Shown here one piece after another: positions 1 to 64,000 of a stretch of 64,000 nt of DNA. The stretch spans positions 43,064 to 107,063 of the forward strand of contig CAIMDB010000029.1 in NCBI GenBank assembly GCA_903839675.1. The letters are read 5' to 3'. Within the stretch, counting starts at the first letter, position 1; each line of letters opens with the position of its first letter. Source of the stretch: an uncultured Sphingomonadales bacterium (GTDB taxonomy: Bacteria > Pseudomonadota > Alphaproteobacteria > Sphingomonadales > Sphingomonadaceae). A program made the position numbers and the translations under genes. The notes beneath the pieces are model-generated. The model had not been told where the DNA came from and made no database searches. It saw nothing but the letters and a program-made list of their open reading frames with translations.

Positions 1-147
1 GGCCGAGGCTGTGGAGATGCGCGCGTTGCGCGGCGTAAAGTCCAGCACCGGATCAATGATCGCCGCGGCCTTACTGACGGGATCGTGCACGACATAGGTG
101 ACGGTGTTGGTGGCGGTGTCGAAAAAGCCGTGGACCTGGGGCTGCAT
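1..147 (-). CDS. MBL-fold hydrolase, ETHE1/Blh-like persulfide dioxygenase (N-terminal fragment)
   Basis: Only the first 49 codons lie in the window; the gene runs off the left edge. The N-terminus (MQPQVHGFFDTATNTVTYVV) followed by an AAIIDPVLDF segment is typical of metallo-beta-lactamase-fold proteins of the ETHE1/Blh group, which oxidise glutathione persulfide to sulfite. The catalytic HxHxDH region is outside the window, so the call rests on the N-terminus and context. The gene is divergent from a BigR-like regulator, a rhodanese and a TauE exporter; blh and bigR are known to be linked in Agrobacterium and Xylella. A generic MBL hydrolase cannot be excluded. Confidence 0.7.
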   Translation of the reverse strand, partial: MQPQVHGFFDTATNTVTYVVHDPVSKAAAIIDPVLDFTPRNARISTASA

Positions 148-177
148 GAAAATCGACTCCTTCGTCGCTGCTGAGGT

Positions 178-209
178 TTAAATATTAGAACTTGCTAATT
201 TAGAATCAA
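178..209. promoter_or_regulatory. Overlapping divergent promoters with a BigR-type operator
   Basis: The inverted repeat ATTAG-N6-CTAAT occupies 184-199. On the plus strand it fills the 17-base spacer between a -35-like TTAAAT (178-183) and a -10-like TAGAAT (201-206) ahead of the ArsR gene. On the minus strand TTGATT (204-209) and TAATAT (182-187) are 16 bases apart and could drive the MBL gene. One bound dimer would therefore block both promoters, as expected for a repressor released by persulfide. The sites are read from sequence; binding is inferred. Confidence 0.6.
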
Positions 210-225
210 GTAATATATTTCTATC

Positions 226-555
226 ATGTTTGATCTTTCCCGCTTTGACCTGAGCCTTTTTGAAGACAGCGCCGGACGCGCCGCATCGCTGTTACGCACC
301 CTTGCCAATGAACGACGGTTGATGATCCTGTGTCAGCTGGTGGAGGGCGAACTGTCGGTTGGCGCGCTGCAGCCCCGCGTCGGCCTGTCGCAGTCCGCAT
401 TGTCCCAGCACCTTGCCTTGTTGCGCGAGGAAGGGGTGGTGGCGACGCGGCGCGAGGGGCAATCTATTTTCTACCGCGTTGCCGATCCGGCTGCGTTGCG
501 CGTTCTCCAAACATTGGCCGAATTGTTCTGCCCCCCTGACATGAGGACTAATTGA
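226..555 (+). CDS. BigR/SqrR-like ArsR-family persulfide-sensing repressor
   Basis: A 109-residue winged-helix ArsR protein. The segment RLMILCQLVEGE and the recognition helix SQSALSQHLALLREEGVVATRR closely resemble BigR. Two cysteines, C36 and C102 (in ELFCPP), sit where BigR and SqrR carry the pair that forms a di- or tetrasulfide bond with sulfane sulfur; there is no CxC metal motif. It is followed one base later by the rhodanese gene, so it probably heads a sulfide-detoxification operon and represses itself through the palindrome at 184-199. No clear Shine-Dalgarno precedes the ATG, so the leader may be very short. Family call is firm; the inducer is inferred from the conserved cysteines and neighbours. 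Confidence 0.88.
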   Translation: MFDLSRFDLSLFEDSAGRAASLLRTLANERRLMILCQLVEGELSVGALQPRVGLSQSALSQHLALLREEGVVATRREGQSIFYRVADPAALRVLQTLAELFCPPDMRTN

Positions 556-556
556 T

Positions 557-1093
557 ATGACAGCCACACTGACGCCGCTTTCCCCGGAGGAGGTAAAGGC
601 ACGCCTTGATGCCGGTCGTGCGGTTCTTGTCGACATTCGGGAGCCGGATGAATTTGCCCGCAGCCATGTGCCGGGCGCCCGGTCCCATCCCCTTTCGGGT
701 TGGGAAGCCGCGCATCTGACGGTCGATCCGGATGCTGACGTTGTCTTCACCTGCCGGTCCGGGATGCGCACCGCCGGGGCGTGCGACCGTTTGGCCGCGC
801 GCGTGACGGGCGATGCCTATGTTCTGTCCGGTGGTCTGGATGGCTGGACGAAGGCGGGCCTTCCTGTTGCAACCGACGCCAAAGCGCCGCTGGAGATTAT
901 GCGTCAGGTTCAGATTGCCGCCGGGTCGCTGGTGCTGCTTGGCGTCGTTCTGGGCTTTGCGGTGGCCCCGGCGTTTTTCGGGCTGTCTGCCTTTGTCGGC
1001 GCAGGCCTGACCTTTGCGGGGGCCACAGGTTTTTGCGGCATGGCGCGGCTCTTGACGATGGCGCCCTGGAACCGCCGGCCGGTCACGGCCTGA
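557..1093 (+). CDS. Rhodanese with C-terminal DUF2892-type membrane tail (YgaP-like)
   Basis: 178 residues. Residues 1-105 form a single rhodanese domain with active-site loop CRSGMRT (C66), which would carry the transferred sulfane sulfur. Residues about 112-170 contain two hydrophobic segments and the motif GFCGMARLLTMAPWNR, matching the DUF2892 membrane anchor of E. coli YgaP. The product is probably an inner-membrane sulfurtransferase that moves persulfide sulfur to thiosulfate or glutathione acceptors. It begins one base after the ArsR stop and shares TGATG with the TauE gene, indicating translational coupling. Confidence 0.88.
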   Translation: MTATLTPLSPEEVKARLDAGRAVLVDIREPDEFARSHVPGARSHPLSGWEAAHLTVDPDADVVFTCRSGMRTAGACDRLAARVTGDAYVLSGGLDGWTKAGLPVATDAKAPLEIMRQVQIAAGSLVLLGVVLGFAVAPAFFGLSAFVGAGLTFAGATGFCGMARLLTMAPWNRRPVTA

Positions 1094-1851
1094 TGCTGGA
1101 CCCGCACCTCATCGCCGCAATTGGCGGGCTGCTTGTCGGCCTTTTGCTGACGGTGTTTGGGGGCGGCGGGTCTGTGCTGGCGACGCCATGGCTGCTTTAT
1201 GCGGTTGGGGTTGCCGACGTTCATATCGCGATTGGGACATCGGCGGCGGCGGTCGCTGTTAACGCAGCGACGGGCCTTGCGGTGCAGGCGCGCGCCGGAC
1301 GGGTGAAATGGCCCTGTGCGTCCGTCTTCGCGCTGGCGGGTCTCGCCGGGTCTCTCATCGGCGCGCACCTTGGCAAGCAGGTTGATGGCGCACACCTCGT
1401 CAAATGGTTTGCGGTCGCGATGATCGCGATTGCTATCTCCATGGTTATCCCCCGCAAGTCGGAAGGTGATCCTTCCGTCCATCTTCAGCCTGCCATGGTG
1501 CTGAAGCTGGCGCCGGTTGGGTTTCTCGCAGGGCTCGCCGCTGGATTTTTCGGGATCGGTGGCGGCTTTCTCATCGCGCCGGGCCTGATGGCCTCAACGG
1601 GGATGACATTGGCCAATGCCGCCGCATCATCGCTTGTTTCTGTGACTTTGTTTGGCGGCGCGACCAGCGCTTCCTATGCGCTGTCGGGTCAGATTGACTG
1701 GGGCCTGTTCGCGGCTCTTGTGATCGGCGGGGCGGGTGGCGCCATGCTCGGCGCGCCTGTCTCGCGCTGGTTTGCGCAGCGGATAGCGGTGGCGCGGCTG
1801 GGCTTTGCCGGGTTTGTGGTGGCAGTTGCTATCTACATCCTGCTGCGGTGA
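1093..1851 (+). CDS. TauE/SafE-family sulfite/organosulfur exporter
   Basis: 252 residues, with about eight hydrophobic segments and the two glycine-rich repeats typical of TauE/SafE (VFGGGGSVLATPWLLY near residue 21 and FFGIGGGFLIAPGLM near 150). The ATG at 1093 overlaps the rhodanese stop (TGATG); the frame stays open upstream but that stretch lies over the rhodanese gene and looks unrelated. Beside rhodanese, BigR and an ETHE1-like gene the likely job is export of sulfite or another small sulfur anion made during sulfide oxidation. A second family member lies at 27755-28504 in an unrelated context. Confidence 0.86.
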   Translation: MLDPHLIAAIGGLLVGLLLTVFGGGGSVLATPWLLYAVGVADVHIAIGTSAAAVAVNAATGLAVQARAGRVKWPCASVFALAGLAGSLIGAHLGKQVDGAHLVKWFAVAMIAIAISMVIPRKSEGDPSVHLQPAMVLKLAPVGFLAGLAAGFFGIGGGFLIAPGLMASTGMTLANAAASSLVSVTLFGGATSASYALSGQIDWGLFAALVIGGAGGAMLGAPVSRWFAQRIAVARLGFAGFVVAVAIYILLR

Positions 1852-1854
1852 GCC

Positions 1855-3126
1855 TCAGCGGACGACAGCGCCGCCCTTGATCACACCCGCCACCGTTTCC
1901 AGCACGCGCACATTCTTCAGCGGGTCGCCATCAACGGCAATCATGTCGCCATATTTGCCGACGGTGAGGCTGCCCACATCCTTGTCACGCATCATCACCT
2001 TGGCCGCGTCAAGGGTCGCGGCGCGGATCGCCTGAAGCGGCGTCATGCCATAGCGGACCATATAGGCGAATTGGCGGGCATTGAGGCCGTGCGGATAGAC
2101 GCCGCTATCGGACCCAAAAGCAATCGGTGCGCCCATGGCGACGCCTTTGCGGAACATCTCGCGCTGAATGTCGGTCGTCTCACGGTTCTTGCGCAGATAT
2201 TCGGCGGGCCAGCCGTCCTTGGTGCCGACCTCCTCAATCCAGTCGCCATTATAAACATCCATGACGAGCCAGACACCTTTGGCCTTGGCAAGGGCCAAGC
2301 CTTCCTCATCAATGATGCTGGCATGTTCGATGGAGCGGACGCCGGCGCGGATGGCGGCCTTGATGCCTTCGGCGCCGTGTGCATGGGCCGTCGCATAGCT
2401 GCCATGTTTGGTGGCAACCTCCACGGCGGCGCGCATCTGGTCTTCGGTTAATTCGGGCTGGCCCGGTTCGGTCCCAATGGCGAGGACCGCGCCGGTTGCG
2501 ATCAGCTTGAGAAAGTCCGCCCCGCCCTTGAACAGGGCTTCGGCCTTGTCGCGCGCTTCGGTGGCATTGGTCACAACGCCAAAGCGCATTTCAGCGGGCA
2601 CGGTGCCGGCGGGCAGGCCGTTAATCTCTCCGCCGCCACCGGGGATGGTGATGTAGGTGCCGACCACGGCCATGCGGGGGCCGGGGATCAATCCCTTATC
2701 GATGGCGTTGCGCAATTTGACGTCGGAGAAGACACGGAAGGTCCCCACGTCGCGTGCCGTCGTGAACCCCGCCATCAACGTGTCGCGGGCATTCTTCGCG
2801 CCAATGAAAGCGCTCTCGGCCGGGCCGGTGGTGATGGGCTCGGCAATGTCTGCGCCTTGTCCGACATCCGCCAGATGGGTGTGCAAATCGATCAGGCCGG
2901 GCAGGACGGTGTATTTGCGCCAGTCGATGACGGTCGCGCCTTTGGGCACCGCGCCGCATTTGTCGACGGAGGTAATCCTCTGATCAGTGATGGTGACGCA
3001 TTGGCCCTTGCGGACCGCGCCGGTCTCAACATCGACCAGTCGGCCCGTCTGGACATAGGTTGTGCCCGCCGCTGCGCCAGATGCCACAATGGCACCCAGC
3101 AGCAGGGCGAGCGCAACGGACCTCAT
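1855..3126 (-). CDS. Secreted amidohydrolase (imidazolonepropionase-like metallohydrolase)
   Basis: 423 residues with an N-terminal signal peptide (MRSVALALLLGAIVASGAAA). The amidohydrolase fold is shown by the metal-binding HTHLAD motif after LPGLIDL, by HAHG further on, and by GSDSGVYPHG carrying the late catalytic Asp. The C-terminal segment VGKYGDMIAVDGDPL is typical of the group often annotated as Xaa-Pro dipeptidases or imidazolonepropionase-like amidohydrolases. The ATG at 3126 overlaps the upstream phosphatase stop by ATGA; an in-frame extension upstream lies inside that gene. Substrate unknown; a periplasmic cyclic amide or dipeptide is plausible. Confidence 0.85.
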   Translation of the reverse strand: MRSVALALLLGAIVASGAAAGTTYVQTGRLVDVETGAVRKGQCVTITDQRITSVDKCGAVPKGATVIDWRKYTVLPGLIDLHTHLADVGQGADIAEPITTGPAESAFIGAKNARDTLMAGFTTARDVGTFRVFSDVKLRNAIDKGLIPGPRMAVVGTYITIPGGGGEINGLPAGTVPAEMRFGVVTNATEARDKAEALFKGGADFLKLIATGAVLAIGTEPGQPELTEDQMRAAVEVATKHGSYATAHAHGAEGIKAAIRAGVRSIEHASIIDEEGLALAKAKGVWLVMDVYNGDWIEEVGTKDGWPAEYLRKNRETTDIQREMFRKGVAMGAPIAFGSDSGVYPHGLNARQFAYMVRYGMTPLQAIRAATLDAAKVMMRDKDVGSLTVGKYGDMIAVDGDPLKNVRVLETVAGVIKGGAVVR

Positions 3127-4748
3127 GCCTGTTCGAGCACCTTGCGGCCCGGACGAACGAGCATTTTGTGACCCGGCTTGGTGTTGAGCGACAGGTCCTT
3201 CACCGTGTCCATGAAAACCCATTCATTGGTCGCGGCCTTGGGTGTCATCGACAGGTGCATATAGCCGCGGTTCGACGTATCGACCCAGCGCAGCTCCTGC
3301 TTATTGTGGTCCAGGATGTCGCGCGCGATGCGCTTGGGGTCCACACCCATGGTCGCGGATTCCAAGCCGGGTGAAGACACGCTGTGTCCGCCAAACTCAA
3401 CCCCGGCAGCACGACCGCCTTCGGGAAGGTCAAACGCCCAGCCATTGTGGCTGTCGCCTGTGACGACCACGAGGTCGAGGTCGTTCTTTTGGGCCGCGGC
3501 AAGGATGCGGCTGCGCGCCTGCGGGTAGCCACCCCAATTGTCCAAATTATAGGGCAGGCCGGCTTTGCCTGCTGCAATGCCCTGCCGCGCGTAGTTTTTG
3601 CGGAAATCGGGGATGTCATTGCCAAACCAGTTGAGCGCTTCTTCAGGCGTATAGTTGTAGCCCATGTTGGTGCCGGATCCGAACACGGTCCATGTTGCCT
3701 TTTGCCGCGCAAACTGATGGAAAAGCCAGCTTTCCTGTTCGGTACCCATCATCGTTGCGGAAGGATCTTTCCAGGCACCATCGCGGAATTCGGCAAAGGC
3801 CTTTGCCGGGTCAGGCGCACGCATCATCTCACCCGCCCCATAAGGCTTGGTCCGCGCGATCATTCTTGTGTCGGTGCGGAAATAAGTCGCCAGATCCCCA
3901 ATCTCATAGGACTTCCATGGCTGTTCGCCCACCGGCAGCCATTCGCGCCACACCTGCATGGCGGCGTTGCGACGGACTGACCAATCGCCTTCATCGGACG
4001 TGTGGTTTTGTGCGCCACCTTCCCAGCTGTCATTTGCGCCTTCGTGATCGTCCGTATTCGGGATCACCGGGAAATTGGCATGAAGCGCCTGCAACTGCGG
4101 GTCAGAGCGATAACTGGCATAACGCAGCCGGTAATCGGCCAATGTCATAATTTCCCCTGCCGGGAAAATCCGGGCCGCAAACTTGGCGCCGCCATCATAT
4201 CCGCCGCGGCCATATTCATAGATGTAATCACCCATGTGGAGGACAAGGTCGATGTCGTCACGCGCCGCTGCATGGCCATAAGCGTTGAACTCGCCAAAGC
4301 CGAGGTTGGAGCAGGAGAAAATGGCGATGTTGAATTTGGATGTCTTGCCAACCGGCAGGGTCTTTGTCCGGCCAATGGGGGAGATGGTGCCGTCGGGCGC
4401 GATGAAGCGGTAAAAATAGGTGCGGCCCGGCTGCAATCCGTCAACCGTGACCTTCACAGTATGGTCGCGCCAGGGGCCCGTCACCATCTGCCCACCGCTG
4501 ACAATCTTCGCGAAATCGCGGCTTTCCGATACTTCGGCGCGCACTTTTGATGGGCTGCCGGTTGCACTGACATAACGGGTCCAAAGCAACATCGAATCCG
4601 ATCCCGGCTCTCCCGAGGCGACATTGTGCGTAAAGCCGGTCATGCCGAGCAGCGCTTGGGCGGCCAGGCGTCCGCCCGGCAGCATCAGGCCGCCAAGGCC
4701 AAAGCCGGCAGTCGCTATGAGCGCGCGGCGGTCGATGCGAAATGTCAT
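3123..4748 (-). CDS. phoD: PhoD-family alkaline phosphatase/phosphodiesterase
   Basis: 541 residues. The N-terminus (MTFRIDRRALIATAGFGLGG) has a twin arginine followed by a hydrophobic stretch, consistent with Tat export of a folded metalloenzyme; tatABC lies in this window. A PhoD_N-like beta domain with FTHNVASGEPGSDSMLLWTR is followed by the calcineurin-like PhoD core with HMGDYIYEYGRGG, NTDDHEGAND and VVTGDSHNGWAFDL carrying Fe/Ca ligands. The start at 4748 is chosen because AGGGG lies at a proper distance upstream and the signal begins there. It overlaps the downstream amidohydrolase by four bases, so the two are probably one transcript. Likely a periplasmic phosphodiesterase/phosphomonoesterase scavenging organic phosphate. 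Confidence 0.9.
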   Translation of the reverse strand: MTFRIDRRALIATAGFGLGGLMLPGGRLAAQALLGMTGFTHNVASGEPGSDSMLLWTRYVSATGSPSKVRAEVSESRDFAKIVSGGQMVTGPWRDHTVKVTVDGLQPGRTYFYRFIAPDGTISPIGRTKTLPVGKTSKFNIAIFSCSNLGFGEFNAYGHAAARDDIDLVLHMGDYIYEYGRGGYDGGAKFAARIFPAGEIMTLADYRLRYASYRSDPQLQALHANFPVIPNTDDHEGANDSWEGGAQNHTSDEGDWSVRRNAAMQVWREWLPVGEQPWKSYEIGDLATYFRTDTRMIARTKPYGAGEMMRAPDPAKAFAEFRDGAWKDPSATMMGTEQESWLFHQFARQKATWTVFGSGTNMGYNYTPEEALNWFGNDIPDFRKNYARQGIAAGKAGLPYNLDNWGGYPQARSRILAAAQKNDLDLVVVTGDSHNGWAFDLPEGGRAAGVEFGGHSVSSPGLESATMGVDPKRIARDILDHNKQELRWVDTSNRGYMHLSMTPKAATNEWVFMDTVKDLSLNTKPGHKMLVRPGRKVLEQA

Positions 4749-4919
4749 GTGGTTCAATCCCCTAAGGCTTCGGCGCACCTTGCGACGATCCATGCGGGTC
4801 GGTCAACATCCTGAACACCCCAATTGGTGCGAACGCTGACCCCGCGCCCATTCTTGTGCAAAATTGCTATGGCATTGCGGTGACAGGACGAGATGCCGAA
4901 ACCGAAATTTGTCCCGGCC

Positions 4920-5714
4920 CTAGTTACGGAAGCTTGGGTCAATCCGGTCGAGCTTCCGCAGCAGCGCAGGCCAGGCGAGTCTGTCGGCGGTCATGCTCAT
5001 GCCCGGTCCGTTGGACTGCTGCTCCACCTTCTCCGGTGTGCCCTGCGGCGGGTTGTAGAGCCCGTCGCGTCCCGCGCTCAGCATCTTTACCTGCGCTTCG
5101 CACGCACGCTCGAGGAAATAGAGGCGCAGGAAGCATTGGGCGACCGTTTCGCCGACCGTGAGCGTGCCGTGGTTCCGCAGGATCATGGCGTTCTTGGTGC
5201 CCATATCCTCGACCAGCCGCTCGCGCTCCTCAAGGTAAGTCGCGATGCCTTCATACTCATGATAGGCGACATCGTGCTTCGCGATCATCGCCGTCTGCGT
5301 GTGCGGCAGCAGCCCTTCGGCCATCGCGCTCACTGCCTGACCATGGGGCGTGTGGAGGTGCATGACGGCATGGGCATCTTCCCGCGCCATATGCAGGGCG
5401 GAATGAATGACGAAGCCGGCTGGATTGACGGGATGTGAGGTCGGCACGACGGGCTGGCCTTCGACATCAATCTTGACGAGCGAAGACGCGGTGATCTCTT
5501 CAAACATCATATCATAGGGATTGATGAGGAAGTGATGTTCCGGCCCCGGCACGCGCGCCGACAGATGCGTGAAGATCAGATCATCCCAGCCATAAAGCGC
5601 GACAAGCCGGTAGGCGGCAGCAAGATCAACACGGACGGCCCATTCCTCCGCGCTGACGGCGCTGCGAATATGGTCGTCATTGGCGACGGTATTGGTCTGC
5701 ATCACTGTGGCCAT
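4920..5714 (-). CDS. Class II aldolase/adducin-domain protein
   Basis: 264 residues, one aldolase II domain. The metal site is recognisable as HLHTPHG in the middle and NHGTLTVG later, and the N-terminal DLIFTHLSARVPG is the usual substrate-loop motif. The family includes fuculose-phosphate aldolase-like enzymes and many uncharacterised members; no specific sugar can be assigned. GGAGAGAAG precedes the ATG. It lies 100 bases downstream of the TetR gene on the same strand and could be in its transcript, which would tie it to the Rieske system, but that is speculative. Confidence 0.85.
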   Translation of the reverse strand: MATVMQTNTVANDDHIRSAVSAEEWAVRVDLAAAYRLVALYGWDDLIFTHLSARVPGPEHHFLINPYDMMFEEITASSLVKIDVEGQPVVPTSHPVNPAGFVIHSALHMAREDAHAVMHLHTPHGQAVSAMAEGLLPHTQTAMIAKHDVAYHEYEGIATYLEERERLVEDMGTKNAMILRNHGTLTVGETVAQCFLRLYFLERACEAQVKMLSAGRDGLYNPPQGTPEKVEQQSNGPGMSMTADRLAWPALLRKLDRIDPSFRN

Positions 5715-5814
5715 GTCTTCTCTCCGTGAATCTTGTTTTGGTGATTATCTAGATTGGCCGCGCGGAAGTAAAGCCAAGCCTCTTGCCCGTTCCGCCCGGG
5801 ACGACCGGTATTCG

Positions 5815-6423
5815 CTAGATGCGGGGGAGCAGCGCGGCCAACCAGCGTGCGGCAAGGGCGGTGGCTTCGTCCGGTGTGAAGGGCGCGTTGCCCAAGCTCA
5901 ATTCCAGCCAAAGCCCGTCGACCAATGCGGTGAGCGCAATGGCCGTCAGCCGGTGGTCGCTCCCCGGAGCATGGGCATCCAGAAGGCGTTCCAGCGTGAT
6001 CCGGTTTTCGGCGTAAATCTCATCATGCAAACGCGCGATCTTGGCGTCGGTGCGCGTCAGGCTCCAAAAGGCGAGCCATGTGGAGAGCAGGTCGGCATCG
6101 GCAATGGGCGGCGCAAAGCTGGCAGTGAGATAGGCGATCAACCGCGCTTCGGGCGTTGGGTCTGCGGCTTCCACCGCGTCATTGAGGGCTGCCTGAACCT
6201 GCGCGCCAATGGCCGCATATGTGTCGGCCACCAGCTCATCGATCCCGGAAAAATAGTGCCGCAAGAGGCCGGGCGAGACTCCGGCTGTGGCGCAGATTTC
6301 CCGGACGGAGGTGCCGTGCACGCCTTTGCGCGCCAGCGTCGCGGCGCAGGCCTCAATCAGCGCCAACCGACGTTCGTCGGCTGGGGCGCGGTGAAATTGT
6401 GCCCGTGGTTCCTTGGCTTGCAT
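5815..6423 (-). CDS. BetI-like TetR-family transcriptional regulator
   Basis: 202 residues. Residues about 15-65 form the TetR helix-turn-helix (VHGTSVREICATAGVSPGLL then RHYF), and the C-terminal half has the WLAFWSLTRTDAKIARLHDE pattern seen in the BetI C-terminal domain. BetI proteins respond to choline or related quaternary ammonium compounds. The start at 6423 is the first ATG at the family N-terminus; longer reading would run through the operator. It is divergent from a Rieske oxygenase, with a perfect 20-base palindrome between the two starts, so local repression of both directions is likely. The ligand is inferred only. Confidence 0.85.
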   Translation of the reverse strand: MQAKEPRAQFHRAPADERRLALIEACAATLARKGVHGTSVREICATAGVSPGLLRHYFSGIDELVADTYAAIGAQVQAALNDAVEAADPTPEARLIAYLTASFAPPIADADLLSTWLAFWSLTRTDAKIARLHDEIYAENRITLERLLDAHAPGSDHRLTAIALTALVDGLWLELSLGNAPFTPDEATALAARWLAALLPRI

Positions 6424-6437
6424 GGCGCTCACTCTCT

Positions 6438-6457
6438 TGTTATACAACCGTATAACA
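6438..6457. promoter_or_regulatory. Perfect TetR-type operator palindrome
   Basis: TGTTATAC-AACC-GTATAACA is a perfect inverted repeat with 8-base arms and a 4-base centre, midway between the divergent TetR (start 6423) and Rieske (start 6468) genes. Each arm contains TATAAC, close to a -10 hexamer; on the minus strand TTGCGT lies 18 bases upstream of one of these. Occupancy would cover the regulator's own promoter and probably the oxygenase promoter. Confidence 0.8.
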
Positions 6458-6467
6458 GGGAAACGCA

Positions 6468-7631
6468 ATGGCCACTGCATTCAAACCTTCAAACGAAAAT
6501 GATGATCTGGACGGCTGGAGTCTGCCCGCTTGGACCTATCATGATCCCGAGTTCGCGGCGCTTGAGGTGGATCGCATCTTCCGGCGCGGCTGGCAGGTCG
6601 TGTGCCATGTCAGCGACGTGCCCAATGCGGGCGATTGGCACAGCCTTGATTATATCGGCGAAAGCGTCCTTGTTGTGCGCGGGGCCGACAGCCAAGTGCG
6701 CGCCTTCACCAATGTCTGCCGCCACCGGGGGAGCCGACTGGTTGATGGATCGTCGGGCTGCGCGAAAAAGCTCATCTGCCCCTATCATGCCTGGACCTAT
6801 GAACTCGACGGCCGCCTGACCGGCGTGCCCGACAGCGCGACTTACCCCACGCTCGATAAGGGCAAGGCAGGCCTTGTGCCCGTCGACATCGAAATCTGGC
6901 GCGGCTTTATCTTTGTGCGTCTGGAAAGCGGCGGGCCCTCTGTGGCTGAGATGATGGCGCCCTATGAAGCAATGGTCGCCCCCTATCAGTTTGAAAAGCT
7001 TGAAGCTCTGGGCCGCGTCACGATGCGTCCGCGGAGTGTGAACTGGAAGAATGTCGGCGACAATTATTCAGACGGTCTGCACATCCCTGTGTCGCATCCC
7101 GGCCTCACGCGCCTGTTCGGCAAAAGCTACGGCGTGGAAGCACAGCCGCATGTCGACCGGATGTGGGGTGATATGGAAGATCGTCCGTCGTCCAACTGGT
7201 CGGAGCGGCTCTACCAAAAGCTGCTGCCGCCCGTGCCGCATCTGCCTGATGCGAGCCAGCGGCACTGGCTCTACTTCAAGCTCTGGCCAACGGTCGCGTT
7301 CGACATCTACCCCGATCAGATCGACTTCATGCAGTGGCTGCCCACCGGCCCCACCAGCTGCGTGATCCGAGAGATCAGCTATGTCTTGCCGGATGACCGC
7401 AGGGAGATGCGCGCGGCGCGCTATCTGAACTGGCGGATCAACCGGCAGGTCAATGCTGAGGACACCGCCCTCATTTCGCGTGTGCAAGACGGCATGGCGA
7501 GCAAGACTTTCTCCATGGGCCCGCTGTCCGACAAGGAAGTTTGCCTGAAAAGCTTCTGCCGCAAAATGCGGGAGATCATTCCCGAAGCCCGGCTGGAACA
7601 GCAACCGCCCGCCGGGTGGAGCCAAAGATAG
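6468..7631 (+). CDS. Rieske non-heme iron oxygenase, alpha subunit (choline monooxygenase/GbcA-like group)
   Basis: 387 residues. The N-terminal Rieske [2Fe-2S] domain has CRHRG (C84, H86) and CPYHAW (C104, H107). The C-terminal catalytic domain has NWKNVGDNYSDGLHIPVSHP, giving bridging D202 and iron ligands H205 and H210. Length and spacing match single-component alpha subunits such as choline monooxygenase, carnitine oxygenase and glycine-betaine demethylase. The BetI-like regulator next door favours a quaternary ammonium substrate, but aromatic ring hydroxylation cannot be excluded. No Rieske reductase or ferredoxin is adjacent; the next gene is a flavoprotein of another family. AGGGAAA lies 7 bases before the ATG. 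Confidence 0.9.
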   Translation: MATAFKPSNENDDLDGWSLPAWTYHDPEFAALEVDRIFRRGWQVVCHVSDVPNAGDWHSLDYIGESVLVVRGADSQVRAFTNVCRHRGSRLVDGSSGCAKKLICPYHAWTYELDGRLTGVPDSATYPTLDKGKAGLVPVDIEIWRGFIFVRLESGGPSVAEMMAPYEAMVAPYQFEKLEALGRVTMRPRSVNWKNVGDNYSDGLHIPVSHPGLTRLFGKSYGVEAQPHVDRMWGDMEDRPSSNWSERLYQKLLPPVPHLPDASQRHWLYFKLWPTVAFDIYPDQIDFMQWLPTGPTSCVIREISYVLPDDRREMRAARYLNWRINRQVNAEDTALISRVQDGMASKTFSMGPLSDKEVCLKSFCRKMREIIPEARLEQQPPAGWSQR

Positions 7632-7663
7632 ATAGAACAACACCCGCTTGCGAAAGAGTTTCA

Positions 7664-9268
7664 ATGACCAAGAAATATGATGCCGTCATCATCGGCGCGG
7701 GCCATAATGGCCTTGTCTGCGCGTTCTACCTTGCTCAGGCCGGGTTGAAGGTCCGCATTGTCGAGCGCCGGGATATCGTCGGCGGGGCGGCGGTGACGGA
7801 AGAATTCCACCCCGGCTTCCGCAACTCGGTCGCCAGCTACACGGTCAGCTTGCTGCAACCGCAGGTCATCCGCGACATGAAGCTGGAGGCCGAAGGCTAT
7901 CGCGTCATTGAACGGCCGATCTCCAACTTCCTGCCGCAGGAAGATGGCGGCTATCTGAAACTCGGCGGCGGGCTGGAGCGGACGCAGGAAGAGTTCCGTC
8001 GCTTCTCCAAGCATGATGCCGATGTTCTGCCTGAATATTATGACTCGCTCGAGGTCGTGGCCGATGTGCTGCGTGATCTCGCGATGAAGACACCGCCGAA
8101 CCTTGGTGGTGGCATCAAGACGTTGATCGACGCCGCCCTGCAGGGGCGCAAGCTTGCGGGTCTCCCGCTGGAACGGCAGCGCGATGTGCTGGACCTCTTT
8201 ACTAAGTCCGCGCGGACGTTGCTCGACAGCTGGTTTGAAAGCGAAGCGGTCAAGGCTGCCTTCGGCTTTGACGCGGTGGTCGGCAACTATGCCTCTCCCG
8301 ATACGCCCGGCAGCGCCTATGTCCTCCTCCACCACGTCTTTGGCGAAGTGAATGGCAAAAAGGGCGCCTGGGGCCACAGCATCGGCGGCATGGGCGCGAT
8401 TACGCAGGCCATGGCGCGCGTCGTGACAGCATTGGGTGTCGAGATCAGCCTTGAAGCGCCGGTCGCGCGCGTGCTCGTCAATGGCGGCAAGGCCGCGGGC
8501 GTGAAGCTCGTGAGCGGCGAGGAAGTCATCGCCGACCGCGTCATTTCCAATGTCGGTCCCAAAATCCTCTACGACCAGATGTTTGACGAGGGCGATCTGG
8601 CACCCGAATTCAAGCGCCGCATGAAGGGCTTCAAGGTCGGCTCAGGCACCTTCCGCATGAACGTCGCTTTGTCCGAATTGCCGAAGTTCACCTGCCTGCC
8701 GGAACCGGGTGAGCACCACCAGTCGGGCATCATCATCGCCCCGACGCTCGATTATATGGATCAGGCGTTCATCGACGCGAAGGCCTATGGCTGGTCCAAG
8801 AAGCCGATCGTCGAAATGCTCATCCCGTCGATCATCGATGACAGCTTGGCGCCTCCGGGCCAGCATGTCGCGTCGCTCTTCTGTCAGCAGTTCGCGCCGG
8901 TGTTGCCCGATGGGCGGGATTGGGATGTGGAAGAAGGCAAGGCTGCTGATACGATCATCGACACGGTCGAAGCGCACGCACCCGGATTCCGCGCGTCGAT
9001 CCTTGGTCAGCAGATCCTGTCGCCCAAGGGGCTGGAGCGGAAGTTCAATCTGGCGGGCGGTGACATCATGCATGGCAACATGTCGCTTGATCAGCTCTGG
9101 TCGGCGCGGCCGATGCTGGGGCATGGCGCCTATCGTGGGCCGGTGGATGGTCTCTATATGTGCGGAGCAGGGTCACATCCCGGTGGTGGCGTCACGGGTG
9201 CACCCGGCCACAATTGCGCGCAGGAAGTGCTGTCGGATCGCAGCTTCTTCGGGCGGATCTTTGGGTAA
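7664..9268 (+). CDS. PYROXD2-like FAD-dependent oxidoreductase (phytoene desaturase superfamily)
   Basis: 534 residues. The N-terminus has the FAD-binding motif AVIIGAGHNGLVCA and then VERRDIVGGAAVTEEFHPGF; the C-terminus has GLYMCGAGSHPGGGVTGAPG, the second FAD-contact region typical of COG1233 and PYROXD2 proteins. The start at 7664 follows the family N-terminus; the upstream extension overlaps the Rieske gene and is not conserved-looking. It lies 32 bases downstream of the oxygenase on the same strand, so the two are probably co-transcribed. It lacks the ferredoxin and NADH domains of a Rieske reductase, so it more likely oxidises the product or a related substrate. Specific reaction unknown. 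Confidence 0.85.
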   Translation: MTKKYDAVIIGAGHNGLVCAFYLAQAGLKVRIVERRDIVGGAAVTEEFHPGFRNSVASYTVSLLQPQVIRDMKLEAEGYRVIERPISNFLPQEDGGYLKLGGGLERTQEEFRRFSKHDADVLPEYYDSLEVVADVLRDLAMKTPPNLGGGIKTLIDAALQGRKLAGLPLERQRDVLDLFTKSARTLLDSWFESEAVKAAFGFDAVVGNYASPDTPGSAYVLLHHVFGEVNGKKGAWGHSIGGMGAITQAMARVVTALGVEISLEAPVARVLVNGGKAAGVKLVSGEEVIADRVISNVGPKILYDQMFDEGDLAPEFKRRMKGFKVGSGTFRMNVALSELPKFTCLPEPGEHHQSGIIIAPTLDYMDQAFIDAKAYGWSKKPIVEMLIPSIIDDSLAPPGQHVASLFCQQFAPVLPDGRDWDVEEGKAADTIIDTVEAHAPGFRASILGQQILSPKGLERKFNLAGGDIMHGNMSLDQLWSARPMLGHGAYRGPVDGLYMCGAGSHPGGGVTGAPGHNCAQEVLSDRSFFGRIFG

Positions 9269-9301
9269 AGCGGCCGAAGCCAAGGCCTTCAACCGTTTGC
9301 C

Positions 9302-9375
9302 CTGAGCCTGTCGAAGGGCTGCCCTGCTCTGCGCGCCGCAGGGTGAAGAAAAGGACGGTGCTTCGACAGGCTCAG
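9302..9375. repeat. Palindromic repeat pair with CTGAGCCTGTCGAAG core
   Basis: CTGAGCCTGTCGAAG at 9302-9316 is matched by its exact reverse complement at 9361-9375, separated by 44 bases. The pair lies between the convergent flavoprotein (ends 9268) and receiver (ends 9407) genes and could fold as a long hairpin terminating both. The same 15-base core recurs at 31847-31904. Confidence 0.8.
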
Positions 9376-9406
9376 CACGAACGGAGTTGGAACCTAGGTT
9401 CGGAGT

Positions 9407-9754
9407 CTACCCAGCCAACGCCTGCCCGACGACCTCCGACAAGCTTGCCGCAGTAAACGGCTTGGGCAAAAGCGGCCAGCCGCCAAAGGCTTCGGGGGGC
9501 GTGTCGCCAATGTCGCCGCTCATATAGATGACGCGCAGTTCCGGGCGTTCGGCGTGGACGCGGGCGATGAAATCCGGGCCGCGCATGCCCGGCATCAGCA
9601 CATCAGTGACGACGAGTTGAATGTCGGTGCGGCTGCTGCAAATGGTCAACGCCTCAGTGCCGTCGGAGGCCGACAGCACCTCATGCCCCATGGCGGAAAG
9701 TGCGCCCGCCGTGGCGGTGCGGATGCGGGCGTCGTCATCGACGACGAGGATCAT
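9407..9754 (-). CDS. Single-domain response regulator (receiver only)
   Basis: 115 residues covering one CheY-like receiver and nothing more. MILVVDDD supplies the acidic pocket, D51 in VVTDVLMPGM is the phosphoacceptor, and K98 in LLPKPF is the conserved lysine. The ATG at 9754 shares a base with the stop of serine palmitoyltransferase (TAATG), so translation is coupled to spt; an in-frame extension would run back inside spt. No histidine kinase lies nearby. The pairing suggests that the receiver senses or adjusts envelope lipid state, but the partner is unknown. Confidence 0.88.
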   Translation of the reverse strand: MILVVDDDARIRTATAGALSAMGHEVLSASDGTEALTICSSRTDIQLVVTDVLMPGMRGPDFIARVHAERPELRVIYMSGDIGDTPPEAFGGWPLLPKPFTAASLSEVVGQALAG

Positions 9755-10956
9755 TAGGAGATAATTCCTGTCGCCCGACCGGCGATCTCGAACCGCTTCA
9801 GAATATCCGAGACCTGTTCCGCCGTGTGTTCCGCACATAGCGAGCAACGCAGCAGCGTCATGCCCGCAGGCGTTGCCGGCGGACGGGCGAGGTTCACGTA
9901 CAGCCCGTTTTCGAGCAGCGTTGCCCACATCATCGCGCCGCGTTCGAGATCGGGCATGATGACGGCGATGATGGCTGACTGGGGTGTTTCGGTGCCGAGC
10001 TTGAAGCCAAGATCGCGCAGGCCCTTGTGCAGAGTCTTTGAGTTTTCCCAGAGATGCGCGCGCTTGTTGCTGCCGTGCATCAGCTTGCGGATCGACGTGG
10101 CCGAACTTGCCATCACGCTCGGCGGGAGGGCGGCTGTGAAGACATAAGGACGGCAGACGAGGCGCATCACTTCAAACTTCGGATGATTGGAGACGCAGAA
10201 GCCGCCGACGGTGCCGACGGACTTGCTGAACGTGCCGATGATAAAATCGACATCGTCAATGACGCCCTGTTCCTCAGCAACGCCGCGGCCATGTTCACCG
10301 ATAAAGCCCATCGAATGCGCTTCGTCGACCAGCACCATCGCGCCCGCTTCCTTGGAAACGCGGATCATCTCTTTCAAAGGAGCGACATCGCCGAGCATCG
10401 AATAGACGCCTTCCAGCACGACGAGCTTGCCCGCTTCAGGCGGCAGGCGCTTGAGGCGCTTTTCGAGTGCCTCAACGTCATTGTGGCGGAAGGCGACGAC
10501 TTCGGCATCGCCCATCTTGCAGCCATCATAGATGGAGGCATGGCTGTCGATGTCGAGGATGATGAAATCGCCCTTGCCAGCAATCGTCGAAATGATGCCG
10601 AGATTGGCCTGGTATCCGGTTGAGAACACCATGGCATGGTCCATGGCGTAGAATTCCTTCAGCGCTTCTTCGACATCGCGGTGGTCGCGGAAGGTGCCGT
10701 TGAGAACGCGGCTGCCGGTTGTGCCTGCGCCGAACTCATCAAACGCCTTCTTGCCGGCCGCGATCACGTCCGGATCGAACGTCATGCCCATATAGTTATA
10801 GGTGCCGAGCAGAATGGTCTCACGGCCATTGCAGACAGCGACGGTCGGGGACTTCACCTCATCCATCACAAGCGAGAAGGGATCACGCACGCCCGTGGCG
10901 AGCAGATTTTCCCGCTGCTGGATCAGAGGATCAAATTTCGAAAAAAGATCAGTCAT
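9754..10956 (-). CDS. spt: Serine palmitoyltransferase
   Basis: 400 residues. A PLP-dependent alpha-oxoamine synthase that condenses L-serine with a palmitoyl thioester to 3-ketosphinganine, the first step of sphingolipid synthesis. It aligns well from memory with Sphingomonas paucimobilis SPT: LLGTYNYMGMTFDPDVIAAG, DSHASIYDG (H139 stacks on PLP), VDEAHSMGF (D211), GTFSKSVGTVGG (PLP lysine K245) and ARPPATPAGMTLLRCS near the end. The ATG at 10956 has GGAAG about 10 bases upstream; an ATG nine bases earlier is too close. It is the second gene after the acyl carrier protein and is coupled to the receiver downstream. KBL/BioF relatives lack the ARPPATPAG segment in this form. Confidence 0.95.
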   Translation of the reverse strand: MTDLFSKFDPLIQQRENLLATGVRDPFSLVMDEVKSPTVAVCNGRETILLGTYNYMGMTFDPDVIAAGKKAFDEFGAGTTGSRVLNGTFRDHRDVEEALKEFYAMDHAMVFSTGYQANLGIISTIAGKGDFIILDIDSHASIYDGCKMGDAEVVAFRHNDVEALEKRLKRLPPEAGKLVVLEGVYSMLGDVAPLKEMIRVSKEAGAMVLVDEAHSMGFIGEHGRGVAEEQGVIDDVDFIIGTFSKSVGTVGGFCVSNHPKFEVMRLVCRPYVFTAALPPSVMASSATSIRKLMHGSNKRAHLWENSKTLHKGLRDLGFKLGTETPQSAIIAVIMPDLERGAMMWATLLENGLYVNLARPPATPAGMTLLRCSLCAEHTAEQVSDILKRFEIAGRATGIIS

Positions 10957-11074
10957 TTTTTTCATTCTTCCCGTTGCGTCGTGCCGACTTGGCCCCCGGC
11001 ACCTTGCCAACCAGACGCCCGTTCTGGCTGACCCGACCCCGCAGACACGCGTCGGGGCGACGGAAATTGATTAC

Positions 11075-11317
11075 TTAACTGCCCAGTTTGATCACGGCAT
11101 CCACAAGCTGCCCAACCGTTTCAATCTCGGCCTGCATGTTCATGGTGATGATGATGTCAAATTCGTCTTCAACCGCGGCCACGAAATCCATGACCGTCAG
11201 GCTGTCCCATTCCAGATCATGCTGGAATGTCGTTGCGTCGGACAGGTCCGCACCCTTTTTGTTAAAGGGTCCGATCAGCTCGGCAACCTTGTCAAATACT
11301 GTCTGGCGATCCGTCAT
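11075..11317 (-). CDS. Acyl carrier protein, probably dedicated to sphingolipid synthesis
   Basis: 80 residues. The phosphopantetheine site is WDSLTVMDF (S39), and the acidic four-helix ACP pattern is complete. It differs from housekeeping AcpP in length and sequence and lies 118 bases upstream of spt on the same strand. In Caulobacter and Sphingomonas a dedicated ACP beside spt supplies the acyl thioester to serine palmitoyltransferase, so the same role is inferred here. It is 126 bases downstream of fdxA, a gap with short hairpins, so a separate promoter is possible. Confidence 0.88.
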   Translation of the reverse strand: MTDRQTVFDKVAELIGPFNKKGADLSDATTFQHDLEWDSLTVMDFVAAVEDEFDIIITMNMQAEIETVGQLVDAVIKLGS

Positions 11318-11443
11318 GTGTCTTCCTTAACGCGTTGTCTGCCAATGCCAAACGATTGCGGCGCAAACGGGGCAGCACCCGGAGAACGTCGGTGCTCCGG
11401 GGCCACTTTCGGCGTCAATTCGTCGCAGAAAAGCAGGTGGAGC

Positions 11444-11785
11444 TTAGTCGCCCTTGCCGGGTTCGGCTGAGAAATACTTGTCGAACTTGCCGTCTTCGCC
11501 CTTATGGTCGTCGGCGTCGGCTGGGGTCTGGTCACCCTTGCGCGTCACATTGGGCCATTCGGCGGAATAGCTGTTGTTCAGTTCGAGCCACTTTTCCAGA
11601 CCGCTTTCGGTGTCGGGCAAGATGGCTTCCGCCGGGCATTCCGGCTCACACACGCCGCAATCGATGCATTCGTTCGGGTTGATGACGAGCATGTTCTCGC
11701 CTTCATAGAAGCAGTCGACGGGACAGACCTCCACGCAATCCATGTACTTGCACTTGATGCAGGCTTCGGTGACGACATAGGTCAT
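11444..11785 (-). CDS. fdxA: Seven-iron ferredoxin FdxA
   Basis: 113 residues. The cluster ligands are [14 protein letters not shown] near the N-terminus ([3Fe-4S] ligands plus one [4Fe-4S] cysteine) and [12 protein letters not shown] around residues 40-50, the pattern of FdxA-type 7Fe ferredoxins with a C-terminal extension. It is a small soluble electron carrier. It follows the S4 protein gene by 35 bases in the helicase-S4-fdxA order common in alphaproteobacteria. In many relatives I recall a carD gene next; here the sphingolipid ACP follows. Confidence 0.93.
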
Positions 11786-11820
11786 TGCGGGTCCTCCGGA
11801 ATGTGTAGTTTTGCGGTTCG

Positions 11821-12105
11821 TTAGATGGCGATAAGGGCGCCGTCAATCGGCTGTGGTGGGGCAATTTCCCGATAATGCACCCGCGCCTCATCTGCAGGGC
11901 CTCTCCTTTGGGGGAGGGCCTCCACCCGGATGACGTGGATAGCGCCATGGAGCGGGATGGTAATGACGCTGCCGGGACCGACATCGGTATGGGCGCGTTT
12001 CACATTCTGGCCATTAAGGCGGATGCGGCCTTCTCCCACAATTTGCTGCGCAAGCGTGCGGGTTTTGGTGAGCCGGGCGAAGAAGAGAAATTTATCGAGC
12101 CGCAT
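11821..12105 (-). CDS. S4-domain RNA-binding protein (Hsp15-like)
   Basis: 94 residues, nearly all S4 domain: [20 protein letters not shown] and then [20 protein letters not shown]. Hsp15 (HslR) of E. coli binds stalled 50S subunits carrying nascent chains, and this gene is the usual alphaproteobacterial version. It starts six bases after the helicase stop, so the two are co-transcribed and perhaps both act on RNA. Confidence 0.87.
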
Positions 12106-12111
12106 AAACTC

Positions 12112-14619
12112 CTATCTCTTTAATTGGCCAAGCACGGCGAAGGCCGCATTGACCGGGGTGGGGGCCTGGACACGCCGTGGGCGGCCGCGCCAGCGCCATT
12201 GGTTCGCCTGCATATTGCCCACAGGATGAAAGCCGATCGCCCGCATGATCCGGGCAAAGGTCTCGCTGCCGATGCCCAGCGACACAGCCATGGCCGGGTC
12301 GAGCATCGATGTCCGTTCCTTGCCGCGCGCATCGTGCGCCGCGCGGGCGATCCGCTCGACAAGGTCGATGCGCAACATCTGATCCCCAAAGCGGCGATAT
12401 CCGGCAAGGCGCGCGGCCTCAGCCAGCACAGGCGCCGGCTTGTCGAGCAGGCCAAGCCCGGCGAGCGGCAGCGGCGGCATCGACTGTCCTGCCCGGACAG
12501 CGGAAAGCGCCAGCCGCAGGCGGGTCGGCTCTGGCTTGAGCAGAACGGGAAGAAAGATGTCGAGCGCGCCAATGGTCACACCAAGGCGCTGGAGAAATTG
12601 CCGCTGGGCCCGGTCAAGCGATGCCAGCGCTTCATCGCTGGATGCGCGGTCGAGCAGGCCGCCATGTTCTGTCAGTTGGACAAGGATGCCCCGCAGGACA
12701 GGCGGTGTCTCCCGATCTGCCGCCACAGCCGAAATTTTGTTGAGCGGACCAAGTTTGCCGGTGACCATGCGGGCAACCCATGTCTCAAGCCGCGCTTCGA
12801 TCGCTGCGCGACTGGCCGGATCCACCCGCGACAAAGCGGGGCTCAAGAAGAGCCGCGGGGTGACAAGTGTTTTGCCGGGTTTGAACCGGGCCAGCTCAAC
12901 CCCTGCCCAGACGATGCGCACGGGGGTACCCGGCTCCGTCACCAAACTGAAGGCGCTGTCTGCGGCCTCAGCGACCTTATGCGCACGGCGGGCGAGTTCC
13001 TTTGGCAGGCGCAGTTCGGCGGCGGCCAGCAGCCGCTTATGGTCTTTGCCCCGCGCGGCGGCATCGGGGGCAAAGGTAAAGCCATTCAGCGTCCCGATCA
13101 TCTCCCCATCAACCAGAACTTCGCCTGCTTCATCGACCTGCACGTCGAGAAGGGCGGGATCATTGCTGACGGACTTCATCAGGATGGACGTCCGCCTGTC
13201 CACAAACCGCTCGGTCAGGCGGGCGTGAAGGGCATCGGACAGTTTGAGTTCCAGCTCGCGGGTCCGCTCCGCCCATGTGGGCGCGTCAATCAACCAGTCA
13301 GCCCGCTGGGCGACATAGGCCCAGATGCGGACTTCAGAGATGCGGGCGGCAAGTGTTTCGACATCGCCCTGCACGGTATCGAGCCGCGCGATTTGGGCGG
13401 CAAACCAGGGGCCGGGGATATGGCCTGATCCTTCGGACAGAAAACCGAAAATCTGGCTGACCATGCGAGAATGATGTTCTGCGCCCACCTTGCGGAAATC
13501 GGGCAGGCCGCAGGTGGCCCAGAGCTTTTGGACCATGCGGGGCCCGCGCGCGCGGTCGATCACCATCCGGTCGTTGGACAAGATGCGCAGCACGGTCAGG
13601 TCGATAGAGTCCGGCGCAGCCCGCAGCACGGGGTTGTCGGGCCGGACGCCCAAGGACTCCGTCAGTGCGTCGACCGAGCGGAAATCGAGATCGCTGTTGC
13701 GCCACATCAGGTGTTCGAGCGGCTTGAAGCGATGCTCCTCAATGCGCTCAATCTCAATGTCTGAGAATGCCGCTTCATCCGGCCCGCCAGACAGAACGCC
13801 AAAGGTCCCGTCGCGCTGGTGACGCCCGGCGCGGCCCGCAATCTGCGCCATTTCTGCCAGATGCAGCCGCCGCTGCCGCTTGCCGTCAAATTTGGTGAGG
13901 CTGGCAAAGGCGACATGGCCGACATCCATGTTCAGCCCCATGCCGACGGCATCCGTCGCAACCAGATAGTCGACTTCACCCGCCTGATACATGGCGACCT
14001 GCGCGTTGCGTGTGGCCGGCGACAGGGCGCCCATGACAACTGCCGCGCCGCCGCGCGTCCGCCGCAGCATTTCGGCGACGGCGTAGACATGCTCAGCCGA
14101 GAAGGCGACGATGGCGGTGCGCGGTGGCAGGCGGGACAGCTTCTTGCCGCCTGCGTATGTCAGCTGGGAAAAGCGGGGGCGGGTGATGATTTCCGCCTCA
14201 GGCAGCAGTGTGCGCACCAAGGGCTTCAGGCTTTCAGACCCGAGGATCATCGTTTCTTCGCGACCGCGGGCGCGCAGAAATCTGTCGGTAAACACATGGC
14301 CGCGTTCGGCATCAATGCCCAATTGCGCTTCATCCAGCGCCACAAAGGCGACGTCCCGGTCGGTCGGCATCGATTCCGCTGTACACAGCAGCCAGCGCGC
14401 GTCGGGGGGGAGGATACGCTCTTCGCCGGTGATCAGGCCGACATGCTTTGCGCCTTTGATGCGGACAACGCGGTCATACACTTCGCGTGCCAAAAGGCGC
14501 AAAGGGAAGCCCATGATGCCGCTGGAATGGGCGCATAGCCGCTCAACCGCGAGGTGCGTCTTTCCCGTATTGGTCGGCCCGAGAACGGCCGTGATCGCGG
14601 AACGCGCGCGTTGGCTCAT
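12112..14619 (-). CDS. SUV3-like DEAD/DEAH-type RNA helicase
   Basis: 835 residues. Walker A is GPTNTGKT (residues 14-21), as in mitochondrial SUV3 (GPTNSGKT). Motif II is the atypical DEAQ in FVALDEAQ, SUV3-like rather than DEAD. Motif VI is QIAGRAGRHQRDGTFG, and ATDAVGMGLNMDV is motif V. The long C-terminal part contains the SUV3-type helical region and an unannotated tail. The start at 14619 places the P-loop close to the N-terminus as in relatives; a longer in-frame start at 14679 is possible. Likely role is RNA unwinding in turnover, with the Hsp15-like gene downstream in the same operon. Confidence 0.9.
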   Translation of the reverse strand: MSQRARSAITAVLGPTNTGKTHLAVERLCAHSSGIMGFPLRLLAREVYDRVVRIKGAKHVGLITGEERILPPDARWLLCTAESMPTDRDVAFVALDEAQLGIDAERGHVFTDRFLRARGREETMILGSESLKPLVRTLLPEAEIITRPRFSQLTYAGGKKLSRLPPRTAIVAFSAEHVYAVAEMLRRTRGGAAVVMGALSPATRNAQVAMYQAGEVDYLVATDAVGMGLNMDVGHVAFASLTKFDGKRQRRLHLAEMAQIAGRAGRHQRDGTFGVLSGGPDEAAFSDIEIERIEEHRFKPLEHLMWRNSDLDFRSVDALTESLGVRPDNPVLRAAPDSIDLTVLRILSNDRMVIDRARGPRMVQKLWATCGLPDFRKVGAEHHSRMVSQIFGFLSEGSGHIPGPWFAAQIARLDTVQGDVETLAARISEVRIWAYVAQRADWLIDAPTWAERTRELELKLSDALHARLTERFVDRRTSILMKSVSNDPALLDVQVDEAGEVLVDGEMIGTLNGFTFAPDAAARGKDHKRLLAAAELRLPKELARRAHKVAEAADSAFSLVTEPGTPVRIVWAGVELARFKPGKTLVTPRLFLSPALSRVDPASRAAIEARLETWVARMVTGKLGPLNKISAVAADRETPPVLRGILVQLTEHGGLLDRASSDEALASLDRAQRQFLQRLGVTIGALDIFLPVLLKPEPTRLRLALSAVRAGQSMPPLPLAGLGLLDKPAPVLAEAARLAGYRRFGDQMLRIDLVERIARAAHDARGKERTSMLDPAMAVSLGIGSETFARIMRAIGFHPVGNMQANQWRWRGRPRRVQAPTPVNAAFAVLGQLKR

Positions 14620-14748
14620 CCCGATCAGATTGCCATGATCTTGCCGGCGCGCAAGGGCTAATCGACCTAGGTGGCCCAAAGGTCAGTTCAATTCTTCGGC
14701 AATTTGGCACGGATGGCCGCTGCACACCTGTTTTGCCCAAACATAAGT

Positions 14749-14778
14749 TTGACATTAACCATTGGCGTTTACAGGTAA
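14749..14778 (+). promoter_or_regulatory. Candidate sigma-70-type promoter for the M23 peptidase gene
   Basis: A consensus TTGACA at 14749-14754 is followed 18 bases later by AGGTAA at 14773-14778, about 37 bases before the TTG start codon. The -35 is perfect, the -10 weak. Nothing else notable is seen in the gap 14620-14814. Confidence 0.4.
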
Positions 14779-14814
14779 CGCAACGGGATCGCGGTCGGAA
14801 AGGCCAGAGCAAGC

Positions 14815-16317
14815 TTGTTTGAACGGAACGAACACGGTTTTGGCGCGTTTGGCGCGACGATGGCCCTGTCGATCGATCAGGCCTTGCCGGTCCCGCATGA
14901 TCTGACGACATGGTCCGGCCGTATCGACCACATCGTTGACCGTCTCCATCATCTGGATCTTGTACCTGATCTTGGTGCCGATATCGGCACGGGCCGCTGG
15001 TTCCGTGGGCTCGCCACTTGTCTGGCCCTGTGCGGCGCCACTTTGGCGTTTGCGCCGGGCATCCACCCTCTTGTCGGCCGCGCGCCCGCGCCTGTTGAAG
15101 GCCGTGCTTGGGAAGATAGCCGCGCACAGGCCATCGCGCCGCTGGCTTATGGCGGCAATACCGGCAAACGGATGGCGGCGAATGATCTGGTGACGCCCTT
15201 GGCCGACGCGCCGGAACGCCCGACCATCGAACTCACGACAACCATCGGACAAGGCGACGGCTTTGCCCGCGTGCTGGAACGCGCCGGTGTTGCCGCGGGA
15301 GAGGCCAACCGCGCCGCCCGGCTGGTGGCCTCGGTTGCGCCGCTGTCTGGCATTGAACCGGGGACGGTGATGCCCATTGTGCTCGGCCCCCGCTCCTCGC
15401 GCAGCGTCGCCCGTCCGCTGCAATCGCTGGATGTCCGTGCACGTTTTGATTTGAACGTCCGCATTTCAAATGTCGGCGGCAATCTCAAAATGGCCCAGAT
15501 GCCGATCAAGGTGGACAATACCCCGCTGCGGATCGTCGGCCGCGTGGGGGACAGTCTCTATCGCTCTGCGCGCGCGGCCGGTGTCTCGGCGGGTGTCGCC
15601 CAATCCTTTATCCGCGCCATTTCCAACAAGGTCGATTTTGACCGAGACCTCGCATCTGATGCGCGCTTCGACATGATTGTGGAGCATCAGCGCGCGGAAA
15701 CCGGCGAATCAAAAACCGGCAAGCTGATGTATATCGGCATCCATCGCGGCAATCGCGCGATCCGCATGATCCCTTGGACCATCGGCGGGCGGACCGACTG
15801 GTATGATGCCGCAGGCGTCGGCCAGCGCCGCGAAGGCATGGTGCGCCCGGTTGCGGCGGCGCGCATTTCATCCGGTTTCGGTATGCGCTTCCACCCGCTG
15901 CTCGGCTATTCGCGCTTCCACAAAGGCACGGACTATGCCGCGATGACCGGCACGCCCATCCGCGCTGTTACGGACGGCATTGTCACGCTGGCCGGATGGT
16001 CGGGGGGCTATGGCAATATGGTCAAGCTGTCGCATGCAGGCGGTTTGGGCACCGGCTATGCCCATATGAGCCGCATCGCCGTCCGCCCGGGCGCACGCGT
16101 GGTGCAGGGGCAGGTCATCGGCTATGTTGGCACCACTGGTCTTTCGACCGGGCCGCATCTCCATTTCGAAGTCTATCGCCATGGACAGGCCGTCAGCCTC
16201 AGTTCGGTGAACTTTGCCTCAGCCTCGCTGCTCTCGGGCAGGGAGTTGGAGGCGTTTCGTGCGCGGCTGCGCTCAATGTTGGCCATCCCGGTCTCCGGCG
16301 AAGGGCGCGATCTTTAG
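14815..16317 (+). CDS. M23-family (LytM) peptidoglycan metallopeptidase
   Basis: 500 residues starting at TTG; no ATG fits and MFERNEHGFG resembles sphingomonad relatives. A cytoplasmic segment of about 60 residues precedes one transmembrane helix (about 63-82), then an OapA/LysM-like region, then the M23 domain in the last 150 residues with SRFHKGTDYA and HLHFEV supplying zinc ligands. The protein is anchored in the inner membrane and probably cuts cross-links in the cell wall or activates amidases. Both zinc-binding segments are intact, so it is likely active. A second M23 protein is encoded at 25695-26876. Confidence 0.88.
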   Translation: MFERNEHGFGAFGATMALSIDQALPVPHDLTTWSGRIDHIVDRLHHLDLVPDLGADIGTGRWFRGLATCLALCGATLAFAPGIHPLVGRAPAPVEGRAWEDSRAQAIAPLAYGGNTGKRMAANDLVTPLADAPERPTIELTTTIGQGDGFARVLERAGVAAGEANRAARLVASVAPLSGIEPGTVMPIVLGPRSSRSVARPLQSLDVRARFDLNVRISNVGGNLKMAQMPIKVDNTPLRIVGRVGDSLYRSARAAGVSAGVAQSFIRAISNKVDFDRDLASDARFDMIVEHQRAETGESKTGKLMYIGIHRGNRAIRMIPWTIGGRTDWYDAAGVGQRREGMVRPVAAARISSGFGMRFHPLLGYSRFHKGTDYAAMTGTPIRAVTDGIVTLAGWSGGYGNMVKLSHAGGLGTGYAHMSRIAVRPGARVVQGQVIGYVGTTGLSTGPHLHFEVYRHGQAVSLSSVNFASASLLSGRELEAFRARLRSMLAIPVSGEGRDL

Positions 16318-16345
16318 TCCCCTTATTTTTCTGAATGTGTTGCGG

Positions 16346-16361
16346 TGTGATGGCCATCACA
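16346..16361. promoter_or_regulatory. Perfect CRP-type palindrome TGTGA-N6-TCACA
   Basis: TGTGATGGCCATCACA is a perfect 16-base palindrome matching the CRP consensus. It lies 29 bases after the M23 stop, between two convergent genes, where no protein-coding start needs it. A weak -10-like CAATAT lies at 16380-16385, which would place the palindrome centre near -40, the class II activator position. Site is read directly; the binding protein is inferred. Confidence 0.55.
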
Positions 16362-16392
16362 TTGCGAATCAGTTTCCACCAATATGGAGGTG

Positions 16393-16482
16393 AAGCGACC
16401 CAAGGCGCTTCCCTTTTCGGTCATTTAGGGGGCGCCCCCTCCTTGACGGCCCGGCAACTATCCCTGTCGGGCCGTCATTTTC
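16393..16482 (+). ncRNA. Candidate small RNA downstream of the CRP-type site
   Basis: This is inferred from layout: a CRP-type palindrome, a possible -10, then about 90 bases with no convincing reading frame ending in a Rho-independent terminator. A hairpin AGGGG-GCGC-CCCCT (16427-16440) is followed by CCTCC (16438-16442), complementary to the Shine-Dalgarno consensus, as in many alphaproteobacterial small RNAs. The alternative is that this is simply the 3' end and terminator of the M23 transcript. Confidence 0.3.
16445..16482 (+). terminator. Rho-independent terminator
   Basis: GACGGCCCG (16445-16453) pairs perfectly with CGGGCCGTC (16468-16476) around a 14-base loop, followed by ATTTTCT. 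It terminates plus-strand transcription after the M23 gene and the candidate small RNA. Confidence 0.75.
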
Positions 16483-16509
16483 TGACGGTCAACCGCATCG
16501 AAATACATC

Positions 16510-17379
16510 CTATCTTACCGCGCCCTGCCGCAACAATCGGGGCACGAGGAACAGCGCGGCCACCAAAGGAAAACGCCGCTGCCAGGGCTTGATCTCAATC
16601 TGCGTGCCGGCATGCCGGTTGATCTTCCAGGCGAGGTAATCAATCCCGCCTGAAAAGGTGAGGCTAGCCTTGGCGATGCGCAGGACGCTCGCCCGTTTTC
16701 CCCGCTTGCGCAGCTTTTGCCAGATGCGTTCCGCCGCCGGGCGGGTCATCGTTGTGGTCAGGGGGATGGCCGCGCCAAAGCGGGCATAGCGCGCCGGATC
16801 TGCCTCAACGATGGAGCCGGACCGCGTCTTCTTTTCCGCGCGCAATTCGCATTGATAGGTTCGGGCAAAGCCTTCCTGCCAGACGGCCATCGGATCATGC
16901 GAGGCCGCCACAGGCCGGGCGAGATCAAATAAGGTCGGCGCCGCCTTGGCGACCGCGTCGACGGCCCGGTCGCGTGCGGCTGCATCTTTCGACCAGACAA
17001 GGCGGGATGGCTGGGCAAAGCGCGCCCAGACGGAAACAGTGGTGGCGTCGGTGCTGTTGAGCGCTGCAAAGTCCGCTTCGCTCAGAACGGCATATTTCGC
17101 GGCAAGGCCATCTGCTGTGAACGGAAAGACGTTGGGTGGGATCAGCCGGTTGGCGGTGGCGAGCCAGCGCTTTTCATAAGCCGATGGATAGTCCGACACG
17201 ATCAGGTAGAAATCGAGCATCAGGCCATCTAGCCGCGCTTCGCGCAGGCAGGACCCGTAAAACAGCACGGCCCGCGCAGCATCGCCGTAAAGGGCTGCGA
17301 TGGCAGCTGCCATCTCTGTGACTTGGGGAAGGACAGGGTGCGCTAGTTCTTCTTCAACCAGCGCGCGCAGCGTCGTCAC
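16510..17379 (-). CDS. Tam41-like nucleotidyltransferase, possibly acting on a phospholipid or ceramide phosphate
   Basis: 289 residues with a GTG start that overlaps the kinase stop (GTGA). VLFYGSCLREARLDG followed by LMLDFYLIVSDYPSAYEKRW (catalytic Gly-Ser at 42-43, Asp at 56) matches the pattern of mitochondrial Tam41/MMP37, which makes CDP-diacylglycerol from phosphatidate and CTP. KYAVLSEADF and then ARFAQPSRLVW match the Tam41 KYGV(V/I)S and AGRLQKP segments. The C-terminus has a hydrophobic segment suited to membrane association. Coupling to a lipid kinase suggests that the kinase product is its substrate. In the Caulobacter ceramide-phosphoglycerate pathway I recall a similarly arranged set; identity with CpgA is a hypothesis. 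Confidence 0.7.
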   Translation of the reverse strand: MTTLRALVEEELAHPVLPQVTEMAAAIAALYGDAARAVLFYGSCLREARLDGLMLDFYLIVSDYPSAYEKRWLATANRLIPPNVFPFTADGLAAKYAVLSEADFAALNSTDATTVSVWARFAQPSRLVWSKDAAARDRAVDAVAKAAPTLFDLARPVAASHDPMAVWQEGFARTYQCELRAEKKTRSGSIVEADPARYARFGAAIPLTTTMTRPAAERIWQKLRKRGKRASVLRIAKASLTFSGGIDYLAWKINRHAGTQIEIKPWQRRFPLVAALFLVPRLLRQGAVR

Positions 17380-18344
17380 ACCGCCAACTTGAGGAAGGGA
17401 ATGGGCGGCGTGGAGCGGAGCACGATGGGCCGCCCTTCAATGGCGCTGAACGTTTCACCGTCCAAAATGACATTGGTGCCGCAGCTTTCGATGCGGATGA
17501 CGTCGCCTTGCTGAACATGCACGCCGCGCACCGGTTCCCGCCCGAGCTTCCCGCCAATCCCGGCCCAGATGGCGCGGATGAGCGCCGGGGCGGATTGTTC
17601 GATGGCCAACAGCTTCAATCCCATCGCGCCGGGCGCGCCAGTCCGGCTATTGAGCAGTAGCTTTTCCAAAGTTGTGACGATCAGGAAGGAGAAGCGGCGT
17701 GTCGCCTCTCCATCGCGGATGAGCGAGACGGAGACTGGGTTGGGGGCGGGCGGCAACAGGCGGCCGTGCAGGCCGGAAATCATCGCGAAGACAGCGGCAA
17801 AGCCCGCAATTACATGGCACAGCCCGTTGGGTAGGCCGAGCGGATAGAGCTTTTCGCGGCAGTATAAAATGGTGTCGGCAAGGCCCGCGCCGCCCAGAAA
17901 CATGCCAAGGACGGGGCGGTTGCTATGTTCGCCTTCGGTCAGCGAGATCAGCTCCCGTTGGACGACATGGTCATGTAAATCATGGCGTGCGGCCTCGACA
18001 ATCCGCTCCAGCATCCCGACAGGGTCGCCATCAGCGCCCAGATCAAGCGCGATCAGGTTCGTCTTGCCATTGGGGAGGACCGCGACCGGCGGCGGCGACG
18101 CGCCAAAATGTCCGCCATGGTGGAGTTCGGTCAGCGCCGCCTGAACCGTGCCATCACCGCCATTCACAATCAGAATACGCGGCTTGACCTGCGCAATGGA
18201 GGTGAGGGCAGCGCCAATCTGGCTCGCATCCTCAACCTCATAATGGAACACTTCGGGGTGCTGCGCGCAAAAGGAACGAATGCGCGGCAGGATGGCGCGG
18301 TTGCCCGTCGAATTCGGGTTCGAAAGAAGGGCAACAAGCGCCAT
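17376..18344 (-). CDS. Diacylglycerol/sphingosine-kinase-family lipid kinase (candidate ceramide kinase)
   Basis: 322 residues of the DAGK/LCB5 fold. The nucleotide loop is VNGGDGTVQAAL (GGDGT at 62-66). The usual LPxGTAN motif appears as LPNGKTNLIALDLG, a variation that sets it apart from YegS/DgkB. The C-terminal domain has VILDGETF, the conserved DGE. The family phosphorylates diacylglycerol, sphingosine or ceramide. It lies between a DUF2141 gene (two bases upstream) and the Tam41-like gene (4-base overlap), 6 kb from spt, and in Caulobacter the ceramide kinase CpgB belongs to this family. Ceramide as substrate is inferred from context. Confidence 0.82.
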   Translation of the reverse strand: MALVALLSNPNSTGNRAILPRIRSFCAQHPEVFHYEVEDASQIGAALTSIAQVKPRILIVNGGDGTVQAALTELHHGGHFGASPPPVAVLPNGKTNLIALDLGADGDPVGMLERIVEAARHDLHDHVVQRELISLTEGEHSNRPVLGMFLGGAGLADTILYCREKLYPLGLPNGLCHVIAGFAAVFAMISGLHGRLLPPAPNPVSVSLIRDGEATRRFSFLIVTTLEKLLLNSRTGAPGAMGLKLLAIEQSAPALIRAIWAGIGGKLGREPVRGVHVQQGDVIRIESCGTNVILDGETFSAIEGRPIVLRSTPPIPFLKLAV

Positions 18345-18346
18345 GC

Positions 18347-18838
18347 TTAGAGGTACCGCACCGTGATGGGCACAATGGTTGTTCCATTGGCGACCGAAAC
18401 CTGCACTTGGCTGGCCGGCGGCTTGCGTCCGAACAGGATCGACATCAGCGAGATCTTTGGGTTGCCCGATGCGCCGATGCCGTCGGACCGATCCGTATCG
18501 CCATTCTTGTTAATGTCATGGCGAACATCGACGGCGTAGGTGCCGGCCGCGCCCACGGGCACGCAAATCTCAATCGGGCCAGATGCCGGCACGTCATACT
18601 CAAAGCGCTTATGGGCGAACTTCTTGTTGAAATAAGTGTCGGGGTCGCCGGAGAAAGTGCGGACACGCACCGTCCCTGCCCGGCTCTTTAGGCCTGCCAC
18701 ACGGACGAGGATTGTTGGCTCGCGACCGCCTGAACACAAAGACGGGTTGGGGCCCAGCGCTTGCGCCGCGCCCAATCCGGGAAGGCCCAAAGTCGCTGTT
18801 GCCAGCACCAATAATCCACTACGCAACTTTGCCATCAT
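18347..18838 (-). CDS. DUF2141-domain exported protein
   Basis: 163 residues with a signal peptide (MMAKLRSGLLVLATATLGLPGLGAAQA). The mature part matches DUF2141: VRVAGLKSRAGTVRVRTFSG, then YAVDVRHDINKNGDTDR (an EF-like acidic loop) and GIGASGNPKISLM. The function of the family is unknown; the fold is probably a small periplasmic beta sandwich. It is the first gene of a tight three-gene unit with the lipid kinase and Tam41-like enzyme, which suggests a role in handling the lipid at the outer face of the inner membrane. It is divergent from lptF. Confidence 0.8.
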   Translation of the reverse strand: MMAKLRSGLLVLATATLGLPGLGAAQALGPNPSLCSGGREPTILVRVAGLKSRAGTVRVRTFSGDPDTYFNKKFAHKRFEYDVPASGPIEICVPVGAAGTYAVDVRHDINKNGDTDRSDGIGASGNPKISLMSILFGRKPPASQVQVSVANGTTIVPITVRYL

Positions 18839-18971
18839 TCTGACACCCTTGAAAAATGCATCGGGCCGTTTGCACTCACGGCCAGACTCACCTAATCCAC
18901 GTCGGCACGATCCATCTGGACTCCATTTGCGGCCAAATCATGGTCAGGACTCGACTGAATTCAGAAACACG

Positions 18972-20177
18972 ATGTTGACCTCCACTGACCGATACATCGC
19001 GCGATTGATCGCTTTGCCGCTGTTTTCGACGCTGATCATCGCTGCGATGCTGCTTGTGCTCGATAAGATGCTGCGGCTTTTTGATTTTGTGGCGCAGGAA
19101 GGTGGCCCCGTCAGCGTCGTCTGGCGGATGCTCGCCAATTTGCTGCCCGAATATCTGTCGCTCGGCATTCCGATTGGTTTGATGCTCGGCATCCTGCTCG
19201 CGTTCCGCAAGCTTGCCACGACGTCGGAACTTGATGTCTTCCGCGCTGTAGGGATGAGCTATGGACGGCTGCTGCGCGTGCCCTTCATGTTTGCCATCTT
19301 TCTCGCGCTCGTGAACCTCGCCATTGTCGGCTTTGTTCAGCCCTATTCCCGCTATGCCTATGAGGGGCTTCGCTTCGAACTGCGCTCCGGCGCGCTGGGT
19401 GCCTCTATCAAGGTTGGGGAATTTGCCCGCTTCGGCAAGCGGATGACGATGCGGATCGAGCGTTCGGAAAATGGCGGGCAAGATCTCTACGGCATTTTCG
19501 TGCGGGCGGTTTCAAAGGACAATACCTCGCTTTCAGTCACGGCGGAGCGCGGGACGTTCATGGCGACGGATGACCCCGACGTGATCATCCTGCGGCTGAA
19601 GAATGGCGTGCTGGTGCATGATGCATCAAATTATAAGCAACCGCGCGTGCTGACCTTTACCGCGCATGATCTTCCGATTGACCTTCCCAAGATTGAGGCC
19701 TTCCGCGGGCGCGGTGACAAGGATGGGGAACTCACAATTCCTGAGCTTGTCCGTGTCAGCCAGGACAAGAACACGCCGCTTGAACTGCGGTATCAAAGCC
19801 GCGCCAATTTCCATTTCCGGCTGGTGGAGGTGGCCATGATGCTGCTTTTGCCCCTGCTCGCCGTTGCTCTTGCCGTGCCGCCCAAACGCTCCTCCTCGGC
19901 GCTTGGGGTGTTCATTTCCATCGTGATGGTGGTCACCTATCATAAGATCAACGAATGGGCCGAAGGCATGGGCGCTTTGAACCTTGTTGATCCCTTATTT
20001 GCCCTATGGACACCGTTTGCGCTGTTCGCGGCCCTCATTTTCTGGATGTACTGGACGCTTGCCTATAAGATCGGCGGTCAGCCCATTGGGGCGTTGGAGA
20101 AGGGCTTTGCCGTCCTTGGAAAATCGATCCGCACTCTCTTCACCCGCAAGCAGCCGAAAGTGACGCCGACTTTATGA
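18972..20177 (+). CDS. lptF: LPS export ABC transporter permease LptF
   Basis: 401 residues. Three N-terminal transmembrane helices, a periplasmic beta-jellyroll of about 170 residues, then three more helices, the standard LptF/LptG layout. MLTSTDRYIARLIALPLFST is a typical LptF N-terminus; the ATG at 18972 is chosen over an upstream open frame that runs through the divergent DUF2141 gene. The stop overlaps the lptG start by ATGA. With LptB (not here) it would extract LPS or, in glycosphingolipid-bearing sphingomonads, possibly a glycosphingolipid. That alternative cargo is conjecture. Confidence 0.92.
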   Translation: MLTSTDRYIARLIALPLFSTLIIAAMLLVLDKMLRLFDFVAQEGGPVSVVWRMLANLLPEYLSLGIPIGLMLGILLAFRKLATTSELDVFRAVGMSYGRLLRVPFMFAIFLALVNLAIVGFVQPYSRYAYEGLRFELRSGALGASIKVGEFARFGKRMTMRIERSENGGQDLYGIFVRAVSKDNTSLSVTAERGTFMATDDPDVIILRLKNGVLVHDASNYKQPRVLTFTAHDLPIDLPKIEAFRGRGDKDGELTIPELVRVSQDKNTPLELRYQSRANFHFRLVEVAMMLLLPLLAVALAVPPKRSSSALGVFISIVMVVTYHKINEWAEGMGALNLVDPLFALWTPFALFAALIFWMYWTLAYKIGGQPIGALEKGFAVLGKSIRTLFTRKQPKVTPTL

Positions 20178-21268
20178 GCGCGCAGTTTTTCCCATCGCGG
20201 ACGATGTCCATTTATATGGGGCGGCTGTTCATTTTGCGCAGCGCCGCCGTTCTGGCGGCTCTGGTCCTCGTCTTGCAGGCGCTTGATCTGCTGGGCGAAT
20301 CTGACAAGATTCTGGCCGTTCCCGGAAACGACAATGGGGACATTTGGCACTATGTCTCCATGCGGATGCCACAGATCATCCAGCGCTTTCTGCCCTTTTC
20401 GGTCCTCTTGGGCACGCTCATCACGATGGTGACCCTGAACCAGAACAGCGAAGTGGTGTCGATGAAGGCGTCGGGGCTCTCCGCGCATCAGGTGCTTGCC
20501 CCATTGATCCTGGCAAGTATCGGGGTCGCCGCCATCGCGTTCGCGTTTAACGAGCGGATTGTGACGCGGGCCACGGCCACGCTGAACCGGTGGCAAAAGG
20601 TTGAATATGCCGCGATCCCGATGGACAGCCGGGTGCAATCGGACATCTGGGTGCGTGATGGCACGAACCTGATCAATGCCGGCAGCGTTGAGGGGCGCGG
20701 CATGGATACGCGTCTGGCGGATGTGACCATCTATGACCGCACCGATGGGGAATTGAGCGCCATCATCAAGGCAAAGACGGGGCGGCCGCTGGCGAGTGGC
20801 TGGCAGCTCGACGGGGCGAGCCGTTTCGATGTGAAGCGCGGCGTGCGGGACGATCTCGGCCAGATGACCACAGCCCCGGGCGTCCGTCCGGACCAGTTTA
20901 CGCTGGCCAGCGTCGATCCTGATGGTCTGTCCTTCCTCCAGCTGTGGAGCGCCATTGACGATCTGGAGGCTGCCGGCCGACCGACACGTTCGCTCAAGGC
21001 ATCGCTGTGGCACAAGATTTCCGGCCCCTTGTCGACCGTGTTGATGCCCTTGCTGGCGGCTGTCGCTGCGTTTGGTGTTGCCCGGTCAGGCAAATTGTTC
21101 GTCCGCGCCGTCATCGGGATGGCGCTGGGCTTTGCCTATTTCGTCGCGGACAATTTTGGCCTCGCGATGGGAGACTTGGGCGTCTACCCGCCGCTGCTGG
21201 CGGCCTGGGGCCCGTTCTTCCTGTTCCTGCTGATCGGCGAATATGTACTGGTGAAGACGGAGGAGTAG
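20174..21268 (+). CDS. lptG: LPS export ABC transporter permease LptG
   Basis: 364 residues with the same six-helix plus periplasmic jellyroll plan as LptF. The N-terminal IYMGRLFILRSAAVLAALVLVLQALD and the loop NQNSEVVSMKASGLSAHQV (coupling helix to LptB) are typical of LptG. Translational coupling with lptF through ATGA indicates equimolar production of the two permease halves. Confidence 0.92.
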   Translation: MSAQFFPSRTMSIYMGRLFILRSAAVLAALVLVLQALDLLGESDKILAVPGNDNGDIWHYVSMRMPQIIQRFLPFSVLLGTLITMVTLNQNSEVVSMKASGLSAHQVLAPLILASIGVAAIAFAFNERIVTRATATLNRWQKVEYAAIPMDSRVQSDIWVRDGTNLINAGSVEGRGMDTRLADVTIYDRTDGELSAIIKAKTGRPLASGWQLDGASRFDVKRGVRDDLGQMTTAPGVRPDQFTLASVDPDGLSFLQLWSAIDDLEAAGRPTRSLKASLWHKISGPLSTVLMPLLAAVAAFGVARSGKLFVRAVIGMALGFAYFVADNFGLAMGDLGVYPPLLAAWGPFFLFLLIGEYVLVKTEE

Positions 21269-21274
21269 CGGGCC

Positions 21275-22378
21275 TTATCGCCCGCGCTGAAAGGTGCTTT
21301 TTACCAACGTCGACAACAGCCCTGGGAGCCCGTCATAGCTTGCGGCATGATAGCGGGAGTTGGCTGGCAGCGCGGCGACCAAGCGGCGGTGCGCTTCGCC
21401 CAGTGAGTGATAGGGCAGCCCCGGCAAGAGATGATGTAACGCGTGATAGCGCAGGCCCACCGGCGCCCAGAGGGCAGGCAGGAAGGCGGGCGGCGGTACG
21501 TTGACGCTATCGAGATATTGGCCGGTCACGGTCATCACGTCGCCGTCATTTTCCCACAGATGGGCAACCAGCGTGCGGAACTGGTTGATGACGACCACTC
21601 CTGCATGAATGGCGAGCGCAATGAGGAAAGCGCGCAGCGGAACGATGCCAGTGGCCACCAGCGTAAGGAGCGTGATCGCCCATAGGCTCGCTGCGGTTTC
21701 CTGCACGATCCACATCCGGCGGAAATCGCCTTCGGGCATCCGCCTGCGATAGTCGGGATTGATCGACAGGCTCGAATAGCGCTCCACCACCGTGCGACGC
21801 AGGGCCGACGAGAGGAGCGACAAGGGCGCCAGCACGCCATAGCGAACCAGCACAGCAATCGGCCCGAGCGCTGACACGATCACGAACAGCGGCACCGTCC
21901 AAGGCTTCATCAGCGCCAATGGCAGATATTCAGGGTCTTCCTTTGTGCCATAACGCGTGCGGGCATGGTGCAGGCTGTGCACCCCTTCATACATGAAGGA
22001 CGGCACCAAAAGCGGCACGCCGATGAGCGCATTCCAAGCAAAACGGAAGCCGGGCAGCGCGGTCGGGCGGATATGCGTCAGTTCATGAATGAACAGGCCC
22101 GCGCGATACAGCGTCGCAATGGCGAGCGCGGCCCAACCGAGCAAGCCGCCGGTCGTGTCTGCCATGATGGCTATCGCTAGGGCGGCATAGCCCACAAGCG
22201 TGCAGGCCAGAAAATCGGGCCAATAATATTCGGGCCGTGCGGTCGAGAGGTCGCGTGTCAGTTCGGCAGCCGCGCGGATCATCGCGGCATCGTCGGGATG
22301 CTGCGAGAGCGGGATAGCTGCCGTCTTCTGCGCGCCGGTGGCGCCCGCTTCGTCAGCGGAAAGGAGCGAAGTTTTCAT
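21275..22378 (-). CDS. Membrane fatty acid desaturase-superfamily protein
   Basis: 367 residues. The three histidine boxes of the di-iron membrane desaturase/hydroxylase family are present: HELTH, HSLHH and HALHH, set between pairs of hydrophobic segments. The start at 22378 has GGA six bases upstream; longer reading extends into the divergent promoter region. It is divergent from the GNAT-like candidate ceramide synthase and convergent with lptG. Acyl-lipid, sphingoid-base or other lipid desaturation or hydroxylation are all possible; the neighbourhood favours a sphingolipid or lipid A acyl chain. Confidence 0.83.
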   Translation of the reverse strand: MKTSLLSADEAGATGAQKTAAIPLSQHPDDAAMIRAAAELTRDLSTARPEYYWPDFLACTLVGYAALAIAIMADTTGGLLGWAALAIATLYRAGLFIHELTHIRPTALPGFRFAWNALIGVPLLVPSFMYEGVHSLHHARTRYGTKEDPEYLPLALMKPWTVPLFVIVSALGPIAVLVRYGVLAPLSLLSSALRRTVVERYSSLSINPDYRRRMPEGDFRRMWIVQETAASLWAITLLTLVATGIVPLRAFLIALAIHAGVVVINQFRTLVAHLWENDGDVMTVTGQYLDSVNVPPPAFLPALWAPVGLRYHALHHLLPGLPYHSLGEAHRRLVAALPANSRYHAASYDGLPGLLSTLVKSTFQRGR

Positions 22379-22555
22379 ATTGATTCCAAATCTCTCGCGT
22401 CCCTTAGACGAGATCATCGTGGCAGGATGATGGCGGTAGGACGACCTGCCTGCATTGATCCCTTTCATAGGACCAGTTTCATATGGGCTGCCTTGACATC
22501 GTTGCAAGAAGGCGGGACTTGGCAGCCTTCATTGCGGGCAAAGGGAACCGAGGCA

Positions 22556-23713
22556 TTGACCCAGATCAGTTTGAGCGTCCGTCCGGTCAAAACCAAGGCG
22601 GATCGTGCTGCGTTCGTGGATCTGCCTTTCCGGCTTTACGCCAAGGACCCCAATTGGGTCCCGCCGCTGAAGGATGAGGTTTACGGACTAATCACGCCGG
22701 GCAAGAACCCCTGGTTTGAACATGGGGAGGCGCAACTCTTTCTGGCGGAACGCAGCGGGCAGGTTGTTGGCCGCATCACCGCGCACATTGATCAGCTTGC
22801 GCTCGCCCAGCCGCCTGAACAGGGCATGGGGCCGGGGGTCGGCTTTTGGGGCTTCTTGGAAGCCGAAGATGAAGAGGCCGGCAAGGCGCTGCTGGATGCG
22901 GCCGCAGACTGGCTCCGCACCAAGGGCATGAACCGCGCCATGGGGCCGTTGAGTTTCTCCTATTGGGATGAAATCGGCCTGCTTGTCGATGGGTTCAATA
23001 CGCCCCCTGTTGCCATGATGGGTTTCAACGCTGCGTCCTATCAGGCGTGGGTTGAAGCGGCTGGCTATGGCGGCGTGCAAGATCTTTTCACCTATGCCGT
23101 GCCCATTGCCGATGGCTTCCCCGAACTCGTCAATCGCCTTGTCGCGATGGGGGATAAGAGCGAGCGTATTCGCATCCGGCGCGTCGATAAGAGCCGCTTC
23201 GACGAAGAAGCCGCGCTCATCATCGGCATATTGAATGACGCATGGTCAGACAATTGGGGCTTCGTGCCGTTCACGCCGGCCGAAATTGCCTATGCGGGCA
23301 AGAAGCTGAAGCCGATTGTCTATGAAGACCTGATCCGTGTGGCGGAGGTGGATGGTGAGCCTGTCGCCTTCATGATGACGATCCCGGATCTCAATGAGAA
23401 GACCAAAGGCTTCAATGGAGCGCTCTTCCCGTTCAACTGGGCTAAGCTGCTATGGTGGCTGCGCGCGCCCAAGGTGCGCACGATGCGCGTCCCGCTAATG
23501 GGCGTGCTGAAGAAGCACCAGAGCTCACGCCTTGCCAGCCAGCTCGCGATGATGATGATCGAGTATATCCGGCGCGATGCCGTATCGAAGTTCGGTGCGA
23601 CACAGGGCGATTTCGGCTGGGTGCTGGCGTCCAATGGCCCGATGCGTTCAGTGGGCGAGGCCGTGGGCGGCACGGTCAACAAGGTCTATCGCGTCTACGA
23701 AAAGGCGATCTGA
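22556..23713 (+). CDS. GNAT-fold N-acyltransferase-like protein, candidate bacterial ceramide synthase
   Basis: 385 residues from a TTG start (MTQISLSVRPVKTKADRAAF), chosen because the family N-terminus begins there and AAGGG lies upstream; no ATG fits. FVDLPFRLYAKDPNWVPPLK is the signature of a two-lobed GNAT-like family often misannotated as dATP pyrophosphohydrolase. AQLFLAERSGQVVGRITAHI is the central GNAT strand pair. From memory the Caulobacter ceramide synthase bCerS (CC_1154) belongs to this family and adds the acyl chain to sphinganine or ketosphinganine. The spt, ACP and lipid kinase genes within 14 kb support that role. Confidence 0.72.
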   Translation: MTQISLSVRPVKTKADRAAFVDLPFRLYAKDPNWVPPLKDEVYGLITPGKNPWFEHGEAQLFLAERSGQVVGRITAHIDQLALAQPPEQGMGPGVGFWGFLEAEDEEAGKALLDAAADWLRTKGMNRAMGPLSFSYWDEIGLLVDGFNTPPVAMMGFNAASYQAWVEAAGYGGVQDLFTYAVPIADGFPELVNRLVAMGDKSERIRIRRVDKSRFDEEAALIIGILNDAWSDNWGFVPFTPAEIAYAGKKLKPIVYEDLIRVAEVDGEPVAFMMTIPDLNEKTKGFNGALFPFNWAKLLWWLRAPKVRTMRVPLMGVLKKHQSSRLASQLAMMMIEYIRRDAVSKFGATQGDFGWVLASNGPMRSVGEAVGGTVNKVYRVYEKAI

Positions 23714-24465
23714 TCGCCCGACGGCGCCGTGATGTGTGGCAAAGCCGCCGCCAGTGTCGAATAATGCGATCCGTCCATGATCTGGCGGACACACGCCACA
23801 TTGGGGAGCGCCTGAGCCAGCGCTTCGGCCATGGCGGGCGGCACCCAATGATCCGCCGTGCCATACCAGATGGTGGTGGGCACGTCGACGCGGGCGAGCA
23901 CGTCTGACCAAGGACCGACATAAGCGGTGATCTCTGCCCGATAGGCAGCAGCCCCTCTGCTCAGGCACTGTTGCGCAACGGCAGACCAGTCGCGCCGGAA
24001 GGCCGGGTCGGCCGCAAGCGGCGCGTCTTTGCCCTGTGACAAGGCGAACACCTGCCGCGCGAAGAAATCTGGTGCGATCCGCGCCACCAGGCCCTGCACG
24101 CGTGTTACGAGACGGAACAGCCAAGGGTGGTCGCGCGCCATGCGAAAGATGGGCCCGCCTGCCATGTCCTTCAAAAAATCACCCAGCTCGAGCGGTGCGG
24201 CAGGCGCGATCAGATGGAGATGCGCAATCCGTGATGGATGGTCGGCTGCAAAGCGCATGGCGCCAAACGCACCGAGCGAAAAGCCAATCAGAGTAACTGG
24301 GGTGGCGCCGAACCGGGCTATGATCTGATCTGCCGCAGGCCCGTCGCGCAGGTCCGGCGCGAAGGCCCCTGCCATGTCCGAAACCAGTTTTAGCTCGTCA
24401 GGGCCACCGGGCAGGCCGTGCAAGTAAACGAGCGGTGGGACGGCATTCAATCCAGCACAATCCAT
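23695..24465 (-). CDS. Alpha/beta hydrolase
   Basis: 256 residues. HGLPG near residue 16 forms the oxyanion region, GFSLGAFGAMR carries the nucleophile serine, YGTADHWVP the acidic residue and DGSHYS the histidine, a complete triad. Substrate unknown. The 3' end overlaps the convergent acyltransferase gene by 19 bases and the 5' end overlaps xth by 19 bases, so it is the last gene of an erpA-xth-hydrolase unit. Confidence 0.8.
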   Translation of the reverse strand: MDCAGLNAVPPLVYLHGLPGGPDELKLVSDMAGAFAPDLRDGPAADQIIARFGATPVTLIGFSLGAFGAMRFAADHPSRIAHLHLIAPAAPLELGDFLKDMAGGPIFRMARDHPWLFRLVTRVQGLVARIAPDFFARQVFALSQGKDAPLAADPAFRRDWSAVAQQCLSRGAAAYRAEITAYVGPWSDVLARVDVPTTIWYGTADHWVPPAMAEALAQALPNVACVRQIMDGSHYSTLAAALPHITAPSGDQIAFS

Positions 24466-25217
24466 GTTGCGGCATGGTCGCTCGCCTTTTCCCGGCCGCG
24501 ATAGTCCTTGTCGACACCGGCATCGACCAAGCGGTCAGCGGCTTCAGGCGAGAGCATCAGATGGTCGATCCGGAACCCAGCATCGCGCTGCCAGGCGCCT
24601 GCCTGATAATCCCAGAAGGTCCACAACCGGCCTTTGGGATGGCGCGCCTCCAGCGCATCAGTCAGGCCGAGCGCAGACAAGCGGCGGAAGGCGGCGCGGC
24701 TTTCTGGCTGCATCAGCGCATCGTCGATCATTGCTTTGGGGTTGGCGATGTCATCATCGGTCGGGATGACGTTATAGTCTCCAGCCAAAACCACGGGGAT
24801 CTCGAGCGCCAGCAACTCCGCCGCCCGCGCGGTCAACCGGTCGAACCAGCGCAACTTGTAATCGAATTTCGGCCCCGGTTGCGGGTTGCCATTGGGCAGG
24901 TAGATGGAGGCCACGCGGATGCCGAACACATCGGCCTCGATATAGCGGCTATGCTCGTCTTCAGGCTCTCCGCTCAGGCCCTTTTGCACCTCAACAGGCT
25001 CCTCCCCGCGCGCGAGGATGGCGACGCCGTTAAAGCCCTTTTGGCCGTGGAAGACGCCGTGATAGCCAGCTGCCTCAATGTCAGCGATGGGCAGTGTCTC
25101 GTCGCTCGATTTCAGTTCCTGCAGACAGACGATATCGGGCTTCTGCTCATCCAGCCATTCGATCAGGCGGGGAAGACGGGCCTTGATGCCGTTGACGTTA
25201 TAGGTGGCGATCCGCAT
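24447..25217 (-). CDS. xth: Exodeoxyribonuclease III
   Basis: 256 residues. MRIATYNVNGIKARLPRLIE at the N-terminus, LQELKSSD (metal-binding Glu), LAGDYNVIPTDDDI (catalytic Asp-Asn) and the final SDHAATWIVLD (catalytic His) give the full ExoIII/AP-endonuclease signature. It removes 3' blocking groups and cuts at abasic sites in base excision repair. The ATG at 25217 overlaps the erpA stop (TGATG), so it is translated from the erpA transcript. Confidence 0.93.
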   Translation of the reverse strand: MRIATYNVNGIKARLPRLIEWLDEQKPDIVCLQELKSSDETLPIADIEAAGYHGVFHGQKGFNGVAILARGEEPVEVQKGLSGEPEDEHSRYIEADVFGIRVASIYLPNGNPQPGPKFDYKLRWFDRLTARAAELLALEIPVVLAGDYNVIPTDDDIANPKAMIDDALMQPESRAAFRRLSALGLTDALEARHPKGRLWTFWDYQAGAWQRDAGFRIDHLMLSPEAADRLVDAGVDKDYRGREKASDHAATWIVLD

Positions 25218-25543
25218 CAGACAGAAAAGCTGGCGCCGCACCCGCAGCCGGAGGCCGCATTGGGGTTGGTCACGCGAAACGCGCTGCCGCCCAGCGATTC
25301 GACATAATCGACGTGGGAACCGTCCAGCAGGTCGAGGCTCATGGGGTCAACGACGAGCTTTACGCCATCCGTTTCCGTCACCAGATCATCCGTGTCGATG
25401 CCTTCAGCGAGGCCAAAACGATATTGGAAGCCGGAACAGCCGCCGCCTTCAACCGACAGACGCAGCATGGCAGGCTTGCCCTGCTTGCTCGCGATAAAGG
25501 CGACACGCGCGGCAGCGCTTGGGGTCAGGTCAACGGTTTGCAT
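25217..25543 (-). CDS. erpA: Iron-sulfur cluster insertion protein ErpA
   Basis: 108 residues of the A-type carrier (HesB/IscA) fold. The three cluster cysteines are in VEGGGCSGFQY and SGCGCGASF. ErpA hands Fe-S clusters to apo-proteins including isoprenoid enzymes and respiratory subunits. The start at 25543 (MQTVDLTPSAAARVAFIA) matches the family; upstream extension enters the palindromic repeat region. It heads the erpA-xth-hydrolase unit. Confidence 0.92.
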   Translation of the reverse strand: MQTVDLTPSAAARVAFIASKQGKPAMLRLSVEGGGCSGFQYRFGLAEGIDTDDLVTETDGVKLVVDPMSLDLLDGSHVDYVESLGGSAFRVTNPNAASGCGCGASFSV

Positions 25544-25606
25544 GAGGTACAGATAGGCGCGACGGGCGTTCGGGGCAAGGCGCGCCACCTGCCGATGTAG
25601 GTACCA

Positions 25607-25668
25607 TTCCCGCGAAAGCGGAAATCCAAGGGCCGGTAGAGAGACTGGATCCCCGCTTTCGCGGGGAT
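25607..25668. repeat. Inverted pair of CCGCGAAAGCGG palindromic elements
   Basis: ATCCCCGC-TTTC-GCGGGGAT at 25649-25668 is a perfect palindrome. A diverged copy of its reverse complement (TTCCCGCGAAAGCGGAAATC) begins at 25607, so the two form a larger hairpin. I recall this GATCCCCGCTTTCGCGGGGATGACA type as abundant in sphingomonad genomes. It lies downstream of the M23 peptidase stop and upstream of erpA on the minus strand, and could end the former transcript. Confidence 0.8.
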
Positions 25669-25694
25669 GACAGAAGGGGAGTGACGGTTAAGTC

Positions 25695-26876
25695 TTACTC
25701 AGCCTTGCCTGGACCACCGAGGGCGACATTGCCGGCCGCGCGACGTTCCATAGCCAACAGATAGCCATCGGTCCGCAGGAACGGCGTCGGGTTCACCGCG
25801 CGGCCATCAAGGCGCACTTCATAGTGCAGATGGCTGCCCGTGGAACGGCCGGTTGAGCCCATCAGGCCGATGAGATCGCCGCGCTTCACGCGGGTTCCGG
25901 CGACTGCACGGATTGTAGAGAGGTGTCCATAACGGGTCTGGATGCCCTTGCCATGGTCGACTTCAACAAGGTTGCCATAACCGCCAACCCAGCCGGTGCG
26001 GCCGATGATGCCGTCTGCCGTTGCGTAGATCGGGGTGCCGATTGGACCTGGAATATCGACGCCGCTGTGCATGGCAGCACCGCCACGGAACGGGTCAGAA
26101 CGGACACCAAAGCCGCTGGTCAGCGAAATCGCGGTCGAAACTGGTTTCGCGGAGGGGATGGCAACCATCGCCTGTTCCAGCTGGTCGAGACGCTTCCAGC
26201 TGTTGAACAGCGCGCGGAACTGCGCATCGGTCTTTTCAGCGGTCGGTGCCTTATAGTCCGCAGGAACAGGCTCATACGGGCCACCCATGGCAAGGCTCAG
26301 ACGGCGCGGGTTGATACCCAGCTTCGCAACGACGCCCGCCTTCATGCGGTATTCGCTTTCCGTGGCGGCCAGAAGCTTGCCTGCGATCACGTCCTGCTTG
26401 GCGGCAACCGGTGCAAAGGCAGCTGCGATATCTGCGGATTTGGGTGAGGTAGCAGCATCGGAAGGGAGCAAAGTGGCCAGTGTCTTTGCATCGCCCTTGC
26501 CTGCCAGAACGCTGGCGAGGAAAGCTTGGCGCTTTTCAAGGCGTTCTGCATGAGTGCGCGCATCTTTGCGGATGGTCGCGACTTCGGCCTGCAGCGAGGC
26601 AACGCGCGTTTCCATCGCGGAGACGGCGGCAGACTGTTCAGCATAGTTGGAGAGGGTTGACGATACAGCGGGGGCGGAAATCGCCACGCCAGCTGCGCCT
26701 GCAATGCCCGATGTCGCGCACAGGGCGAGACCAGCCGCGGCGAGGACCTGTGTGCGGGTGCTCAAAGCCACGCGGCGCATCGCTTTGCCGTCATGAAAGA
26801 ACACTTCCTTCGGTTTAAAAAACTCACGCGCGCGCTCCACTATCCCGGTCGCAGCCGTGAACGAAAAGAACGTCAT
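25695..26876 (-). CDS. M23-family peptidase with coiled-coil region
   Basis: 393 residues. A short cytoplasmic N-terminus is followed by one transmembrane helix (about 45-66), a coiled-coil (about 75-125, with SAMETRVASLQAEVATIRKD) and a C-terminal LytM domain carrying MHSGVDIPGPIGTP and HLHYEVRLDG, both zinc-ligand segments intact. The plan resembles NlpD/DipM-like cell-wall hydrolases involved in envelope remodelling. The start at 26876 keeps the cytoplasmic segment. Confidence 0.88.
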   Translation of the reverse strand: MTFFSFTAATGIVERAREFFKPKEVFFHDGKAMRRVALSTRTQVLAAAGLALCATSGIAGAAGVAISAPAVSSTLSNYAEQSAAVSAMETRVASLQAEVATIRKDARTHAERLEKRQAFLASVLAGKGDAKTLATLLPSDAATSPKSADIAAAFAPVAAKQDVIAGKLLAATESEYRMKAGVVAKLGINPRRLSLAMGGPYEPVPADYKAPTAEKTDAQFRALFNSWKRLDQLEQAMVAIPSAKPVSTAISLTSGFGVRSDPFRGGAAMHSGVDIPGPIGTPIYATADGIIGRTGWVGGYGNLVEVDHGKGIQTRYGHLSTIRAVAGTRVKRGDLIGLMGSTGRSTGSHLHYEVRLDGRAVNPTPFLRTDGYLLAMERRAAGNVALGGPGKAE

Positions 26877-26969
26877 TATGTGACGACCCCCAAAACATTT
26901 CGACCCCGGCCCTCCCGTTTTCGGTCTACGGGGAACCTTGTGTGAGCCGAGATGCTTAACACTGACCTA

Positions 26970-27758
26970 TCATGCAAGATCGGTGTAATATTCCCGCGTT
27001 AGACCGGCTTGGCTTCGCGCTGAGTCGTTGAATGGAGGCTTTAACGGCCCGGAAAAATGAGTCCGGACCAAGGCTTTCCAATGGTCCGTGGGGGCGAATC
27101 CGTATGATTCGCATACAATCAGGAACCATTTGGACCCGAAGCCGACATGCCGGATTTCATCGGTGTAGATTCGATGCAAGATGGTTGCACTTCGGGCATC
27201 GCCCATTTTTGCCAGCCGTTCGATCGTCGTTGGGCTGACGTCGAGGCCACGGGCTTCGAGCACCATGGGGACAAGGGCCAACCGGGCGAGCACGTCGTGC
27301 CGTGTGTCCCATGCGGTTTGCCAAAGACCGTCATGGGCCGGATGCGCGCCATAATGGCTGCCAAGGGCGTTCAGGCGCCGCTCAATCAGCATGAAATGCA
27401 TCGCTTCTTCGGCGCCAACGGATAGCCAGTCGTCAATGAAGTCGCGGGGAAGGTTGGCGCCAAAGCGGCCCGCAATGTCAAAGGCCAAGTCAATCGCCGA
27501 GAATTCGATGTGCGCGAATGCATGCAGCATCGCGACCTTGCCTGCCAGGGAGCCCGCCCGCCTGCGGTGGGGCATCTTGTTGGGGGGCAACAGTTCGGTA
27601 TGTTCGGGCCGCCCGGGCCTGTCAGGCATGTCCACATCAAAGACATGCGTCAGCCTGCCCGCCCGCCAATCACGAGCGACAGCGCGGGCGCGCAGAACCT
27701 TCTCGCGCGGTTCGGTCGCTTCGAGGACGGAACGGATGGCAAGAGCGATGCTCGTCAT
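26970..27758 (-). CDS. DUF455-family ferritin-like protein
   Basis: 262 residues. HIEFSAIDLAFD, VGAEEAMHFMLIERRL and YTDEIRHVGFGSKW give the two ExxH carboxylate motifs of a ferritin-like di-iron four-helix bundle; this arrangement marks DUF455 (COG2833). Function unknown; an iron-dependent oxidase or RNA-modifying role has been suggested for relatives without proof that I know of. The start overlaps the TauE stop by ATGA, placing it last in a glnE-bcp-TauE-DUF455 chain. Confidence 0.82.
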   Translation of the reverse strand: MTSIALAIRSVLEATEPREKVLRARAVARDWRAGRLTHVFDVDMPDRPGRPEHTELLPPNKMPHRRRAGSLAGKVAMLHAFAHIEFSAIDLAFDIAGRFGANLPRDFIDDWLSVGAEEAMHFMLIERRLNALGSHYGAHPAHDGLWQTAWDTRHDVLARLALVPMVLEARGLDVSPTTIERLAKMGDARSATILHRIYTDEIRHVGFGSKWFLIVCESYGFAPTDHWKALVRTHFSGPLKPPFNDSARSQAGLTREYYTDLA

Positions 27759-28504
27759 AACCAGAGATTGGCCGCTTTAATGAGATAGAAAACGCCGATG
27801 AGGGTGACGATCCAAGCTGTCCAGCGCTTGAAGTTCGTGTCGGTCATCCGGTCCAGCACCCAGCCGCCAGCCGCCGTGCCTAGCATGGAAGCCGGAATAG
27901 CCAGCGCAAAAACCCACCACGGCGGCAGCATAGAGGTTGATCCGGCAACCAGCAGAGGCGCACCATAGACGATGATCTTGGCGAGGTGAGCAAAGACTTG
28001 CGTGGCGGCTTTGGTTGCCACGATCTGGTGGCGGGTAAGGTCTGTCCGGACGAAGAAGATGTCGAGTAATGGCCCTGCCACCCCAGCAGTGAGGTTGAGG
28101 CCGGTGACAAGAAAGCCCGAGATGAGCGCATGGGCCGGGCGGTTGGCGTCCAGCTTTAACCAGGTCTTGGGTAACCAGACGAGCATTGGCACAAGGCCGA
28201 GCAGCAGGAACAGCACCGGTTTGGAGGGCGCGAACGACACAAACGCGACGATCACGCCAGCAGCAGCCGACGCGATGGCGTAGTTCAGAAGGATCGGCCA
28301 GGCGATATGTTCACGGTGGAGCACGGCGCGCCAGCCATTGGCAACCAGCTGCAATGCGCCATGCGTCACAAAAGCTGCCGACACCGGCAAGACGAAGGCC
28401 AGCGCCCCCATCAATACCAGCCCGCCTGCCATGCCAAAAATGCCTGACAGCGTCGCCGTGAAGAACGCGGTTGCGATCAGGAAAGCGGCAAGCGGCACCC
28501 CCAT
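27755..28504 (-). CDS. TauE/SafE-family membrane transporter
   Basis: 249 residues, about eight hydrophobic segments, with the first glycine-rich repeat as LSGIFGMAGGLVLMGAL. It has about the same length as the exporter at 1093-1851 but little local similarity in the loops. It is joined to bcp by TAATG and to the DUF455 gene by ATGA. The substrate is unknown; the link to a thiol peroxidase could point to sulfur compounds. Confidence 0.83.
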   Translation of the reverse strand: MGVPLAAFLIATAFFTATLSGIFGMAGGLVLMGALAFVLPVSAAFVTHGALQLVANGWRAVLHREHIAWPILLNYAIASAAAGVIVAFVSFAPSKPVLFLLLGLVPMLVWLPKTWLKLDANRPAHALISGFLVTGLNLTAGVAGPLLDIFFVRTDLTRHQIVATKAATQVFAHLAKIIVYGAPLLVAGSTSMLPPWWVFALAIPASMLGTAAGGWVLDRMTDTNFKRWTAWIVTLIGVFYLIKAANLWL

Positions 28505-28962
28505 TAAAGGTCCTTTGCCGCCTCAAGCACCGCCGCCGCATGGCCCGCGACCTTCACCTTGCGCCAGACATGGGCGACCTTGCCATCGGCCCCGATCAGG
28601 AAGGTAGCGCGTTCAATGCCCATGTAGTTGCGGCCATACATCGACTTTTCAACCCAAGTGCCAAAGGCGTCGCACACGGCGCCGTCGGCGTCACTGCCGA
28701 GCTCGACCTTCAGGTCATATTTGGTGGCGAACTTGGTGTGGCTGGCGATGGAGTCCTTGGAGATGCCGACGATAGTCGCCCCCGCTGCTGCAAAATCACC
28801 GGCGAGTGCGGTGAACTCCTGCGCTTCCTTGGTGCAGCCGGAGGTGTCGTCCTTGGGGTAGAAATAGAGGACGAGCTTGCGGCCCTGATAGCCTGCAACA
28901 GACCGGTCGCCGTCCGGCGTCGCAAAGGTCACGTTCGGTGCGGTATCACCCTGTTCCAACAT
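28504..28962 (-). CDS. bcp: Thioredoxin-dependent peroxiredoxin Bcp/PrxQ
   Basis: 152 residues. The peroxidatic cysteine is in KDDTSGCTKEAQEF. The second cysteine five residues later in E. coli Bcp (GCTVQAC) is replaced here by Q, so a two-Cys helix disulfide cannot form; another cysteine in AVCDAFGTWVEKS remains. It probably reduces hydroperoxides as a 1-Cys or alternative 2-Cys enzyme. Two adjacent ATGs (28965 and 28962) are possible; the second has AGGAG seven bases upstream. The first would share its A with the glnE stop. Confidence 0.88.
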   Translation of the reverse strand: MLEQGDTAPNVTFATPDGDRSVAGYQGRKLVLYFYPKDDTSGCTKEAQEFTALAGDFAAAGATIVGISKDSIASHTKFATKYDLKVELGSDADGAVCDAFGTWVEKSMYGRNYMGIERATFLIGADGKVAHVWRKVKVAGHAAAVLEAAKDL

Positions 28963-28964
28963 CA

Positions 28965-31652
28965 TCAGTCTCCTTGCGGGGCCGCAATGGCCATCCATGC
29001 TCTGGCCACCCTCTGCCGCGTCGCATCAAGCTCTGCAAGCAGGCCTTCCCATTCGGACATACCGCAGGCCCGCGCGATGACGGGGCGGGTGATCTCCGGC
29101 GGGATGTCGAGCGTGGGGGCCATCAACCGGACGGTGACCAGCATGCGGGTCAGCAAGGCGTGGGCTTCGATCATGAAGGGGTCGAGCAGCCCAAGGGCCA
29201 CAAGCTCTCTGATGGCTTCGGACAGGCGGGGTGTCAGGCCCTTGCCGGTGCGCAGTTGGGTGACATGCACCACGAACTCCAGATCAACAAGGCCACCTGC
29301 GGAAAGCTTGACGTCGAGCGGGCCCTTTGGCTGTTTGTGTGCCGCCATGTCGCCGCGCATCTTGGCCGCGTCGGCGATCAGTTTGGCGTCGTCGCGTGGG
29401 GCGGTCAGTACACTGTCGATGATGGCCTGCGTCGCCTCCTTGGCCTCAAGCGATCCATAAACGGGCCGCGCGCGGGTGAGCGCCATATGCTCCCACGTCC
29501 AGGCATCCTCGCGTTGATATTGGGCAAAGCCGTCAAGCGAGACCGAAAGCGGGCCATCATTGCCCGAGGGACGCAGGCGCGTGTCGACTTCATAGAGCGG
29601 TCCCGCCGCCGTCGCGACGGACAGCCCGTTGGTCACGCGCTGGGCAAGGCGGTTGAAATAATGGACGGCACCCAAGGGCTTGGCGCCATCGGATTCCGCT
29701 GCAAAGTCGCCGGTGAACAGATAGATGAGATCCAAGTCCGACGCGTGGGTGAGTTCGGCCCCGCCCATGCGGCCTAGCGCAAGGATGACCAGTTCTCCGC
29801 CAGGGACCTTGCCATGGGTGCGTTCATATTCGCTCATGGTGGCATCGGTGACGACAGTGATCGCGGCCTCTGCAATCCGCGCATAGCCTGCGGCCACATC
29901 GAGCGCATCATGGACCCCGCCGAGGAGCTGGACACCCAGCGCAAAGCGCATCTCCCCCACGACCCGGCGCACACGATCCAGCTTATCTTCCAGCGTCTCG
30001 CCGCCGCGCAACTGGCTGGCCAATTCTTCCAAGCTGCCCGGTGCGTCGAGGGCCGAGGCATCAATGAGCCGGTCGAGCATGTCCGGACGTCGCCCAAGCT
30101 GTTCAGCGAGGGTCGGCGCATGGCACAGGATGTCGGCCAGCATGGCCAGCAAGGCCGGGCGCGCTTCCAGCAGCCGGAACAGATTGATGGCGCTCGGCAG
30201 GCGCTCCACGATGGTCGAGAATTGGTTGATGGCATGGAGCGGATCGGGGGCCTTGCCGAGGCCGTCGATCAGCTTGGGAAGAACTGCTTCCAGGGCTTCA
30301 CGCGCTGCAGGCGTGCGAAGCGCCCGGACTGTGCCGGACCGCCAATGGCTGACCCGCTGTGCAGCGGACGCCGCATCGGGGAAGCCTGCCGCCGTCAGCA
30401 TGGCTTCCAGCCCCTCTTCTTGCTGCGGCACGCTTTGGGTCGGTGTGGCGTCCAGCCCGTCATAAAGAGTGCCGACAGAGGCGATGGACGGGGCCAGCAG
30501 GTCGAACATGGCAGCGCTGCTCTCCAGACCCGCCAGCAGCGCGACATTGTCGAGGGCCGCTGCATCCTTGGGGAAGCTGTGCGTTTGCTGGTCATCGACC
30601 ATCTGCAGGCGATGCTCAAAGGTGCGGTACAGGCGATAGGCGTTGATGAGCGTCTCGGCCTCATCGCCCCCGATATGCCCTGCATTGGCCAGAGCCCGCA
30701 GCGCATCCACTGTCGCCGGTGTTCGCAGGGCCGGATCACGCCCGCCATGGATCAGCTGGTGAATCTGGGCGAAGAATTCGCATTCTCTTATGCCCCCGCG
30801 TCCGCGTTTCAGGTCAAAACCGGGGCCAAAGGCCTGTCCGTTCGCATAATGATCGCGGATGCGGTGGGAGATGGAGCGGATTTCCTTGATCGCCCCGAAA
30901 TCAAGGCCGCGCCGCCAGACAAAGGGCTTGAGGGCATTTGAGAAATATTGGCCCAGTGCCATATCCCCCGCACAGGGGCGGGATCGGATGAAGGCGGCGC
31001 GTTCCCAAGCGACGGCCTGCGATTCGTAATAGGTAATCGCGGCTTCGACCGGCATCACGATGGGCGTCACTTCGGGCGTGGGGCGCAGGCGGAGGTCAAT
31101 GCGGAATACATAGCCATTCTCATCGCGCGCCTGCATGATTTCCACGATGCGCCGCCCGATGCGGACCGCCGCTTCGACAGGATCGTCGCGGTCGCGGCAG
31201 GGCAGGGTCTGCGGGTCAAACAGCAGGATGGGGTCGATGTCCGACGAATAGTTGAGTTCGCGGCTGCCATGCTTACCCAGCGCTATGGCGGCGAGCCCGC
31301 GGGGGTCCGCACCGGGTCGATAATCCGTAATGGCGGCGGCAATTGCCTTATCGAGCGCAAAATCTGCAAAGTCGGACAGCGCGTGGGTGACCGCTTCCAG
31401 ATCAAGCAGTCCGGCCAGATCCCCGATTGCCACAGCGAGCGCCAATTGCCCCTTGGCCCGCCGCAAGGCTCGCCCCACCGGCTCGTCGGGATCAAGCGGG
31501 GCTGTGTGGGCACTCAAGGCCTCGTCTAGCCTACCGGCGGCCAGCGCATCGCGCACATTGGGATGACGCGACATCAGCAAGCGCAGATGCGGCGCATGCC
31601 GATCTGCGCGGGCAAGGGCGTCATTCAGCTTGTCGCAAGATAAAGACGTCAT
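28965..31652 (-). CDS. glnE: Glutamine synthetase adenylyltransferase/deadenylylase
   Basis: 895 residues, a little shorter than E. coli GlnE (946). It has two nucleotidyltransferase domains. The first (deadenylylase) has GKHGSRELNYSSDIDPILLF near residue 130, the second (adenylylase) has ALGRMGGAELTHASDLDLIY near 640, each with the Gly-Ser/Gly and Asp-x-Asp pattern, joined by a GlnD-UR_UTase-like helical region. It modifies glutamine synthetase in response to PII. Three small unrelated genes follow with overlapping ends. Confidence 0.94.
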   Translation of the reverse strand: MTSLSCDKLNDALARADRHAPHLRLLMSRHPNVRDALAAGRLDEALSAHTAPLDPDEPVGRALRRAKGQLALAVAIGDLAGLLDLEAVTHALSDFADFALDKAIAAAITDYRPGADPRGLAAIALGKHGSRELNYSSDIDPILLFDPQTLPCRDRDDPVEAAVRIGRRIVEIMQARDENGYVFRIDLRLRPTPEVTPIVMPVEAAITYYESQAVAWERAAFIRSRPCAGDMALGQYFSNALKPFVWRRGLDFGAIKEIRSISHRIRDHYANGQAFGPGFDLKRGRGGIRECEFFAQIHQLIHGGRDPALRTPATVDALRALANAGHIGGDEAETLINAYRLYRTFEHRLQMVDDQQTHSFPKDAAALDNVALLAGLESSAAMFDLLAPSIASVGTLYDGLDATPTQSVPQQEEGLEAMLTAAGFPDAASAAQRVSHWRSGTVRALRTPAAREALEAVLPKLIDGLGKAPDPLHAINQFSTIVERLPSAINLFRLLEARPALLAMLADILCHAPTLAEQLGRRPDMLDRLIDASALDAPGSLEELASQLRGGETLEDKLDRVRRVVGEMRFALGVQLLGGVHDALDVAAGYARIAEAAITVVTDATMSEYERTHGKVPGGELVILALGRMGGAELTHASDLDLIYLFTGDFAAESDGAKPLGAVHYFNRLAQRVTNGLSVATAAGPLYEVDTRLRPSGNDGPLSVSLDGFAQYQREDAWTWEHMALTRARPVYGSLEAKEATQAIIDSVLTAPRDDAKLIADAAKMRGDMAAHKQPKGPLDVKLSAGGLVDLEFVVHVTQLRTGKGLTPRLSEAIRELVALGLLDPFMIEAHALLTRMLVTVRLMAPTLDIPPEITRPVIARACGMSEWEGLLAELDATRQRVARAWMAIAAPQGD

Positions 31653-31698
31653 GCTGGCCGCATATACCGATCAGCGCGCCATACAAGGAGATAGAAAC

Positions 31699-31827
31699 AT
31701 GACACGCAAATGGGCAATTGTCGCCATGGCCGCCACCGCGCTTCTGGTAACCGGATGCAACACCGTGAAGGGCCTTGGCCGTGACATTGAGTCAGTGGGT
31801 GAGGCGGGCGAAAAGGTTGTGAAGTAG
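31699..31827 (+). CDS. Entericidin A/B-family small lipoprotein
   Basis: 42 residues. MTRKWAIVAMAATALLVTGC is a lipoprotein signal with lipobox LVTGC, followed by NTVKGLGRDIESVGEAGEKV, the entericidin signature. AAGGAG lies eight bases before the ATG at 31699. It stands alone between glnE and a palindromic repeat. Entericidins are small membrane lipoproteins linked in enterics to stress and bacteriolysis; the role in alphaproteobacteria is not clear. Confidence 0.88.
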   Translation: MTRKWAIVAMAATALLVTGCNTVKGLGRDIESVGEAGEKVVK

Positions 31828-31846
31828 TATTTGGTCCCAACCCAGC

Positions 31847-31904
31847 GCTCAGGCTGAGCCTGTCGAAGGGTGCGTCACAAGGCTTCGACAAGCTCAGCCT
31901 GAGC
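31847..31904. repeat. Long hairpin with CTGAGCCTGTCGAAG core
   Basis: Arms of 22 bases, 31847-31868 and 31883-31904, pair with one mismatch around a 14-base loop. The core is the same as in the element at 9302-9375. It lies between the convergent entericidin and tatC genes and probably acts as a two-way terminator. Confidence 0.85.
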
Positions 31905-31913
31905 GCGATCAGG

Positions 31914-32678
31914 TTACTCCGCCGCCGCCGTCTCTTCCTGCTTGGCCCGCTTCCGCCCGGTGATCATGATGGCAAGGATGGCCATTTCGTAAAGAAAATA
32001 CATCGGCACCAGCAGCAGAATTTGCGACATGATATCGGGCGGTGTCAGGACAGCGGAGACGACGGCAATGCCGACGATGGCGTAACGCCGACCGGCCTTG
32101 AGCTGCGCCAAGGTCAGGATGCCGACACGCTCGAGCAGCATCAGCAGTACAGGCAGTAGGAAGGCCACGCCAAAGCCGAACAGGAACTTGGTCGCAAAGC
32201 TCAGATAATTGCCGACGCCAGGCAGTGCCTCTTGGGAGACGCCGCCGACATCGCCTGAAAAGCCGAGCAGAAATTCCAGCGCAACGGGCATCGCCACATA
32301 ATAAGCCATGGCGGCCCCAGCCGTGAACAGGATTGGCGTCATCAGGAGAAATGGCAAAAAGGCGCGCTTCTCCTTTGAATATAGGCCTGGCGCGACAAAC
32401 CGCCAAAGCTGCGTCGCAATCACCGGGAAGGCGACCATGGTCGCTGCAAAAAAGGCGACTTTGATTTCGACGAAGAAGGCTTCAAAAATATCCGTGAAGA
32501 TCAGCTTGCCTTGCCCTGCGGCGAGCAGCGGCTGGACTAGGAAAGCGAAGATCGGCTTCGCAAAATAAAGACACACACCGAACGCGACGGCCATGGCAGC
32601 GACACACCAAAGCAGGCGATTGCGCAGCTCGACCAAGTGGTCGAGCAGCGGCATCTTGGTTTCGTCAAGATCGCTCAC
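31914..32678 (-). CDS. tatC: Sec-independent protein translocase TatC
   Basis: 254 residues. MPLLDHLVELRNRLLW is the conserved N-terminal TatC motif that binds the twin-arginine signal, followed by six hydrophobic segments, including FVAPGLYSKEKRAFLPF in the second loop. It is the core receptor of the Tat export complex. It overlaps tatB by ATGA. The PhoD-family protein encoded at 3123-4748 is a probable client. Confidence 0.95.
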   Translation of the reverse strand: MSDLDETKMPLLDHLVELRNRLLWCVAAMAVAFGVCLYFAKPIFAFLVQPLLAAGQGKLIFTDIFEAFFVEIKVAFFAATMVAFPVIATQLWRFVAPGLYSKEKRAFLPFLLMTPILFTAGAAMAYYVAMPVALEFLLGFSGDVGGVSQEALPGVGNYLSFATKFLFGFGVAFLLPVLLMLLERVGILTLAQLKAGRRYAIVGIAVVSAVLTPPDIMSQILLLVPMYFLYEMAILAIMITGRKRAKQEETAAAE

Positions 32679-32992
32679 GGCTGAGATGCACCTTTGGGGG
32701 CGTCATCACTGACTGCAGGCGGGGCCGCTTCGTCTTCGGCAGCAGGCGGGGGAATGGCGGGGTGTTCCCGCATGATGCGTTCATTTTCCGCGCGCCATTT
32801 TTCTTCCATTTCGGCCAGTTCGGATTCGCGGACCATTTCGTCAAAGCCGGACCGGAACTGACGGGCAACGCCGCGTGCGCGGGCGACCCATTGGCCGACC
32901 ACGCGCATCACGCGCGGCAAATCCTTGGGGCCGATCACGACAAGCGCGATCACCGCCACCAGCATCAATTCTGTAGGCGCGACATCAAACAT
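32675..32992 (-). CDS. tatB: Sec-independent protein translocase TatB
   Basis: 105 residues. MFDVAPTELMLVAVIALVVI is the single N-terminal membrane helix with the TatB-type glutamate near residue 8, followed by GPKDLPRVMRVVGQWVAR amphipathic helix and a variable acidic/proline-rich tail. It forms the receptor complex with TatC. Confidence 0.93.
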   Translation of the reverse strand: MFDVAPTELMLVAVIALVVIGPKDLPRVMRVVGQWVARARGVARQFRSGFDEMVRESELAEMEEKWRAENERIMREHPAIPPPAAEDEAAPPAVSDDAPKGASQP

Positions 32993-33003
32993 TTAACGAC
33001 CGA

Positions 33004-33234
33004 TCAGGCCTGCTTGTCGGTTTGCTTCTCAGCCTCAAGGACTGTCGGTGCAGGCGTGGTATCGATCCGCGGTGCAGGCGCGGGCGGCGTCGCGTCATCT
33101 TCGGCCATGCCCTTTTTGAAGCTCTTAATGCCCTTGGCGACATCACCCATCAGATCGGAGAACCGGCCCTTGCCGAACAGCAACATCACAAGGATGCCGA
33201 CGACCAGCCAATGCCAGATGCTGAAACTACCCAT
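33004..33234 (-). CDS. tatA: Sec-independent protein translocase TatA
   Basis: 76 residues. [20 protein letters not shown] followed by [22 protein letters not shown] is the complete TatA membrane helix, hinge and amphipathic helix. The start at 33234 is the family N-terminus. It lies 11 bases upstream of tatB and 63 bases downstream of scpB, in the scpA-scpB-tatABC order. Confidence 0.94.
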
Positions 33235-33297
33235 TTGTAGACTCCCAAAGAAGAATGGCCGCTCTAGCCCGACCGGACCCTGCCGCACAGTCCCAAT

Positions 33298-33942
33298 TTA
33301 GGCGTGATCGTCATCGCTTTCCAGTTCTTCGGCCTCTGCTTCTGTTTCTGGCAGCTCCATGGCGTCAAAAGCGAGGTCGACGGGATCAAGCAAGCCGGCG
33401 GCCCGCAGGTCATCAATGCCCGGGAGGTCACGGCGCGTTTCCAGCCCGAAATGCGCCAGAAAAGCAGGCGTTGTCGCAAATATCAGCGGGCGCCCGGGTG
33501 TTTCCCTGCGGCCTGCCGGGCGGACCCAGCCCGCCTCCATCAAGACGTCGAGCGTACCTTTGGAAATCTGCACGCCGCGAATGGCCTCAATTTCGGCACG
33601 GCTCACAGGCTCATGATAGGCAATGATCGCGAGCGTCTCAATACCCGCGCGGCTGAGCTTGCGGGTCTCCTCGCGCTCCCGCCGCAAGATATGGGCAAGG
33701 TCCGATGCTGTCTGAAAGTGCCATTTGCCCCCTCGCTCGACAAGGGTGACGCCGCGGGTGGCATATAGGTCGGCCAAGGTCGCCAAGGCCGCCTTCACAT
33801 CAATGTCGGGGCCAACATAGGCCGCGATATCGTGCACCGACAAAGGCTCGGCCGCAGCGAACAACGCGGCCTCAACCGCGCGCGTCACATCTGTTGCGGG
33901 GTCCAAGGCGGTCGGGTCCAGCGGGAGGCGCGGCTCAGTCAT
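33298..33942 (-). CDS. scpB: Segregation and condensation protein B (ScpB)
   Basis: 214 residues, two winged-helix domains. EAALFAAAEPLSVHDIAAYV at the start and ETLAIIAYHEPVSRAEIEAI and RGVQ in the middle are typical. ScpB dimers bind ScpA and regulate the SMC ring in chromosome segregation. An acidic C-terminal tail (EAEAEELESDDD) is added. It overlaps scpA by ATGA. Confidence 0.94.
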   Translation of the reverse strand: MTEPRLPLDPTALDPATDVTRAVEAALFAAAEPLSVHDIAAYVGPDIDVKAALATLADLYATRGVTLVERGGKWHFQTASDLAHILRREREETRKLSRAGIETLAIIAYHEPVSRAEIEAIRGVQISKGTLDVLMEAGWVRPAGRRETPGRPLIFATTPAFLAHFGLETRRDLPGIDDLRAAGLLDPVDLAFDAMELPETEAEAEELESDDDHA

Positions 33943-34706
33943 GCAGCCCGCACATACAATGGAGCAAAGGCCGATTCTTGCCGCAGGTCGATCTTGCCCT
34001 GACGGGCCAGTTCCAGCGTAGCGAGAAAGCTGGAGGCCAGCGCTGACTTGCGGAATTGTGGATCATCGCTTTCGGGCAGGAAGCGTTGGATGACGGTCCA
34101 TTCAATCGCCGCACCCACCAGTCTGGAGACACGTGCGATCGCCTCTTCCAGCGTCAGGACGTTACGTTGATGGACGATGTGCAGCGGCGGCTCTGCACGC
34201 ACCTTTACATGGCCATAGGCTTGGATCAGTTCAAACAGGTTCGAATCCCATAGGGACTTGCGCACGACGCGCAGCCCTTCCGGCGCTGGCCTTGTGAATA
34301 CATCGCGTCCCAACCGGTCGCGGCCCATAAGTCGGGCCCCTGCATCGCGCATCGCGTTCAGCCGTTCCAAGCGGAGTTGCAGCCGCATCGCCAATTCTTC
34401 GGGGCTGGGTTCGATTTCGGGGTCTTTGGGCAGCAGCAGGCCGGATTTGAGATAGGCAAGCCAAGCGGCCATCACGAGATAGTCGGCCGCCAGCTCCAGC
34501 TTCAGCGCTTTGGCATCGTTGATGAAGGCCAGATACTGGTCCACCAAAGCGAGGATGGAAATTTCCCGCAGGTCCACTTTTTGCGATCTTGCCAGTGTCA
34601 GCAGAAGATCGAGTGGGCCTTCCCAGCTGCCCACGTCCACCGTCAATCGATCTTCATCGACTGCCTTGGGCAGTTCGAATGCGTCGATCACCAGCTGTTC
34701 GGCCAT
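33939..34706 (-). CDS. scpA: Segregation and condensation protein A (ScpA)
   Basis: 255 residues. WEGPLDLLLTLARSQKVDLR is the kleisin N-terminal motif that binds the SMC neck, ELAADYLVMAAWLAYLKSGL and LLPKD follow, and a winged-helix C-terminus would close the ring. Joined to nagZ by TAATG and to scpB by ATGA, part of a continuous coupled set. Confidence 0.94.
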   Translation of the reverse strand: MAEQLVIDAFELPKAVDEDRLTVDVGSWEGPLDLLLTLARSQKVDLREISILALVDQYLAFINDAKALKLELAADYLVMAAWLAYLKSGLLLPKDPEIEPSPEELAMRLQLRLERLNAMRDAGARLMGRDRLGRDVFTRPAPEGLRVVRKSLWDSNLFELIQAYGHVKVRAEPPLHIVHQRNVLTLEEAIARVSRLVGAAIEWTVIQRFLPESDDPQFRKSALASSFLATLELARQGKIDLRQESAFAPLYVRAA

Positions 34707-35713
34707 TAGGCCAGAGCCAGCAGCGCGTCGCGCTTGTCAGTGAGGGCAGCGATACGATCAAAATGGTCGACAGGCCGGATGGTCGCCATGGCAGCATCCA
34801 GCCGCGCGCGGGCGTCTGCCGTGATCTCGGGCAGGAGGTTCGCAATCGCGACCATCTCGTCAAATCGGCCCCAGCAGTTCAGCGCGATGTCGCATCCAGC
34901 GGCCACACAATCGGCGGCGCGCTGGGGCACATCTCCCTTGAGTGCTTTCATGTCCAGATCATCGCTCATCAACAGGCCGGTAAAGCCGATCTGCCCGCGG
35001 ATGATGTCCTGAATGACGGTGGGTGACATTGTTGCGCAGCGCTCGGCGTCCCAAGCCTCAAACACCACATGCGCGGTCATACCCATCGGGGCATTTTTCA
35101 GCGCTGCAAAGGGGGCGAGGTCCTGCGCCAAGTCGTCCGCGCTTGCGCTGACGGTGGGCAGTTCATGGTGACTGTCGACGAGCGCGCGGCCTTGCCCCGG
35201 CATATGCTTGACGATGCCGACAACGCCGCCCGCCTTGAGGCCATCAATGACGGCGCGTCCCAGCGAGGCGACCCGCAACGGCTCATTGCCAAAGGCACGG
35301 TCGCCAATGGCGTCGTGCGTTTCGGGCACGCGCACATCGAGAAGGGGCAGACAATCGACGGTGATGCCGACTTCGGACAGCGTCAGCGCAATGGCTTCGG
35401 CATTTGCACGCGCCGCTTCAATCGCGGACATGGGGGCGACATCATAAAGCGCATTGAACGCGCCGCCGGGCGGAAAGGCGGGCCATTCGGGCGGCTGCAT
35501 CCGGGAAACCCGGCCACCTTCCTGATCGATGAGGATGGCAAGGTCATCGTGCCCGGAAAGGTCACGAAGATCGTCGGTCAGTGCGCGCAGTTGCGTCCGA
35601 TCCACGATGTTGCGTTTGAAAAGGATATAGCCGGCGGGGTCGACGTCACGGAAAAACGCCCGCTCCTCGTCGGTCATGCGATCCCCGGACAGGCCGAAAA
35701 TAACGGGCTTCAT
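34706..35713 (-). CDS. nagZ: Beta-N-acetylhexosaminidase NagZ
   Basis: 335 residues, family GH3. The catalytic His/Asp loop is KHMPGQGRALVDSHHELP and the nucleophile region is GLLMSDDLDMKAL. NagZ removes GlcNAc from anhydromuropeptides in cell-wall recycling. No signal peptide, as expected for a cytoplasmic enzyme. It precedes scpA in the usual alphaproteobacterial order. Confidence 0.94.
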   Translation of the reverse strand: MKPVIFGLSGDRMTDEERAFFRDVDPAGYILFKRNIVDRTQLRALTDDLRDLSGHDDLAILIDQEGGRVSRMQPPEWPAFPPGGAFNALYDVAPMSAIEAARANAEAIALTLSEVGITVDCLPLLDVRVPETHDAIGDRAFGNEPLRVASLGRAVIDGLKAGGVVGIVKHMPGQGRALVDSHHELPTVSASADDLAQDLAPFAALKNAPMGMTAHVVFEAWDAERCATMSPTVIQDIIRGQIGFTGLLMSDDLDMKALKGDVPQRAADCVAAGCDIALNCWGRFDEMVAIANLLPEITADARARLDAAMATIRPVDHFDRIAALTDKRDALLALA

Positions 35714-35783
35714 GCCCTATCGTCTAACGACCGGCGGCCCCCTTGTCGAAGGGGGTGCCGCCCAGCCGCCCGATATTTGGGGA

Positions 35784-36551
35784 TTACTTCACAACGATGC
35801 AGTTAGCGCCGCCCGCTTTCAGCTTCGCACAGGTGTCGCTTGCCTGCGCGCCTGCGCCGACGCGCAGACGATAGAAAGTCGTGCCGCCCACCGACGCCTG
35901 CACCACCGACTTTGGCATCGTGCCAAGGAAGGCGTAGCGTTGGGCAAGGGCATTCCACGCCTGATTGGCGCTGGCTTCGGAGGCATAGGCCCCGAGCTGG
36001 ATGAGGCCTGTGCCAATGGCGGCGGGCGTTCCGGCGGCCGGGGCGATGACAGGCTTGGGTGCTGGAACCGTTGGCGCCGGCGCCACGAGCTTGCCGCCGG
36101 TCTGAACAGAGGCACTTGCTTTGGGTCCGGACGCCACAGGCGCTGCAGGCTTCACTTCCGTCACGCGCTGGCCGTCAATCGGGGTTTCGGGCTGGTTGGC
36201 CACGTCCATCTTGCCGTTGGCGTCAGCGCCTTCAGAGGCGGCAAAGGCGGCATCGCCCTGACCTTCCACCTTCATGCCGCCAGTTTCGTCCGGCTTAACC
36301 TTATAATCGCCTTCGGCCGCTGCGATCAGCCGACCGTCGCCTTCTGGCGTCTGTTCCTGGTTGCGCAACCACCAGATGCCGCCGACGATCACGCCAAGGG
36401 CAAGGAGGGCTGCAATCACAAAGCCAAGAATTTTACCGGTATCAACACCCGGCTCCGGCTCATCGCTGTCGACGGCCTCCAGCCAGGGCAGGCGATCCTC
36501 ATCAGCCAGCGACAATTCCTGAGCCACGTTCTGTTCGGATTCCCCCACCAT
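35784..36551 (-). CDS. SPOR-domain membrane protein
   Basis: 255 residues. A cytoplasmic N-terminus of about 38 residues, one transmembrane helix (ILGFVIAALLALGVIVGGIW), a long proline/alanine-rich linker, and a C-terminal SPOR domain (about 180-255) beginning LIQLGAYASEASANQAWNAL. SPOR domains bind denuded peptidoglycan at the septum, so it probably localises to the division site. It begins four bases after argS. Confidence 0.9.
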   Translation of the reverse strand: MVGESEQNVAQELSLADEDRLPWLEAVDSDEPEPGVDTGKILGFVIAALLALGVIVGGIWWLRNQEQTPEGDGRLIAAAEGDYKVKPDETGGMKVEGQGDAAFAASEGADANGKMDVANQPETPIDGQRVTEVKPAAPVASGPKASASVQTGGKLVAPAPTVPAPKPVIAPAAGTPAAIGTGLIQLGAYASEASANQAWNALAQRYAFLGTMPKSVVQASVGGTTFYRLRVGAGAQASDTCAKLKAGGANCIVVK

Positions 36552-36555
36552 ACGC

Positions 36556-38283
36556 CTACATCTCCACTGCGGCCGTCACCCCCATGATTGACAGGCCGTT
36601 GGAGATTACTTGCCCGATTGAAGTCGCCAAGAAAAGACGGGCGGATGTGGTTTCCACCGAATTAACCAATAAAATGCGCCGTTCTGGATCATCATTGCCT
36701 GCATTCCAGTAAGCGTGGAAGGCAGCAGCAAGGTCATAAAGGTAAAATGCGATGCGGTGTGGTTCCCGAGCGGCCGCCGCTGATTCGACGATTCGCGGGA
36801 ATTGCGCGGCCAATTTGGCGAGCTCCAAATCCGTTGCGTCGAGCTTTGAGACATCGGGCGTGGTCGCGTCGATCCCGGCCTCAGCGACCTTGCGCGTCAA
36901 AGAGCAAATGCGGGCATGGGCATATTGCACGTAGAAAACCGGATTGTCCTTTGACGCCTCAACGACCTTGGCAAAGTCAAAGTCCATCTGGGCATCGGCC
37001 TTGCGGGTCAGCATCGTGAAGCGCACGACATCCTTGCCGACTTCGCGCACAACATCGGCGAGGGTGACGAAATTGCCCGACCGCTTCGACATCTTCACAG
37101 GTTCACCTGCGCGCAGCAGGCGGACCATCTGGACGAGCTTCACGTCAAAGGGCTTGGTGCCTTCCGTCAGCGCCTGAACAGCAGCGCGGATGCGCTTCAC
37201 GGTCCCCGCATGATCCGCACCCCAAATGTCGATCAGGGCATCGGCCGACTGCGCCTTCTGGAAATGGTAGGCCATGTCGGCGCCGAAATAGGTCCAGCTG
37301 CCGTTTGATTTCTTGATCGGGCGGTCCTGATCATCGCCAAACTGCGTGGAGCGGAACAAAGGCAGCGTGACGGGTTCCCAATCGGGGTCAACTTCGCCCT
37401 TGGGCGCTTCGAGCTGGCCATCATAAACAAGATCGCGGGCGCGCAGGAAGGCTTCGGCGGCTTCCGGCAATTTGTCTCGCTGGACGACGGCTTCAGAGGC
37501 GAAGACATCATGTTCAATGCCAAGCAGCTTGAGGTCGGCCTTGATCATCACCAGCATTGCGGCGACCGCGGCTTCGCGGAACAGGACCAGCCAGTCGCTC
37601 TCCGGCGCGTTGACGAACGTGGTGCCATGCTGCTTGGCGAGGTCCTGACCGACGGGGATCAGATAGTCGCCCGGATAGAGACCTTCTGGGATGTCCCCAA
37701 TATCTTCGCCCAGCGCTTCACGGTACCGCATGTGGACCGAGCGGGCGAGGACATCGACCTGACCGCCTGCATCATTCACATAATATTCGCGGATGACCTT
37801 ATGACCCGCATATTCGAGCAGCGAGGCGAGGGCATCGCCCACCACCGCACCGCGGCAATGGCCCATATGCATTGGACCTGTCGGGTTGGCAGAAACATAT
37901 TCCACGTTCACCGTCTTGCCCGCGCCAATGGTGGATCGGCCATAGGCGTCCCCGGCGGCGCTGATCAGATTGACTTCGGAACGCCATGCGTCGTCCGTCA
38001 GCTTCATGTTGATGAAGCCGGGGCCCGCGACGTCGACAGCAGCGACCTCGTTCAGCGCGGAAAGCTTGGCCGACAGCGCTTCGGCCAGCGCCCGCGGGTT
38101 CATCCCCGCAGGCTTGGCGAGGACCATGGCGGCGTTGGTTGCCAAATCGCCATGGCTTGCGTCGCGCGGCGGCTCCACCGTCACATTGCGGCGGTCAACG
38201 CCTGCCGTCAAAGCGCCGTCTGCCTCAAGGGCATCCAGAGCGGCATCGATATGCGCGGCAAAACGGGCGTAGAGCGTGGTCAC
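36556..38283 (-). CDS. argS: Arginyl-tRNA synthetase
   Basis: 575 residues. The class I HIGH-type motif is ANPTGPMHMGHCRGAVVGD; the KMSKS-type motif is KMSKRSGNFVTLADV, an ATP-binding loop with KR as in several ArgRS. The N-terminal Add1 domain (MTTLYARFAAHIDAALDALE) and the C-terminal DALR anticodon-binding domain are complete. It charges tRNA-Arg. The SPOR gene follows almost directly. Confidence 0.95.
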   Translation of the reverse strand: MTTLYARFAAHIDAALDALEADGALTAGVDRRNVTVEPPRDASHGDLATNAAMVLAKPAGMNPRALAEALSAKLSALNEVAAVDVAGPGFINMKLTDDAWRSEVNLISAAGDAYGRSTIGAGKTVNVEYVSANPTGPMHMGHCRGAVVGDALASLLEYAGHKVIREYYVNDAGGQVDVLARSVHMRYREALGEDIGDIPEGLYPGDYLIPVGQDLAKQHGTTFVNAPESDWLVLFREAAVAAMLVMIKADLKLLGIEHDVFASEAVVQRDKLPEAAEAFLRARDLVYDGQLEAPKGEVDPDWEPVTLPLFRSTQFGDDQDRPIKKSNGSWTYFGADMAYHFQKAQSADALIDIWGADHAGTVKRIRAAVQALTEGTKPFDVKLVQMVRLLRAGEPVKMSKRSGNFVTLADVVREVGKDVVRFTMLTRKADAQMDFDFAKVVEASKDNPVFYVQYAHARICSLTRKVAEAGIDATTPDVSKLDATDLELAKLAAQFPRIVESAAAAREPHRIAFYLYDLAAAFHAYWNAGNDDPERRILLVNSVETTSARLFLATSIGQVISNGLSIMGVTAAVEM

Positions 38284-38396
38284 GATGAAAAACTTCCAAC
38301 ACTATCGGGAAAGCGGGGGCTTTAGCGGCGCTTCGCCTGTCGGGCAATGCGGTTCGCTGGTCGAGCGTGTCTTGCCCGACAGGACGGATCGGTTAA

Positions 38397-39107
38397 ATGT
38401 GTTTTATGGCCAGTAACATCCGTCGCTCCGCCCCGTTCCGCATCGCTGCTTTCATCGGCAAGGCGCTGTTATGGTTTGTCATTGTCTCGGTGGTCTGGGT
38501 TGTCATCTACCGCTTCGTTCCGCCGCCGATCACAGCAACGATGGTGGGCGATGTCGTGGCTGGACGGGGCCTCGATAAGGATTGGATGAGCCTGTCTGAC
38601 ATGGACCCGGATATGGCGCGCGCGGCCATTGCGGGCGAAGACGGCAAATTCTGCTCCCATGACGGCTTTGACCGGGAAGCGATTGCCAAAGCGTTTCAGC
38701 GCAACCAGCAGGGCGGGCGCATTCGGGGCGGGTCCACCATCAGTCAGCAGACCGCAAAGAACGCCTTCCTCTGGCAGGGCGGTGGGTACATCCGCAAAGG
38801 TCTGGAGGCTTGGTTCACCCTGCTCATTGAGAATATCTGGGGCAAGCGCCGGATCATGGAAGTCTATCTCAATATCGCCGAGACGGGCATTGGCACTTAT
38901 GGCGCCAATGCCGGGGCCCTGCGTTACTTCAACCATGATGCCTCAACCCTCACCCCGGTTGAGGCCGCGCGCATTGCTGCCGTGCTGCCCCTGCCCAAAA
39001 AGCGGGCGGCGACGAGTCCGTCCGGGTTCACACGCCGTCACGGCAATCGGATCGCGGCCAATATTGGCGTCGTCAAACGTGACGCGCTCGACGCCTGTCT
39101 GCGTTAG
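38397..39107 (+). CDS. mtgA: Monofunctional biosynthetic peptidoglycan transglycosylase
   Basis: 236 residues. One N-terminal transmembrane helix (about 18-40), then the GT51 domain: AIAGEDGKFCSHDGFD with the catalytic Glu, GGSTISQQTAKNAFLW, and RRIMEVYLNIAETG. It polymerises lipid II into glycan strands and lacks a transpeptidase domain. ATGs at 38397 and 38406 are both possible; GGA lies eight bases before the first. Confidence 0.94.
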   Translation: MCFMASNIRRSAPFRIAAFIGKALLWFVIVSVVWVVIYRFVPPPITATMVGDVVAGRGLDKDWMSLSDMDPDMARAAIAGEDGKFCSHDGFDREAIAKAFQRNQQGGRIRGGSTISQQTAKNAFLWQGGGYIRKGLEAWFTLLIENIWGKRRIMEVYLNIAETGIGTYGANAGALRYFNHDASTLTPVEAARIAAVLPLPKKRAATSPSGFTRRHGNRIAANIGVVKRDALDACLR

Positions 39108-39257
39108 GCCGTTCATTTTACTCTCCAAATGACCGGAAAATGGGATAGAATGAGCTTTCCGCCGCGTTAACGATGCGGTAGCTTCATCGAAGACGAACGC
39201 AGAGTCGTCGGGTCGCAGCGTACCCATGTTCCCTTGAACATTATTGGAGCTGCAAAC

Positions 39258-39899
39258 ATGAAACTCAAAAGAACAAGCATCGCCCTGACGGGGGCTTTGG
39301 CTACCCTCTTTGCCGCAGGCCCTGCCCATGCAGATGGTGGCCTGACCTTCCTCATTGATGGCGACACATTCAACCTGCCGTTCACGATTTCGAACACCTC
39401 TACTGCGGGTGAAAAAGTGCTTGGGTTCGGCATTTCGCTCATCGCGCCATTTGGGTTTGATACGGCCAATGGTGGCTTCGGCATTGACAATTCGACTGCC
39501 TTTGCGCCGCAGGGCGGATCAAGCGTGACCACAGGCTATACCGGTCCGGCTGCCTTCGCCGATGGGTCACCGTCAATCGCCTTCACGTTCAACAACTTTG
39601 ATGTTGGTGAAAGCTTCGTTTGGTTGATCGATGTTGACGGCCCGAGTCAGGTTACGGTGCTCGGAAATGAGCTCATCGGTTCCACAGGCTATGCGGATTT
39701 CAGCAACGGCCTGCGCGGTCTCGGCGTTTTTGAAGCCGTGGTGGGTAATGCTGATGCGGCTCAGTTTGTGATCAAGACATTGACCCCATCACCGGGCGTG
39801 CCGGAGCCTGCGGCTTGGGCGATGATGCTGGGTGGTTTTGGGATTGTCGGTGCGGCCATGCGCCGTCGCAAGCTCAGCACCTCGGTAACTTACGCCTAG
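39258..39899 (+). CDS. PEPxxWA-CTERM sorting-domain exported protein
   Basis: 213 residues. The N-terminal signal is MKLKRTSIALTGALATLFAA with cleavage near AHA. The mature part is a glycine/serine/threonine-rich beta protein with no recognised domain. The C-terminus, VPEPAAWAMMLGGFGIVGAA followed by MRRRK, is a PEPxxWA-CTERM signal: PEP motif, hydrophobic helix and basic tail, cleaved by an exosortase. No exosortase is in the window. Likely a surface or matrix protein; exact function unknown. A terminator follows at 39931. Confidence 0.85.
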   Translation: MKLKRTSIALTGALATLFAAGPAHADGGLTFLIDGDTFNLPFTISNTSTAGEKVLGFGISLIAPFGFDTANGGFGIDNSTAFAPQGGSSVTTGYTGPAAFADGSPSIAFTFNNFDVGESFVWLIDVDGPSQVTVLGNELIGSTGYADFSNGLRGLGVFEAVVGNADAAQFVIKTLTPSPGVPEPAAWAMMLGGFGIVGAAMRRRKLSTSVTYA

Positions 39900-39930
39900 C
39901 GTAAGGCTGACGCACCTCATGGGGCGGAAA

Positions 39931-39966
39931 GGGCGATCCGGATCACACACCGGGTCGCCCTTTTGC
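39931..39966. terminator. Rho-independent terminator, possibly two-way
   Basis: GGGCGATCCGG (39931-39941) pairs with CCGGGTCGCCC (39950-39960) with one G-T pair, followed by TTTT on the plus strand. A run of three A bases precedes it, so it may also serve the minus-strand ybaB transcript. Confidence 0.75.
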
Positions 39967-39973
39967 TTTGCTC

Positions 39974-40297
39974 TTAGAAGGGCAGTTTGAAGCCGGGCGG
40001 CAGGGGAATGCCGCTCTTCATCTTACCCATTTCTTCGCCGGAAACGGCATCAGCCTTCGCGCGCGCGTCATTAAAGGCGGCGGTGATGAGATCTTCCAGC
40101 ATCTGCTTTTCAGACACATCCAGCAGGCTGTCATCAATCGACACGCCGATGATGCGGCCCTTGGCGCTGGCGCGGACCTTCACCAAGCCGCCGCCGGAGG
40201 CACCTTCCACCTCGATGGTATCAAGGTTGGCTTGCGCCTTTTCAAGTTCGGCCTGCACGTTCTGGGCCATTTTCAGGATGTCGTCGATCGAGTTCAT
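39974..40297 (-). CDS. YbaB/EbfC nucleoid-associated protein
   Basis: 107 residues. Complete YbaB/EbfC fold: an N-terminal coiled helix (MNSIDDILKMAQNVQAELEK), then VEGASGGGLVKVRASAKGRI. It binds DNA as a tweezer-like dimer. It overlaps dnaX by ATGA, the common dnaX-ybaB pairing (recR, often third, is not next here). Confidence 0.93.
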   Translation of the reverse strand: MNSIDDILKMAQNVQAELEKAQANLDTIEVEGASGGGLVKVRASAKGRIIGVSIDDSLLDVSEKQMLEDLITAAFNDARAKADAVSGEEMGKMKSGIPLPPGFKLPF

Positions 40298-42006
40298 TGC
40301 GCGATGCTCCGTTGTTCTGTCCCCGGCTCTTTGCCTTCCACATAGTCGATCAATTCGGCTTCGGGGAAGGCTTCAAGCGCGGCCTTGACGATGGGTGTGG
40401 CGAGGATGCGGGCCTTGGCCTCGGCTTCGCGCGCCTGATCCTGCTGGAGGAGCGAGGGCTGTGCCGCAGCGTCGCTGATCCGCACGTCCCACGCCATGTC
40501 GGTGAGGGATTTGAGGGCGGCGGCAAGATCCCGCGTGAAGTCTCCGGGCAGCGGTTTCACCGGCCGGATCGCAAGATCGCCCGCGGCATAGCTCACCAGC
40601 CCTGCATAATCGTGGAGCTGCTGCGCGATGTGCATTTTGCCGCCTGCATTCAGCAACTCGATTAGCGCTGCAAAATCGGCCGGCGCGCGCGATGTTGGTT
40701 CGGCAGCAGAGGGTGCGGACGCTGGTGAGGTGGTCGGTGTGGCAAGGGCCAGTGGCGCGCCCGACTCCAGCCGGCGTGCCAGCTCACCCGGGTCCGGCAA
40801 CTGGCTGGCGTGGATGATGCGCAACGCCGCCATATCTGCGGCTTCGTTCGGATCGACAGCGCGGACGACTTCTTCATGGCCTTTGAGCAACAGCTGCCAG
40901 ATGCGGTGGAGCAGCTGGAAAGAGAGACCACCCGACCATGTCGCATAGTCGGCGCGTTCTTCAGCGGATTCGGACGGATCGGCAGGGGCGCCAACCTTGG
41001 CCAAGGTGGTGCCGTGGCAGGTTTCAAGCAGGCCCTTAAAGATCGCTGCCGGCTCAACGCCAAGATCATGCTGGTCCCGTAACGCTGCCAGCGCGCCTTG
41101 GGCATTTCCGTCAAGCAGCAGCCCGAACAGGCGGCGCACAGCACCCCGGTCTGACAGGCCGAGCATGTTGCGGACCTGATCTCCGGTGACGATCCCCGCG
41201 CCTTCCATGTCCGCATGGGCAATGGCCTGATCAAGGATCGACAATCCATCGCGGACGGAGCCTTCGGCGGCACGGGCGACCAGCGCCAGCGCCTCTGGCT
41301 CGGCGACGACTTCCTCCGCCTTGCAGACATTGCCGAAATGTTCGGCCAGCAGATCAGCCGGGATGCGGCGCAAATCGAACCGCTGACACCGAGAGAGAAC
41401 GGTGACGGGCACCTTCTGAATTTCGGTCGTGGCGAAGAGAAATTTCACATGCGCCGGCGGTTCCTCAAGCGTCTTCAAAAGCGCGTTGAACGCGTTTTTG
41501 GACAGCATATGAACTTCGTCGATGATGTAAATCTTGTAGCGTGCCGACACCGCCGCATAGCGGACTGATTCAATGATTTCGCGGACATCGTCGACGCCGG
41601 TGTTGGAGGCGGCATCCATTTCGATCACGTCGATATGGCGGCCTTCGGCAATCGCACGGCACGGTTCACACATACCGCAAGGGTCGATGGTGGCCGCACC
41701 CTGCCCGTCCGGGCCGATGCAGTTGAGCGCCTTTGCGATGAGCCGCGCGGTGGACGTTTTGCCGACACCGCGAACACCCGTCATGAGGAAGGCATGGGCG
41801 AGGCGACCCCGCTTGATGGCATTGCCGAGCGTCGTGACCATCGCATCTTGGCCGATCAGCTCAGAAAAGCGTTGCGGGCGATATTTGCGGGCCAGCACGC
41901 GGTAGGGCTGCGCGCTGCTTGCGGGCGCTGCGATGGTAGGCGGAGCAGGCTCGCCTAGGTCGAACCCTGGGCCATCCTCATCATGGAAATCGTCATCCTC
42001 GGACAT
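40294..42006 (-). CDS. dnaX: DNA polymerase III subunit gamma/tau
   Basis: 570 residues. AAA+ domain with Walker A GVRGVGKTSTARLIAKAL, zinc module CGMCEPCRAIAEG, Walker B IYIIDEVHML and the sensor SRCQRFDLRR. The C-terminal third is alanine/proline-rich, then a tau-like domain. It loads the sliding clamp. The 5' side is next to the SRP RNA gene on the same strand. Confidence 0.95.
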   Translation of the reverse strand: MSEDDDFHDEDGPGFDLGEPAPPTIAAPASSAQPYRVLARKYRPQRFSELIGQDAMVTTLGNAIKRGRLAHAFLMTGVRGVGKTSTARLIAKALNCIGPDGQGAATIDPCGMCEPCRAIAEGRHIDVIEMDAASNTGVDDVREIIESVRYAAVSARYKIYIIDEVHMLSKNAFNALLKTLEEPPAHVKFLFATTEIQKVPVTVLSRCQRFDLRRIPADLLAEHFGNVCKAEEVVAEPEALALVARAAEGSVRDGLSILDQAIAHADMEGAGIVTGDQVRNMLGLSDRGAVRRLFGLLLDGNAQGALAALRDQHDLGVEPAAIFKGLLETCHGTTLAKVGAPADPSESAEERADYATWSGGLSFQLLHRIWQLLLKGHEEVVRAVDPNEAADMAALRIIHASQLPDPGELARRLESGAPLALATPTTSPASAPSAAEPTSRAPADFAALIELLNAGGKMHIAQQLHDYAGLVSYAAGDLAIRPVKPLPGDFTRDLAAALKSLTDMAWDVRISDAAAQPSLLQQDQAREAEAKARILATPIVKAALEAFPEAELIDYVEGKEPGTEQRSIAQ

Positions 42007-42067
42007 GCGGCCTGCTCTAGACGGGGCATCGGCGATTGTCGAAGGGATAGTCGCACGGTCCGGGTGA

Positions 42068-42160
42068 AGGTAGGAGCCGGAACGACCCGCGGCGAATTCG
42101 TTGTGGCTGCTTCCTTCCGGACCTGACCAGGTTGGCGAAGACCACGTCCGCCCGACTCCC
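42068..42160 (-). ncRNA. ffs: Signal recognition particle RNA (small bacterial type)
   Basis: On the minus strand GGTCAGGTCCGGAAGGAAGC is the universally conserved Ffh-binding hairpin (about 42109-42134). The outer arms, GGAGTCGGG on the 5' side and CCGGCTCC on the 3' side, pair to give the long SRP helix, so the gene spans about 93 bases. Ends are estimated from pairing. It sits between the ferredoxin gene and dnaX, a familiar position next to dnaX. Confidence 0.92.
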
Positions 42161-42192
42161 GGATGCGCATATGGCGTTGGAGAGGCCGGAAA

Positions 42193-42528
42193 TCAACGGC
42201 CCTGCATATTATGGCTCTCAGGCGGGATGCGCACGGTCAGCCCGTCATGGCTGTCGTCGAGCAGGATCTGGCACGACAGACGGCTGTAACGGGTCACATG
42301 CGCTGCCAAGTCGAGCATATCTTCTTCATCTTCACTGGCGCGCTTCAGTCGTTCAAACCAGTCGGCGTCAATGATGACGTGGCAGGTGGAACAGGCCATC
42401 TGGCCTTCACATGTGCCTTCCAGCGGCATGCCGCAGTTTTGCGCCACCTCAAGCAGGGATTGACCGGGGTCGGCCGTTGCCTCTGTCCGCTTTTCGCCAG
42501 CGGCGTCGATAAAATGGACGCGAATCAT
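42193..42528 (-). CDS. [2Fe-2S] ferredoxin, adrenodoxin/Isc type
   Basis: 111 residues. Cluster ligands are in CEGQMACSTC (Cx5Cx2C) and the later SRLSCQI. The pattern and RYSRLSCQI tail belong to the vertebrate-type/adrenodoxin-like group that donates electrons to cytochromes P450 or Fe-S assembly. The start overlaps the stop of a cysteine desulfurase by ATGA, which favours a role in Fe-S assembly. Confidence 0.92.
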   Translation of the reverse strand: MIRVHFIDAAGEKRTEATADPGQSLLEVAQNCGMPLEGTCEGQMACSTCHVIIDADWFERLKRASEDEEDMLDLAAHVTRYSRLSCQILLDDSHDGLTVRIPPESHNMQGR

Positions 42529-43616
42529 GCTGTTGGTCGTCCTTGTTCCCTTGCCGCCCGGAATATCCGGTTAAGGGCATCACGCAACTCTTCTTCGCTG
42601 GTGTAGCTGCCAAAGCCGATGCGGATCGATGATTTGGCCTGCGCGTCCGACAGCCCAATACCCCGCAACACATGGCTTGGTCGACCCGATCCACTCGCGC
42701 AGGCAGACCCGGCGGAAAAGGCAATGTCGCGCAAGTCAGAGATGAGCCGTGCAACGTCGATCCCGTCATGCCGGATGTTGAGATTGCCTTTGTATCGGGC
42801 GTCGATTGATCCATTGATCACCCAGCCATCGGGCAGGCCGTCCAGTGCCGCATCCCAAAGCGCGGACACATGGGCGGCATCCTCTTCCATCCTTTTGGCC
42901 GCCAGTAGGGCGGCTGCACCAAAGCCTGCACACAAAGCGGGGGAGAGAGTGCCGGAACGCAACCCGCCCTCCTGTCCGCCGCCATGGAGGAAGGGCGTGA
43001 TTGCAACGCCGTCTTTCACCCACAGTGCGCCGATGCCTTTGGGGCCGTGGACTTTGTGGGCGCTGATCGCAATGAGATCCGGGCCTTCGGGAATGGCGAT
43101 CCGACCAAAACCTTGCACGGCATCGCATAGGAACAGCGCGCCGGATGTGTGCGCCACTTCGGCCAACTCAGCGATGGGCTGGATCACGCCAATCTCATTG
43201 TTGACGAGCATTGCCGCCAACATTCCGGTGCCGGAATCAAGGGCGGAATTGCCATCCAAAACACCATCCAAACCGACCGGCAGCAGCTGCACATCCCGGC
43301 CCTGCGTGCCAAGCCAGAGCGCGGTGTCGCGGACGGCGGCATGTTCGGTGTCCAGCACGGCGATGCCGCCCGTTCCCGCACAGCGCAGCGCCCAGTTGAG
43401 CGCCTCAGTGGCGCCGCTGGTGAAGTAAAGCTTGCCGCCTTTGGGAAGCAACGCGGCGACGGCATCGCGGGCCAATTCGACAGTGGCCGCTGCTTCCCGA
43501 CCCAGACGATGAGGGGAATGTGGATTGGCGAACTTGTGGTCCAGCCAGGGGCGCATGGCGGCCAAGGCCTCCGGCGCCAGCGGGGTCGTTGCCTGATAGT
43601 CGAGATAAATTGTCAT
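42525..43616 (-). CDS. Cysteine desulfurase (class V aminotransferase)
   Basis: 363 residues. The PLP lysine lies in ISAHKVHGPKGIGALW; HGGGQEGGLRSGT is the phosphate-binding segment and FSAGSACASGSGRPSHV carries the likely catalytic cysteine. The N-terminal TIYLDYQATTPLAPEAL is typical of NifS/IscS relatives. It releases sulfur from cysteine. Overlaps by ATGA with the paralogue upstream and with the ferredoxin downstream form a three-gene coupled unit. Confidence 0.92.
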   Translation of the reverse strand: MTIYLDYQATTPLAPEALAAMRPWLDHKFANPHSPHRLGREAAATVELARDAVAALLPKGGKLYFTSGATEALNWALRCAGTGGIAVLDTEHAAVRDTALWLGTQGRDVQLLPVGLDGVLDGNSALDSGTGMLAAMLVNNEIGVIQPIAELAEVAHTSGALFLCDAVQGFGRIAIPEGPDLIAISAHKVHGPKGIGALWVKDGVAITPFLHGGGQEGGLRSGTLSPALCAGFGAAALLAAKRMEEDAAHVSALWDAALDGLPDGWVINGSIDARYKGNLNIRHDGIDVARLISDLRDIAFSAGSACASGSGRPSHVLRGIGLSDAQAKSSIRIGFGSYTSEEELRDALNRIFRAAREQGRPTA

Positions 43617-44680
43617 CCCCGGATGCGTTGCCAGGTTTCGAGGAAGCGGTAGACATCGGCCCGGCCGGTCTCCGGGCCGAAACTCACGCGGATGACTTCA
43701 TTGGCCGCGTCCTCGTCCAGCCCCATCGCGGTCAGCACCTTGCTGGTCTTGAGCGTGCCGGAAGAGCACGCACTGCCAGCGGACACGGCAATGCCCGCCA
43801 TATCGAACTGGATGAGCTGCGCTGACGCCGCTTTGCCCGGCATCCGGTATCCAGCAATGGTCGCAATGCGATCCGCGCCCTTGGCGATGATTTGTCCGCC
43901 GGCCGCTTCGATGGCAGCATCCATATGCTGCCGCAGGTCTGCCGCTCGTGCCATCCAGCCGCGACCCGCTTCCGCAGCCGTCGCAAAGCCAATCGCACTC
44001 GGCAGATTTTCGGTCCCGCCGCGATAGCCCTTTTCCTGCCCGCCGGAGGGCGAAATCAACGATAGATCCCGGACCAGAAGCGCGCCGATGCCGGGCGGGC
44101 CGCCAAACTTGTGCGCGGAAATGGCGATGAGGTCGGCATCGGGCAGGTCGATCTTGATGGCTGTCTGCGCACAGTCCGCCAAAAGGATGCCGCCCTTTTC
44201 CCGCACGACAGTGCCCAATTCGGTGAGCGGCTGGAAAACGCCGGTTTCATTATTGGCCTGCTGAATGGCAACAAGCGGACGCTTGGCTCCAAGGGCAGAC
44301 AACCGTCCGAACAGAGCGTCGGCCGCAACGACGCCATCTGATGCGACAGGCACAATGAAGGCGTCAGGCGCGACGCGGTGGACGGCATCATGCTCAACCG
44401 AAGAGACAAGGCGTGCATCGGCATCTGTCCGCGACAATGCCATCGCCAGCGCTTCCGTCGCGCCGCTTGTGAAGATCAGATCGTGTTGCCAGCCAAGGGC
44501 TGCCTTCAGTCTGGCGCGGGCGTCCTCAAGCGCTGCGCGGGCGGCGCGCCCTTCGGCATGGGGCGAAGACGGGTTGGCCCAACGGCCCATCGCATCGGCC
44601 ATAGCCTCGCGCACGGAGGTCAGAATTGGCGTCGTCGCCGCGTGATCAAAATAAAGCCGGTCAGGCAAGTGCACACCCAA
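43613..44680 (-). CDS. Cysteine desulfurase paralogue (class V aminotransferase)
   Basis: 355 residues, the first gene of the unit. YFDHAATTPILTSVREAM at the start, PLP lysine in ISAHKFGGPPGIGALL, and SAGSACSSGTLKTSKVL near the catalytic cysteine. It differs substantially from its neighbour, so the duplication is old. One may serve Fe-S assembly and the other another sulfur pathway. A short divergent promoter region with CCTATATAGG lies between it and the hydrolase at 44771. Confidence 0.92.
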   Translation of the reverse strand: MGVHLPDRLYFDHAATTPILTSVREAMADAMGRWANPSSPHAEGRAARAALEDARARLKAALGWQHDLIFTSGATEALAMALSRTDADARLVSSVEHDAVHRVAPDAFIVPVASDGVVAADALFGRLSALGAKRPLVAIQQANNETGVFQPLTELGTVVREKGGILLADCAQTAIKIDLPDADLIAISAHKFGGPPGIGALLVRDLSLISPSGGQEKGYRGGTENLPSAIGFATAAEAGRGWMARAADLRQHMDAAIEAAGGQIIAKGADRIATIAGYRMPGKAASAQLIQFDMAGIAVSAGSACSSGTLKTSKVLTAMGLDEDAANEVIRVSFGPETGRADVYRFLETWQRIRG

Positions 44681-44770
44681 TGATTGCGAAATCGCTGCCC
44701 CTTCCTATATAGGCGGCGACCAAGGCGCAAAGGCTGCGCCGTCTCTTCCCTCGAATTTCTTGCGAGATCC

Positions 44771-45427
44771 ATGCCCGAAGTCATTTTCCCCGGACCGGAA
44801 GGCCGCCTCGAAGGCCGGTTTAACCCTGGCCCCCGCCCTCGCGCACCTGTTGCGATGATTCTCCATCCCCACCCCAAAGCGGGCGGGACGATGAACAACC
44901 GTATCGTCCAGGCGCTGTATCAGACGTTCGTGCGTCGCGGTTTTGCAACTCTGCGATTCAATTTTCGTGGCGTCGGTCGCAGCGAAGGCACGTTTGACAA
45001 CGCCATTGGCGAATTGTCTGACGCGGCTGCCGCGCTTGATTGGGTCCAGTCGATCCATCCCGAAGCGCAACAGACTTGGGTGGCAGGCTATAGCTTCGGC
45101 GCGCTCATCGGCATGCAGTTGTTGATGCGTCGCCCCGAGATTCGCGGCTTCATCTCAATCGCACCACCGGCGAACATGTATGATTTCAGCTTCCTGGCGC
45201 CCTGCCCGTCTTCCGGGATCCTGATTCAGGGCACCAATGACGAGGTCGTCACGCCCAGTGCCGTCCAAAAGCTGGTCGATAAGCTGCGCACGCAGCGGCA
45301 CATCACGATCAATCATGACGAAATCAAAGGCGCGAACCACTTCTTTGAAGGCGAAATGCCGGACCTGATGGGGTCTGTGGATCGCTATCTGGATTTCCGT
45401 CTCGATCCGGCCTGCACGATCCGGTAA
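44771..45427 (+). CDS. Alpha/beta hydrolase (COG2945-like)
   Basis: 218 residues. HPHPKAGGTMNNRIV and RGVGRSEGTFD are characteristic of the COG2945 family; nucleophile serine is in AGYSFGALIG, the Asp in QGTNDEVV and His in KGANHFFEG. The ATG at 44771 matches the family start (MPEVIFPGPEGRLEG); the frame is open upstream but enters the promoter region. Substrate unknown. Confidence 0.85.
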   Translation: MPEVIFPGPEGRLEGRFNPGPRPRAPVAMILHPHPKAGGTMNNRIVQALYQTFVRRGFATLRFNFRGVGRSEGTFDNAIGELSDAAAALDWVQSIHPEAQQTWVAGYSFGALIGMQLLMRRPEIRGFISIAPPANMYDFSFLAPCPSSGILIQGTNDEVVTPSAVQKLVDKLRTQRHITINHDEIKGANHFFEGEMPDLMGSVDRYLDFRLDPACTIR

Positions 45428-45482
45428 ACGGAAGGTCGGATGCGCGACGCTTGATAAAACCGGGAGCCCAGCGGAAGTTGTC

Positions 45483-45938
45483 ATGAAAACGCCGAACGAC
45501 AAAAAGACGGTCCTCCATCTCTTAACAGAGATCGCGATGGTCGAGCATCTGCTGCGCAACCGGTACGATAAGGCGACCCCGGCCGGCATGTCGACGGGGC
45601 AATTTGGCGTCCTCACGCATTTTATACGCAATGAAAAATCGCGGGAGCGCCTGTCACTGCTGGCTTGGGCGTTTCAGGATGACGACGCCTATATGGCGCA
45701 AAAGGTCGCGTCGCTTGTTGAGCGGGATCTCTTGACGACCGTCGCTGTCGAAGGTTCCGACGGCGATCTTTGGGTGGAGATCACCGAAGAAGGGCGTGAA
45801 GCGCACACCCGCGCGATTGATGAAATCAGCCCGGAAGTCGCCCAGGTCATCGAAGGCATCGACATGGGGGAGATGGAAACCGCGTTCAGCGTTATCCGTG
45901 AAATCCGCCGAACGCTGGACAACCTTCCCGACAGATAA
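45483..45938 (+). CDS. MarR-family winged-helix regulator
   Basis: 151 residues. The winged helix is in residues about 30-105, with GQFGVLTHFIRN, LAWAFQDDDAYMAQKVASLV and a wing of VEGSDGDLWVEITEEGREAH. MarR proteins usually repress nearby or stress genes in response to small ligands. It lies 55 bases after the hydrolase; no adjacent operator palindrome stood out. Confidence 0.83.
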   Translation: MKTPNDKKTVLHLLTEIAMVEHLLRNRYDKATPAGMSTGQFGVLTHFIRNEKSRERLSLLAWAFQDDDAYMAQKVASLVERDLLTTVAVEGSDGDLWVEITEEGREAHTRAIDEISPEVAQVIEGIDMGEMETAFSVIREIRRTLDNLPDR

Positions 45939-45953
45939 GTCCCAGCTTGGGCC

Positions 45954-46535
45954 TTAATAGCCCATCAGGCTCATCACTTCCTTGCGGCTCTTATGGTCAT
46001 CCAAGAAGCAGCCAAGCAAGCGGCTGGTTGTCATGACCACGCCCGGCGTGCGAACGCCGCGGCCTGTCATGCAGCCATGTGTCGCTTCGATCACGACGGC
46101 AACGCCTTCGGGATGCAGATTGTCCCAGATGCACTTCGCGACTTCGGCCGTCAGGCGTTCCTGCACCTGAAGGCGGCGGGCATAGCCGTGGAGAACCCGT
46201 GCCAGCTTGGAGATGCCGACAACCCGGTTGTTGGGCAGATAGGCGATCGATGCCTTGCCGACGATCGGTGCCATATGATGCTCGCAGTGGGACTGGAACG
46301 GAATGTCACGCAGCAGCACGACTTCATCATAGCCGCCCACTTCATCAAAAGTGCGGGACAGGTGCAGGCCGGGATCTTCCTCATAGCCCGCGCAATATTC
46401 CTTCCAGGCGCGCGCAACACGCTTGGGCGTATCAATCAGCCCTTCCCGGTCGGGATCATCGCCGGACCATGTGATCAAAGTGCGGATGGCGGCTGCAACC
46501 TCATCCGGCACAGGGATCTTGTTTTCATCGGACAT
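45954..46535 (-). CDS. folE: GTP cyclohydrolase I (FolE type)
   Basis: 193 residues. The zinc-ligand segments are FQSHCEHHMAPI and ATHGCMTGRG, with IGKASIAYLP-like VGKASIAYLPNNRVVGISKL between. It turns GTP into dihydroneopterin triphosphate for folate. It is convergent with the MarR gene and stands alone on the minus strand. Confidence 0.95.
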   Translation of the reverse strand: MSDENKIPVPDEVAAAIRTLITWSGDDPDREGLIDTPKRVARAWKEYCAGYEEDPGLHLSRTFDEVGGYDEVVLLRDIPFQSHCEHHMAPIVGKASIAYLPNNRVVGISKLARVLHGYARRLQVQERLTAEVAKCIWDNLHPEGVAVVIEATHGCMTGRGVRTPGVVMTTSRLLGCFLDDHKSRKEVMSLMGY

Positions 46536-46794
46536 GGCGCGCTCTCCGTTAACCTATGCGATTTCCTATGGCCAACATGGTCAACGCGGACAAGGTCGCA
46601 AATCCTTTTGGCTGTGGTGCAAATTCGCAACAGATGCCGGTAAGTCGCCAATTCCCTTACGTCATCCAGTGAAATCTTGACCTGAACGTCAACTAATCGC
46701 TGCAACTTGGCTGAATCGCTTCGATTTCGTCCATTGACGGAACTCGAATCTCAACGCAGACTAGGCCCCACAAGCGTAAAAAGCGCTCAGAATA

Positions 46795-46809
46795 GCCGGA
46801 AGGTCCGGC
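46795..46809 (+). promoter_or_regulatory. Short hairpin in the TonB-receptor leader
   Basis: GCCGGA-AGG-TCCGGC is a perfect 6-base-arm inverted repeat ending 24 bases before the receptor ATG. Together with a TTGACG at 46734-46739 it is the only structured feature I see in the roughly 298-base gap between folE and the receptor gene. Its role is unknown. Confidence 0.3.
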
Positions 46810-46833
46810 ATGAATGAATGGGAGATGGGGATT

Positions 46834-49743
46834 ATGAAGGGTTTCTACGTCACCAGTGTGTCCGCTTTTGCCATGTTGGCAGCGACACCGGCTTTGGCCC
46901 AGACAGCGCAAGCCGACGAAGGCTCGTTCGCTGCAGATGAAATCATCGTGACGGCACAGCGCCAGGCGCAGAGCCTGCAGGAAGTGCCAATCGCGGTTTC
47001 GGCGTTCTCGGCTGAAGCGCTTGAAAAGCAGCAGATCAAGAACTCCAGCGATCTTCAGCTGACGTTGCCGAACGTGACCTTTACTAAGGGTAACTTCACT
47101 GGCTCCAGCTTCACGATCCGCGGCATCGGCGATCTTTGCGTCGGCGTTTCGTGTGACTCGGCAACGGCCATTCACTTGGATGGCACGCCGCTTCTCGGCA
47201 CCCGCCTGTTCGAAACCGAGTTTTTCGATCTCGAGCGCGTCGAAGTTCTGCGTGGTCCGCAGGGCACTCTGTTCGGCCGCAACGCAACCTCGGGCGTGGT
47301 CAACTTCATCCCCGTTCGTCCAGACCTGACCGGCTTCAAGGCTTCGGGCGAAGTTGATTATGGCAACTACAACCAAATCAAGACCAAGGGCATGATCAAC
47401 CTGCCGCTCGGCAGCAAGATGGCAGCCCGCGTTGCTGGCTTCTACATGAAGCGCGATGGCTACACGACTAACTTGTTTAACGACAGCAAGATCGATGACC
47501 GCGATATGTACGCCGTTCGCGGTTCGCTGCGTTGGGAACCGAGCGACAGCACAACGGTTGATCTTTCGGCCTACTATTTCCACGAAAAAGACAACCGCAT
47601 GCGCATCCAGAAGCAGATGTGTCAGCGCGACCCAACCGGCGTCCTCGGCTGTCTGCCTAATGCGCGTGAATATGGCATCACCAATGCCAACTCGACCTTT
47701 GTCGGCACACTCAGCTCGCGTGAATTTTTGACCCTGAACGGAATTCCTGTGCCAACGCTTGGTCTGGGCAGCATCTACGGAGCGGACGCCTATGCCGGCG
47801 TTGTCAACCCGGCTGACTCGCGCACAGTGAACACTGATACAACGCCAGACTACTTCACGTCGGAATCGCAGTTTCAGGCGCGTATCAATCAGGAATTGGG
47901 CGCGATCAACGTTCAATTGACCGGTTTCTACCACACGGCCAAGGTGGACTCCTCGCAGGATTACAACCTCTCGGTTCAGAACCGTGCTGGCTATGCAACT
48001 GGCCTCAATACGCTCGCTGGTCTCGCCGCGGGTGGCGCGGGCCCTGCTCTCGCCGCATATCTTAAGCCCATTGCCGATGCGCTGATCCCGAATGGTCCGA
48101 ACGGCAATCTCTGCACCTCGCTGGCCGAAGAAACCGGCACGGGTGCTTATGGTGGCCACAAGATCTGCGCCGCGACGCCGCTCGATTTTGACCGTTCCAA
48201 TTCTTACAGCAAGGATTGGTCGGGCGAAGCGATCATCACGTCGGACTTTGACGGCAAGTTCAACTTCCTGTTGGGCGGCATTTATGTCGACTCGAAGCTC
48301 TCGGAAAACAGCTACTATGTGAACTCGTTTGGGATCGATTATCTGACGGGCATTTTGGGGTCGTTCACCTCGCTCGGCGCTGGCGCGCCCGCGTCGTATC
48401 TTGGCACACCGTTCTACCGGAACAATTCGGACTTCCTGAACGTCAAGTCCTATGGTCTGTTCGGCGAAGGCTATTATGAGTTCAGCGATGCGGTGAAGCT
48501 GACCGTTGGTCTGCGTTACAACAATGATAAGAAGACGGTTCGTGCCCGCACGTCGCTCGCCAACTTCCTTGTTCCGTACACGTCGACTAGCGCCTTCTCG
48601 TCGCCGTTCGTGGGTTCGTTCGATGCGGATCCGGGTACAGCGGGCAACCAGCTGTGGCAGGACCGCAGCGTTGGCTTCAACAAGATGACCGGTCGTGCCG
48701 TGCTCGATTGGAAGCTGTCTGAAGACAATCTGATCTATGCATCCTACTCACGCGGCTATAAGTCCGGCGGTATCAACCCGCCGCTCAGCCCGATCTTCAC
48801 GGTGCCGGAAGCATTCGCGCCGGAAAAGGTCGACGCGTTTGAAATCGGTTCGAAGAATGTTTTCGCCAATGGTGCCTTCACGTTCAACGCAACCGCTTTC
48901 TACTACAAATATGCCGGTCTGCAGCTGAGCCGCATCGTTGCTCGTACGTCGGTTAACGACAACATCGACGCCACGATCTATGGCCTTGAACTTGAAAGCA
49001 TCATCCGTCCGTCGCGCAACGTGGCGATCAACATGGGTGCCAGCTACCTCAAGACCAAGGCCGGAGACAGCGGTAGCCGTCTTACCAACCCGCGTGATCC
49101 GTCGGGTGGCCGCGAGGATGCCGTGATTATCAAGGACATCACCAACGGCTCTAACTGTGCGGTTGTTTCGAACTCGGGCAGCGTCGCCGGTGTGAACGGC
49201 TTTGTCACAGCGATTAACGCCGGTGTAGGCCTGCGCGCACCCACCAGCTTTGGCGCCAATAGCGGCGTTAAAGCAAATGGCGCATTTGGCGTCTGCTCGG
49301 TTCTGACGACACAGGCGGCAGGGGCTGCCGGTGCGGCTTTCGGCGGTGTGACAGTTCTGTCGGCGGGTGTACCCGTCAACGTGAAGGGCAACGACCTGCC
49401 GCAGGCTCCGAACGTCAAGTTCTCGGTCGGCGCGCAGTACACGTCTGAACTGTCCAACGGTATGACCGTGGTTCCGCGCGTTGATCTGACCTACACGGGT
49501 GACAGCTACGGCAACATCTTCAACGGCCAGATCAACAAGATCGCGGGTTATTCGCAGGCGAATGCTCAGGTTCAGCTGAATGGCAATGATGACCGCTGGT
49601 TCCTGCGTGGTTACATTCAGAACATCTTCAACAGCAACTCGGTGACCGGTCTGTACGTGACCGACCAGTCTTCGGGCCTGTTCACCAACATCTTTACACT
49701 TGAACCGCGCCGCTACGGTATCGCTGCCGGCTTCAAGTTCTAA
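46834..49743 (+). CDS. TonB-dependent outer membrane receptor
   Basis: 969 residues. Signal peptide MKGFYVTSVSAFAMLAATPA with cleavage near ALAQ. A TonB-box-like DEIIVTAQRQAQSLQEVPIA begins the plug, VLRGPQGTLFGRNATSGVVN closes it, and about 750 residues of beta barrel end in AAGFKF, the usual C-terminal aromatic. Two plug cysteines (DLCVGVSCDS) and further barrel pairs look like loop disulfides. The plug type is that of sphingomonad receptors for siderophores or organic compounds; the ligand is not readable. The start at 46834 is preferred because it begins the signal peptide; in-frame ATGs at 46810 and 46825 add a non-signal extension. A strong terminator follows. Confidence 0.92.
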   Translation: MKGFYVTSVSAFAMLAATPALAQTAQADEGSFAADEIIVTAQRQAQSLQEVPIAVSAFSAEALEKQQIKNSSDLQLTLPNVTFTKGNFTGSSFTIRGIGDLCVGVSCDSATAIHLDGTPLLGTRLFETEFFDLERVEVLRGPQGTLFGRNATSGVVNFIPVRPDLTGFKASGEVDYGNYNQIKTKGMINLPLGSKMAARVAGFYMKRDGYTTNLFNDSKIDDRDMYAVRGSLRWEPSDSTTVDLSAYYFHEKDNRMRIQKQMCQRDPTGVLGCLPNAREYGITNANSTFVGTLSSREFLTLNGIPVPTLGLGSIYGADAYAGVVNPADSRTVNTDTTPDYFTSESQFQARINQELGAINVQLTGFYHTAKVDSSQDYNLSVQNRAGYATGLNTLAGLAAGGAGPALAAYLKPIADALIPNGPNGNLCTSLAEETGTGAYGGHKICAATPLDFDRSNSYSKDWSGEAIITSDFDGKFNFLLGGIYVDSKLSENSYYVNSFGIDYLTGILGSFTSLGAGAPASYLGTPFYRNNSDFLNVKSYGLFGEGYYEFSDAVKLTVGLRYNNDKKTVRARTSLANFLVPYTSTSAFSSPFVGSFDADPGTAGNQLWQDRSVGFNKMTGRAVLDWKLSEDNLIYASYSRGYKSGGINPPLSPIFTVPEAFAPEKVDAFEIGSKNVFANGAFTFNATAFYYKYAGLQLSRIVARTSVNDNIDATIYGLELESIIRPSRNVAINMGASYLKTKAGDSGSRLTNPRDPSGGREDAVIIKDITNGSNCAVVSNSGSVAGVNGFVTAINAGVGLRAPTSFGANSGVKANGAFGVCSVLTTQAAGAAGAAFGGVTVLSAGVPVNVKGNDLPQAPNVKFSVGAQYTSELSNGMTVVPRVDLTYTGDSYGNIFNGQINKIAGYSQANAQVQLNGNDDRWFLRGYIQNIFNSNSVTGLYVTDQSSGLFTNIFTLEPRRYGIAAGFKF

Positions 49744-49771
49744 ACCGAAACCTCAAGGGGAGGTTGCCTGA

Positions 49772-49805
49772 CCCCGGTGCAGCGATGCACCGGGGTTTCT
49801 TTTTG
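49772..49805 (+). terminator. Rho-independent terminator after the TonB receptor
   Basis: CCCCGGTGCA (49772-49781) and TGCACCGGGG (49786-49795) pair perfectly around GCGA, followed by TTTCTTTTT. It is the strongest terminator in the window and insulates the receptor gene from rpiB. Confidence 0.92.
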
Positions 49806-49950
49806 CCTTTCTCCCCAGGGTCGCCTTTCTCTTCAAAGTGGCCTTTCCCCAAAGTCCACACGCGCAGGCACAATAGCTGGTGGCAATCAGACGCGACCTC
49901 CCCTAAGGGCGGGGTTCCGAGTCAATCCAGTCAGGGGTGCAGGCGTCAAA

Positions 49951-50403
49951 ATGCGCATTGCGATTGCTTCCGATCATGCCGCGCTTGAGCTGAAAGCCGC
50001 CCTCGTTGCGTGGCTGGGCGAGGCCGGACATGATGTATCCGATCTTGGTCCCCATGACGGGACAAGCGTTGATTATCCCGATTACGGCTACAAGCTGGGC
50101 CGCGCGGTCGCTGCAGGTGAGGCTGAGCGAGGGATTGCCCTGTGCGGCTCCGGCATCGGCATTTCCATCGCGGTCAACCGCAACCCGGCCTGCCGTTGTG
50201 CGCTGGTGTCTGAGCCCCTGTCTGCCAAGCTGAGCCGCGAACATAATGACGCGAACGTGATCGCCATGGGCGCACGGCTTGTTGGCATCGAAATGGCCAA
50301 GGCCTGCATTGAGGCCTTCCTCGCGACCGACTTCGGCGGCGACCGTCACGCCCGCCGCGTCACAAAATTATCCAACCCTGTGCTGAACAAGGAAGAAGCA
50401 TGA
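49951..50403 (+). CDS. rpiB: Ribose-5-phosphate isomerase B
   Basis: 150 residues. [19 protein letters not shown] is the family start and [16 protein letters not shown] holds the catalytic cysteine; [20 protein letters not shown] is the RpiB second signature. It interconverts ribose-5-P and ribulose-5-P. The ATG at 49951 is preferred over an in-frame start within the receptor terminator. The stop overlaps glyA by ATGA. Confidence 0.93.
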
Positions 50404-51713
50404 ACAGCCGTCCCTCCGATGCCAACCCCGCTCTCTCAGACGGGTTCTTCACCCGCTCTCTGGCGGAAAGTGATCCCGAAATTGCAGGCTGGATCGGCAA
50501 GGAACTGGGTCGCCAGCGCGACAAGATTGAGCTGATTGCGTCCGAAAACGTCGCCTCACGCGCGGTGCTTGAAGCCTGTGGTTCGATCCTGACCAACAAG
50601 TACGCAGAGGGTTATCCCGGACGCCGCTATTATGGCGGCTGCGAATATGTGGATGAGATTGAAACGCTCGCCATTGACCGCGCAAAGGCGTTGTTCGGGT
50701 CCAACTTCGCCAATGTGCAGCCCAATAGCGGCAGCCAGATGAACCAGGCCGTGTTCCTGGCGTTGCTCCAGCCCGGCGACAGCTTCATGGGCCTCGACCT
50801 CGCCGCCGGTGGCCACCTCACACACGGATCGCCAGTCAATATGTCGGGCAAGTGGTTCAAGCCGGTGCCTTATACGGTGCGCCCGGAAGACCAGATCATC
50901 GATATGGATGAGGTCGCCCGCATCGCGCGTGAGAACAAGCCTAAGCTCATCATCTGCGGCGGCACGGCCTATTCGCGTTTCTGGGATTGGGCCCGCTTCC
51001 GTGAGATTGCGGATGAGATTGGCGCCTATCTGTTGGCAGACATGTCGCACATCTCTGGCCTTGTTGCAGGCGGCGTCCACCCAAGCCCCGTGCCGCATGC
51101 ACATGTGACGACAACGACGACGCATAAGTCGCTGCGTGGCCCGCGCTCAGGCATCATCCTCTCCAATGATGAAGCCATCGCCAAGAAGATGAACAGCGCG
51201 ATCTTCCCCGGACTTCAGGGCGGACCGCTGATGCACATCATCGCAGGTAAGGCCGTGGCCTTTGCTGAAGCGATGAAGCCCGGCTTCAAGGTCTACGCGC
51301 AGGCGATTGTCGACAATGCCAAGGCATTGGCCGCATCGCTGCAGGAACAGGGTCTCGACATCGTCTCAGGCGGCACCGACAACCACCTGATGCTCGTCGA
51401 TCTCCGCCCCAAGCAGGCGAAGGGCAAGCATGCCGAACATGCGCTCGACCGCGCCGCGATCACCTGCAACAAGAACAACATCCCCTATGATGATGAAAAG
51501 CCCGCGCTGACATCGGGCATTCGTCTGGGCACGCCTGCCGGCACCACGCGTGGCTTCGGCACCGAAGAGTTCCGCCAGATCGGGCAGATGATCGCCGAAG
51601 TCGTCGATGGCCTGCGCAAGAATGGCGAAGCCGGCGACGCGCAGATCGAAGCGCATGTCCGTCAACGTGTGGAAGCGCTGTGCGCGCGCTTCCCGGTTTA
51701 CGAAGGACTCTGA
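50400..51713 (+). CDS. glyA: Serine hydroxymethyltransferase
   Basis: 437 residues. The PLP lysine is in [16 protein letters not shown]; the N-terminal [20 protein letters not shown] and [12 protein letters not shown] are conserved. It transfers the serine beta carbon to tetrahydrofolate, supplying one-carbon units and glycine. It could also draw on the serine pool used by Spt, though no direct link is seen. It is translationally coupled to rpiB and followed three bases later by nrdR. Confidence 0.95.
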
Positions 51714-51716
51714 GCC

Positions 51717-52178
51717 TTGCGCTGCCCCTTTTGCGGACATGACGACAGCCAGGTGAAGGACTCGCGTCCCACCGAGGACAATTCGGCCATCCGCAGACGG
51801 CGGCAGTGCGAAGCATGCGGCGCCCGCTTCACAACGTTTGAACGCATTCAGCTGCGCGAGCTGACGGTCGTCAAATCCGAAGGCCGTCGTCAGTCGTTTG
51901 AGCGCGAAAAGCTGGAACGCTCGGTCACCATCGCGTGTCGTAAGCGCCCGATTGACCCGGCGAAGATCGAGCGGCTCGTGTCCGGTATCCAGCGTCAGTT
52001 GGAAACGTCAGGCGAAAGTGAAGTTAGCGCATCCACTATCGGGGAACTGGTGATGGACGGCCTGAAGCAGCTGGATGGCGTTGCCTATATCCGCTTCGCC
52101 TCGGTCTACCGCGACTTCACCGAACCGCGCGATTTTGAAGATTTTGCAGGCAGCATCGCGGAAGCCGCGCGCAAATAA
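51717..52178 (+). CDS. nrdR: Transcriptional repressor NrdR
   Basis: 153 residues with a TTG start, three bases after glyA, giving [18 protein letters not shown]. The zinc ribbon is CPFC...CEAC, followed by the ATP-cone domain. NrdR represses ribonucleotide reductase genes when dATP is high. No ATG is available at the conserved N-terminus. Confidence 0.94.
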
Positions 52179-52180
52179 TC

Positions 52181-52894
52181 ATGCAACCCGTTTTCGTTCT
52201 GGTCCGTCCGCAACTTGGCGAGAATATCGGCAAGGCGGCACGCGCAATGCTCAATTTCGGGCTGACCGAATTGCGCCTGGTTGCCCCCCGCGATGGTTGG
52301 CCCAATCCGTCGGCGGGGCCCGCGGCGTCAGGCGCCGACATCGTTCTGGAAAAGGCGCAGGTCTTTGACAGCGTGGCGGACGCCGTGGCCGATTGCGCCC
52401 ATGTCTATGCCACCACCGTGCGCAAGCGTGGGCTGGTCAAGCCGGTTGTGACGCCGGAGGTTGCCGCGCAGGAAATGCACGCCGCCGACGGGCGCGTCGC
52501 CATTCTCTTTGGCCCCGAGCGTTCCGGCCTTGAAACAGACGATGTCACCATCGCCCGCACCATCGTGACTGTGCCGATCAACCCAGAATTCGGCTCACTC
52601 AATCTCGCACAGGCGGTCATTCTGGTTGCCTATGAATGGTCAAAGCACGTGGCCCTCAAAAGCCCGCCAAAGACGGACCTCGATCCACCGGCGTTACAGG
52701 CAGAGCTCGACGGCCTGATTGCGCATCTGGAAGGCATGCTCGATGGCGCAGGCTATTTCTTCCCGCCGGATCGCGCCCATGTCACGCGGCGCACGCTTCG
52801 GTCAGTCCTGACAAAGCCGGCTTGGAACGCCAATGAGGTGCGCACGTTGCGCGGTGTTCTGACGATGATCGAGCGGCCACAAAAGCGCGATTGA
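52181..52894 (+). CDS. SpoU-family RNA methyltransferase, TrmJ-like
   Basis: 237 residues. The trefoil-knot SAM-binding motifs are VRPQLGENIGKAARAM, ILFGPERSGL and IPNxxFxSLNLAQA-type NPEFGSLNLAQAVILVAYEW. The C-terminal extension of about 80 residues fits TrmJ, which methylates tRNA position 32. It starts two bases after nrdR. Confidence 0.9.
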   Translation: MQPVFVLVRPQLGENIGKAARAMLNFGLTELRLVAPRDGWPNPSAGPAASGADIVLEKAQVFDSVADAVADCAHVYATTVRKRGLVKPVVTPEVAAQEMHAADGRVAILFGPERSGLETDDVTIARTIVTVPINPEFGSLNLAQAVILVAYEWSKHVALKSPPKTDLDPPALQAELDGLIAHLEGMLDGAGYFFPPDRAHVTRRTLRSVLTKPAWNANEVRTLRGVLTMIERPQKRD

Positions 52895-52977
52895 GGCCAC
52901 CTCATCCGGAAACCGGCTGGCGACATTTCCCTCATGTTGCTATGCAGCAAATTGATTTTTCCCAAAGGAAATCCTGA

Positions 52978-53232
52978 ATGTCTTTTTCTTTCATGGCCTT
53001 CGCTCTTGCATTGCTGGCTCAAGAATCGGCGACTGTTGCGACAACCGACGCAAGTGCAGCGCCAGCGACAGTTGCAACCGAAGCCCCCGCTGAACCGCGC
53101 ATCATCTGCAAGAACATCGAAGTCACCGGCTCTCGCCTTGCCAAGAAGAAAAAGGTCTGCCTGCCGGAAGGTGAATGGTCTGAGTCGGCCCGCCGCAACA
53201 TGAAGTCCGGGTCCAAGCCCGCCGCAAACTGA
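52978..53232 (+). CDS. Small exported protein of unknown function
   Basis: 84 residues. The N-terminal hydrophobic MSFSFMAFALALLAQES looks like a signal peptide; an alanine/threonine-rich spacer follows, then IICKNIEVTGSRLAKKKKVC and LPEGEW. The two cysteines (ICKN and KVCL) could form a disulfide closing a small basic loop. AAAGGAAA lies before the ATG. I do not recognise a domain, though I recall similar ICKNxxxTGSRL-type proteins in other sphingomonads. Confidence 0.65.
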   Translation: MSFSFMAFALALLAQESATVATTDASAAPATVATEAPAEPRIICKNIEVTGSRLAKKKKVCLPEGEWSESARRNMKSGSKPAAN

Positions 53233-53251
53233 GCCTTTTCCTCCAGAATGC

Positions 53252-53279
53252 TTGACTCTTCGGGTTGCTGCTATATGAG
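53252..53279 (+). promoter_or_regulatory. Candidate promoter for rpsD
   Basis: TTGACT at 53252-53257 is followed 16 bases later by TATGAG at 53274-53279 (an overlapping TATATG gives 14). It would give a leader of roughly 100 bases before rpsD. Confidence 0.4.
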
Positions 53280-53388
53280 CGCGGCCTTCCGCAATTGACC
53301 CTGCACTCCGGTGAAGCAGGTGTCCGGCCGAGTTCTCCTCGGTTGCGCGGTTCCGGAAACTGATACGAAACGCAATTGGAGTAAGAAT

Positions 53389-54003
53389 ATGTCGAAGCGC
53401 CATAGCGCCAAGCACAAGCTTGACCGTCGCCTGGGTGAGAACATCTGGGGTCGCCCGAAATCTCCCGTCAACAAGCGTGAATATGGCCCCGGCCAGCACG
53501 GTCAGCGCCGCAAGGGCAAGACGTCTGACTTCGGTCTGCAGCTCCGCGCCAAGCAGAAGCTGAAGGGCTATTATGGCGACGTGACTGAAAAGCAGTTCCG
53601 TAGCTGCTATCACGAAGCTGACCGTATGAAGGGCGATACCTCGCAGAACCTCATCGGCCTGCTTGAGCGTCGTCTGGACGCCATCGTTTATCGCGCCAAG
53701 TTTGCCCCGACGGTTTTCGCCGCGCGTCAGCTTGTCTCGCATGGTCACATCCGCGTGAACGGCGTGAAGTGCAACATTGCCTCGCGTCGGGTTGATGTCG
53801 GCTCGGAAATCACGCTGAGCAACAAGGCGCAGGAAATGGCCCTCGTTATCGAAGCGCAGAGCCTCGCTGAGCGTGACATCCCAGAGTACATCGCCACCGA
53901 CGGCGCTGCCAAGGTCACCTTCACGCGCGTCCCGACGCTCGACGAAGTGCCCTATCCGGTGAAGATGGAACCGAACCTGGTCGTCGAATTCTATTCGCGC
54001 TAA
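53389..54003 (+). CDS. rpsD: 30S ribosomal protein S4
   Basis: 204 residues. [20 protein letters not shown], then [20 protein letters not shown] and an S4 domain ([20 protein letters not shown]) are the family signature. It nucleates 30S assembly by binding 16S rRNA. GGAG lies just before the ATG. It is monocistronic, ending at a strong terminator. Confidence 0.96.
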
Positions 54004-54029
54004 TTTCGGTCTCACGAACGAATTTCAAA

Positions 54030-54056
54030 GGGCGGTCCTTCGGGGCCGCCCTTTTT
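54030..54056 (+). terminator. Rho-independent terminator after rpsD
   Basis: GGGCGGTCC (54030-54038) pairs with GGGCCGCCC (54043-54051) with one G-T pair around a TTCG tetraloop, then TTTTT. Confidence 0.9.
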
Positions 54057-54093
54057 CGTTGAGCTGATCCTCCCTCTGTCCTCTCCTCGTCAC

Positions 54094-54167
54094 GCCGGAC
54101 TTGATCCGGGGTTTGGCTTTGCGCCGATGGGGCCAGAGAACAGCCGGGCCCCGTGTCAAGCACGGGG
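54094..54167. repeat. Inverted pair of CCCCGTGTCAAGCACGGGG-type elements
   Basis: CCCCGTG-TCAAG-CACGGGG is a perfect palindrome at 54149-54167; a related element of the type GCCGGACTTGATCCGGGG at 54094-54111 is in the opposite orientation (TTGA versus TCAA centres). They lie between rpsD and a convergent orphan gene. Similar copies are at 63895-64000. Confidence 0.75.
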
Positions 54168-54231
54168 CGACGTGGGGTTTGGGAAACTCCCCCATCCTTG
54201 ATCACCCAAGTGCCTACGTCTAATCCGCCGC

Positions 54232-54327
54232 TGTGATCAGGTGTACCCCGATGGGTAAGGGGCGCGGCGGCGTTGCTTTGGCCATGCCGCTGGCGCGATG
54301 CTGGTTCGAGTCCAGCCCCAGATCACA
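54232..54327 (+). other. tRNA-like element with long variable region
   Basis: The 96 bases fold like a class II tRNA. TGTGATC (54232-54238) pairs fully with GATCACA (54321-54327). A D-arm CCCC-GATGGGTAA-GGGG lies at 54246-54262, with TA before it. A T-arm GCTGG-TTCGAGT-CCAGC lies at 54300-54316. Between them 37 bases leave room for an anticodon-like loop TTGCTTT (54273-54279, possible GCT serine anticodon) on a poor stem and a short variable arm. The spacing between acceptor and D-arm is too long for a standard tRNA. It could be a tRNA remnant, a tRNA-like RNA, or a chance fold. The rest of the 54004-54367 gap holds the terminator and repeats above. Confidence 0.4.
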
Positions 54328-54367
54328 TCCCTACAGCAAACTCCCCTGCCGCCCGCCGGCGACATCC

Positions 54368-54769
54368 TCACCCCCGCCGATAACAAAGCACCCCGGTCCG
54401 CGCCGCGTTCACAGCTGCTTCGCCGTCAAGCACCTCTCGCACGCGCCAGCCGACTGAGTCGATTTCAGTAAGGGCAGTCACGCAAATGAGCTGCCCATCG
54501 ATGCGAAAGCGGGCGATATATCGGCGGATTGTAATCGGCCCTGCAGGGCGGAACTGTGTCTCAATGCCTGATAGCGGGATGTTCGACCATTCGGACCAGA
54601 TTTCATCGGGCTGTCGGATCGTTTTTTCAGCCAATATTTCAAGCCTGCGCAATGCATAGGGCGCATCTGCGAGAAGGGCCGATACATCCCCGATGCAGAT
54701 GTCCTCACCTGTCACGTCCGGTTCATAGACCGTCAGTTCAAGGGCAGGGTTGGATGATGTCTCGGTCAA
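54368..54769 (-). CDS. Orphan protein resembling PBECR nuclease-like domains
   Basis: 133 residues, TTG start with AGGGGAA seven bases upstream. The central TIRQPDEIWSEWSNIPLSGI, then RRYIARFRIDGQLI, then GVLCYRRG resemble the PBECR (phage Barnase-EndoU-ColicinE5/D-RelE-like) domains that hang from phage head proteins and toxins; this is recognition from memory, not a search. It has no signal peptide. It lies 27 bases after the S9 peptidase stop and beside a tRNA-like element and repeats, possibly a scar of an old insertion. It may be inactive or have another role. Confidence 0.5.
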   Translation of the reverse strand: MTETSSNPALELTVYEPDVTGEDICIGDVSALLADAPYALRRLEILAEKTIRQPDEIWSEWSNIPLSGIETQFRPAGPITIRRYIARFRIDGQLICVTALTEIDSVGWRVREVLDGEAAVNAARTGVLCYRRG

Positions 54770-54796
54770 AGCACGTTCCCCTGCCGCCCTTTTTCT

Positions 54797-56758
54797 TTAC
54801 CGGCCCAGCGCCTTTGCCAGAAAGGCCGAAGACCGGGACAGCATCGCCCGTCGGATGGCGCTGTCTTCCATATAATGGTCGAGCTCAGGCACTTCCATAT
54901 ATTCGGGTGGCCGTCCGGCATCCTTCAGTCGGTCCACCATCAGGCGAGACTGGTTGATGTTCACGTTCACATCGTTGAGGCCATGGACGATCAACACGGG
55001 TGCAGAGATCTGGCCGGCATTTTGTGCGGGTGAGCCTTCTTTCAGATGCGGTCCCGATCCTATCTCCTCTTCCAAAAGCCTGCGGTTGGAATACCCCACA
55101 CTTTCCAACCGCAACTGCGCAAGGTCGGTCACAGGTGCAATGGCGACAATCGCCTTGAATAGCCCAGGCGCGGTGACACCTGATTGAAGGGCGGCGTATC
55201 CGCCATAGGACCAGCCGAAGATGGCGAGCTTCTTAGGGTCCGCAATGCCCTGAGCCACCAGCCAGCGGCCGCTATCGGTCACATCGCCAATCGCTGTCTT
55301 CCAGGAACGGAAACCGTTTTGCTGAAACCATTCATCGCCATAGCCCCAAGAGCCGCGATAATTGGGTTGGAGGACAGCATAGCCCTGATTGGCAAAATAT
55401 TGCGCCAACCAGTCAAAGCCCCATTCGTCACGTGCGCTGGGACCGCCATGGGGCATGACAAGGGCCGGAAGATTGCGCCCGGTGCTGCCCGGCGGCAGGG
55501 TGAGATAGGCGGGGACCTTGGTCCCGTCCGCGGCCGTGACCTCCGCCGATTTGACCGAAGCAAGCTTATACCCTTCTAGCTCCGGCCGGGCCCCGAAAAG
55601 TGGCCGCAATTTGTTAGTTTTTCGGTCGAGCAGATAATAGTCGCCCGGCACAGTGTCGCTGGAGGCCATCAGCAACAGGACGCTTTCGTCTTCGCTTGAA
55701 TCAAGAAAACTCACTTGATCAATATTGGGCAGAGCTTTTTCCAGCTTCGTTCGCAGGACCTCCAAATCTTTGTCGAAATAGGAGACGTAGCGCCTGTCGG
55801 TGGCATAGCTGACACCAACCGGGCGGCGGCTGCGTCCGATGGTCTCAATCTGATCAACATCCACTTGATCATGTTTGAAGACGAGTGATTTTTCGCCTGA
55901 TCCGTCCAGCTTGACGCGGTAAACGGCCGTTCGGCCATCCAGCTTTTCAAAGCCGAGGACGGAATTGCTCGCAACCTCAATATTCGCGGGATTGAAGCCG
56001 ATATAATTCTGGAAGTCGTAATCCGATAAGGGTGTCCAGCTGTCAGACCCTATTGGCCGGTATCGGTATTTGATGATGCCCGTATTATAGCCCGCCCGAT
56101 AATCACCCAGCCCCATGATCCGGACCTGACCTTGACCGTCGGACAGGAATTCCACGGCATCGGCAACGGGTTTCACGACGCGCGTGGCCCGAAGCGTCAC
56201 GCTGTCCAAGGCATCGACGCCGAAGCCTTCCTGCGTTTTGTTAATCAGTGTCCCGGCCTTTTCCTCTGGAACATAGATCCGCGCCATTAGGACGCGGTTT
56301 CCGTCCCCTTTTAGCGCCTCGAGAACACCGCCGCCGGAATAGGCCATGTAATTGGCAGTGCCCGTTTGCCGGTTGCTCAGCATTTTCAGATTCTTCCCGT
56401 CCGCATCAACGGCGAAGACTCGCGACATGTAGCTCCGGTCCTGATTGTCAGAAATCACGCCATAGACGTTGCAGGCCAGGCGCGTGTTTGAGATCCAGCC
56501 GCATCGCCCCAGCCGGTCTGGCTTGCCGGACGATGACAAGGCCACAAATGTCTTTCCATCGCCATTCAAATCAACTGTAAATAGTTGACTAGATTGGCCT
56601 TTATTCGGCGCGATATAAGCGATCTTGGTCCCGTCTGGGGAAAGCGAAATCTGTTCAATGGATTCGCGGGCGCCAAATGCGGCTGCCGGATCATTTTGTT
56701 GAGCTGATGCAGATGTGGATAGAATAAACGAAACCAACACCGAAAATGCACCACGCAT
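54797..56758 (-). CDS. S9-family (prolyl oligopeptidase-type) secreted peptidase
   Basis: 653 residues. Signal peptide MRGAFSVLVSFILSTSASAQ; an N-terminal beta-propeller region with ISLSPDGTKIAYIAP; and the C-terminal peptidase with nucleophile GWSYGGYAAL, Asp in HGLNDVNVNI and His in ELDHYM. It cleaves short peptides in the periplasm, as dipeptidyl/acylaminoacyl peptidases do. GGAG lies seven bases before the ATG at 56758. Confidence 0.9.
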   Translation of the reverse strand: MRGAFSVLVSFILSTSASAQQNDPAAAFGARESIEQISLSPDGTKIAYIAPNKGQSSQLFTVDLNGDGKTFVALSSSGKPDRLGRCGWISNTRLACNVYGVISDNQDRSYMSRVFAVDADGKNLKMLSNRQTGTANYMAYSGGGVLEALKGDGNRVLMARIYVPEEKAGTLINKTQEGFGVDALDSVTLRATRVVKPVADAVEFLSDGQGQVRIMGLGDYRAGYNTGIIKYRYRPIGSDSWTPLSDYDFQNYIGFNPANIEVASNSVLGFEKLDGRTAVYRVKLDGSGEKSLVFKHDQVDVDQIETIGRSRRPVGVSYATDRRYVSYFDKDLEVLRTKLEKALPNIDQVSFLDSSEDESVLLLMASSDTVPGDYYLLDRKTNKLRPLFGARPELEGYKLASVKSAEVTAADGTKVPAYLTLPPGSTGRNLPALVMPHGGPSARDEWGFDWLAQYFANQGYAVLQPNYRGSWGYGDEWFQQNGFRSWKTAIGDVTDSGRWLVAQGIADPKKLAIFGWSYGGYAALQSGVTAPGLFKAIVAIAPVTDLAQLRLESVGYSNRRLLEEEIGSGPHLKEGSPAQNAGQISAPVLIVHGLNDVNVNINQSRLMVDRLKDAGRPPEYMEVPELDHYMEDSAIRRAMLSRSSAFLAKALGR

Positions 56759-56890
56759 TACTTCACTCCGTGATAAGTATTTGGTGATTGATAAACGACA
56801 CCTTGCGCATTTCAACCCGCTTCATGTCTACTTGCGGATGCGCTTTGCCAATGCCATTGCACGGTCAGATCAAAACCCCGGAGTATCGCC

Positions 56891-58519
56891 ATGAAGCGCG
56901 CCATTTCTCTCCTCGTCACGTGCCTCCTTACCGGCACGGCCTTTGCCGCAGACCCCGCCATCTCCATTGGCACATTAAAGGAAGTCACCAAGACGCTGTC
57001 GTCTGACACCTTTGAAGGCCGCGCGCCGACGACAGCGGGCGAAGACAAGACGATTGGGTATGTCGCCGGTCGCTTTGCGGCTGCCGGGCTCCAGCCCGCC
57101 AACAAGGGCAGCTGGTTTCAGGACGTGCCAATGGTGCGGATGACAGCCGATCCCGCAACCAGCCTGAAGATCAGCGGCGGCAAGGCACCGCTCGACCTTG
57201 CCTATAAGAAGGATTTGGTCGTTTACAGTGATCGCATCGTGCCGACGACGGAGATTAAGAACAGCGATGTCGTCTTTGTCGGCTATGGCATCAACGCCCC
57301 GGAAAAGGGCTGGAACGATTACAAGGGCGTCGACGTGAAGGGGAAGACGGTCGTCATCCTCGTCAATGATCCCGACTATGAGGCGAAGGACCTTAAGGGC
57401 CCGTTCGGTGGGCGTGCCATGACCTATTATGGTCGCTGGACCTACAAATATGAGGAAGCGGCGCGGCAGGGCGCGGCGGCGGCGATCATCGTGCATGATA
57501 CCTATCCAGCCGCTTATCCCTGGAGCGTTGTCGTCTCAAGCTGGACCGGCCCGCAAATCCGCATGGATGCAGCGGACCGCCACATGGGTGACACGCAGGC
57601 CAATGGCTGGATCTCGAATGAGGGTGCGCAGAAGCTGATGGCGGCGGCAGGCAAGGATCTCGCCCTCCTTTCGGCTGCTGCCAAGAAGAAGGGCTTTAAG
57701 GCTGTGCCGCTTGGCCTGAAGGCATCGCTCAGCTTTGAGACGGACATCAAGCACCTTGTGTCGAAGAACGTCGCCGGCGTGCTTCCGGGTAAGACGCGCC
57801 CAGATGAATATGTGCTCTATTCCGCGCACTGGGATCATCTTGGTATTTGTGAGCCAGTGAAGGGCGACAACATCTGCAACGGCGCGCTCGATAATGCGAC
57901 GGGCACGGCGGGGCTTATCGCTTTGGCCGAAGCGCATGCCAAGGCGGGTGCGGCGGATCGTTCCATCCTGTTTTTGGCGGTCACGGCGGAAGAGTCCGGC
58001 CTTCTGGGATCGGAATATTATGCGGCCAACCCGCTCTTCCCGCTCGCCAAGACTGTGGGCGGCATCAACATGGACGGGCTGAATGTGGCAGGACGCACGA
58101 AGGACGTGACTGTTATCGGCGGCGGCAAATCTGAGCTGGAGCCACTGCTCGATCAGTTCGTCAAAGCACAGGGTCGCCGCGTCGAGCCGGAGCCCTCGCC
58201 GGAAAAGGGCAGCTTCTACCGGTCAGACCATTTCAGCTTTGCCAAGCTGGGCGTGCCAATGATCTATTTTGATTCCGGCGAAGACTTTGTGAACGGTGGC
58301 AAGGCCGCAGGAGCCGCGGCCTCGGAAGATTACACGACGAACCGCTACCACAAGCCGCAGGACGAGTATCGCGATGACTGGGTCTGGGATGGCGCGGTTG
58401 AAGATCTGACGCTCAACTATCAGATCGGCCGAGCGCTTGCGGATGGCAATGTCTGGCCGAACTGGTATCCGACCGCCGAATTCCGCGCCGCGCGCGACAA
58501 CAGCCGGGGGGGCAAGTGA
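56891..58519 (+). CDS. M28-family secreted metallopeptidase
   Basis: 542 residues. Signal peptide MKRAISLLVTCLLTGTAFAA. A PA-like domain insert (about 130-250) is followed by the M28 zinc site: SAHWDHLG (His and Asp), NGALDNATG (bridging Asp), TAEESGLLGSE (general base Glu and ligand), NMDGLN and the late YHKPQDEY His. A periplasmic aminopeptidase is likely. Its stop overlaps the aguA start (GTGA). Confidence 0.92.
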   Translation: MKRAISLLVTCLLTGTAFAADPAISIGTLKEVTKTLSSDTFEGRAPTTAGEDKTIGYVAGRFAAAGLQPANKGSWFQDVPMVRMTADPATSLKISGGKAPLDLAYKKDLVVYSDRIVPTTEIKNSDVVFVGYGINAPEKGWNDYKGVDVKGKTVVILVNDPDYEAKDLKGPFGGRAMTYYGRWTYKYEEAARQGAAAAIIVHDTYPAAYPWSVVVSSWTGPQIRMDAADRHMGDTQANGWISNEGAQKLMAAAGKDLALLSAAAKKKGFKAVPLGLKASLSFETDIKHLVSKNVAGVLPGKTRPDEYVLYSAHWDHLGICEPVKGDNICNGALDNATGTAGLIALAEAHAKAGAADRSILFLAVTAEESGLLGSEYYAANPLFPLAKTVGGINMDGLNVAGRTKDVTVIGGGKSELEPLLDQFVKAQGRRVEPEPSPEKGSFYRSDHFSFAKLGVPMIYFDSGEDFVNGGKAAGAAASEDYTTNRYHKPQDEYRDDWVWDGAVEDLTLNYQIGRALADGNVWPNWYPTAEFRAARDNSRGGK

Positions 58520-59502
58520 CGCTGCATCAGTCCCCCGAATGGGCTCCGCATGACAGCGTCTGGATCGGTTTCCCTTCGGCGGCTGATCTCTGGCTCGATG
58601 ACCTGGAAGGCGCGCAGGCCGAGGTCGCGGCGTTTGCCAACGCCGTTCATGCTGATGGCGCGGGGGAGACGGTCCGCCTCGTCTGCGCCAATGGCTTGGC
58701 CGAAGAGGCGGCACGCGCCCTAGCTGCACCGGGTGTGGAGATTGTCTCGGCACCGTTCTTCGACATCTGGCTGCGCGACATCGGGCCGATTGTCGTCGCA
58801 GAAGATGGCGCGCCCCTGGCGCTAGATTACAAGGGCAATGGCTGGGGCGGGAAATATCCCTCACCGCTCGATGATGATCTGGCCCGCGTGCTGTGCGCAC
58901 AGGCCGGTCTGGAACGGTCTGCGCGGGATTGGGTGTTGGAAGGCGGAGCGATTGAGGTTGATGGTGCCGGGCTGTGCGTCACGACCGGCCAGTGTCTGCT
59001 CAACCCCAACCGCAATCCGCAGCTGTCGCGGCGCGACATTGAAGAGCGCCTGAAGGTCGATCTCGGCCTGAAAGAAGTGCTCTGGCTCGGCGTTGGTCTG
59101 CTCAACGACCATACGGATGGCCATGTCGATAACCTCGCCCGCTTTGTGGCCCCGGGCGTGCTGGCGCTGCCGGAACCCTTTGGCGATGATGACCCCAATG
59201 TCGCTGTGTTCGCTGATGCTTTGGCGCGGGCGAAAGACTGGCCGGTTGAGATCGTGACGATCCCGTCGGCGGGTCTTCATCTAGATGAGGACGGGGAAGC
59301 GATCCCCGCCAGCCATATGAACTTTTACATCGGCAATGCGGTGGTGGTCGTGCCAATCTATGGCGGGCCGAGCGATGACAAAGCGGTCGAGGCGATTGCC
59401 AACCTCTTCCCCGGACGGCGGACAATAGGCCTGCCCGCCACGCACATCTTGACCGGCGGCGGCAGCTTCCATTGCATCAGCCAGCAGGTGCCCACGCTTT
59501 GA
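58516..59502 (+). CDS. aguA: Agmatine deiminase
   Basis: 328 residues with a GTG start overlapping the M28 gene. WAPHDSVWIGFPS, WLRDIGPIVV, NDHTDGHVDNLARFV and the final GGGSFHCISQQ with the catalytic cysteine define the guanidine-modifying enzyme fold of AguA. It converts agmatine to N-carbamoylputrescine. aguB, the next step, lies 3.5 kb downstream on the same strand. Coupling to a peptidase gene is unusual. Confidence 0.94.
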   Translation: MTLHQSPEWAPHDSVWIGFPSAADLWLDDLEGAQAEVAAFANAVHADGAGETVRLVCANGLAEEAARALAAPGVEIVSAPFFDIWLRDIGPIVVAEDGAPLALDYKGNGWGGKYPSPLDDDLARVLCAQAGLERSARDWVLEGGAIEVDGAGLCVTTGQCLLNPNRNPQLSRRDIEERLKVDLGLKEVLWLGVGLLNDHTDGHVDNLARFVAPGVLALPEPFGDDDPNVAVFADALARAKDWPVEIVTIPSAGLHLDEDGEAIPASHMNFYIGNAVVVVPIYGGPSDDKAVEAIANLFPGRRTIGLPATHILTGGGSFHCISQQVPTL

Positions 59503-59852
59503 CGTTGGCCTTCATCACGCGCGCGCTGCTGTCGGGCGTGATCGTTGCGGCCATCGCGCTTATTGCGAAGAAGAGCCCGGCGGCAGGCGCGCTTGTTGCC
59601 TCGCTGCCTTTGGTGTCGATCCTCGGCATGCTCTGGCTATGGCGCGACACGCAGGATGCCGCGCTGATGGCCAACCATGTTGAGGCGACCTTCTGGTATG
59701 TCCTCCCGTCGCTCCCAATGTTCCTCGTCATCCCGATGCTGCTGCGCAACGGCGTGGGGTTCACGGTCTCTCTTTTGGCCGGATGTGCGCTGACGGTTGT
59801 ACTCTACCTCGTGACGATTGCGATCGCGGCGCGGTTTGGGGTGCGGCTCTAA
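59499..59852 (+). CDS. DUF3147-like small membrane protein
   Basis: 117 residues if the TTG at 59499 is the start, which overlaps the aguA stop (TTGA); a longer reading starts inside aguA. Four hydrophobic segments: LAFITRALLSGVIVAAIALI, ALVASLPLVSILGMLWLW, FWYVLPSLPMFLVIPMLL and SLLAGCALTVVLYLVTIAIA. The profile fits DUF3147. Function unknown. It is convergent with the GNAT gene, overlapping by four bases. Confidence 0.75.
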   Translation: MTLAFITRALLSGVIVAAIALIAKKSPAAGALVASLPLVSILGMLWLWRDTQDAALMANHVEATFWYVLPSLPMFLVIPMLLRNGVGFTVSLLAGCALTVVLYLVTIAIAARFGVRL

Positions 59853-60460
59853 CCCTTCGGCACCCGCCGCAGCATCGTCCAGAAATGGGGTCCGCCTTTG
59901 GGCACGTCCCATTCGGACAGGATCTCAAAGCCGAGGCTTGTGTAGAGGCCCACATTGCGCTCGGTGGCCGTTTCAAGAAGGGCAGGGATGCCCGCCGCGT
60001 CGGCCTTGTCGAGACCCGCGCGGATGGCGGCACCGCCCCAGCCTTTGCCCTGATGTTCGGGCAGGACGCCTGCATAATGCAGGTAGAAATAGGTGATGCC
60101 TTTGGGGTGGTGCGCATCCATCGCTTCGGAAACGGCCAGTCCCCGCAGCGCAGCAGTCCCGAACGTGTTGAACACGGCGGGCAGCATCATAACCATGTCG
60201 AGCAGACCGGTGTGCGGCTTGCCGGGGGACCGCCAGAGGGTTGCCGCCTCGCCGCCGGATGATCCAAGCGCAAAGCCATCGCGTAGGTCGAGCGGAACGA
60301 TAAAGTCAAACATGCGCGGCAGGCGGATCTTGCGCTGTGTGGCGTCGGGAATGATCCAGCTCAGCGCCGGGTCCTCCTGAAAGGCGCGGGCCAATGTGTG
60401 GACAATCTGGGCCCGGTCATGAACCGGATCAATGTTACGCGGAGTGCTCAACAACGCCAT
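59849..60460 (-). CDS. GNAT-family N-acetyltransferase
   Basis: 203 residues. The acetyl-CoA loop is LPEHQGKGWGGAAIRAGLDK, followed by ETATERNVGLYTSLGFEIL, the usual GNAT end. Substrate unknown. The ATG at 60460 lies inside the end of the carboxylase gene (13-base overlap); a longer start would overlap further. Confidence 0.85.
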   Translation of the reverse strand: MALLSTPRNIDPVHDRAQIVHTLARAFQEDPALSWIIPDATQRKIRLPRMFDFIVPLDLRDGFALGSSGGEAATLWRSPGKPHTGLLDMVMMLPAVFNTFGTAALRGLAVSEAMDAHHPKGITYFYLHYAGVLPEHQGKGWGGAAIRAGLDKADAAGIPALLETATERNVGLYTSLGFEILSEWDVPKGGPHFWTMLRRVPKG

Positions 60461-61995
60461 CCTTTCGAAACAGGCCCCGCCTCCAAAACGCGGTAGGCAT
60501 GCTCCACAAACTCGCACAACAAAGGCCGCGTGTCACGGGGGTCGATAATGTCTTCAATCCCGAATTTCTCAGCGGTGCGGAAGGGGCTGCGGACGTCGTT
60601 CAGGCGCTTCTGAATGTCCTTCAAAAGTGCCTTGGGGTTGTCGCTGGCCTCTAGGTCCGACTTATAGGCCGCCTCCAGCCCGCCTGAGATGGGCAGGCTC
60701 CCCCAATCGCCTGAGGGCCAAGCATAGCGCCATTTGTGGCGCGAGAGGTTGGCATGCGCGCTGCCCGCCATGCCATAGGCCTTGCGCAGGATGACCGCGC
60801 AAATCGGCACTTTCGCCTGATAGACCGCCATCATGGCACGGCTGCCAAAGCGGATGGTCGCTTCATCCTCTGCCTTCCGCCCGATCAGGAAGCCCGGCAC
60901 GTCGGCCAAGTGGATGATGGGCAGGTGGAAGGTGTCGGCGAGATCAACAAAGCGTTCCAGCTTGCGGGCGCTCGCGGCCGTCCAGAGCCCGCCCAAGACC
61001 ATCGGGTCAGACGCCATGACGGCGACGGGATAGCCGTCGAGCCGCGCAAAGCCGGTGACGACGCTTGGCCCATGCTGGCGGCCGATTTCAAAGAAGCTGC
61101 CTTCGTCCATCACCGCCTCGATAATCGGGCGGATTTTGTAGAGGTTGCGCAAGTCGCGGGGCACCGCCTCGATCAAGCCGGGATCACGCCGGTCGGGCCG
61201 GTCACGCGATGGCGTGCGCGTCGGAAGCTCATGGACCGAGGATGGGAGGTAAGAGAGGAAGCGCCGCGCCTTGGCAAAGGCATCGGTTTCGCTGTCCGCC
61301 TCATCGTCAATCGCGCCGTTCTTCGCGTGGATGGAGGATCCGCCCAATTCTTCCTTGGTCCGGTTCTCCCCGACAGCGGCGACCACCGGCGGCCCTGCCA
61401 CAAACATCTGCGACAGGCCTTTTACCAGCACCGAATAATGCGCCATGACCTGACGTCCGGCGCCAAGCCCTGCGACCGGACCCAGCCCGAGCGCGACAAC
61501 CGGCACAGTCGACAGATTATCGACCATCAGCTCCCAGCCCGGCACTTCGGGAACATAGGTATAACCCGTTGTCTCCAGCGTCTTAACCGAGCCACCACCG
61601 CCTGTCCCTTCGATCAGACGGACCAGTGGCATCCGATATTCGTTGGCGAGCTTTTCCGACTGGATGAGCTTACCGTGGAGTGAGGCGTCTGCCGCACCGC
61701 CGCGCACAGTGAAGTCATCGGCCTGCACGACGACGGGGCGACCGTCGATCCGCGCGCGACCGAAGAGGATGTTGGCGGGCAGGAAGGAGGTGAGGTTGCC
61801 CTTGGCATCATATTGCCCGACGCCGCCCAGCTTGCCGACTTCGCGGAAGGAGCCCTTGTCGACCAGCCCCGCAATGCGTTCGCGGACGTTCAGCTTGCCG
61901 CCATCCTTCTGGCGCTTCAGTTTTTCTGGGCCGCCCATGCCTTCAGCCAGCTTCTGCCGCCGCTTCAGTTCCTCGACTTCTTTTTCCCAGCTCAT
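60448..61995 (-). CDS. Acyl-CoA carboxylase beta (carboxyltransferase) subunit
   Basis: 515 residues. The two crotonase-like halves are present: GGSVKTLETTGYTYVPEVP in the N half, and LADVPGFLIGRKAEDEATIR, RKAYGMAGSAHANLS in the C half. It transfers carboxyl groups from biotin to acyl-CoA, of the propionyl-/methylcrotonyl-CoA type. No biotin-carrier alpha subunit is adjacent, so the substrate is open. GAGAGGG lies just before the ATG. Confidence 0.87.
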   Translation of the reverse strand: MSWEKEVEELKRRQKLAEGMGGPEKLKRQKDGGKLNVRERIAGLVDKGSFREVGKLGGVGQYDAKGNLTSFLPANILFGRARIDGRPVVVQADDFTVRGGAADASLHGKLIQSEKLANEYRMPLVRLIEGTGGGGSVKTLETTGYTYVPEVPGWELMVDNLSTVPVVALGLGPVAGLGAGRQVMAHYSVLVKGLSQMFVAGPPVVAAVGENRTKEELGGSSIHAKNGAIDDEADSETDAFAKARRFLSYLPSSVHELPTRTPSRDRPDRRDPGLIEAVPRDLRNLYKIRPIIEAVMDEGSFFEIGRQHGPSVVTGFARLDGYPVAVMASDPMVLGGLWTAASARKLERFVDLADTFHLPIIHLADVPGFLIGRKAEDEATIRFGSRAMMAVYQAKVPICAVILRKAYGMAGSAHANLSRHKWRYAWPSGDWGSLPISGGLEAAYKSDLEASDNPKALLKDIQKRLNDVRSPFRTAEKFGIEDIIDPRDTRPLLCEFVEHAYRVLEAGPVSKGWRC

Positions 61996-62054
61996 ATACC
62001 CTCTCTCTTTGGTGCCATGGTCGTCGCACTTGCCGTAAACGTCAAGCTTGTGCG

Positions 62055-62951
62055 ATGAGCGGCCTTATGGGGAAAATCTTGATCGCGCTCGGCGCACTTG
62101 GGCTGCTCTTTGGAGCGATTGGATATGCCAGCAAATGGAGCCAGGTTGGGCTGCTCAACAGCGTCGACGCGTTGCTGACGCTGAACGTTCCTGCACGCAA
62201 GGTGGCCAGCGGCGTGTCATTTGGCCCGCAACAGCGCCAGAAGCTCGATATCTGGGTGCCCACGGCTGCCTCCAAGACACCGCGTGATGTCATCGTCTTT
62301 TTCTATGGCGGCAGCTGGAACAGCGGCGACCGGGAGCTTTACGGCTTTGTTGGTCGTGCCCTTTCCGCGCGCGGATACATCGTTGTCCTGCCCGATTATC
62401 GGCTCGTGCCGGAAGTCCGCTTCCCCGGCTTTGTCGAGGACGGAGCCGCCGCCGTTGCCTGGGTGCAAAAGAACATCACGACCTATGGCGGCAATCCGGC
62501 CCGCATCAATTTGAGCGGACATTCCGCCGGCGCGCATATCGCCGCCCTGCTGACTTTGGACCAACAGTGGCTGAAGGCGGCAGGTGCGGCCGACAACGCC
62601 GTGCATAGCTTTGCCGGGCTCGCAGGCCCCTATGATTTCGTGCCCTTTACGTCAGACGCGTCAAAGGCAGCGTTCGGGCAGATGCCGGACCCGACGCCCA
62701 GTCAGCCGATCACTTTTGCCCGCAAAGATGCGCCGCCGATGCTGCTGCTAACGGGGAGCGCCGACAACACCGTCAAACCGCGCAATGGCACCGCCCTTGC
62801 CGCTGCGCAGGCAAAGCTGGGCGCAAAGGCGCAGACGCTGCTGTATAATGGCCTTGGCCATAGCGACATCATCATGGCGGTGGCGCAGCCCTTCCGCAGC
62901 AAGGCGCCGGTCATTGATGACCTTGCCGCATTTTTTGATGGGGTTCGCTGA
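62055..62951 (+). CDS. Alpha/beta hydrolase, BD-FAE-like esterase
   Basis: 298 residues. A hydrophobic N-terminal segment (about 5-25) suggests a membrane anchor or signal. VFFYGGSWNSGDRE is the oxyanion loop (HGGxW-like with Y replacing H), nucleophile serine is in LSGHSAGAHIAALL, Asp in TGSADNTVK and His in GLGHSD. Likely an ester- or amide-hydrolysing enzyme of the arylformamidase/feruloyl group. Confidence 0.82.
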   Translation: MSGLMGKILIALGALGLLFGAIGYASKWSQVGLLNSVDALLTLNVPARKVASGVSFGPQQRQKLDIWVPTAASKTPRDVIVFFYGGSWNSGDRELYGFVGRALSARGYIVVLPDYRLVPEVRFPGFVEDGAAAVAWVQKNITTYGGNPARINLSGHSAGAHIAALLTLDQQWLKAAGAADNAVHSFAGLAGPYDFVPFTSDASKAAFGQMPDPTPSQPITFARKDAPPMLLLTGSADNTVKPRNGTALAAAQAKLGAKAQTLLYNGLGHSDIIMAVAQPFRSKAPVIDDLAAFFDGVR

Positions 62952-62975
62952 TCGAGCGATTATAGGGGACGCACC

Positions 62976-63824
62976 ATGACCCAGATGCACGTTGCCGCCC
63001 TTCAGCAGTCGTTCTCCGACGACATCGACACCAATATCGACCGCGTCGAGGCGCTGGTGCGTGAGGCGGCGTCACGTGGCGCCAAGGTCATCCTGCCGAG
63101 CGAGCTGTTTGAGGGGCATTATTTCTGCAAGGTGCAGTCAGAAGCTTTCTTCACCCGCGCGCAGCCGGTGGACAGCCACAAGGCTGTCCTCGCTATGCGC
63201 AAGCTCGCCAAGGAATTGGGCGTCTATATCCCCACCAGCTTTTATGAGCGGGACGGCCAGCATTATTACAATAGCCTCGCCATGATCGACGATGCGGGCG
63301 AGGTGATGGGCGTCTACCGCAAGAGCCACATCCCCGATGGCCCCGGCTATTCAGAGAAATTCTATTTCCGCCCCGGCAACACCGGCTTCAAGGTCTGGCC
63401 GACGCGTTATGGCACCATCGGCATCGGCATCTGCTGGGACCAATGGTATCCGGAAACAGCCCGCGCGATGATGCTGATGGGTGCGGACATTCTTTTCTTC
63501 CCGACCGCCATTGGCGATGAGCCGGAAGCTGAGGACCTCGATACGTCCCGGCTTTGGCGGCGGGCGATGATCGGCCACAGCGTGTCCAACGTCGTCCCCG
63601 TCATTGCGGCCAACCGCGTCGGCGTGGAAGGCGAGATGAGCTTTTACGGCCACAGCTTCATCACCGATGAACGCGGCGATTTCGTCGCGGAGTTTGGTGA
63701 CGGGGTGGAAGGCGTGCTCAACGCGGTGTTCGATCTGGAGAAGATCAGGAAGCACCGCGCGACCTTCGGCTTTTTCAGGGATCGCCGCCCGCAGCTTTAT
63801 GGGCGGCTGGTCGAGGATATCTAA
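62976..63824 (+). CDS. aguB: N-carbamoylputrescine amidase
   Basis: 282 residues, nitrilase superfamily. Catalytic Glu is in LPSELFEGHYF, Lys in VYRKSHIPDGPGY and Cys in GICWDQWYPE; SEKFYFRPGNTGFKVW is typical of AguB. It splits N-carbamoylputrescine into putrescine, CO2 and ammonia, after AguA. It starts 24 bases after the hydrolase stop. Confidence 0.95.
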   Translation: MTQMHVAALQQSFSDDIDTNIDRVEALVREAASRGAKVILPSELFEGHYFCKVQSEAFFTRAQPVDSHKAVLAMRKLAKELGVYIPTSFYERDGQHYYNSLAMIDDAGEVMGVYRKSHIPDGPGYSEKFYFRPGNTGFKVWPTRYGTIGIGICWDQWYPETARAMMLMGADILFFPTAIGDEPEAEDLDTSRLWRRAMIGHSVSNVVPVIAANRVGVEGEMSFYGHSFITDERGDFVAEFGDGVEGVLNAVFDLEKIRKHRATFGFFRDRRPQLYGRLVEDI

Positions 63825-63894
63825 GTCGACGCAAACGGAGCCGGTTCAATGTAGCCGAGGCGACGCAGACACGTTTGCCTTTCCACCCGCGTCG

Positions 63895-64000
63895 CCCCGT
63901 GCTTGACACGGGGCTGAGCTAACGTCCGTCCGGTTCCCGCCCGCCGTCCTGTCACGATACTGAATGGCAATGGGCAAGTCGCCAAGCCCCGTGTCAAGCA
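63895..64000. repeat. Pair of CCCCGTG palindromic repeats, second cut by the window edge
   Basis: CCCCGTG-CTTGA-CACGGGG is a perfect palindrome at 63895-63913. A second copy in the opposite orientation begins CCCCGTGTCAAGCA at 63987 and is cut by the edge. They are the same family as the element at 54149-54167. The pair follows aguB and may end its transcript. Confidence 0.8.

What the first reader, a model, noticed from the sequence alone, without database searches (positions are those of the whole stretch)
9407..23713. Sphingolipid neighbourhood dispersed among envelope genes
Within 14 kb lie spt, its likely dedicated ACP, a DAGK/LCB5-family kinase with DUF2141 and Tam41-like partners, a membrane desaturase and a GNAT-like protein resembling bCerS. 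lptFG, the export permeases, sit between them. Seen: the motifs and gene order. Known: spt makes ketosphinganine; relatives of the other genes act on ceramide in Caulobacter (from memory). Inferred: the region makes and decorates a ceramide. The Caulobacter-type ceramide reductase and acyl-ACP synthetase are not in the window.
Basis: partly seen in the sequence, partly recalled or inferred. Interest (0 to 1): 0.75.

Follow-up and report, generated by a model that had tools for sequence, protein, structure and literature searches.

The report
LPS-export permease repurposed for sphingolipids
In a bacterium whose draft genome shows no lpxC, a key gene for making lipopolysaccharide, the only LptF-LptG lipid-export permease pair sits inside a gene cluster predicted to make ceramide lipids, so the machine that normally carries lipopolysaccharide to the cell surface likely carries sphingolipids here.

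Summary
In detail: spt, acpR, a CpgB-like kinase gene, a Tam41-fold CpgC-like gene, DUF2141, lptF, lptG, a desaturase and a tandem-GNAT gene (predicted ceramide synthase) lie within 14 kb. CerR and AasR homologues are elsewhere in the genome. The cluster kind is known from Caulobacter CC_1152-CC_1168; PMC11324152 proposes, untested, that its second LptF/G copies move phosphosphingolipids.

This draft genome has one lptFG pair and no LpxC match. Of 118 genomes of its order (taken to be Sphingomonadales), 0 have LpxC, 116 have LptF/G, 118 have LptD. In 30 chosen alphaproteobacteria outside it, a sphingolipid-type lptFG pair is in 21 of 21 with the cluster and 0 of 9 without; an LPS-type pair is in 18 of 18 with LpxC and 0 of 12 without. 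The order's sampled pairs group with the sphingolipid type and lie within 4 kb of the cerS-like gene in 18 of 20 loci.

Most likely the Lpt machine exports sphingolipid here. Substrate and transport are untested.

The parts
9754..10965 (-). spt, serine palmitoyltransferase
   Evidence: NF047603 806 bits, cut-off 670; 700 bits to PDB 2x8u, 629 to 2jg2; ATG start
11075..11317 (-). acpR, acyl carrier protein next to spt
   Evidence: PP-binding PF00550 38 bits; DSL motif at residue 38; an acpR relative is beside spt in the 14 of 20 sampled loci of the order that hold spt
16510..17379 (-). cpgC-like gene, Tam41 fold, predicted CTP:ceramide-1-phosphate cytidylyltransferase
17376..18344 (-). cpgB-like predicted ceramide kinase
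   Evidence: DAGK_cat 51.5 bits; GGDG at residue 62, no CxxxCxxC, as reported for CpgB (PMC10331486)
18347..18838 (-). DUF2141 protein, divergent from lptF
   Evidence: PF09912 55.8 bits; relative in 9 of 20 sampled loci of the order
18972..20177 (+). lptF, sphingolipid type
   Evidence: TIGR04407 231 bits, cut-off 230; tree and profiles
20174..21268 (+). lptG, sphingolipid type
   Evidence: TIGR04408 306 bits, cut-off 240; tree and profiles
21275..22378 (-). membrane desaturase/hydroxylase, predicted ceramide-tailoring enzyme
   Evidence: PF00487 88 bits; HELTH, HSLHH, HALHH boxes; relative beside lptG and the cerS-like gene in 9 of 20 sampled loci of the order
22556..23713 (+). cerS-like tandem GNAT, predicted ceramide synthase

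Best explanation
The window holds a sphingolipid gene cluster (spt, acpR and genes predicted to encode a ceramide kinase, a Tam41-fold cytidylyltransferase, a ceramide-tailoring desaturase and a ceramide synthase) wrapped around the genome's only lptFG pair, which likely exports the sphingolipid to the outer membrane in place of lipopolysaccharide. Proposed order: AasR (elsewhere in the genome) loads an acyl chain on AcpR; Spt joins it to serine; CerS adds the second acyl chain; CerR (elsewhere) reduces the ketone; the desaturase tailors the chain; the kinase makes ceramide 1-phosphate; the Tam41-like enzyme would make CDP-ceramide for head-group transfer. LptF/LptG with LptB would then pull the lipid from the inner membrane and push it along LptC-LptA-LptD. 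Shown by calls: gene identity at family or fold level, a single lptFG pair, no LpxC match, presence of LptD, LptA, LptB and a weakly matching LptC, the two LptFG lineages and their co-occurrence pattern. Inferred: every substrate, the head group, and transport itself.
For: (1) Presence: in 118 genomes of the window's order LpxC 0, LptF/G 116, LptD 118. G000 has two LptF/G matches, both in the window. (2) Thirty chosen alphaproteobacteria outside the order: sphingolipid-type lptF and lptG in 21 of 21 with the cluster and 0 of 9 without; LPS-type in 18 of 18 with LpxC and 0 of 12 without (Fisher 7e-8 and 1e-8, not corrected for kinship). (3) Trees: 42 sphingolipid-type LptF rows, support 92/99; 16 LPS-type rows, 100/100; holding the order's LptF with the LPS type is rejected, p-AU 0.02 (that alternative was named after the tree was seen). 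LptG: 41 sphingolipid-type rows split from LPS type plus E. coli, 97/92. (4) Synteny: lptG midpoint 1.1-3.7 kb from the cerS-like gene in 18 of 20 sampled loci of the order, also in five where spt and cpgB/C are not within the fetched 20 kb. (5) lptC-like, lptA, lptB and rpoN form one row on C35. (6) Against contacts seen by cryo-EM (PMC6744409, Shigella proteins), the window's LptG has D, Q, N, Q and D at K34, K62, R133, R136 and K40 (lipid A phosphate contacts) and its LptF has E at K317, while LptF R33 and the ATP-coupling arginines LptF R292 and LptG R301 are kept. (7) PMC11087976 and PMC11324152 both say the sphingolipid transporter is not known; the latter proposes LptC2/F2/G2.
Against: No chemistry or transport was measured. 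LPS-type alphaproteobacterial LptG also mostly lacks basic residues at K34, K62, R133 and R136, so of the listed LptG contacts only K40/K41 part the two types (R in 14 and 16 of 16 LPS-type; K/R in 0% and 27% of 41 sphingolipid-type), and K40E/K41E is tolerated in E. coli (PMC5548808). E. coli LptF/G score higher against the sphingolipid-type profiles (147/207 bits) than the LPS-type ones (112/130), so root and direction of specialisation are open. Support for the sphingolipid-type LptF side is 92, under 95. 13 of 118 genomes of the order have 3-5 LptF/G matches, 2 have none. G018, without cluster, has a second, divergent pair of neither type. L188 lacks the cerS-like gene within 20 kb; L193 ends before it. 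38 of 118 genomes of the order have no CpgC match, so the cargo cannot always be a phosphosphingolipid. Pfam LptC found nothing in G000; the LptC-like ORF scores 22.7 bits and LptA 59 bits with NCBIfam, both below cut-off, though LptA passes its Pfam cut-off.
Confidence: 0.72

Rival explanations
1. lptFG sit in the cluster by inherited gene order only; sphingolipids reach the outer membrane by another carrier (for example an MCE/Mla-type system), and LptFG-LptD moves some other lipid.
For: Transport was never measured; LptD and LptA could serve other lipids. Long-lived synteny can outlast function.
Against: Apart from the extra odd pair of G018, pair types follow LpxC and the ceramide cluster separately in 30 of 30 genomes examined; lptFG stay beside the cerS-like gene where spt and cpgB/C are not within the fetched 20 kb (L183, L184, L185, L187, L191).
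Confidence: 0.15
2. The pair is an ordinary LPS exporter left over from, or still serving, lipid A.
For: Pfam and NCBIfam name both proteins LPS export permeases; E. coli LptF/G score better with the sphingolipid-type profiles than with the LPS-type ones.
Against: No LpxC match in this genome and 0 of 118 in the order, while 4 of 14 control genomes ring, E. coli and Caulobacter among them; the AU test rejects grouping with LPS-type LptF. LpxC was the only lipid A marker tested.
Confidence: 0.06
3. The DAGK and Tam41-like pair acts on diacylglycerol and phosphatidic acid (a glycerophospholipid salvage pair), not on ceramide.
For: Purified Caulobacter CpgB also phosphorylates diacylglycerol in vitro (PMC10331486); solved Tam41 proteins are CDP-DAG synthases (titles).
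Against: The two genes neighbour spt, lptFG or the cerS-like gene in loci of many families. In Caulobacter, CC_1160 and CC_1161 are needed for ceramide phosphoglycerate (PMC11324152) and cpgB loss leaves PA unchanged (PMC10331486).
Confidence: 0.12

Closest known systems
Caulobacter crescentus CC_1152-CC_1168 phosphosphingolipid cluster (PMC11324152)
   Same: spt, acpR, ceramide kinase, CpgC, LptF/LptG copies and CerS in one region.
   Different: Caulobacter has LpxC (control) and the cluster's LptF/G are second copies; here one pair and no LpxC match. CerR and AasR relatives are unlinked, and no relative of the L034 CDP-alcohol transferases or metallophosphatase is in the window. A PF00487 desaturase lies between lptG and the cerS-like gene.
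Sphingomonas wittichii loci Swit_3897-3908 (PMC9386255, PMC11324152)
   Same: epi, acpR, spt and the CC_1154 homologue carry nearby locus numbers; aasR is distant.
   Different: PMC11324152 reports the S. wittichii orthologues in 6 distant regions; which of them hold lptFG and cpgB/C I did not see. Here cpgB/C, lptFG, spt and cerS share 14 kb and the CerR relative is on another contig.
Canonical LptB2FG LPS exporter (PMC6744409, PMC5548808)
   Same: Pfam LptF_LptG family; LptB, LptA, LptD and LptC-like genes in the genome; ATP-coupling arginines.
   Different: No LpxC match; separate LptF/G lineage; most lipid A phosphate contacts replaced.
Tam41 CDP-DAG synthase (7ecd, 6ig2, 6ig4)
   Same: Predicted fold of the 289-aa protein; invariant FYGSCL and LDFY stretches that I read as a nucleotidyltransferase motif (recalled).
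   Different: No sequence match to any PDB chain; predicted lipid substrate is ceramide 1-phosphate.

Membership tests
Rhodobacterial ceramide synthesis set (aasR, acpR, spt, cerR, cerS) | spt of the alphaproteobacterial type beside a specialised acpR | tested here: met
   NF047603 806 bits; acpR about 110 bp upstream of spt
Rhodobacterial ceramide synthesis set (aasR, acpR, spt, cerR, cerS) | aasR and cerR in the genome | tested here: met
   G000 C28: AasR-like 53% over 571 aa, CerR-like 41% over 304 aa; queries were the L035 cluster proteins, whose names I inferred from domain and place
Rhodobacterial ceramide synthesis set (aasR, acpR, spt, cerR, cerS) | cerS orthologous to CC_1154 | tested here: inconclusive
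   35-44% to the GNAT near lptG in clusters outside the order, tandem GNAT fold; CC_1154 itself was not obtained
CpgB bacterial ceramide kinase | DAGK_cat with GGDG and no CxxxCxxC | tested here: met
   criteria from PMC10331486
CpgB bacterial ceramide kinase | phosphorylates ceramide | not testable with these tools
   needs an enzyme assay
CPG2 pathway of Caulobacter | CpgA-like (CDP-alcohol transferase) and CC_1158-like phosphoesterase genes | tested here: inconclusive
   No tblastn hit of the L034 proteins in the window and six other G000 stretches, nor in 20 loci of the order; whole genome not searched
Tam41 | Tam41 fold | tested here: met
Canonical LPS-exporting LptFG | member of the LptF_LptG protein family | tested here: met
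Canonical LPS-exporting LptFG | host makes lipid A (LpxC as marker) | tested here: not met
   no LpxC match in G000 (96% complete draft), 0 of 118 in the order
Canonical LPS-exporting LptFG | groups with LptFG of LpxC-bearing alphaproteobacteria without the cluster | tested here: not met
Sphingolipid-type LptF2G2 (CC_1156/CC_1155 kind) | groups with cluster-linked LptFG | tested here: met
   42-row LptF and 41-row LptG groups hold the window; CC_1155/CC_1156 themselves were not in the tree
Sphingolipid-type LptF2G2 (CC_1156/CC_1155 kind) | moves sphingolipid | not testable with these tools
   PMC11324152 and PMC11087976 say the transporter is not known

The most novel reading that the evidence does not exclude
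Alphaproteobacteria have two substrate-specific LptFG lineages, one for LPS and one for sphingolipids, and copy number reads out the outer leaflet: both pairs when both lipids are made, one when one is. In the Sphingomonadales and several other lineages the whole Lpt bridge was handed over to sphingolipids when lipid A was lost.
Probability: 0.6. Interest if true: 0.82.

Novelty: new variant of a known kind. Interest (0 to 1): 0.62.

Why it matters
How bacterial sphingolipids cross to the outer membrane is an open question in print (PMC11324152, PMC11087976). Lineages without LpxC that keep an Lpt bridge with a sphingolipid-type permease are a natural experiment pointing at the carrier, and give one gene pair and clear predictions to test. 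It would widen the Lpt machine from an LPS-only device to a family with several lipid cargoes, and offer a genome marker for outer-leaflet chemistry.

Tried and rejected
Tried without result: a named Caulobacter locus - the one genome-contig scan used a CpgB that proved to be Dongia's and returned 8 loci, Dongia and relatives. PDB sequence search with the CerS-like protein and the CpgC alignment: no hits. Pfam LptC in G000: none. Protein-database names for the 120 listed relatives each of CpgC and CerS: none, 'hypothetical' or N-acetyltransferase. Literature on Lpt in LPS-less sphingomonads: the listings gave only PMC11324152 on the point; the library lacks most subscription papers and all preprints. 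PMC10883770 (passages) proved beside the point; PMC11762602 (passages) reports Rhodothalassium salexigens as lacking LPS and holding dihydroceramides, not followed up.

Considered and dropped: lptFG as relic LPS exporter; DUF2141 as a fixed part (9 of 20 loci); helicase and ferredoxin as parts (2 of 20 loci).

Rows dropped and choices made: of the 49 genomes with a match, one is the window's own; 21 with cluster genes beside a CpgB match went into the 30-genome comparison. Left out were G105, G155, G078 and G191, whose match has no cluster neighbours (for the loci read), others with neighbours such as G170, G220, G231, G021 and G213, and the weak partial matches. The 9 comparison genomes were picked by me: five with no match and four with weak partial CpgB matches. 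G018's two pairs (L175, L176) were left out of the careful trees because of long branches; in the quick tree L175 fell with the LPS type, L176 outside both. L167 (G193) was moved to the cluster type after its profile scores were seen; its 8.7-kb contig is not joined to G193's cpgB contig. L170 is cut by a contig end. In G023 and G041 lptF and lptG lie apart. Only 20 loci plus the window were typed within the order.
Full report

IS IT A CLUSTER. With the window's kinase as query, 49 of 241 alphaproteobacterial genomes, its own included, matched at E 0.001. In 23 of the 29 other loci that came with that search, of 3-4 kb or less, the Tam41-like gene is beside the kinase gene. Of 20 wider loci outside the order (several cut by contig ends), lptF is in 20, kinase in 19, Tam41-like in 18, GNAT in 17 and spt in 12. 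CerR and AasR, named by me from domain and place in one such cluster (L035), find relatives in G000 on contig C28, 41% and 53% identical. So the five ceramide genes described in PMC9386255 (passages and one section read) and PMC11324152 (parts 1-5 of 9 and passages read) have counterparts here, three of them in the window.

THE PERMEASES. PMC11324152 notes that Caulobacter's cluster holds second copies of LptF, LptG and LptC and suggests, without testing, that they move phosphosphingolipids; it says the route is not known. PMC11087976 (abstract and two sections read) also reports no known flippase or transporter. In the window lptFG are the only LptF/G matches of the genome. In 118 genomes of the order LpxC is found in 0 (4 of 14 controls ring, E. 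coli and Caulobacter among them), LptF/G in 116 (exactly two matches in 103, three to five in 13, none in 2) and LptD in 118. G000 also has lptC-like, lptA, lptB and rpoN in a row; LptC is weak (22.7 bits, under its cut-off; no Pfam hit).

I then took 30 genomes outside the order: 21 with the cluster and 9 without (choice told under Tried and rejected). LptF/G matches and LpxC were counted and the LptF and LptG proteins assigned to a type by profiles made from the tree groups. Sphingolipid type: 21 of 21 with cluster, 0 of 9 without. LPS type: 18 of 18 with LpxC, 0 of 12 without. The nine genomes with both cluster and LpxC have both. The profiles were trained on most of these sequences; loci held out of training (L209-L211, L217-L220) fall just as cleanly. 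Fisher values are 1e-8 and 7e-8 but the genomes are related; on the sphingolipid-type LptF tree LpxC state needs at least 2 changes, 4 if it can only be lost (my reading of the tree). One exception: G018 has a second, very divergent pair of neither type.

TREES. LptF, 59 rows: 16 LPS-type rows stand apart at 100/100, 42 sphingolipid-type rows at 92/99, E. coli between. Holding the order's rows with the LPS type costs 24.6 log units, p-AU 0.0198; the alternative was named after the tree was seen, and the test was run for LptF only. LptG, 58 rows: LPS type plus E. coli against 41 sphingolipid-type rows, 97/92, but the order's rows and the other cluster rows meet the LPS branch at nearly one point (branch 0.004), so their sisterhood is not resolved there. 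E. coli proteins score higher with the sphingolipid-type profiles, so I do not claim which type is older.

SYNTENY. In 20 loci of the order, the cerS-like gene lies 1.1-3.7 kb (midpoints) from lptG in 18; L193 is cut by a contig end and L188 lacks it. In L183, L184, L185, L187 and L191 no spt, cpgB or cpgC relative is in the fetched 20 kb, yet lptFG and cerS hold together. 38 of 118 genomes of the order have no CpgC match at all. So the permeases follow the ceramide backbone gene rather than the phospho-head-group genes, which fits a cargo that may be a phospho- or a glycosphingolipid.

RESIDUES. PMC6744409 (passages read) lists LPS contacts in Shigella LptB2FG. By alignment the window differs at LptG K34 (D), K62 (Q), R133 (N), R136 (Q) and K40 (D), and at LptF K317 (E) and K322 (L); it keeps LptF R33 and R263 and LptG K41, and the ATP-coupling arginines LptF R292 and LptG R301. 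PMC5548808 (passages) reports that LptG K40E/K41E is tolerated. LPS-type alphaproteobacterial LptG also mostly lacks basic residues at K34, K62, R133 and R136, so this is weak support.

MECHANISM. See Best explanation. Directly shown: genes, families, predicted folds, counts, trees, order. Inferred: substrates, head group, direction of transport. The head group here is unsure: no relative of the L034 CDP-alcohol transferases or metallophosphatase was found in the window or the six other stretches examined.

NOVELTY. The gene cluster is a known kind. What I did not find in print is that LpxC-less lineages keep the sphingolipid-type pair alone and LpxC-bearing lineages without the cluster the other alone. 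I rate it a new variant of a known kind.

Noticed in passing
window 21275-22378; L185, L194, L197-L199 and clusters outside the order: Near lptG and the cerS-like gene there is a PF00487 desaturase in 9 of 12 loci of the window's family, but a PF04116 FA_hydroxylase in 5 of 20 loci of the order and 18 of 20 outside it (L046 has both): possibly a swap of ceramide-tailoring enzymes.
   Followed up: partly
LptF of LPS-type alphaproteobacteria (L161-L180): The ATP-coupling arginine LptF R292, whose loss PMC6744409 reports as lethal, is basic in 95% of 42 sphingolipid-type LptF but in 6% of the 16 LPS-type ones.
   Followed up: no
L175, L176 (G018): A genome without the ceramide cluster has a second LptFG pair that fits neither type (62 and 80 bits to the sphingolipid-type profiles): perhaps a third LptFG lineage.
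   Followed up: no
L217 and L220 (G284): One genome of the order has two lptFG pairs, both of sphingolipid type.
   Followed up: partly
window 18347-18838; L190: A DUF2141 gene stays beside lptF in L190, from a genome without a CpgC match, so it may go with the permease rather than the kinase.
   Followed up: partly
window 9302 and 9361; 31854 and 31884: Inverted copies of a CTGAGCCTGTCGAAG-type repeat, one pair just beyond the response regulator next to spt.
   Followed up: no
window 24447-32678: Genes scanned downstream are an Exo_endo_phos protein, M23 peptidase, DUF455, TauE, AhpC, GlnE and TatC; no CerR, AasR, flippase, hydroxylase, CDP-alcohol transferase or metallophosphatase relative anywhere in the window.
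   Followed up: partly
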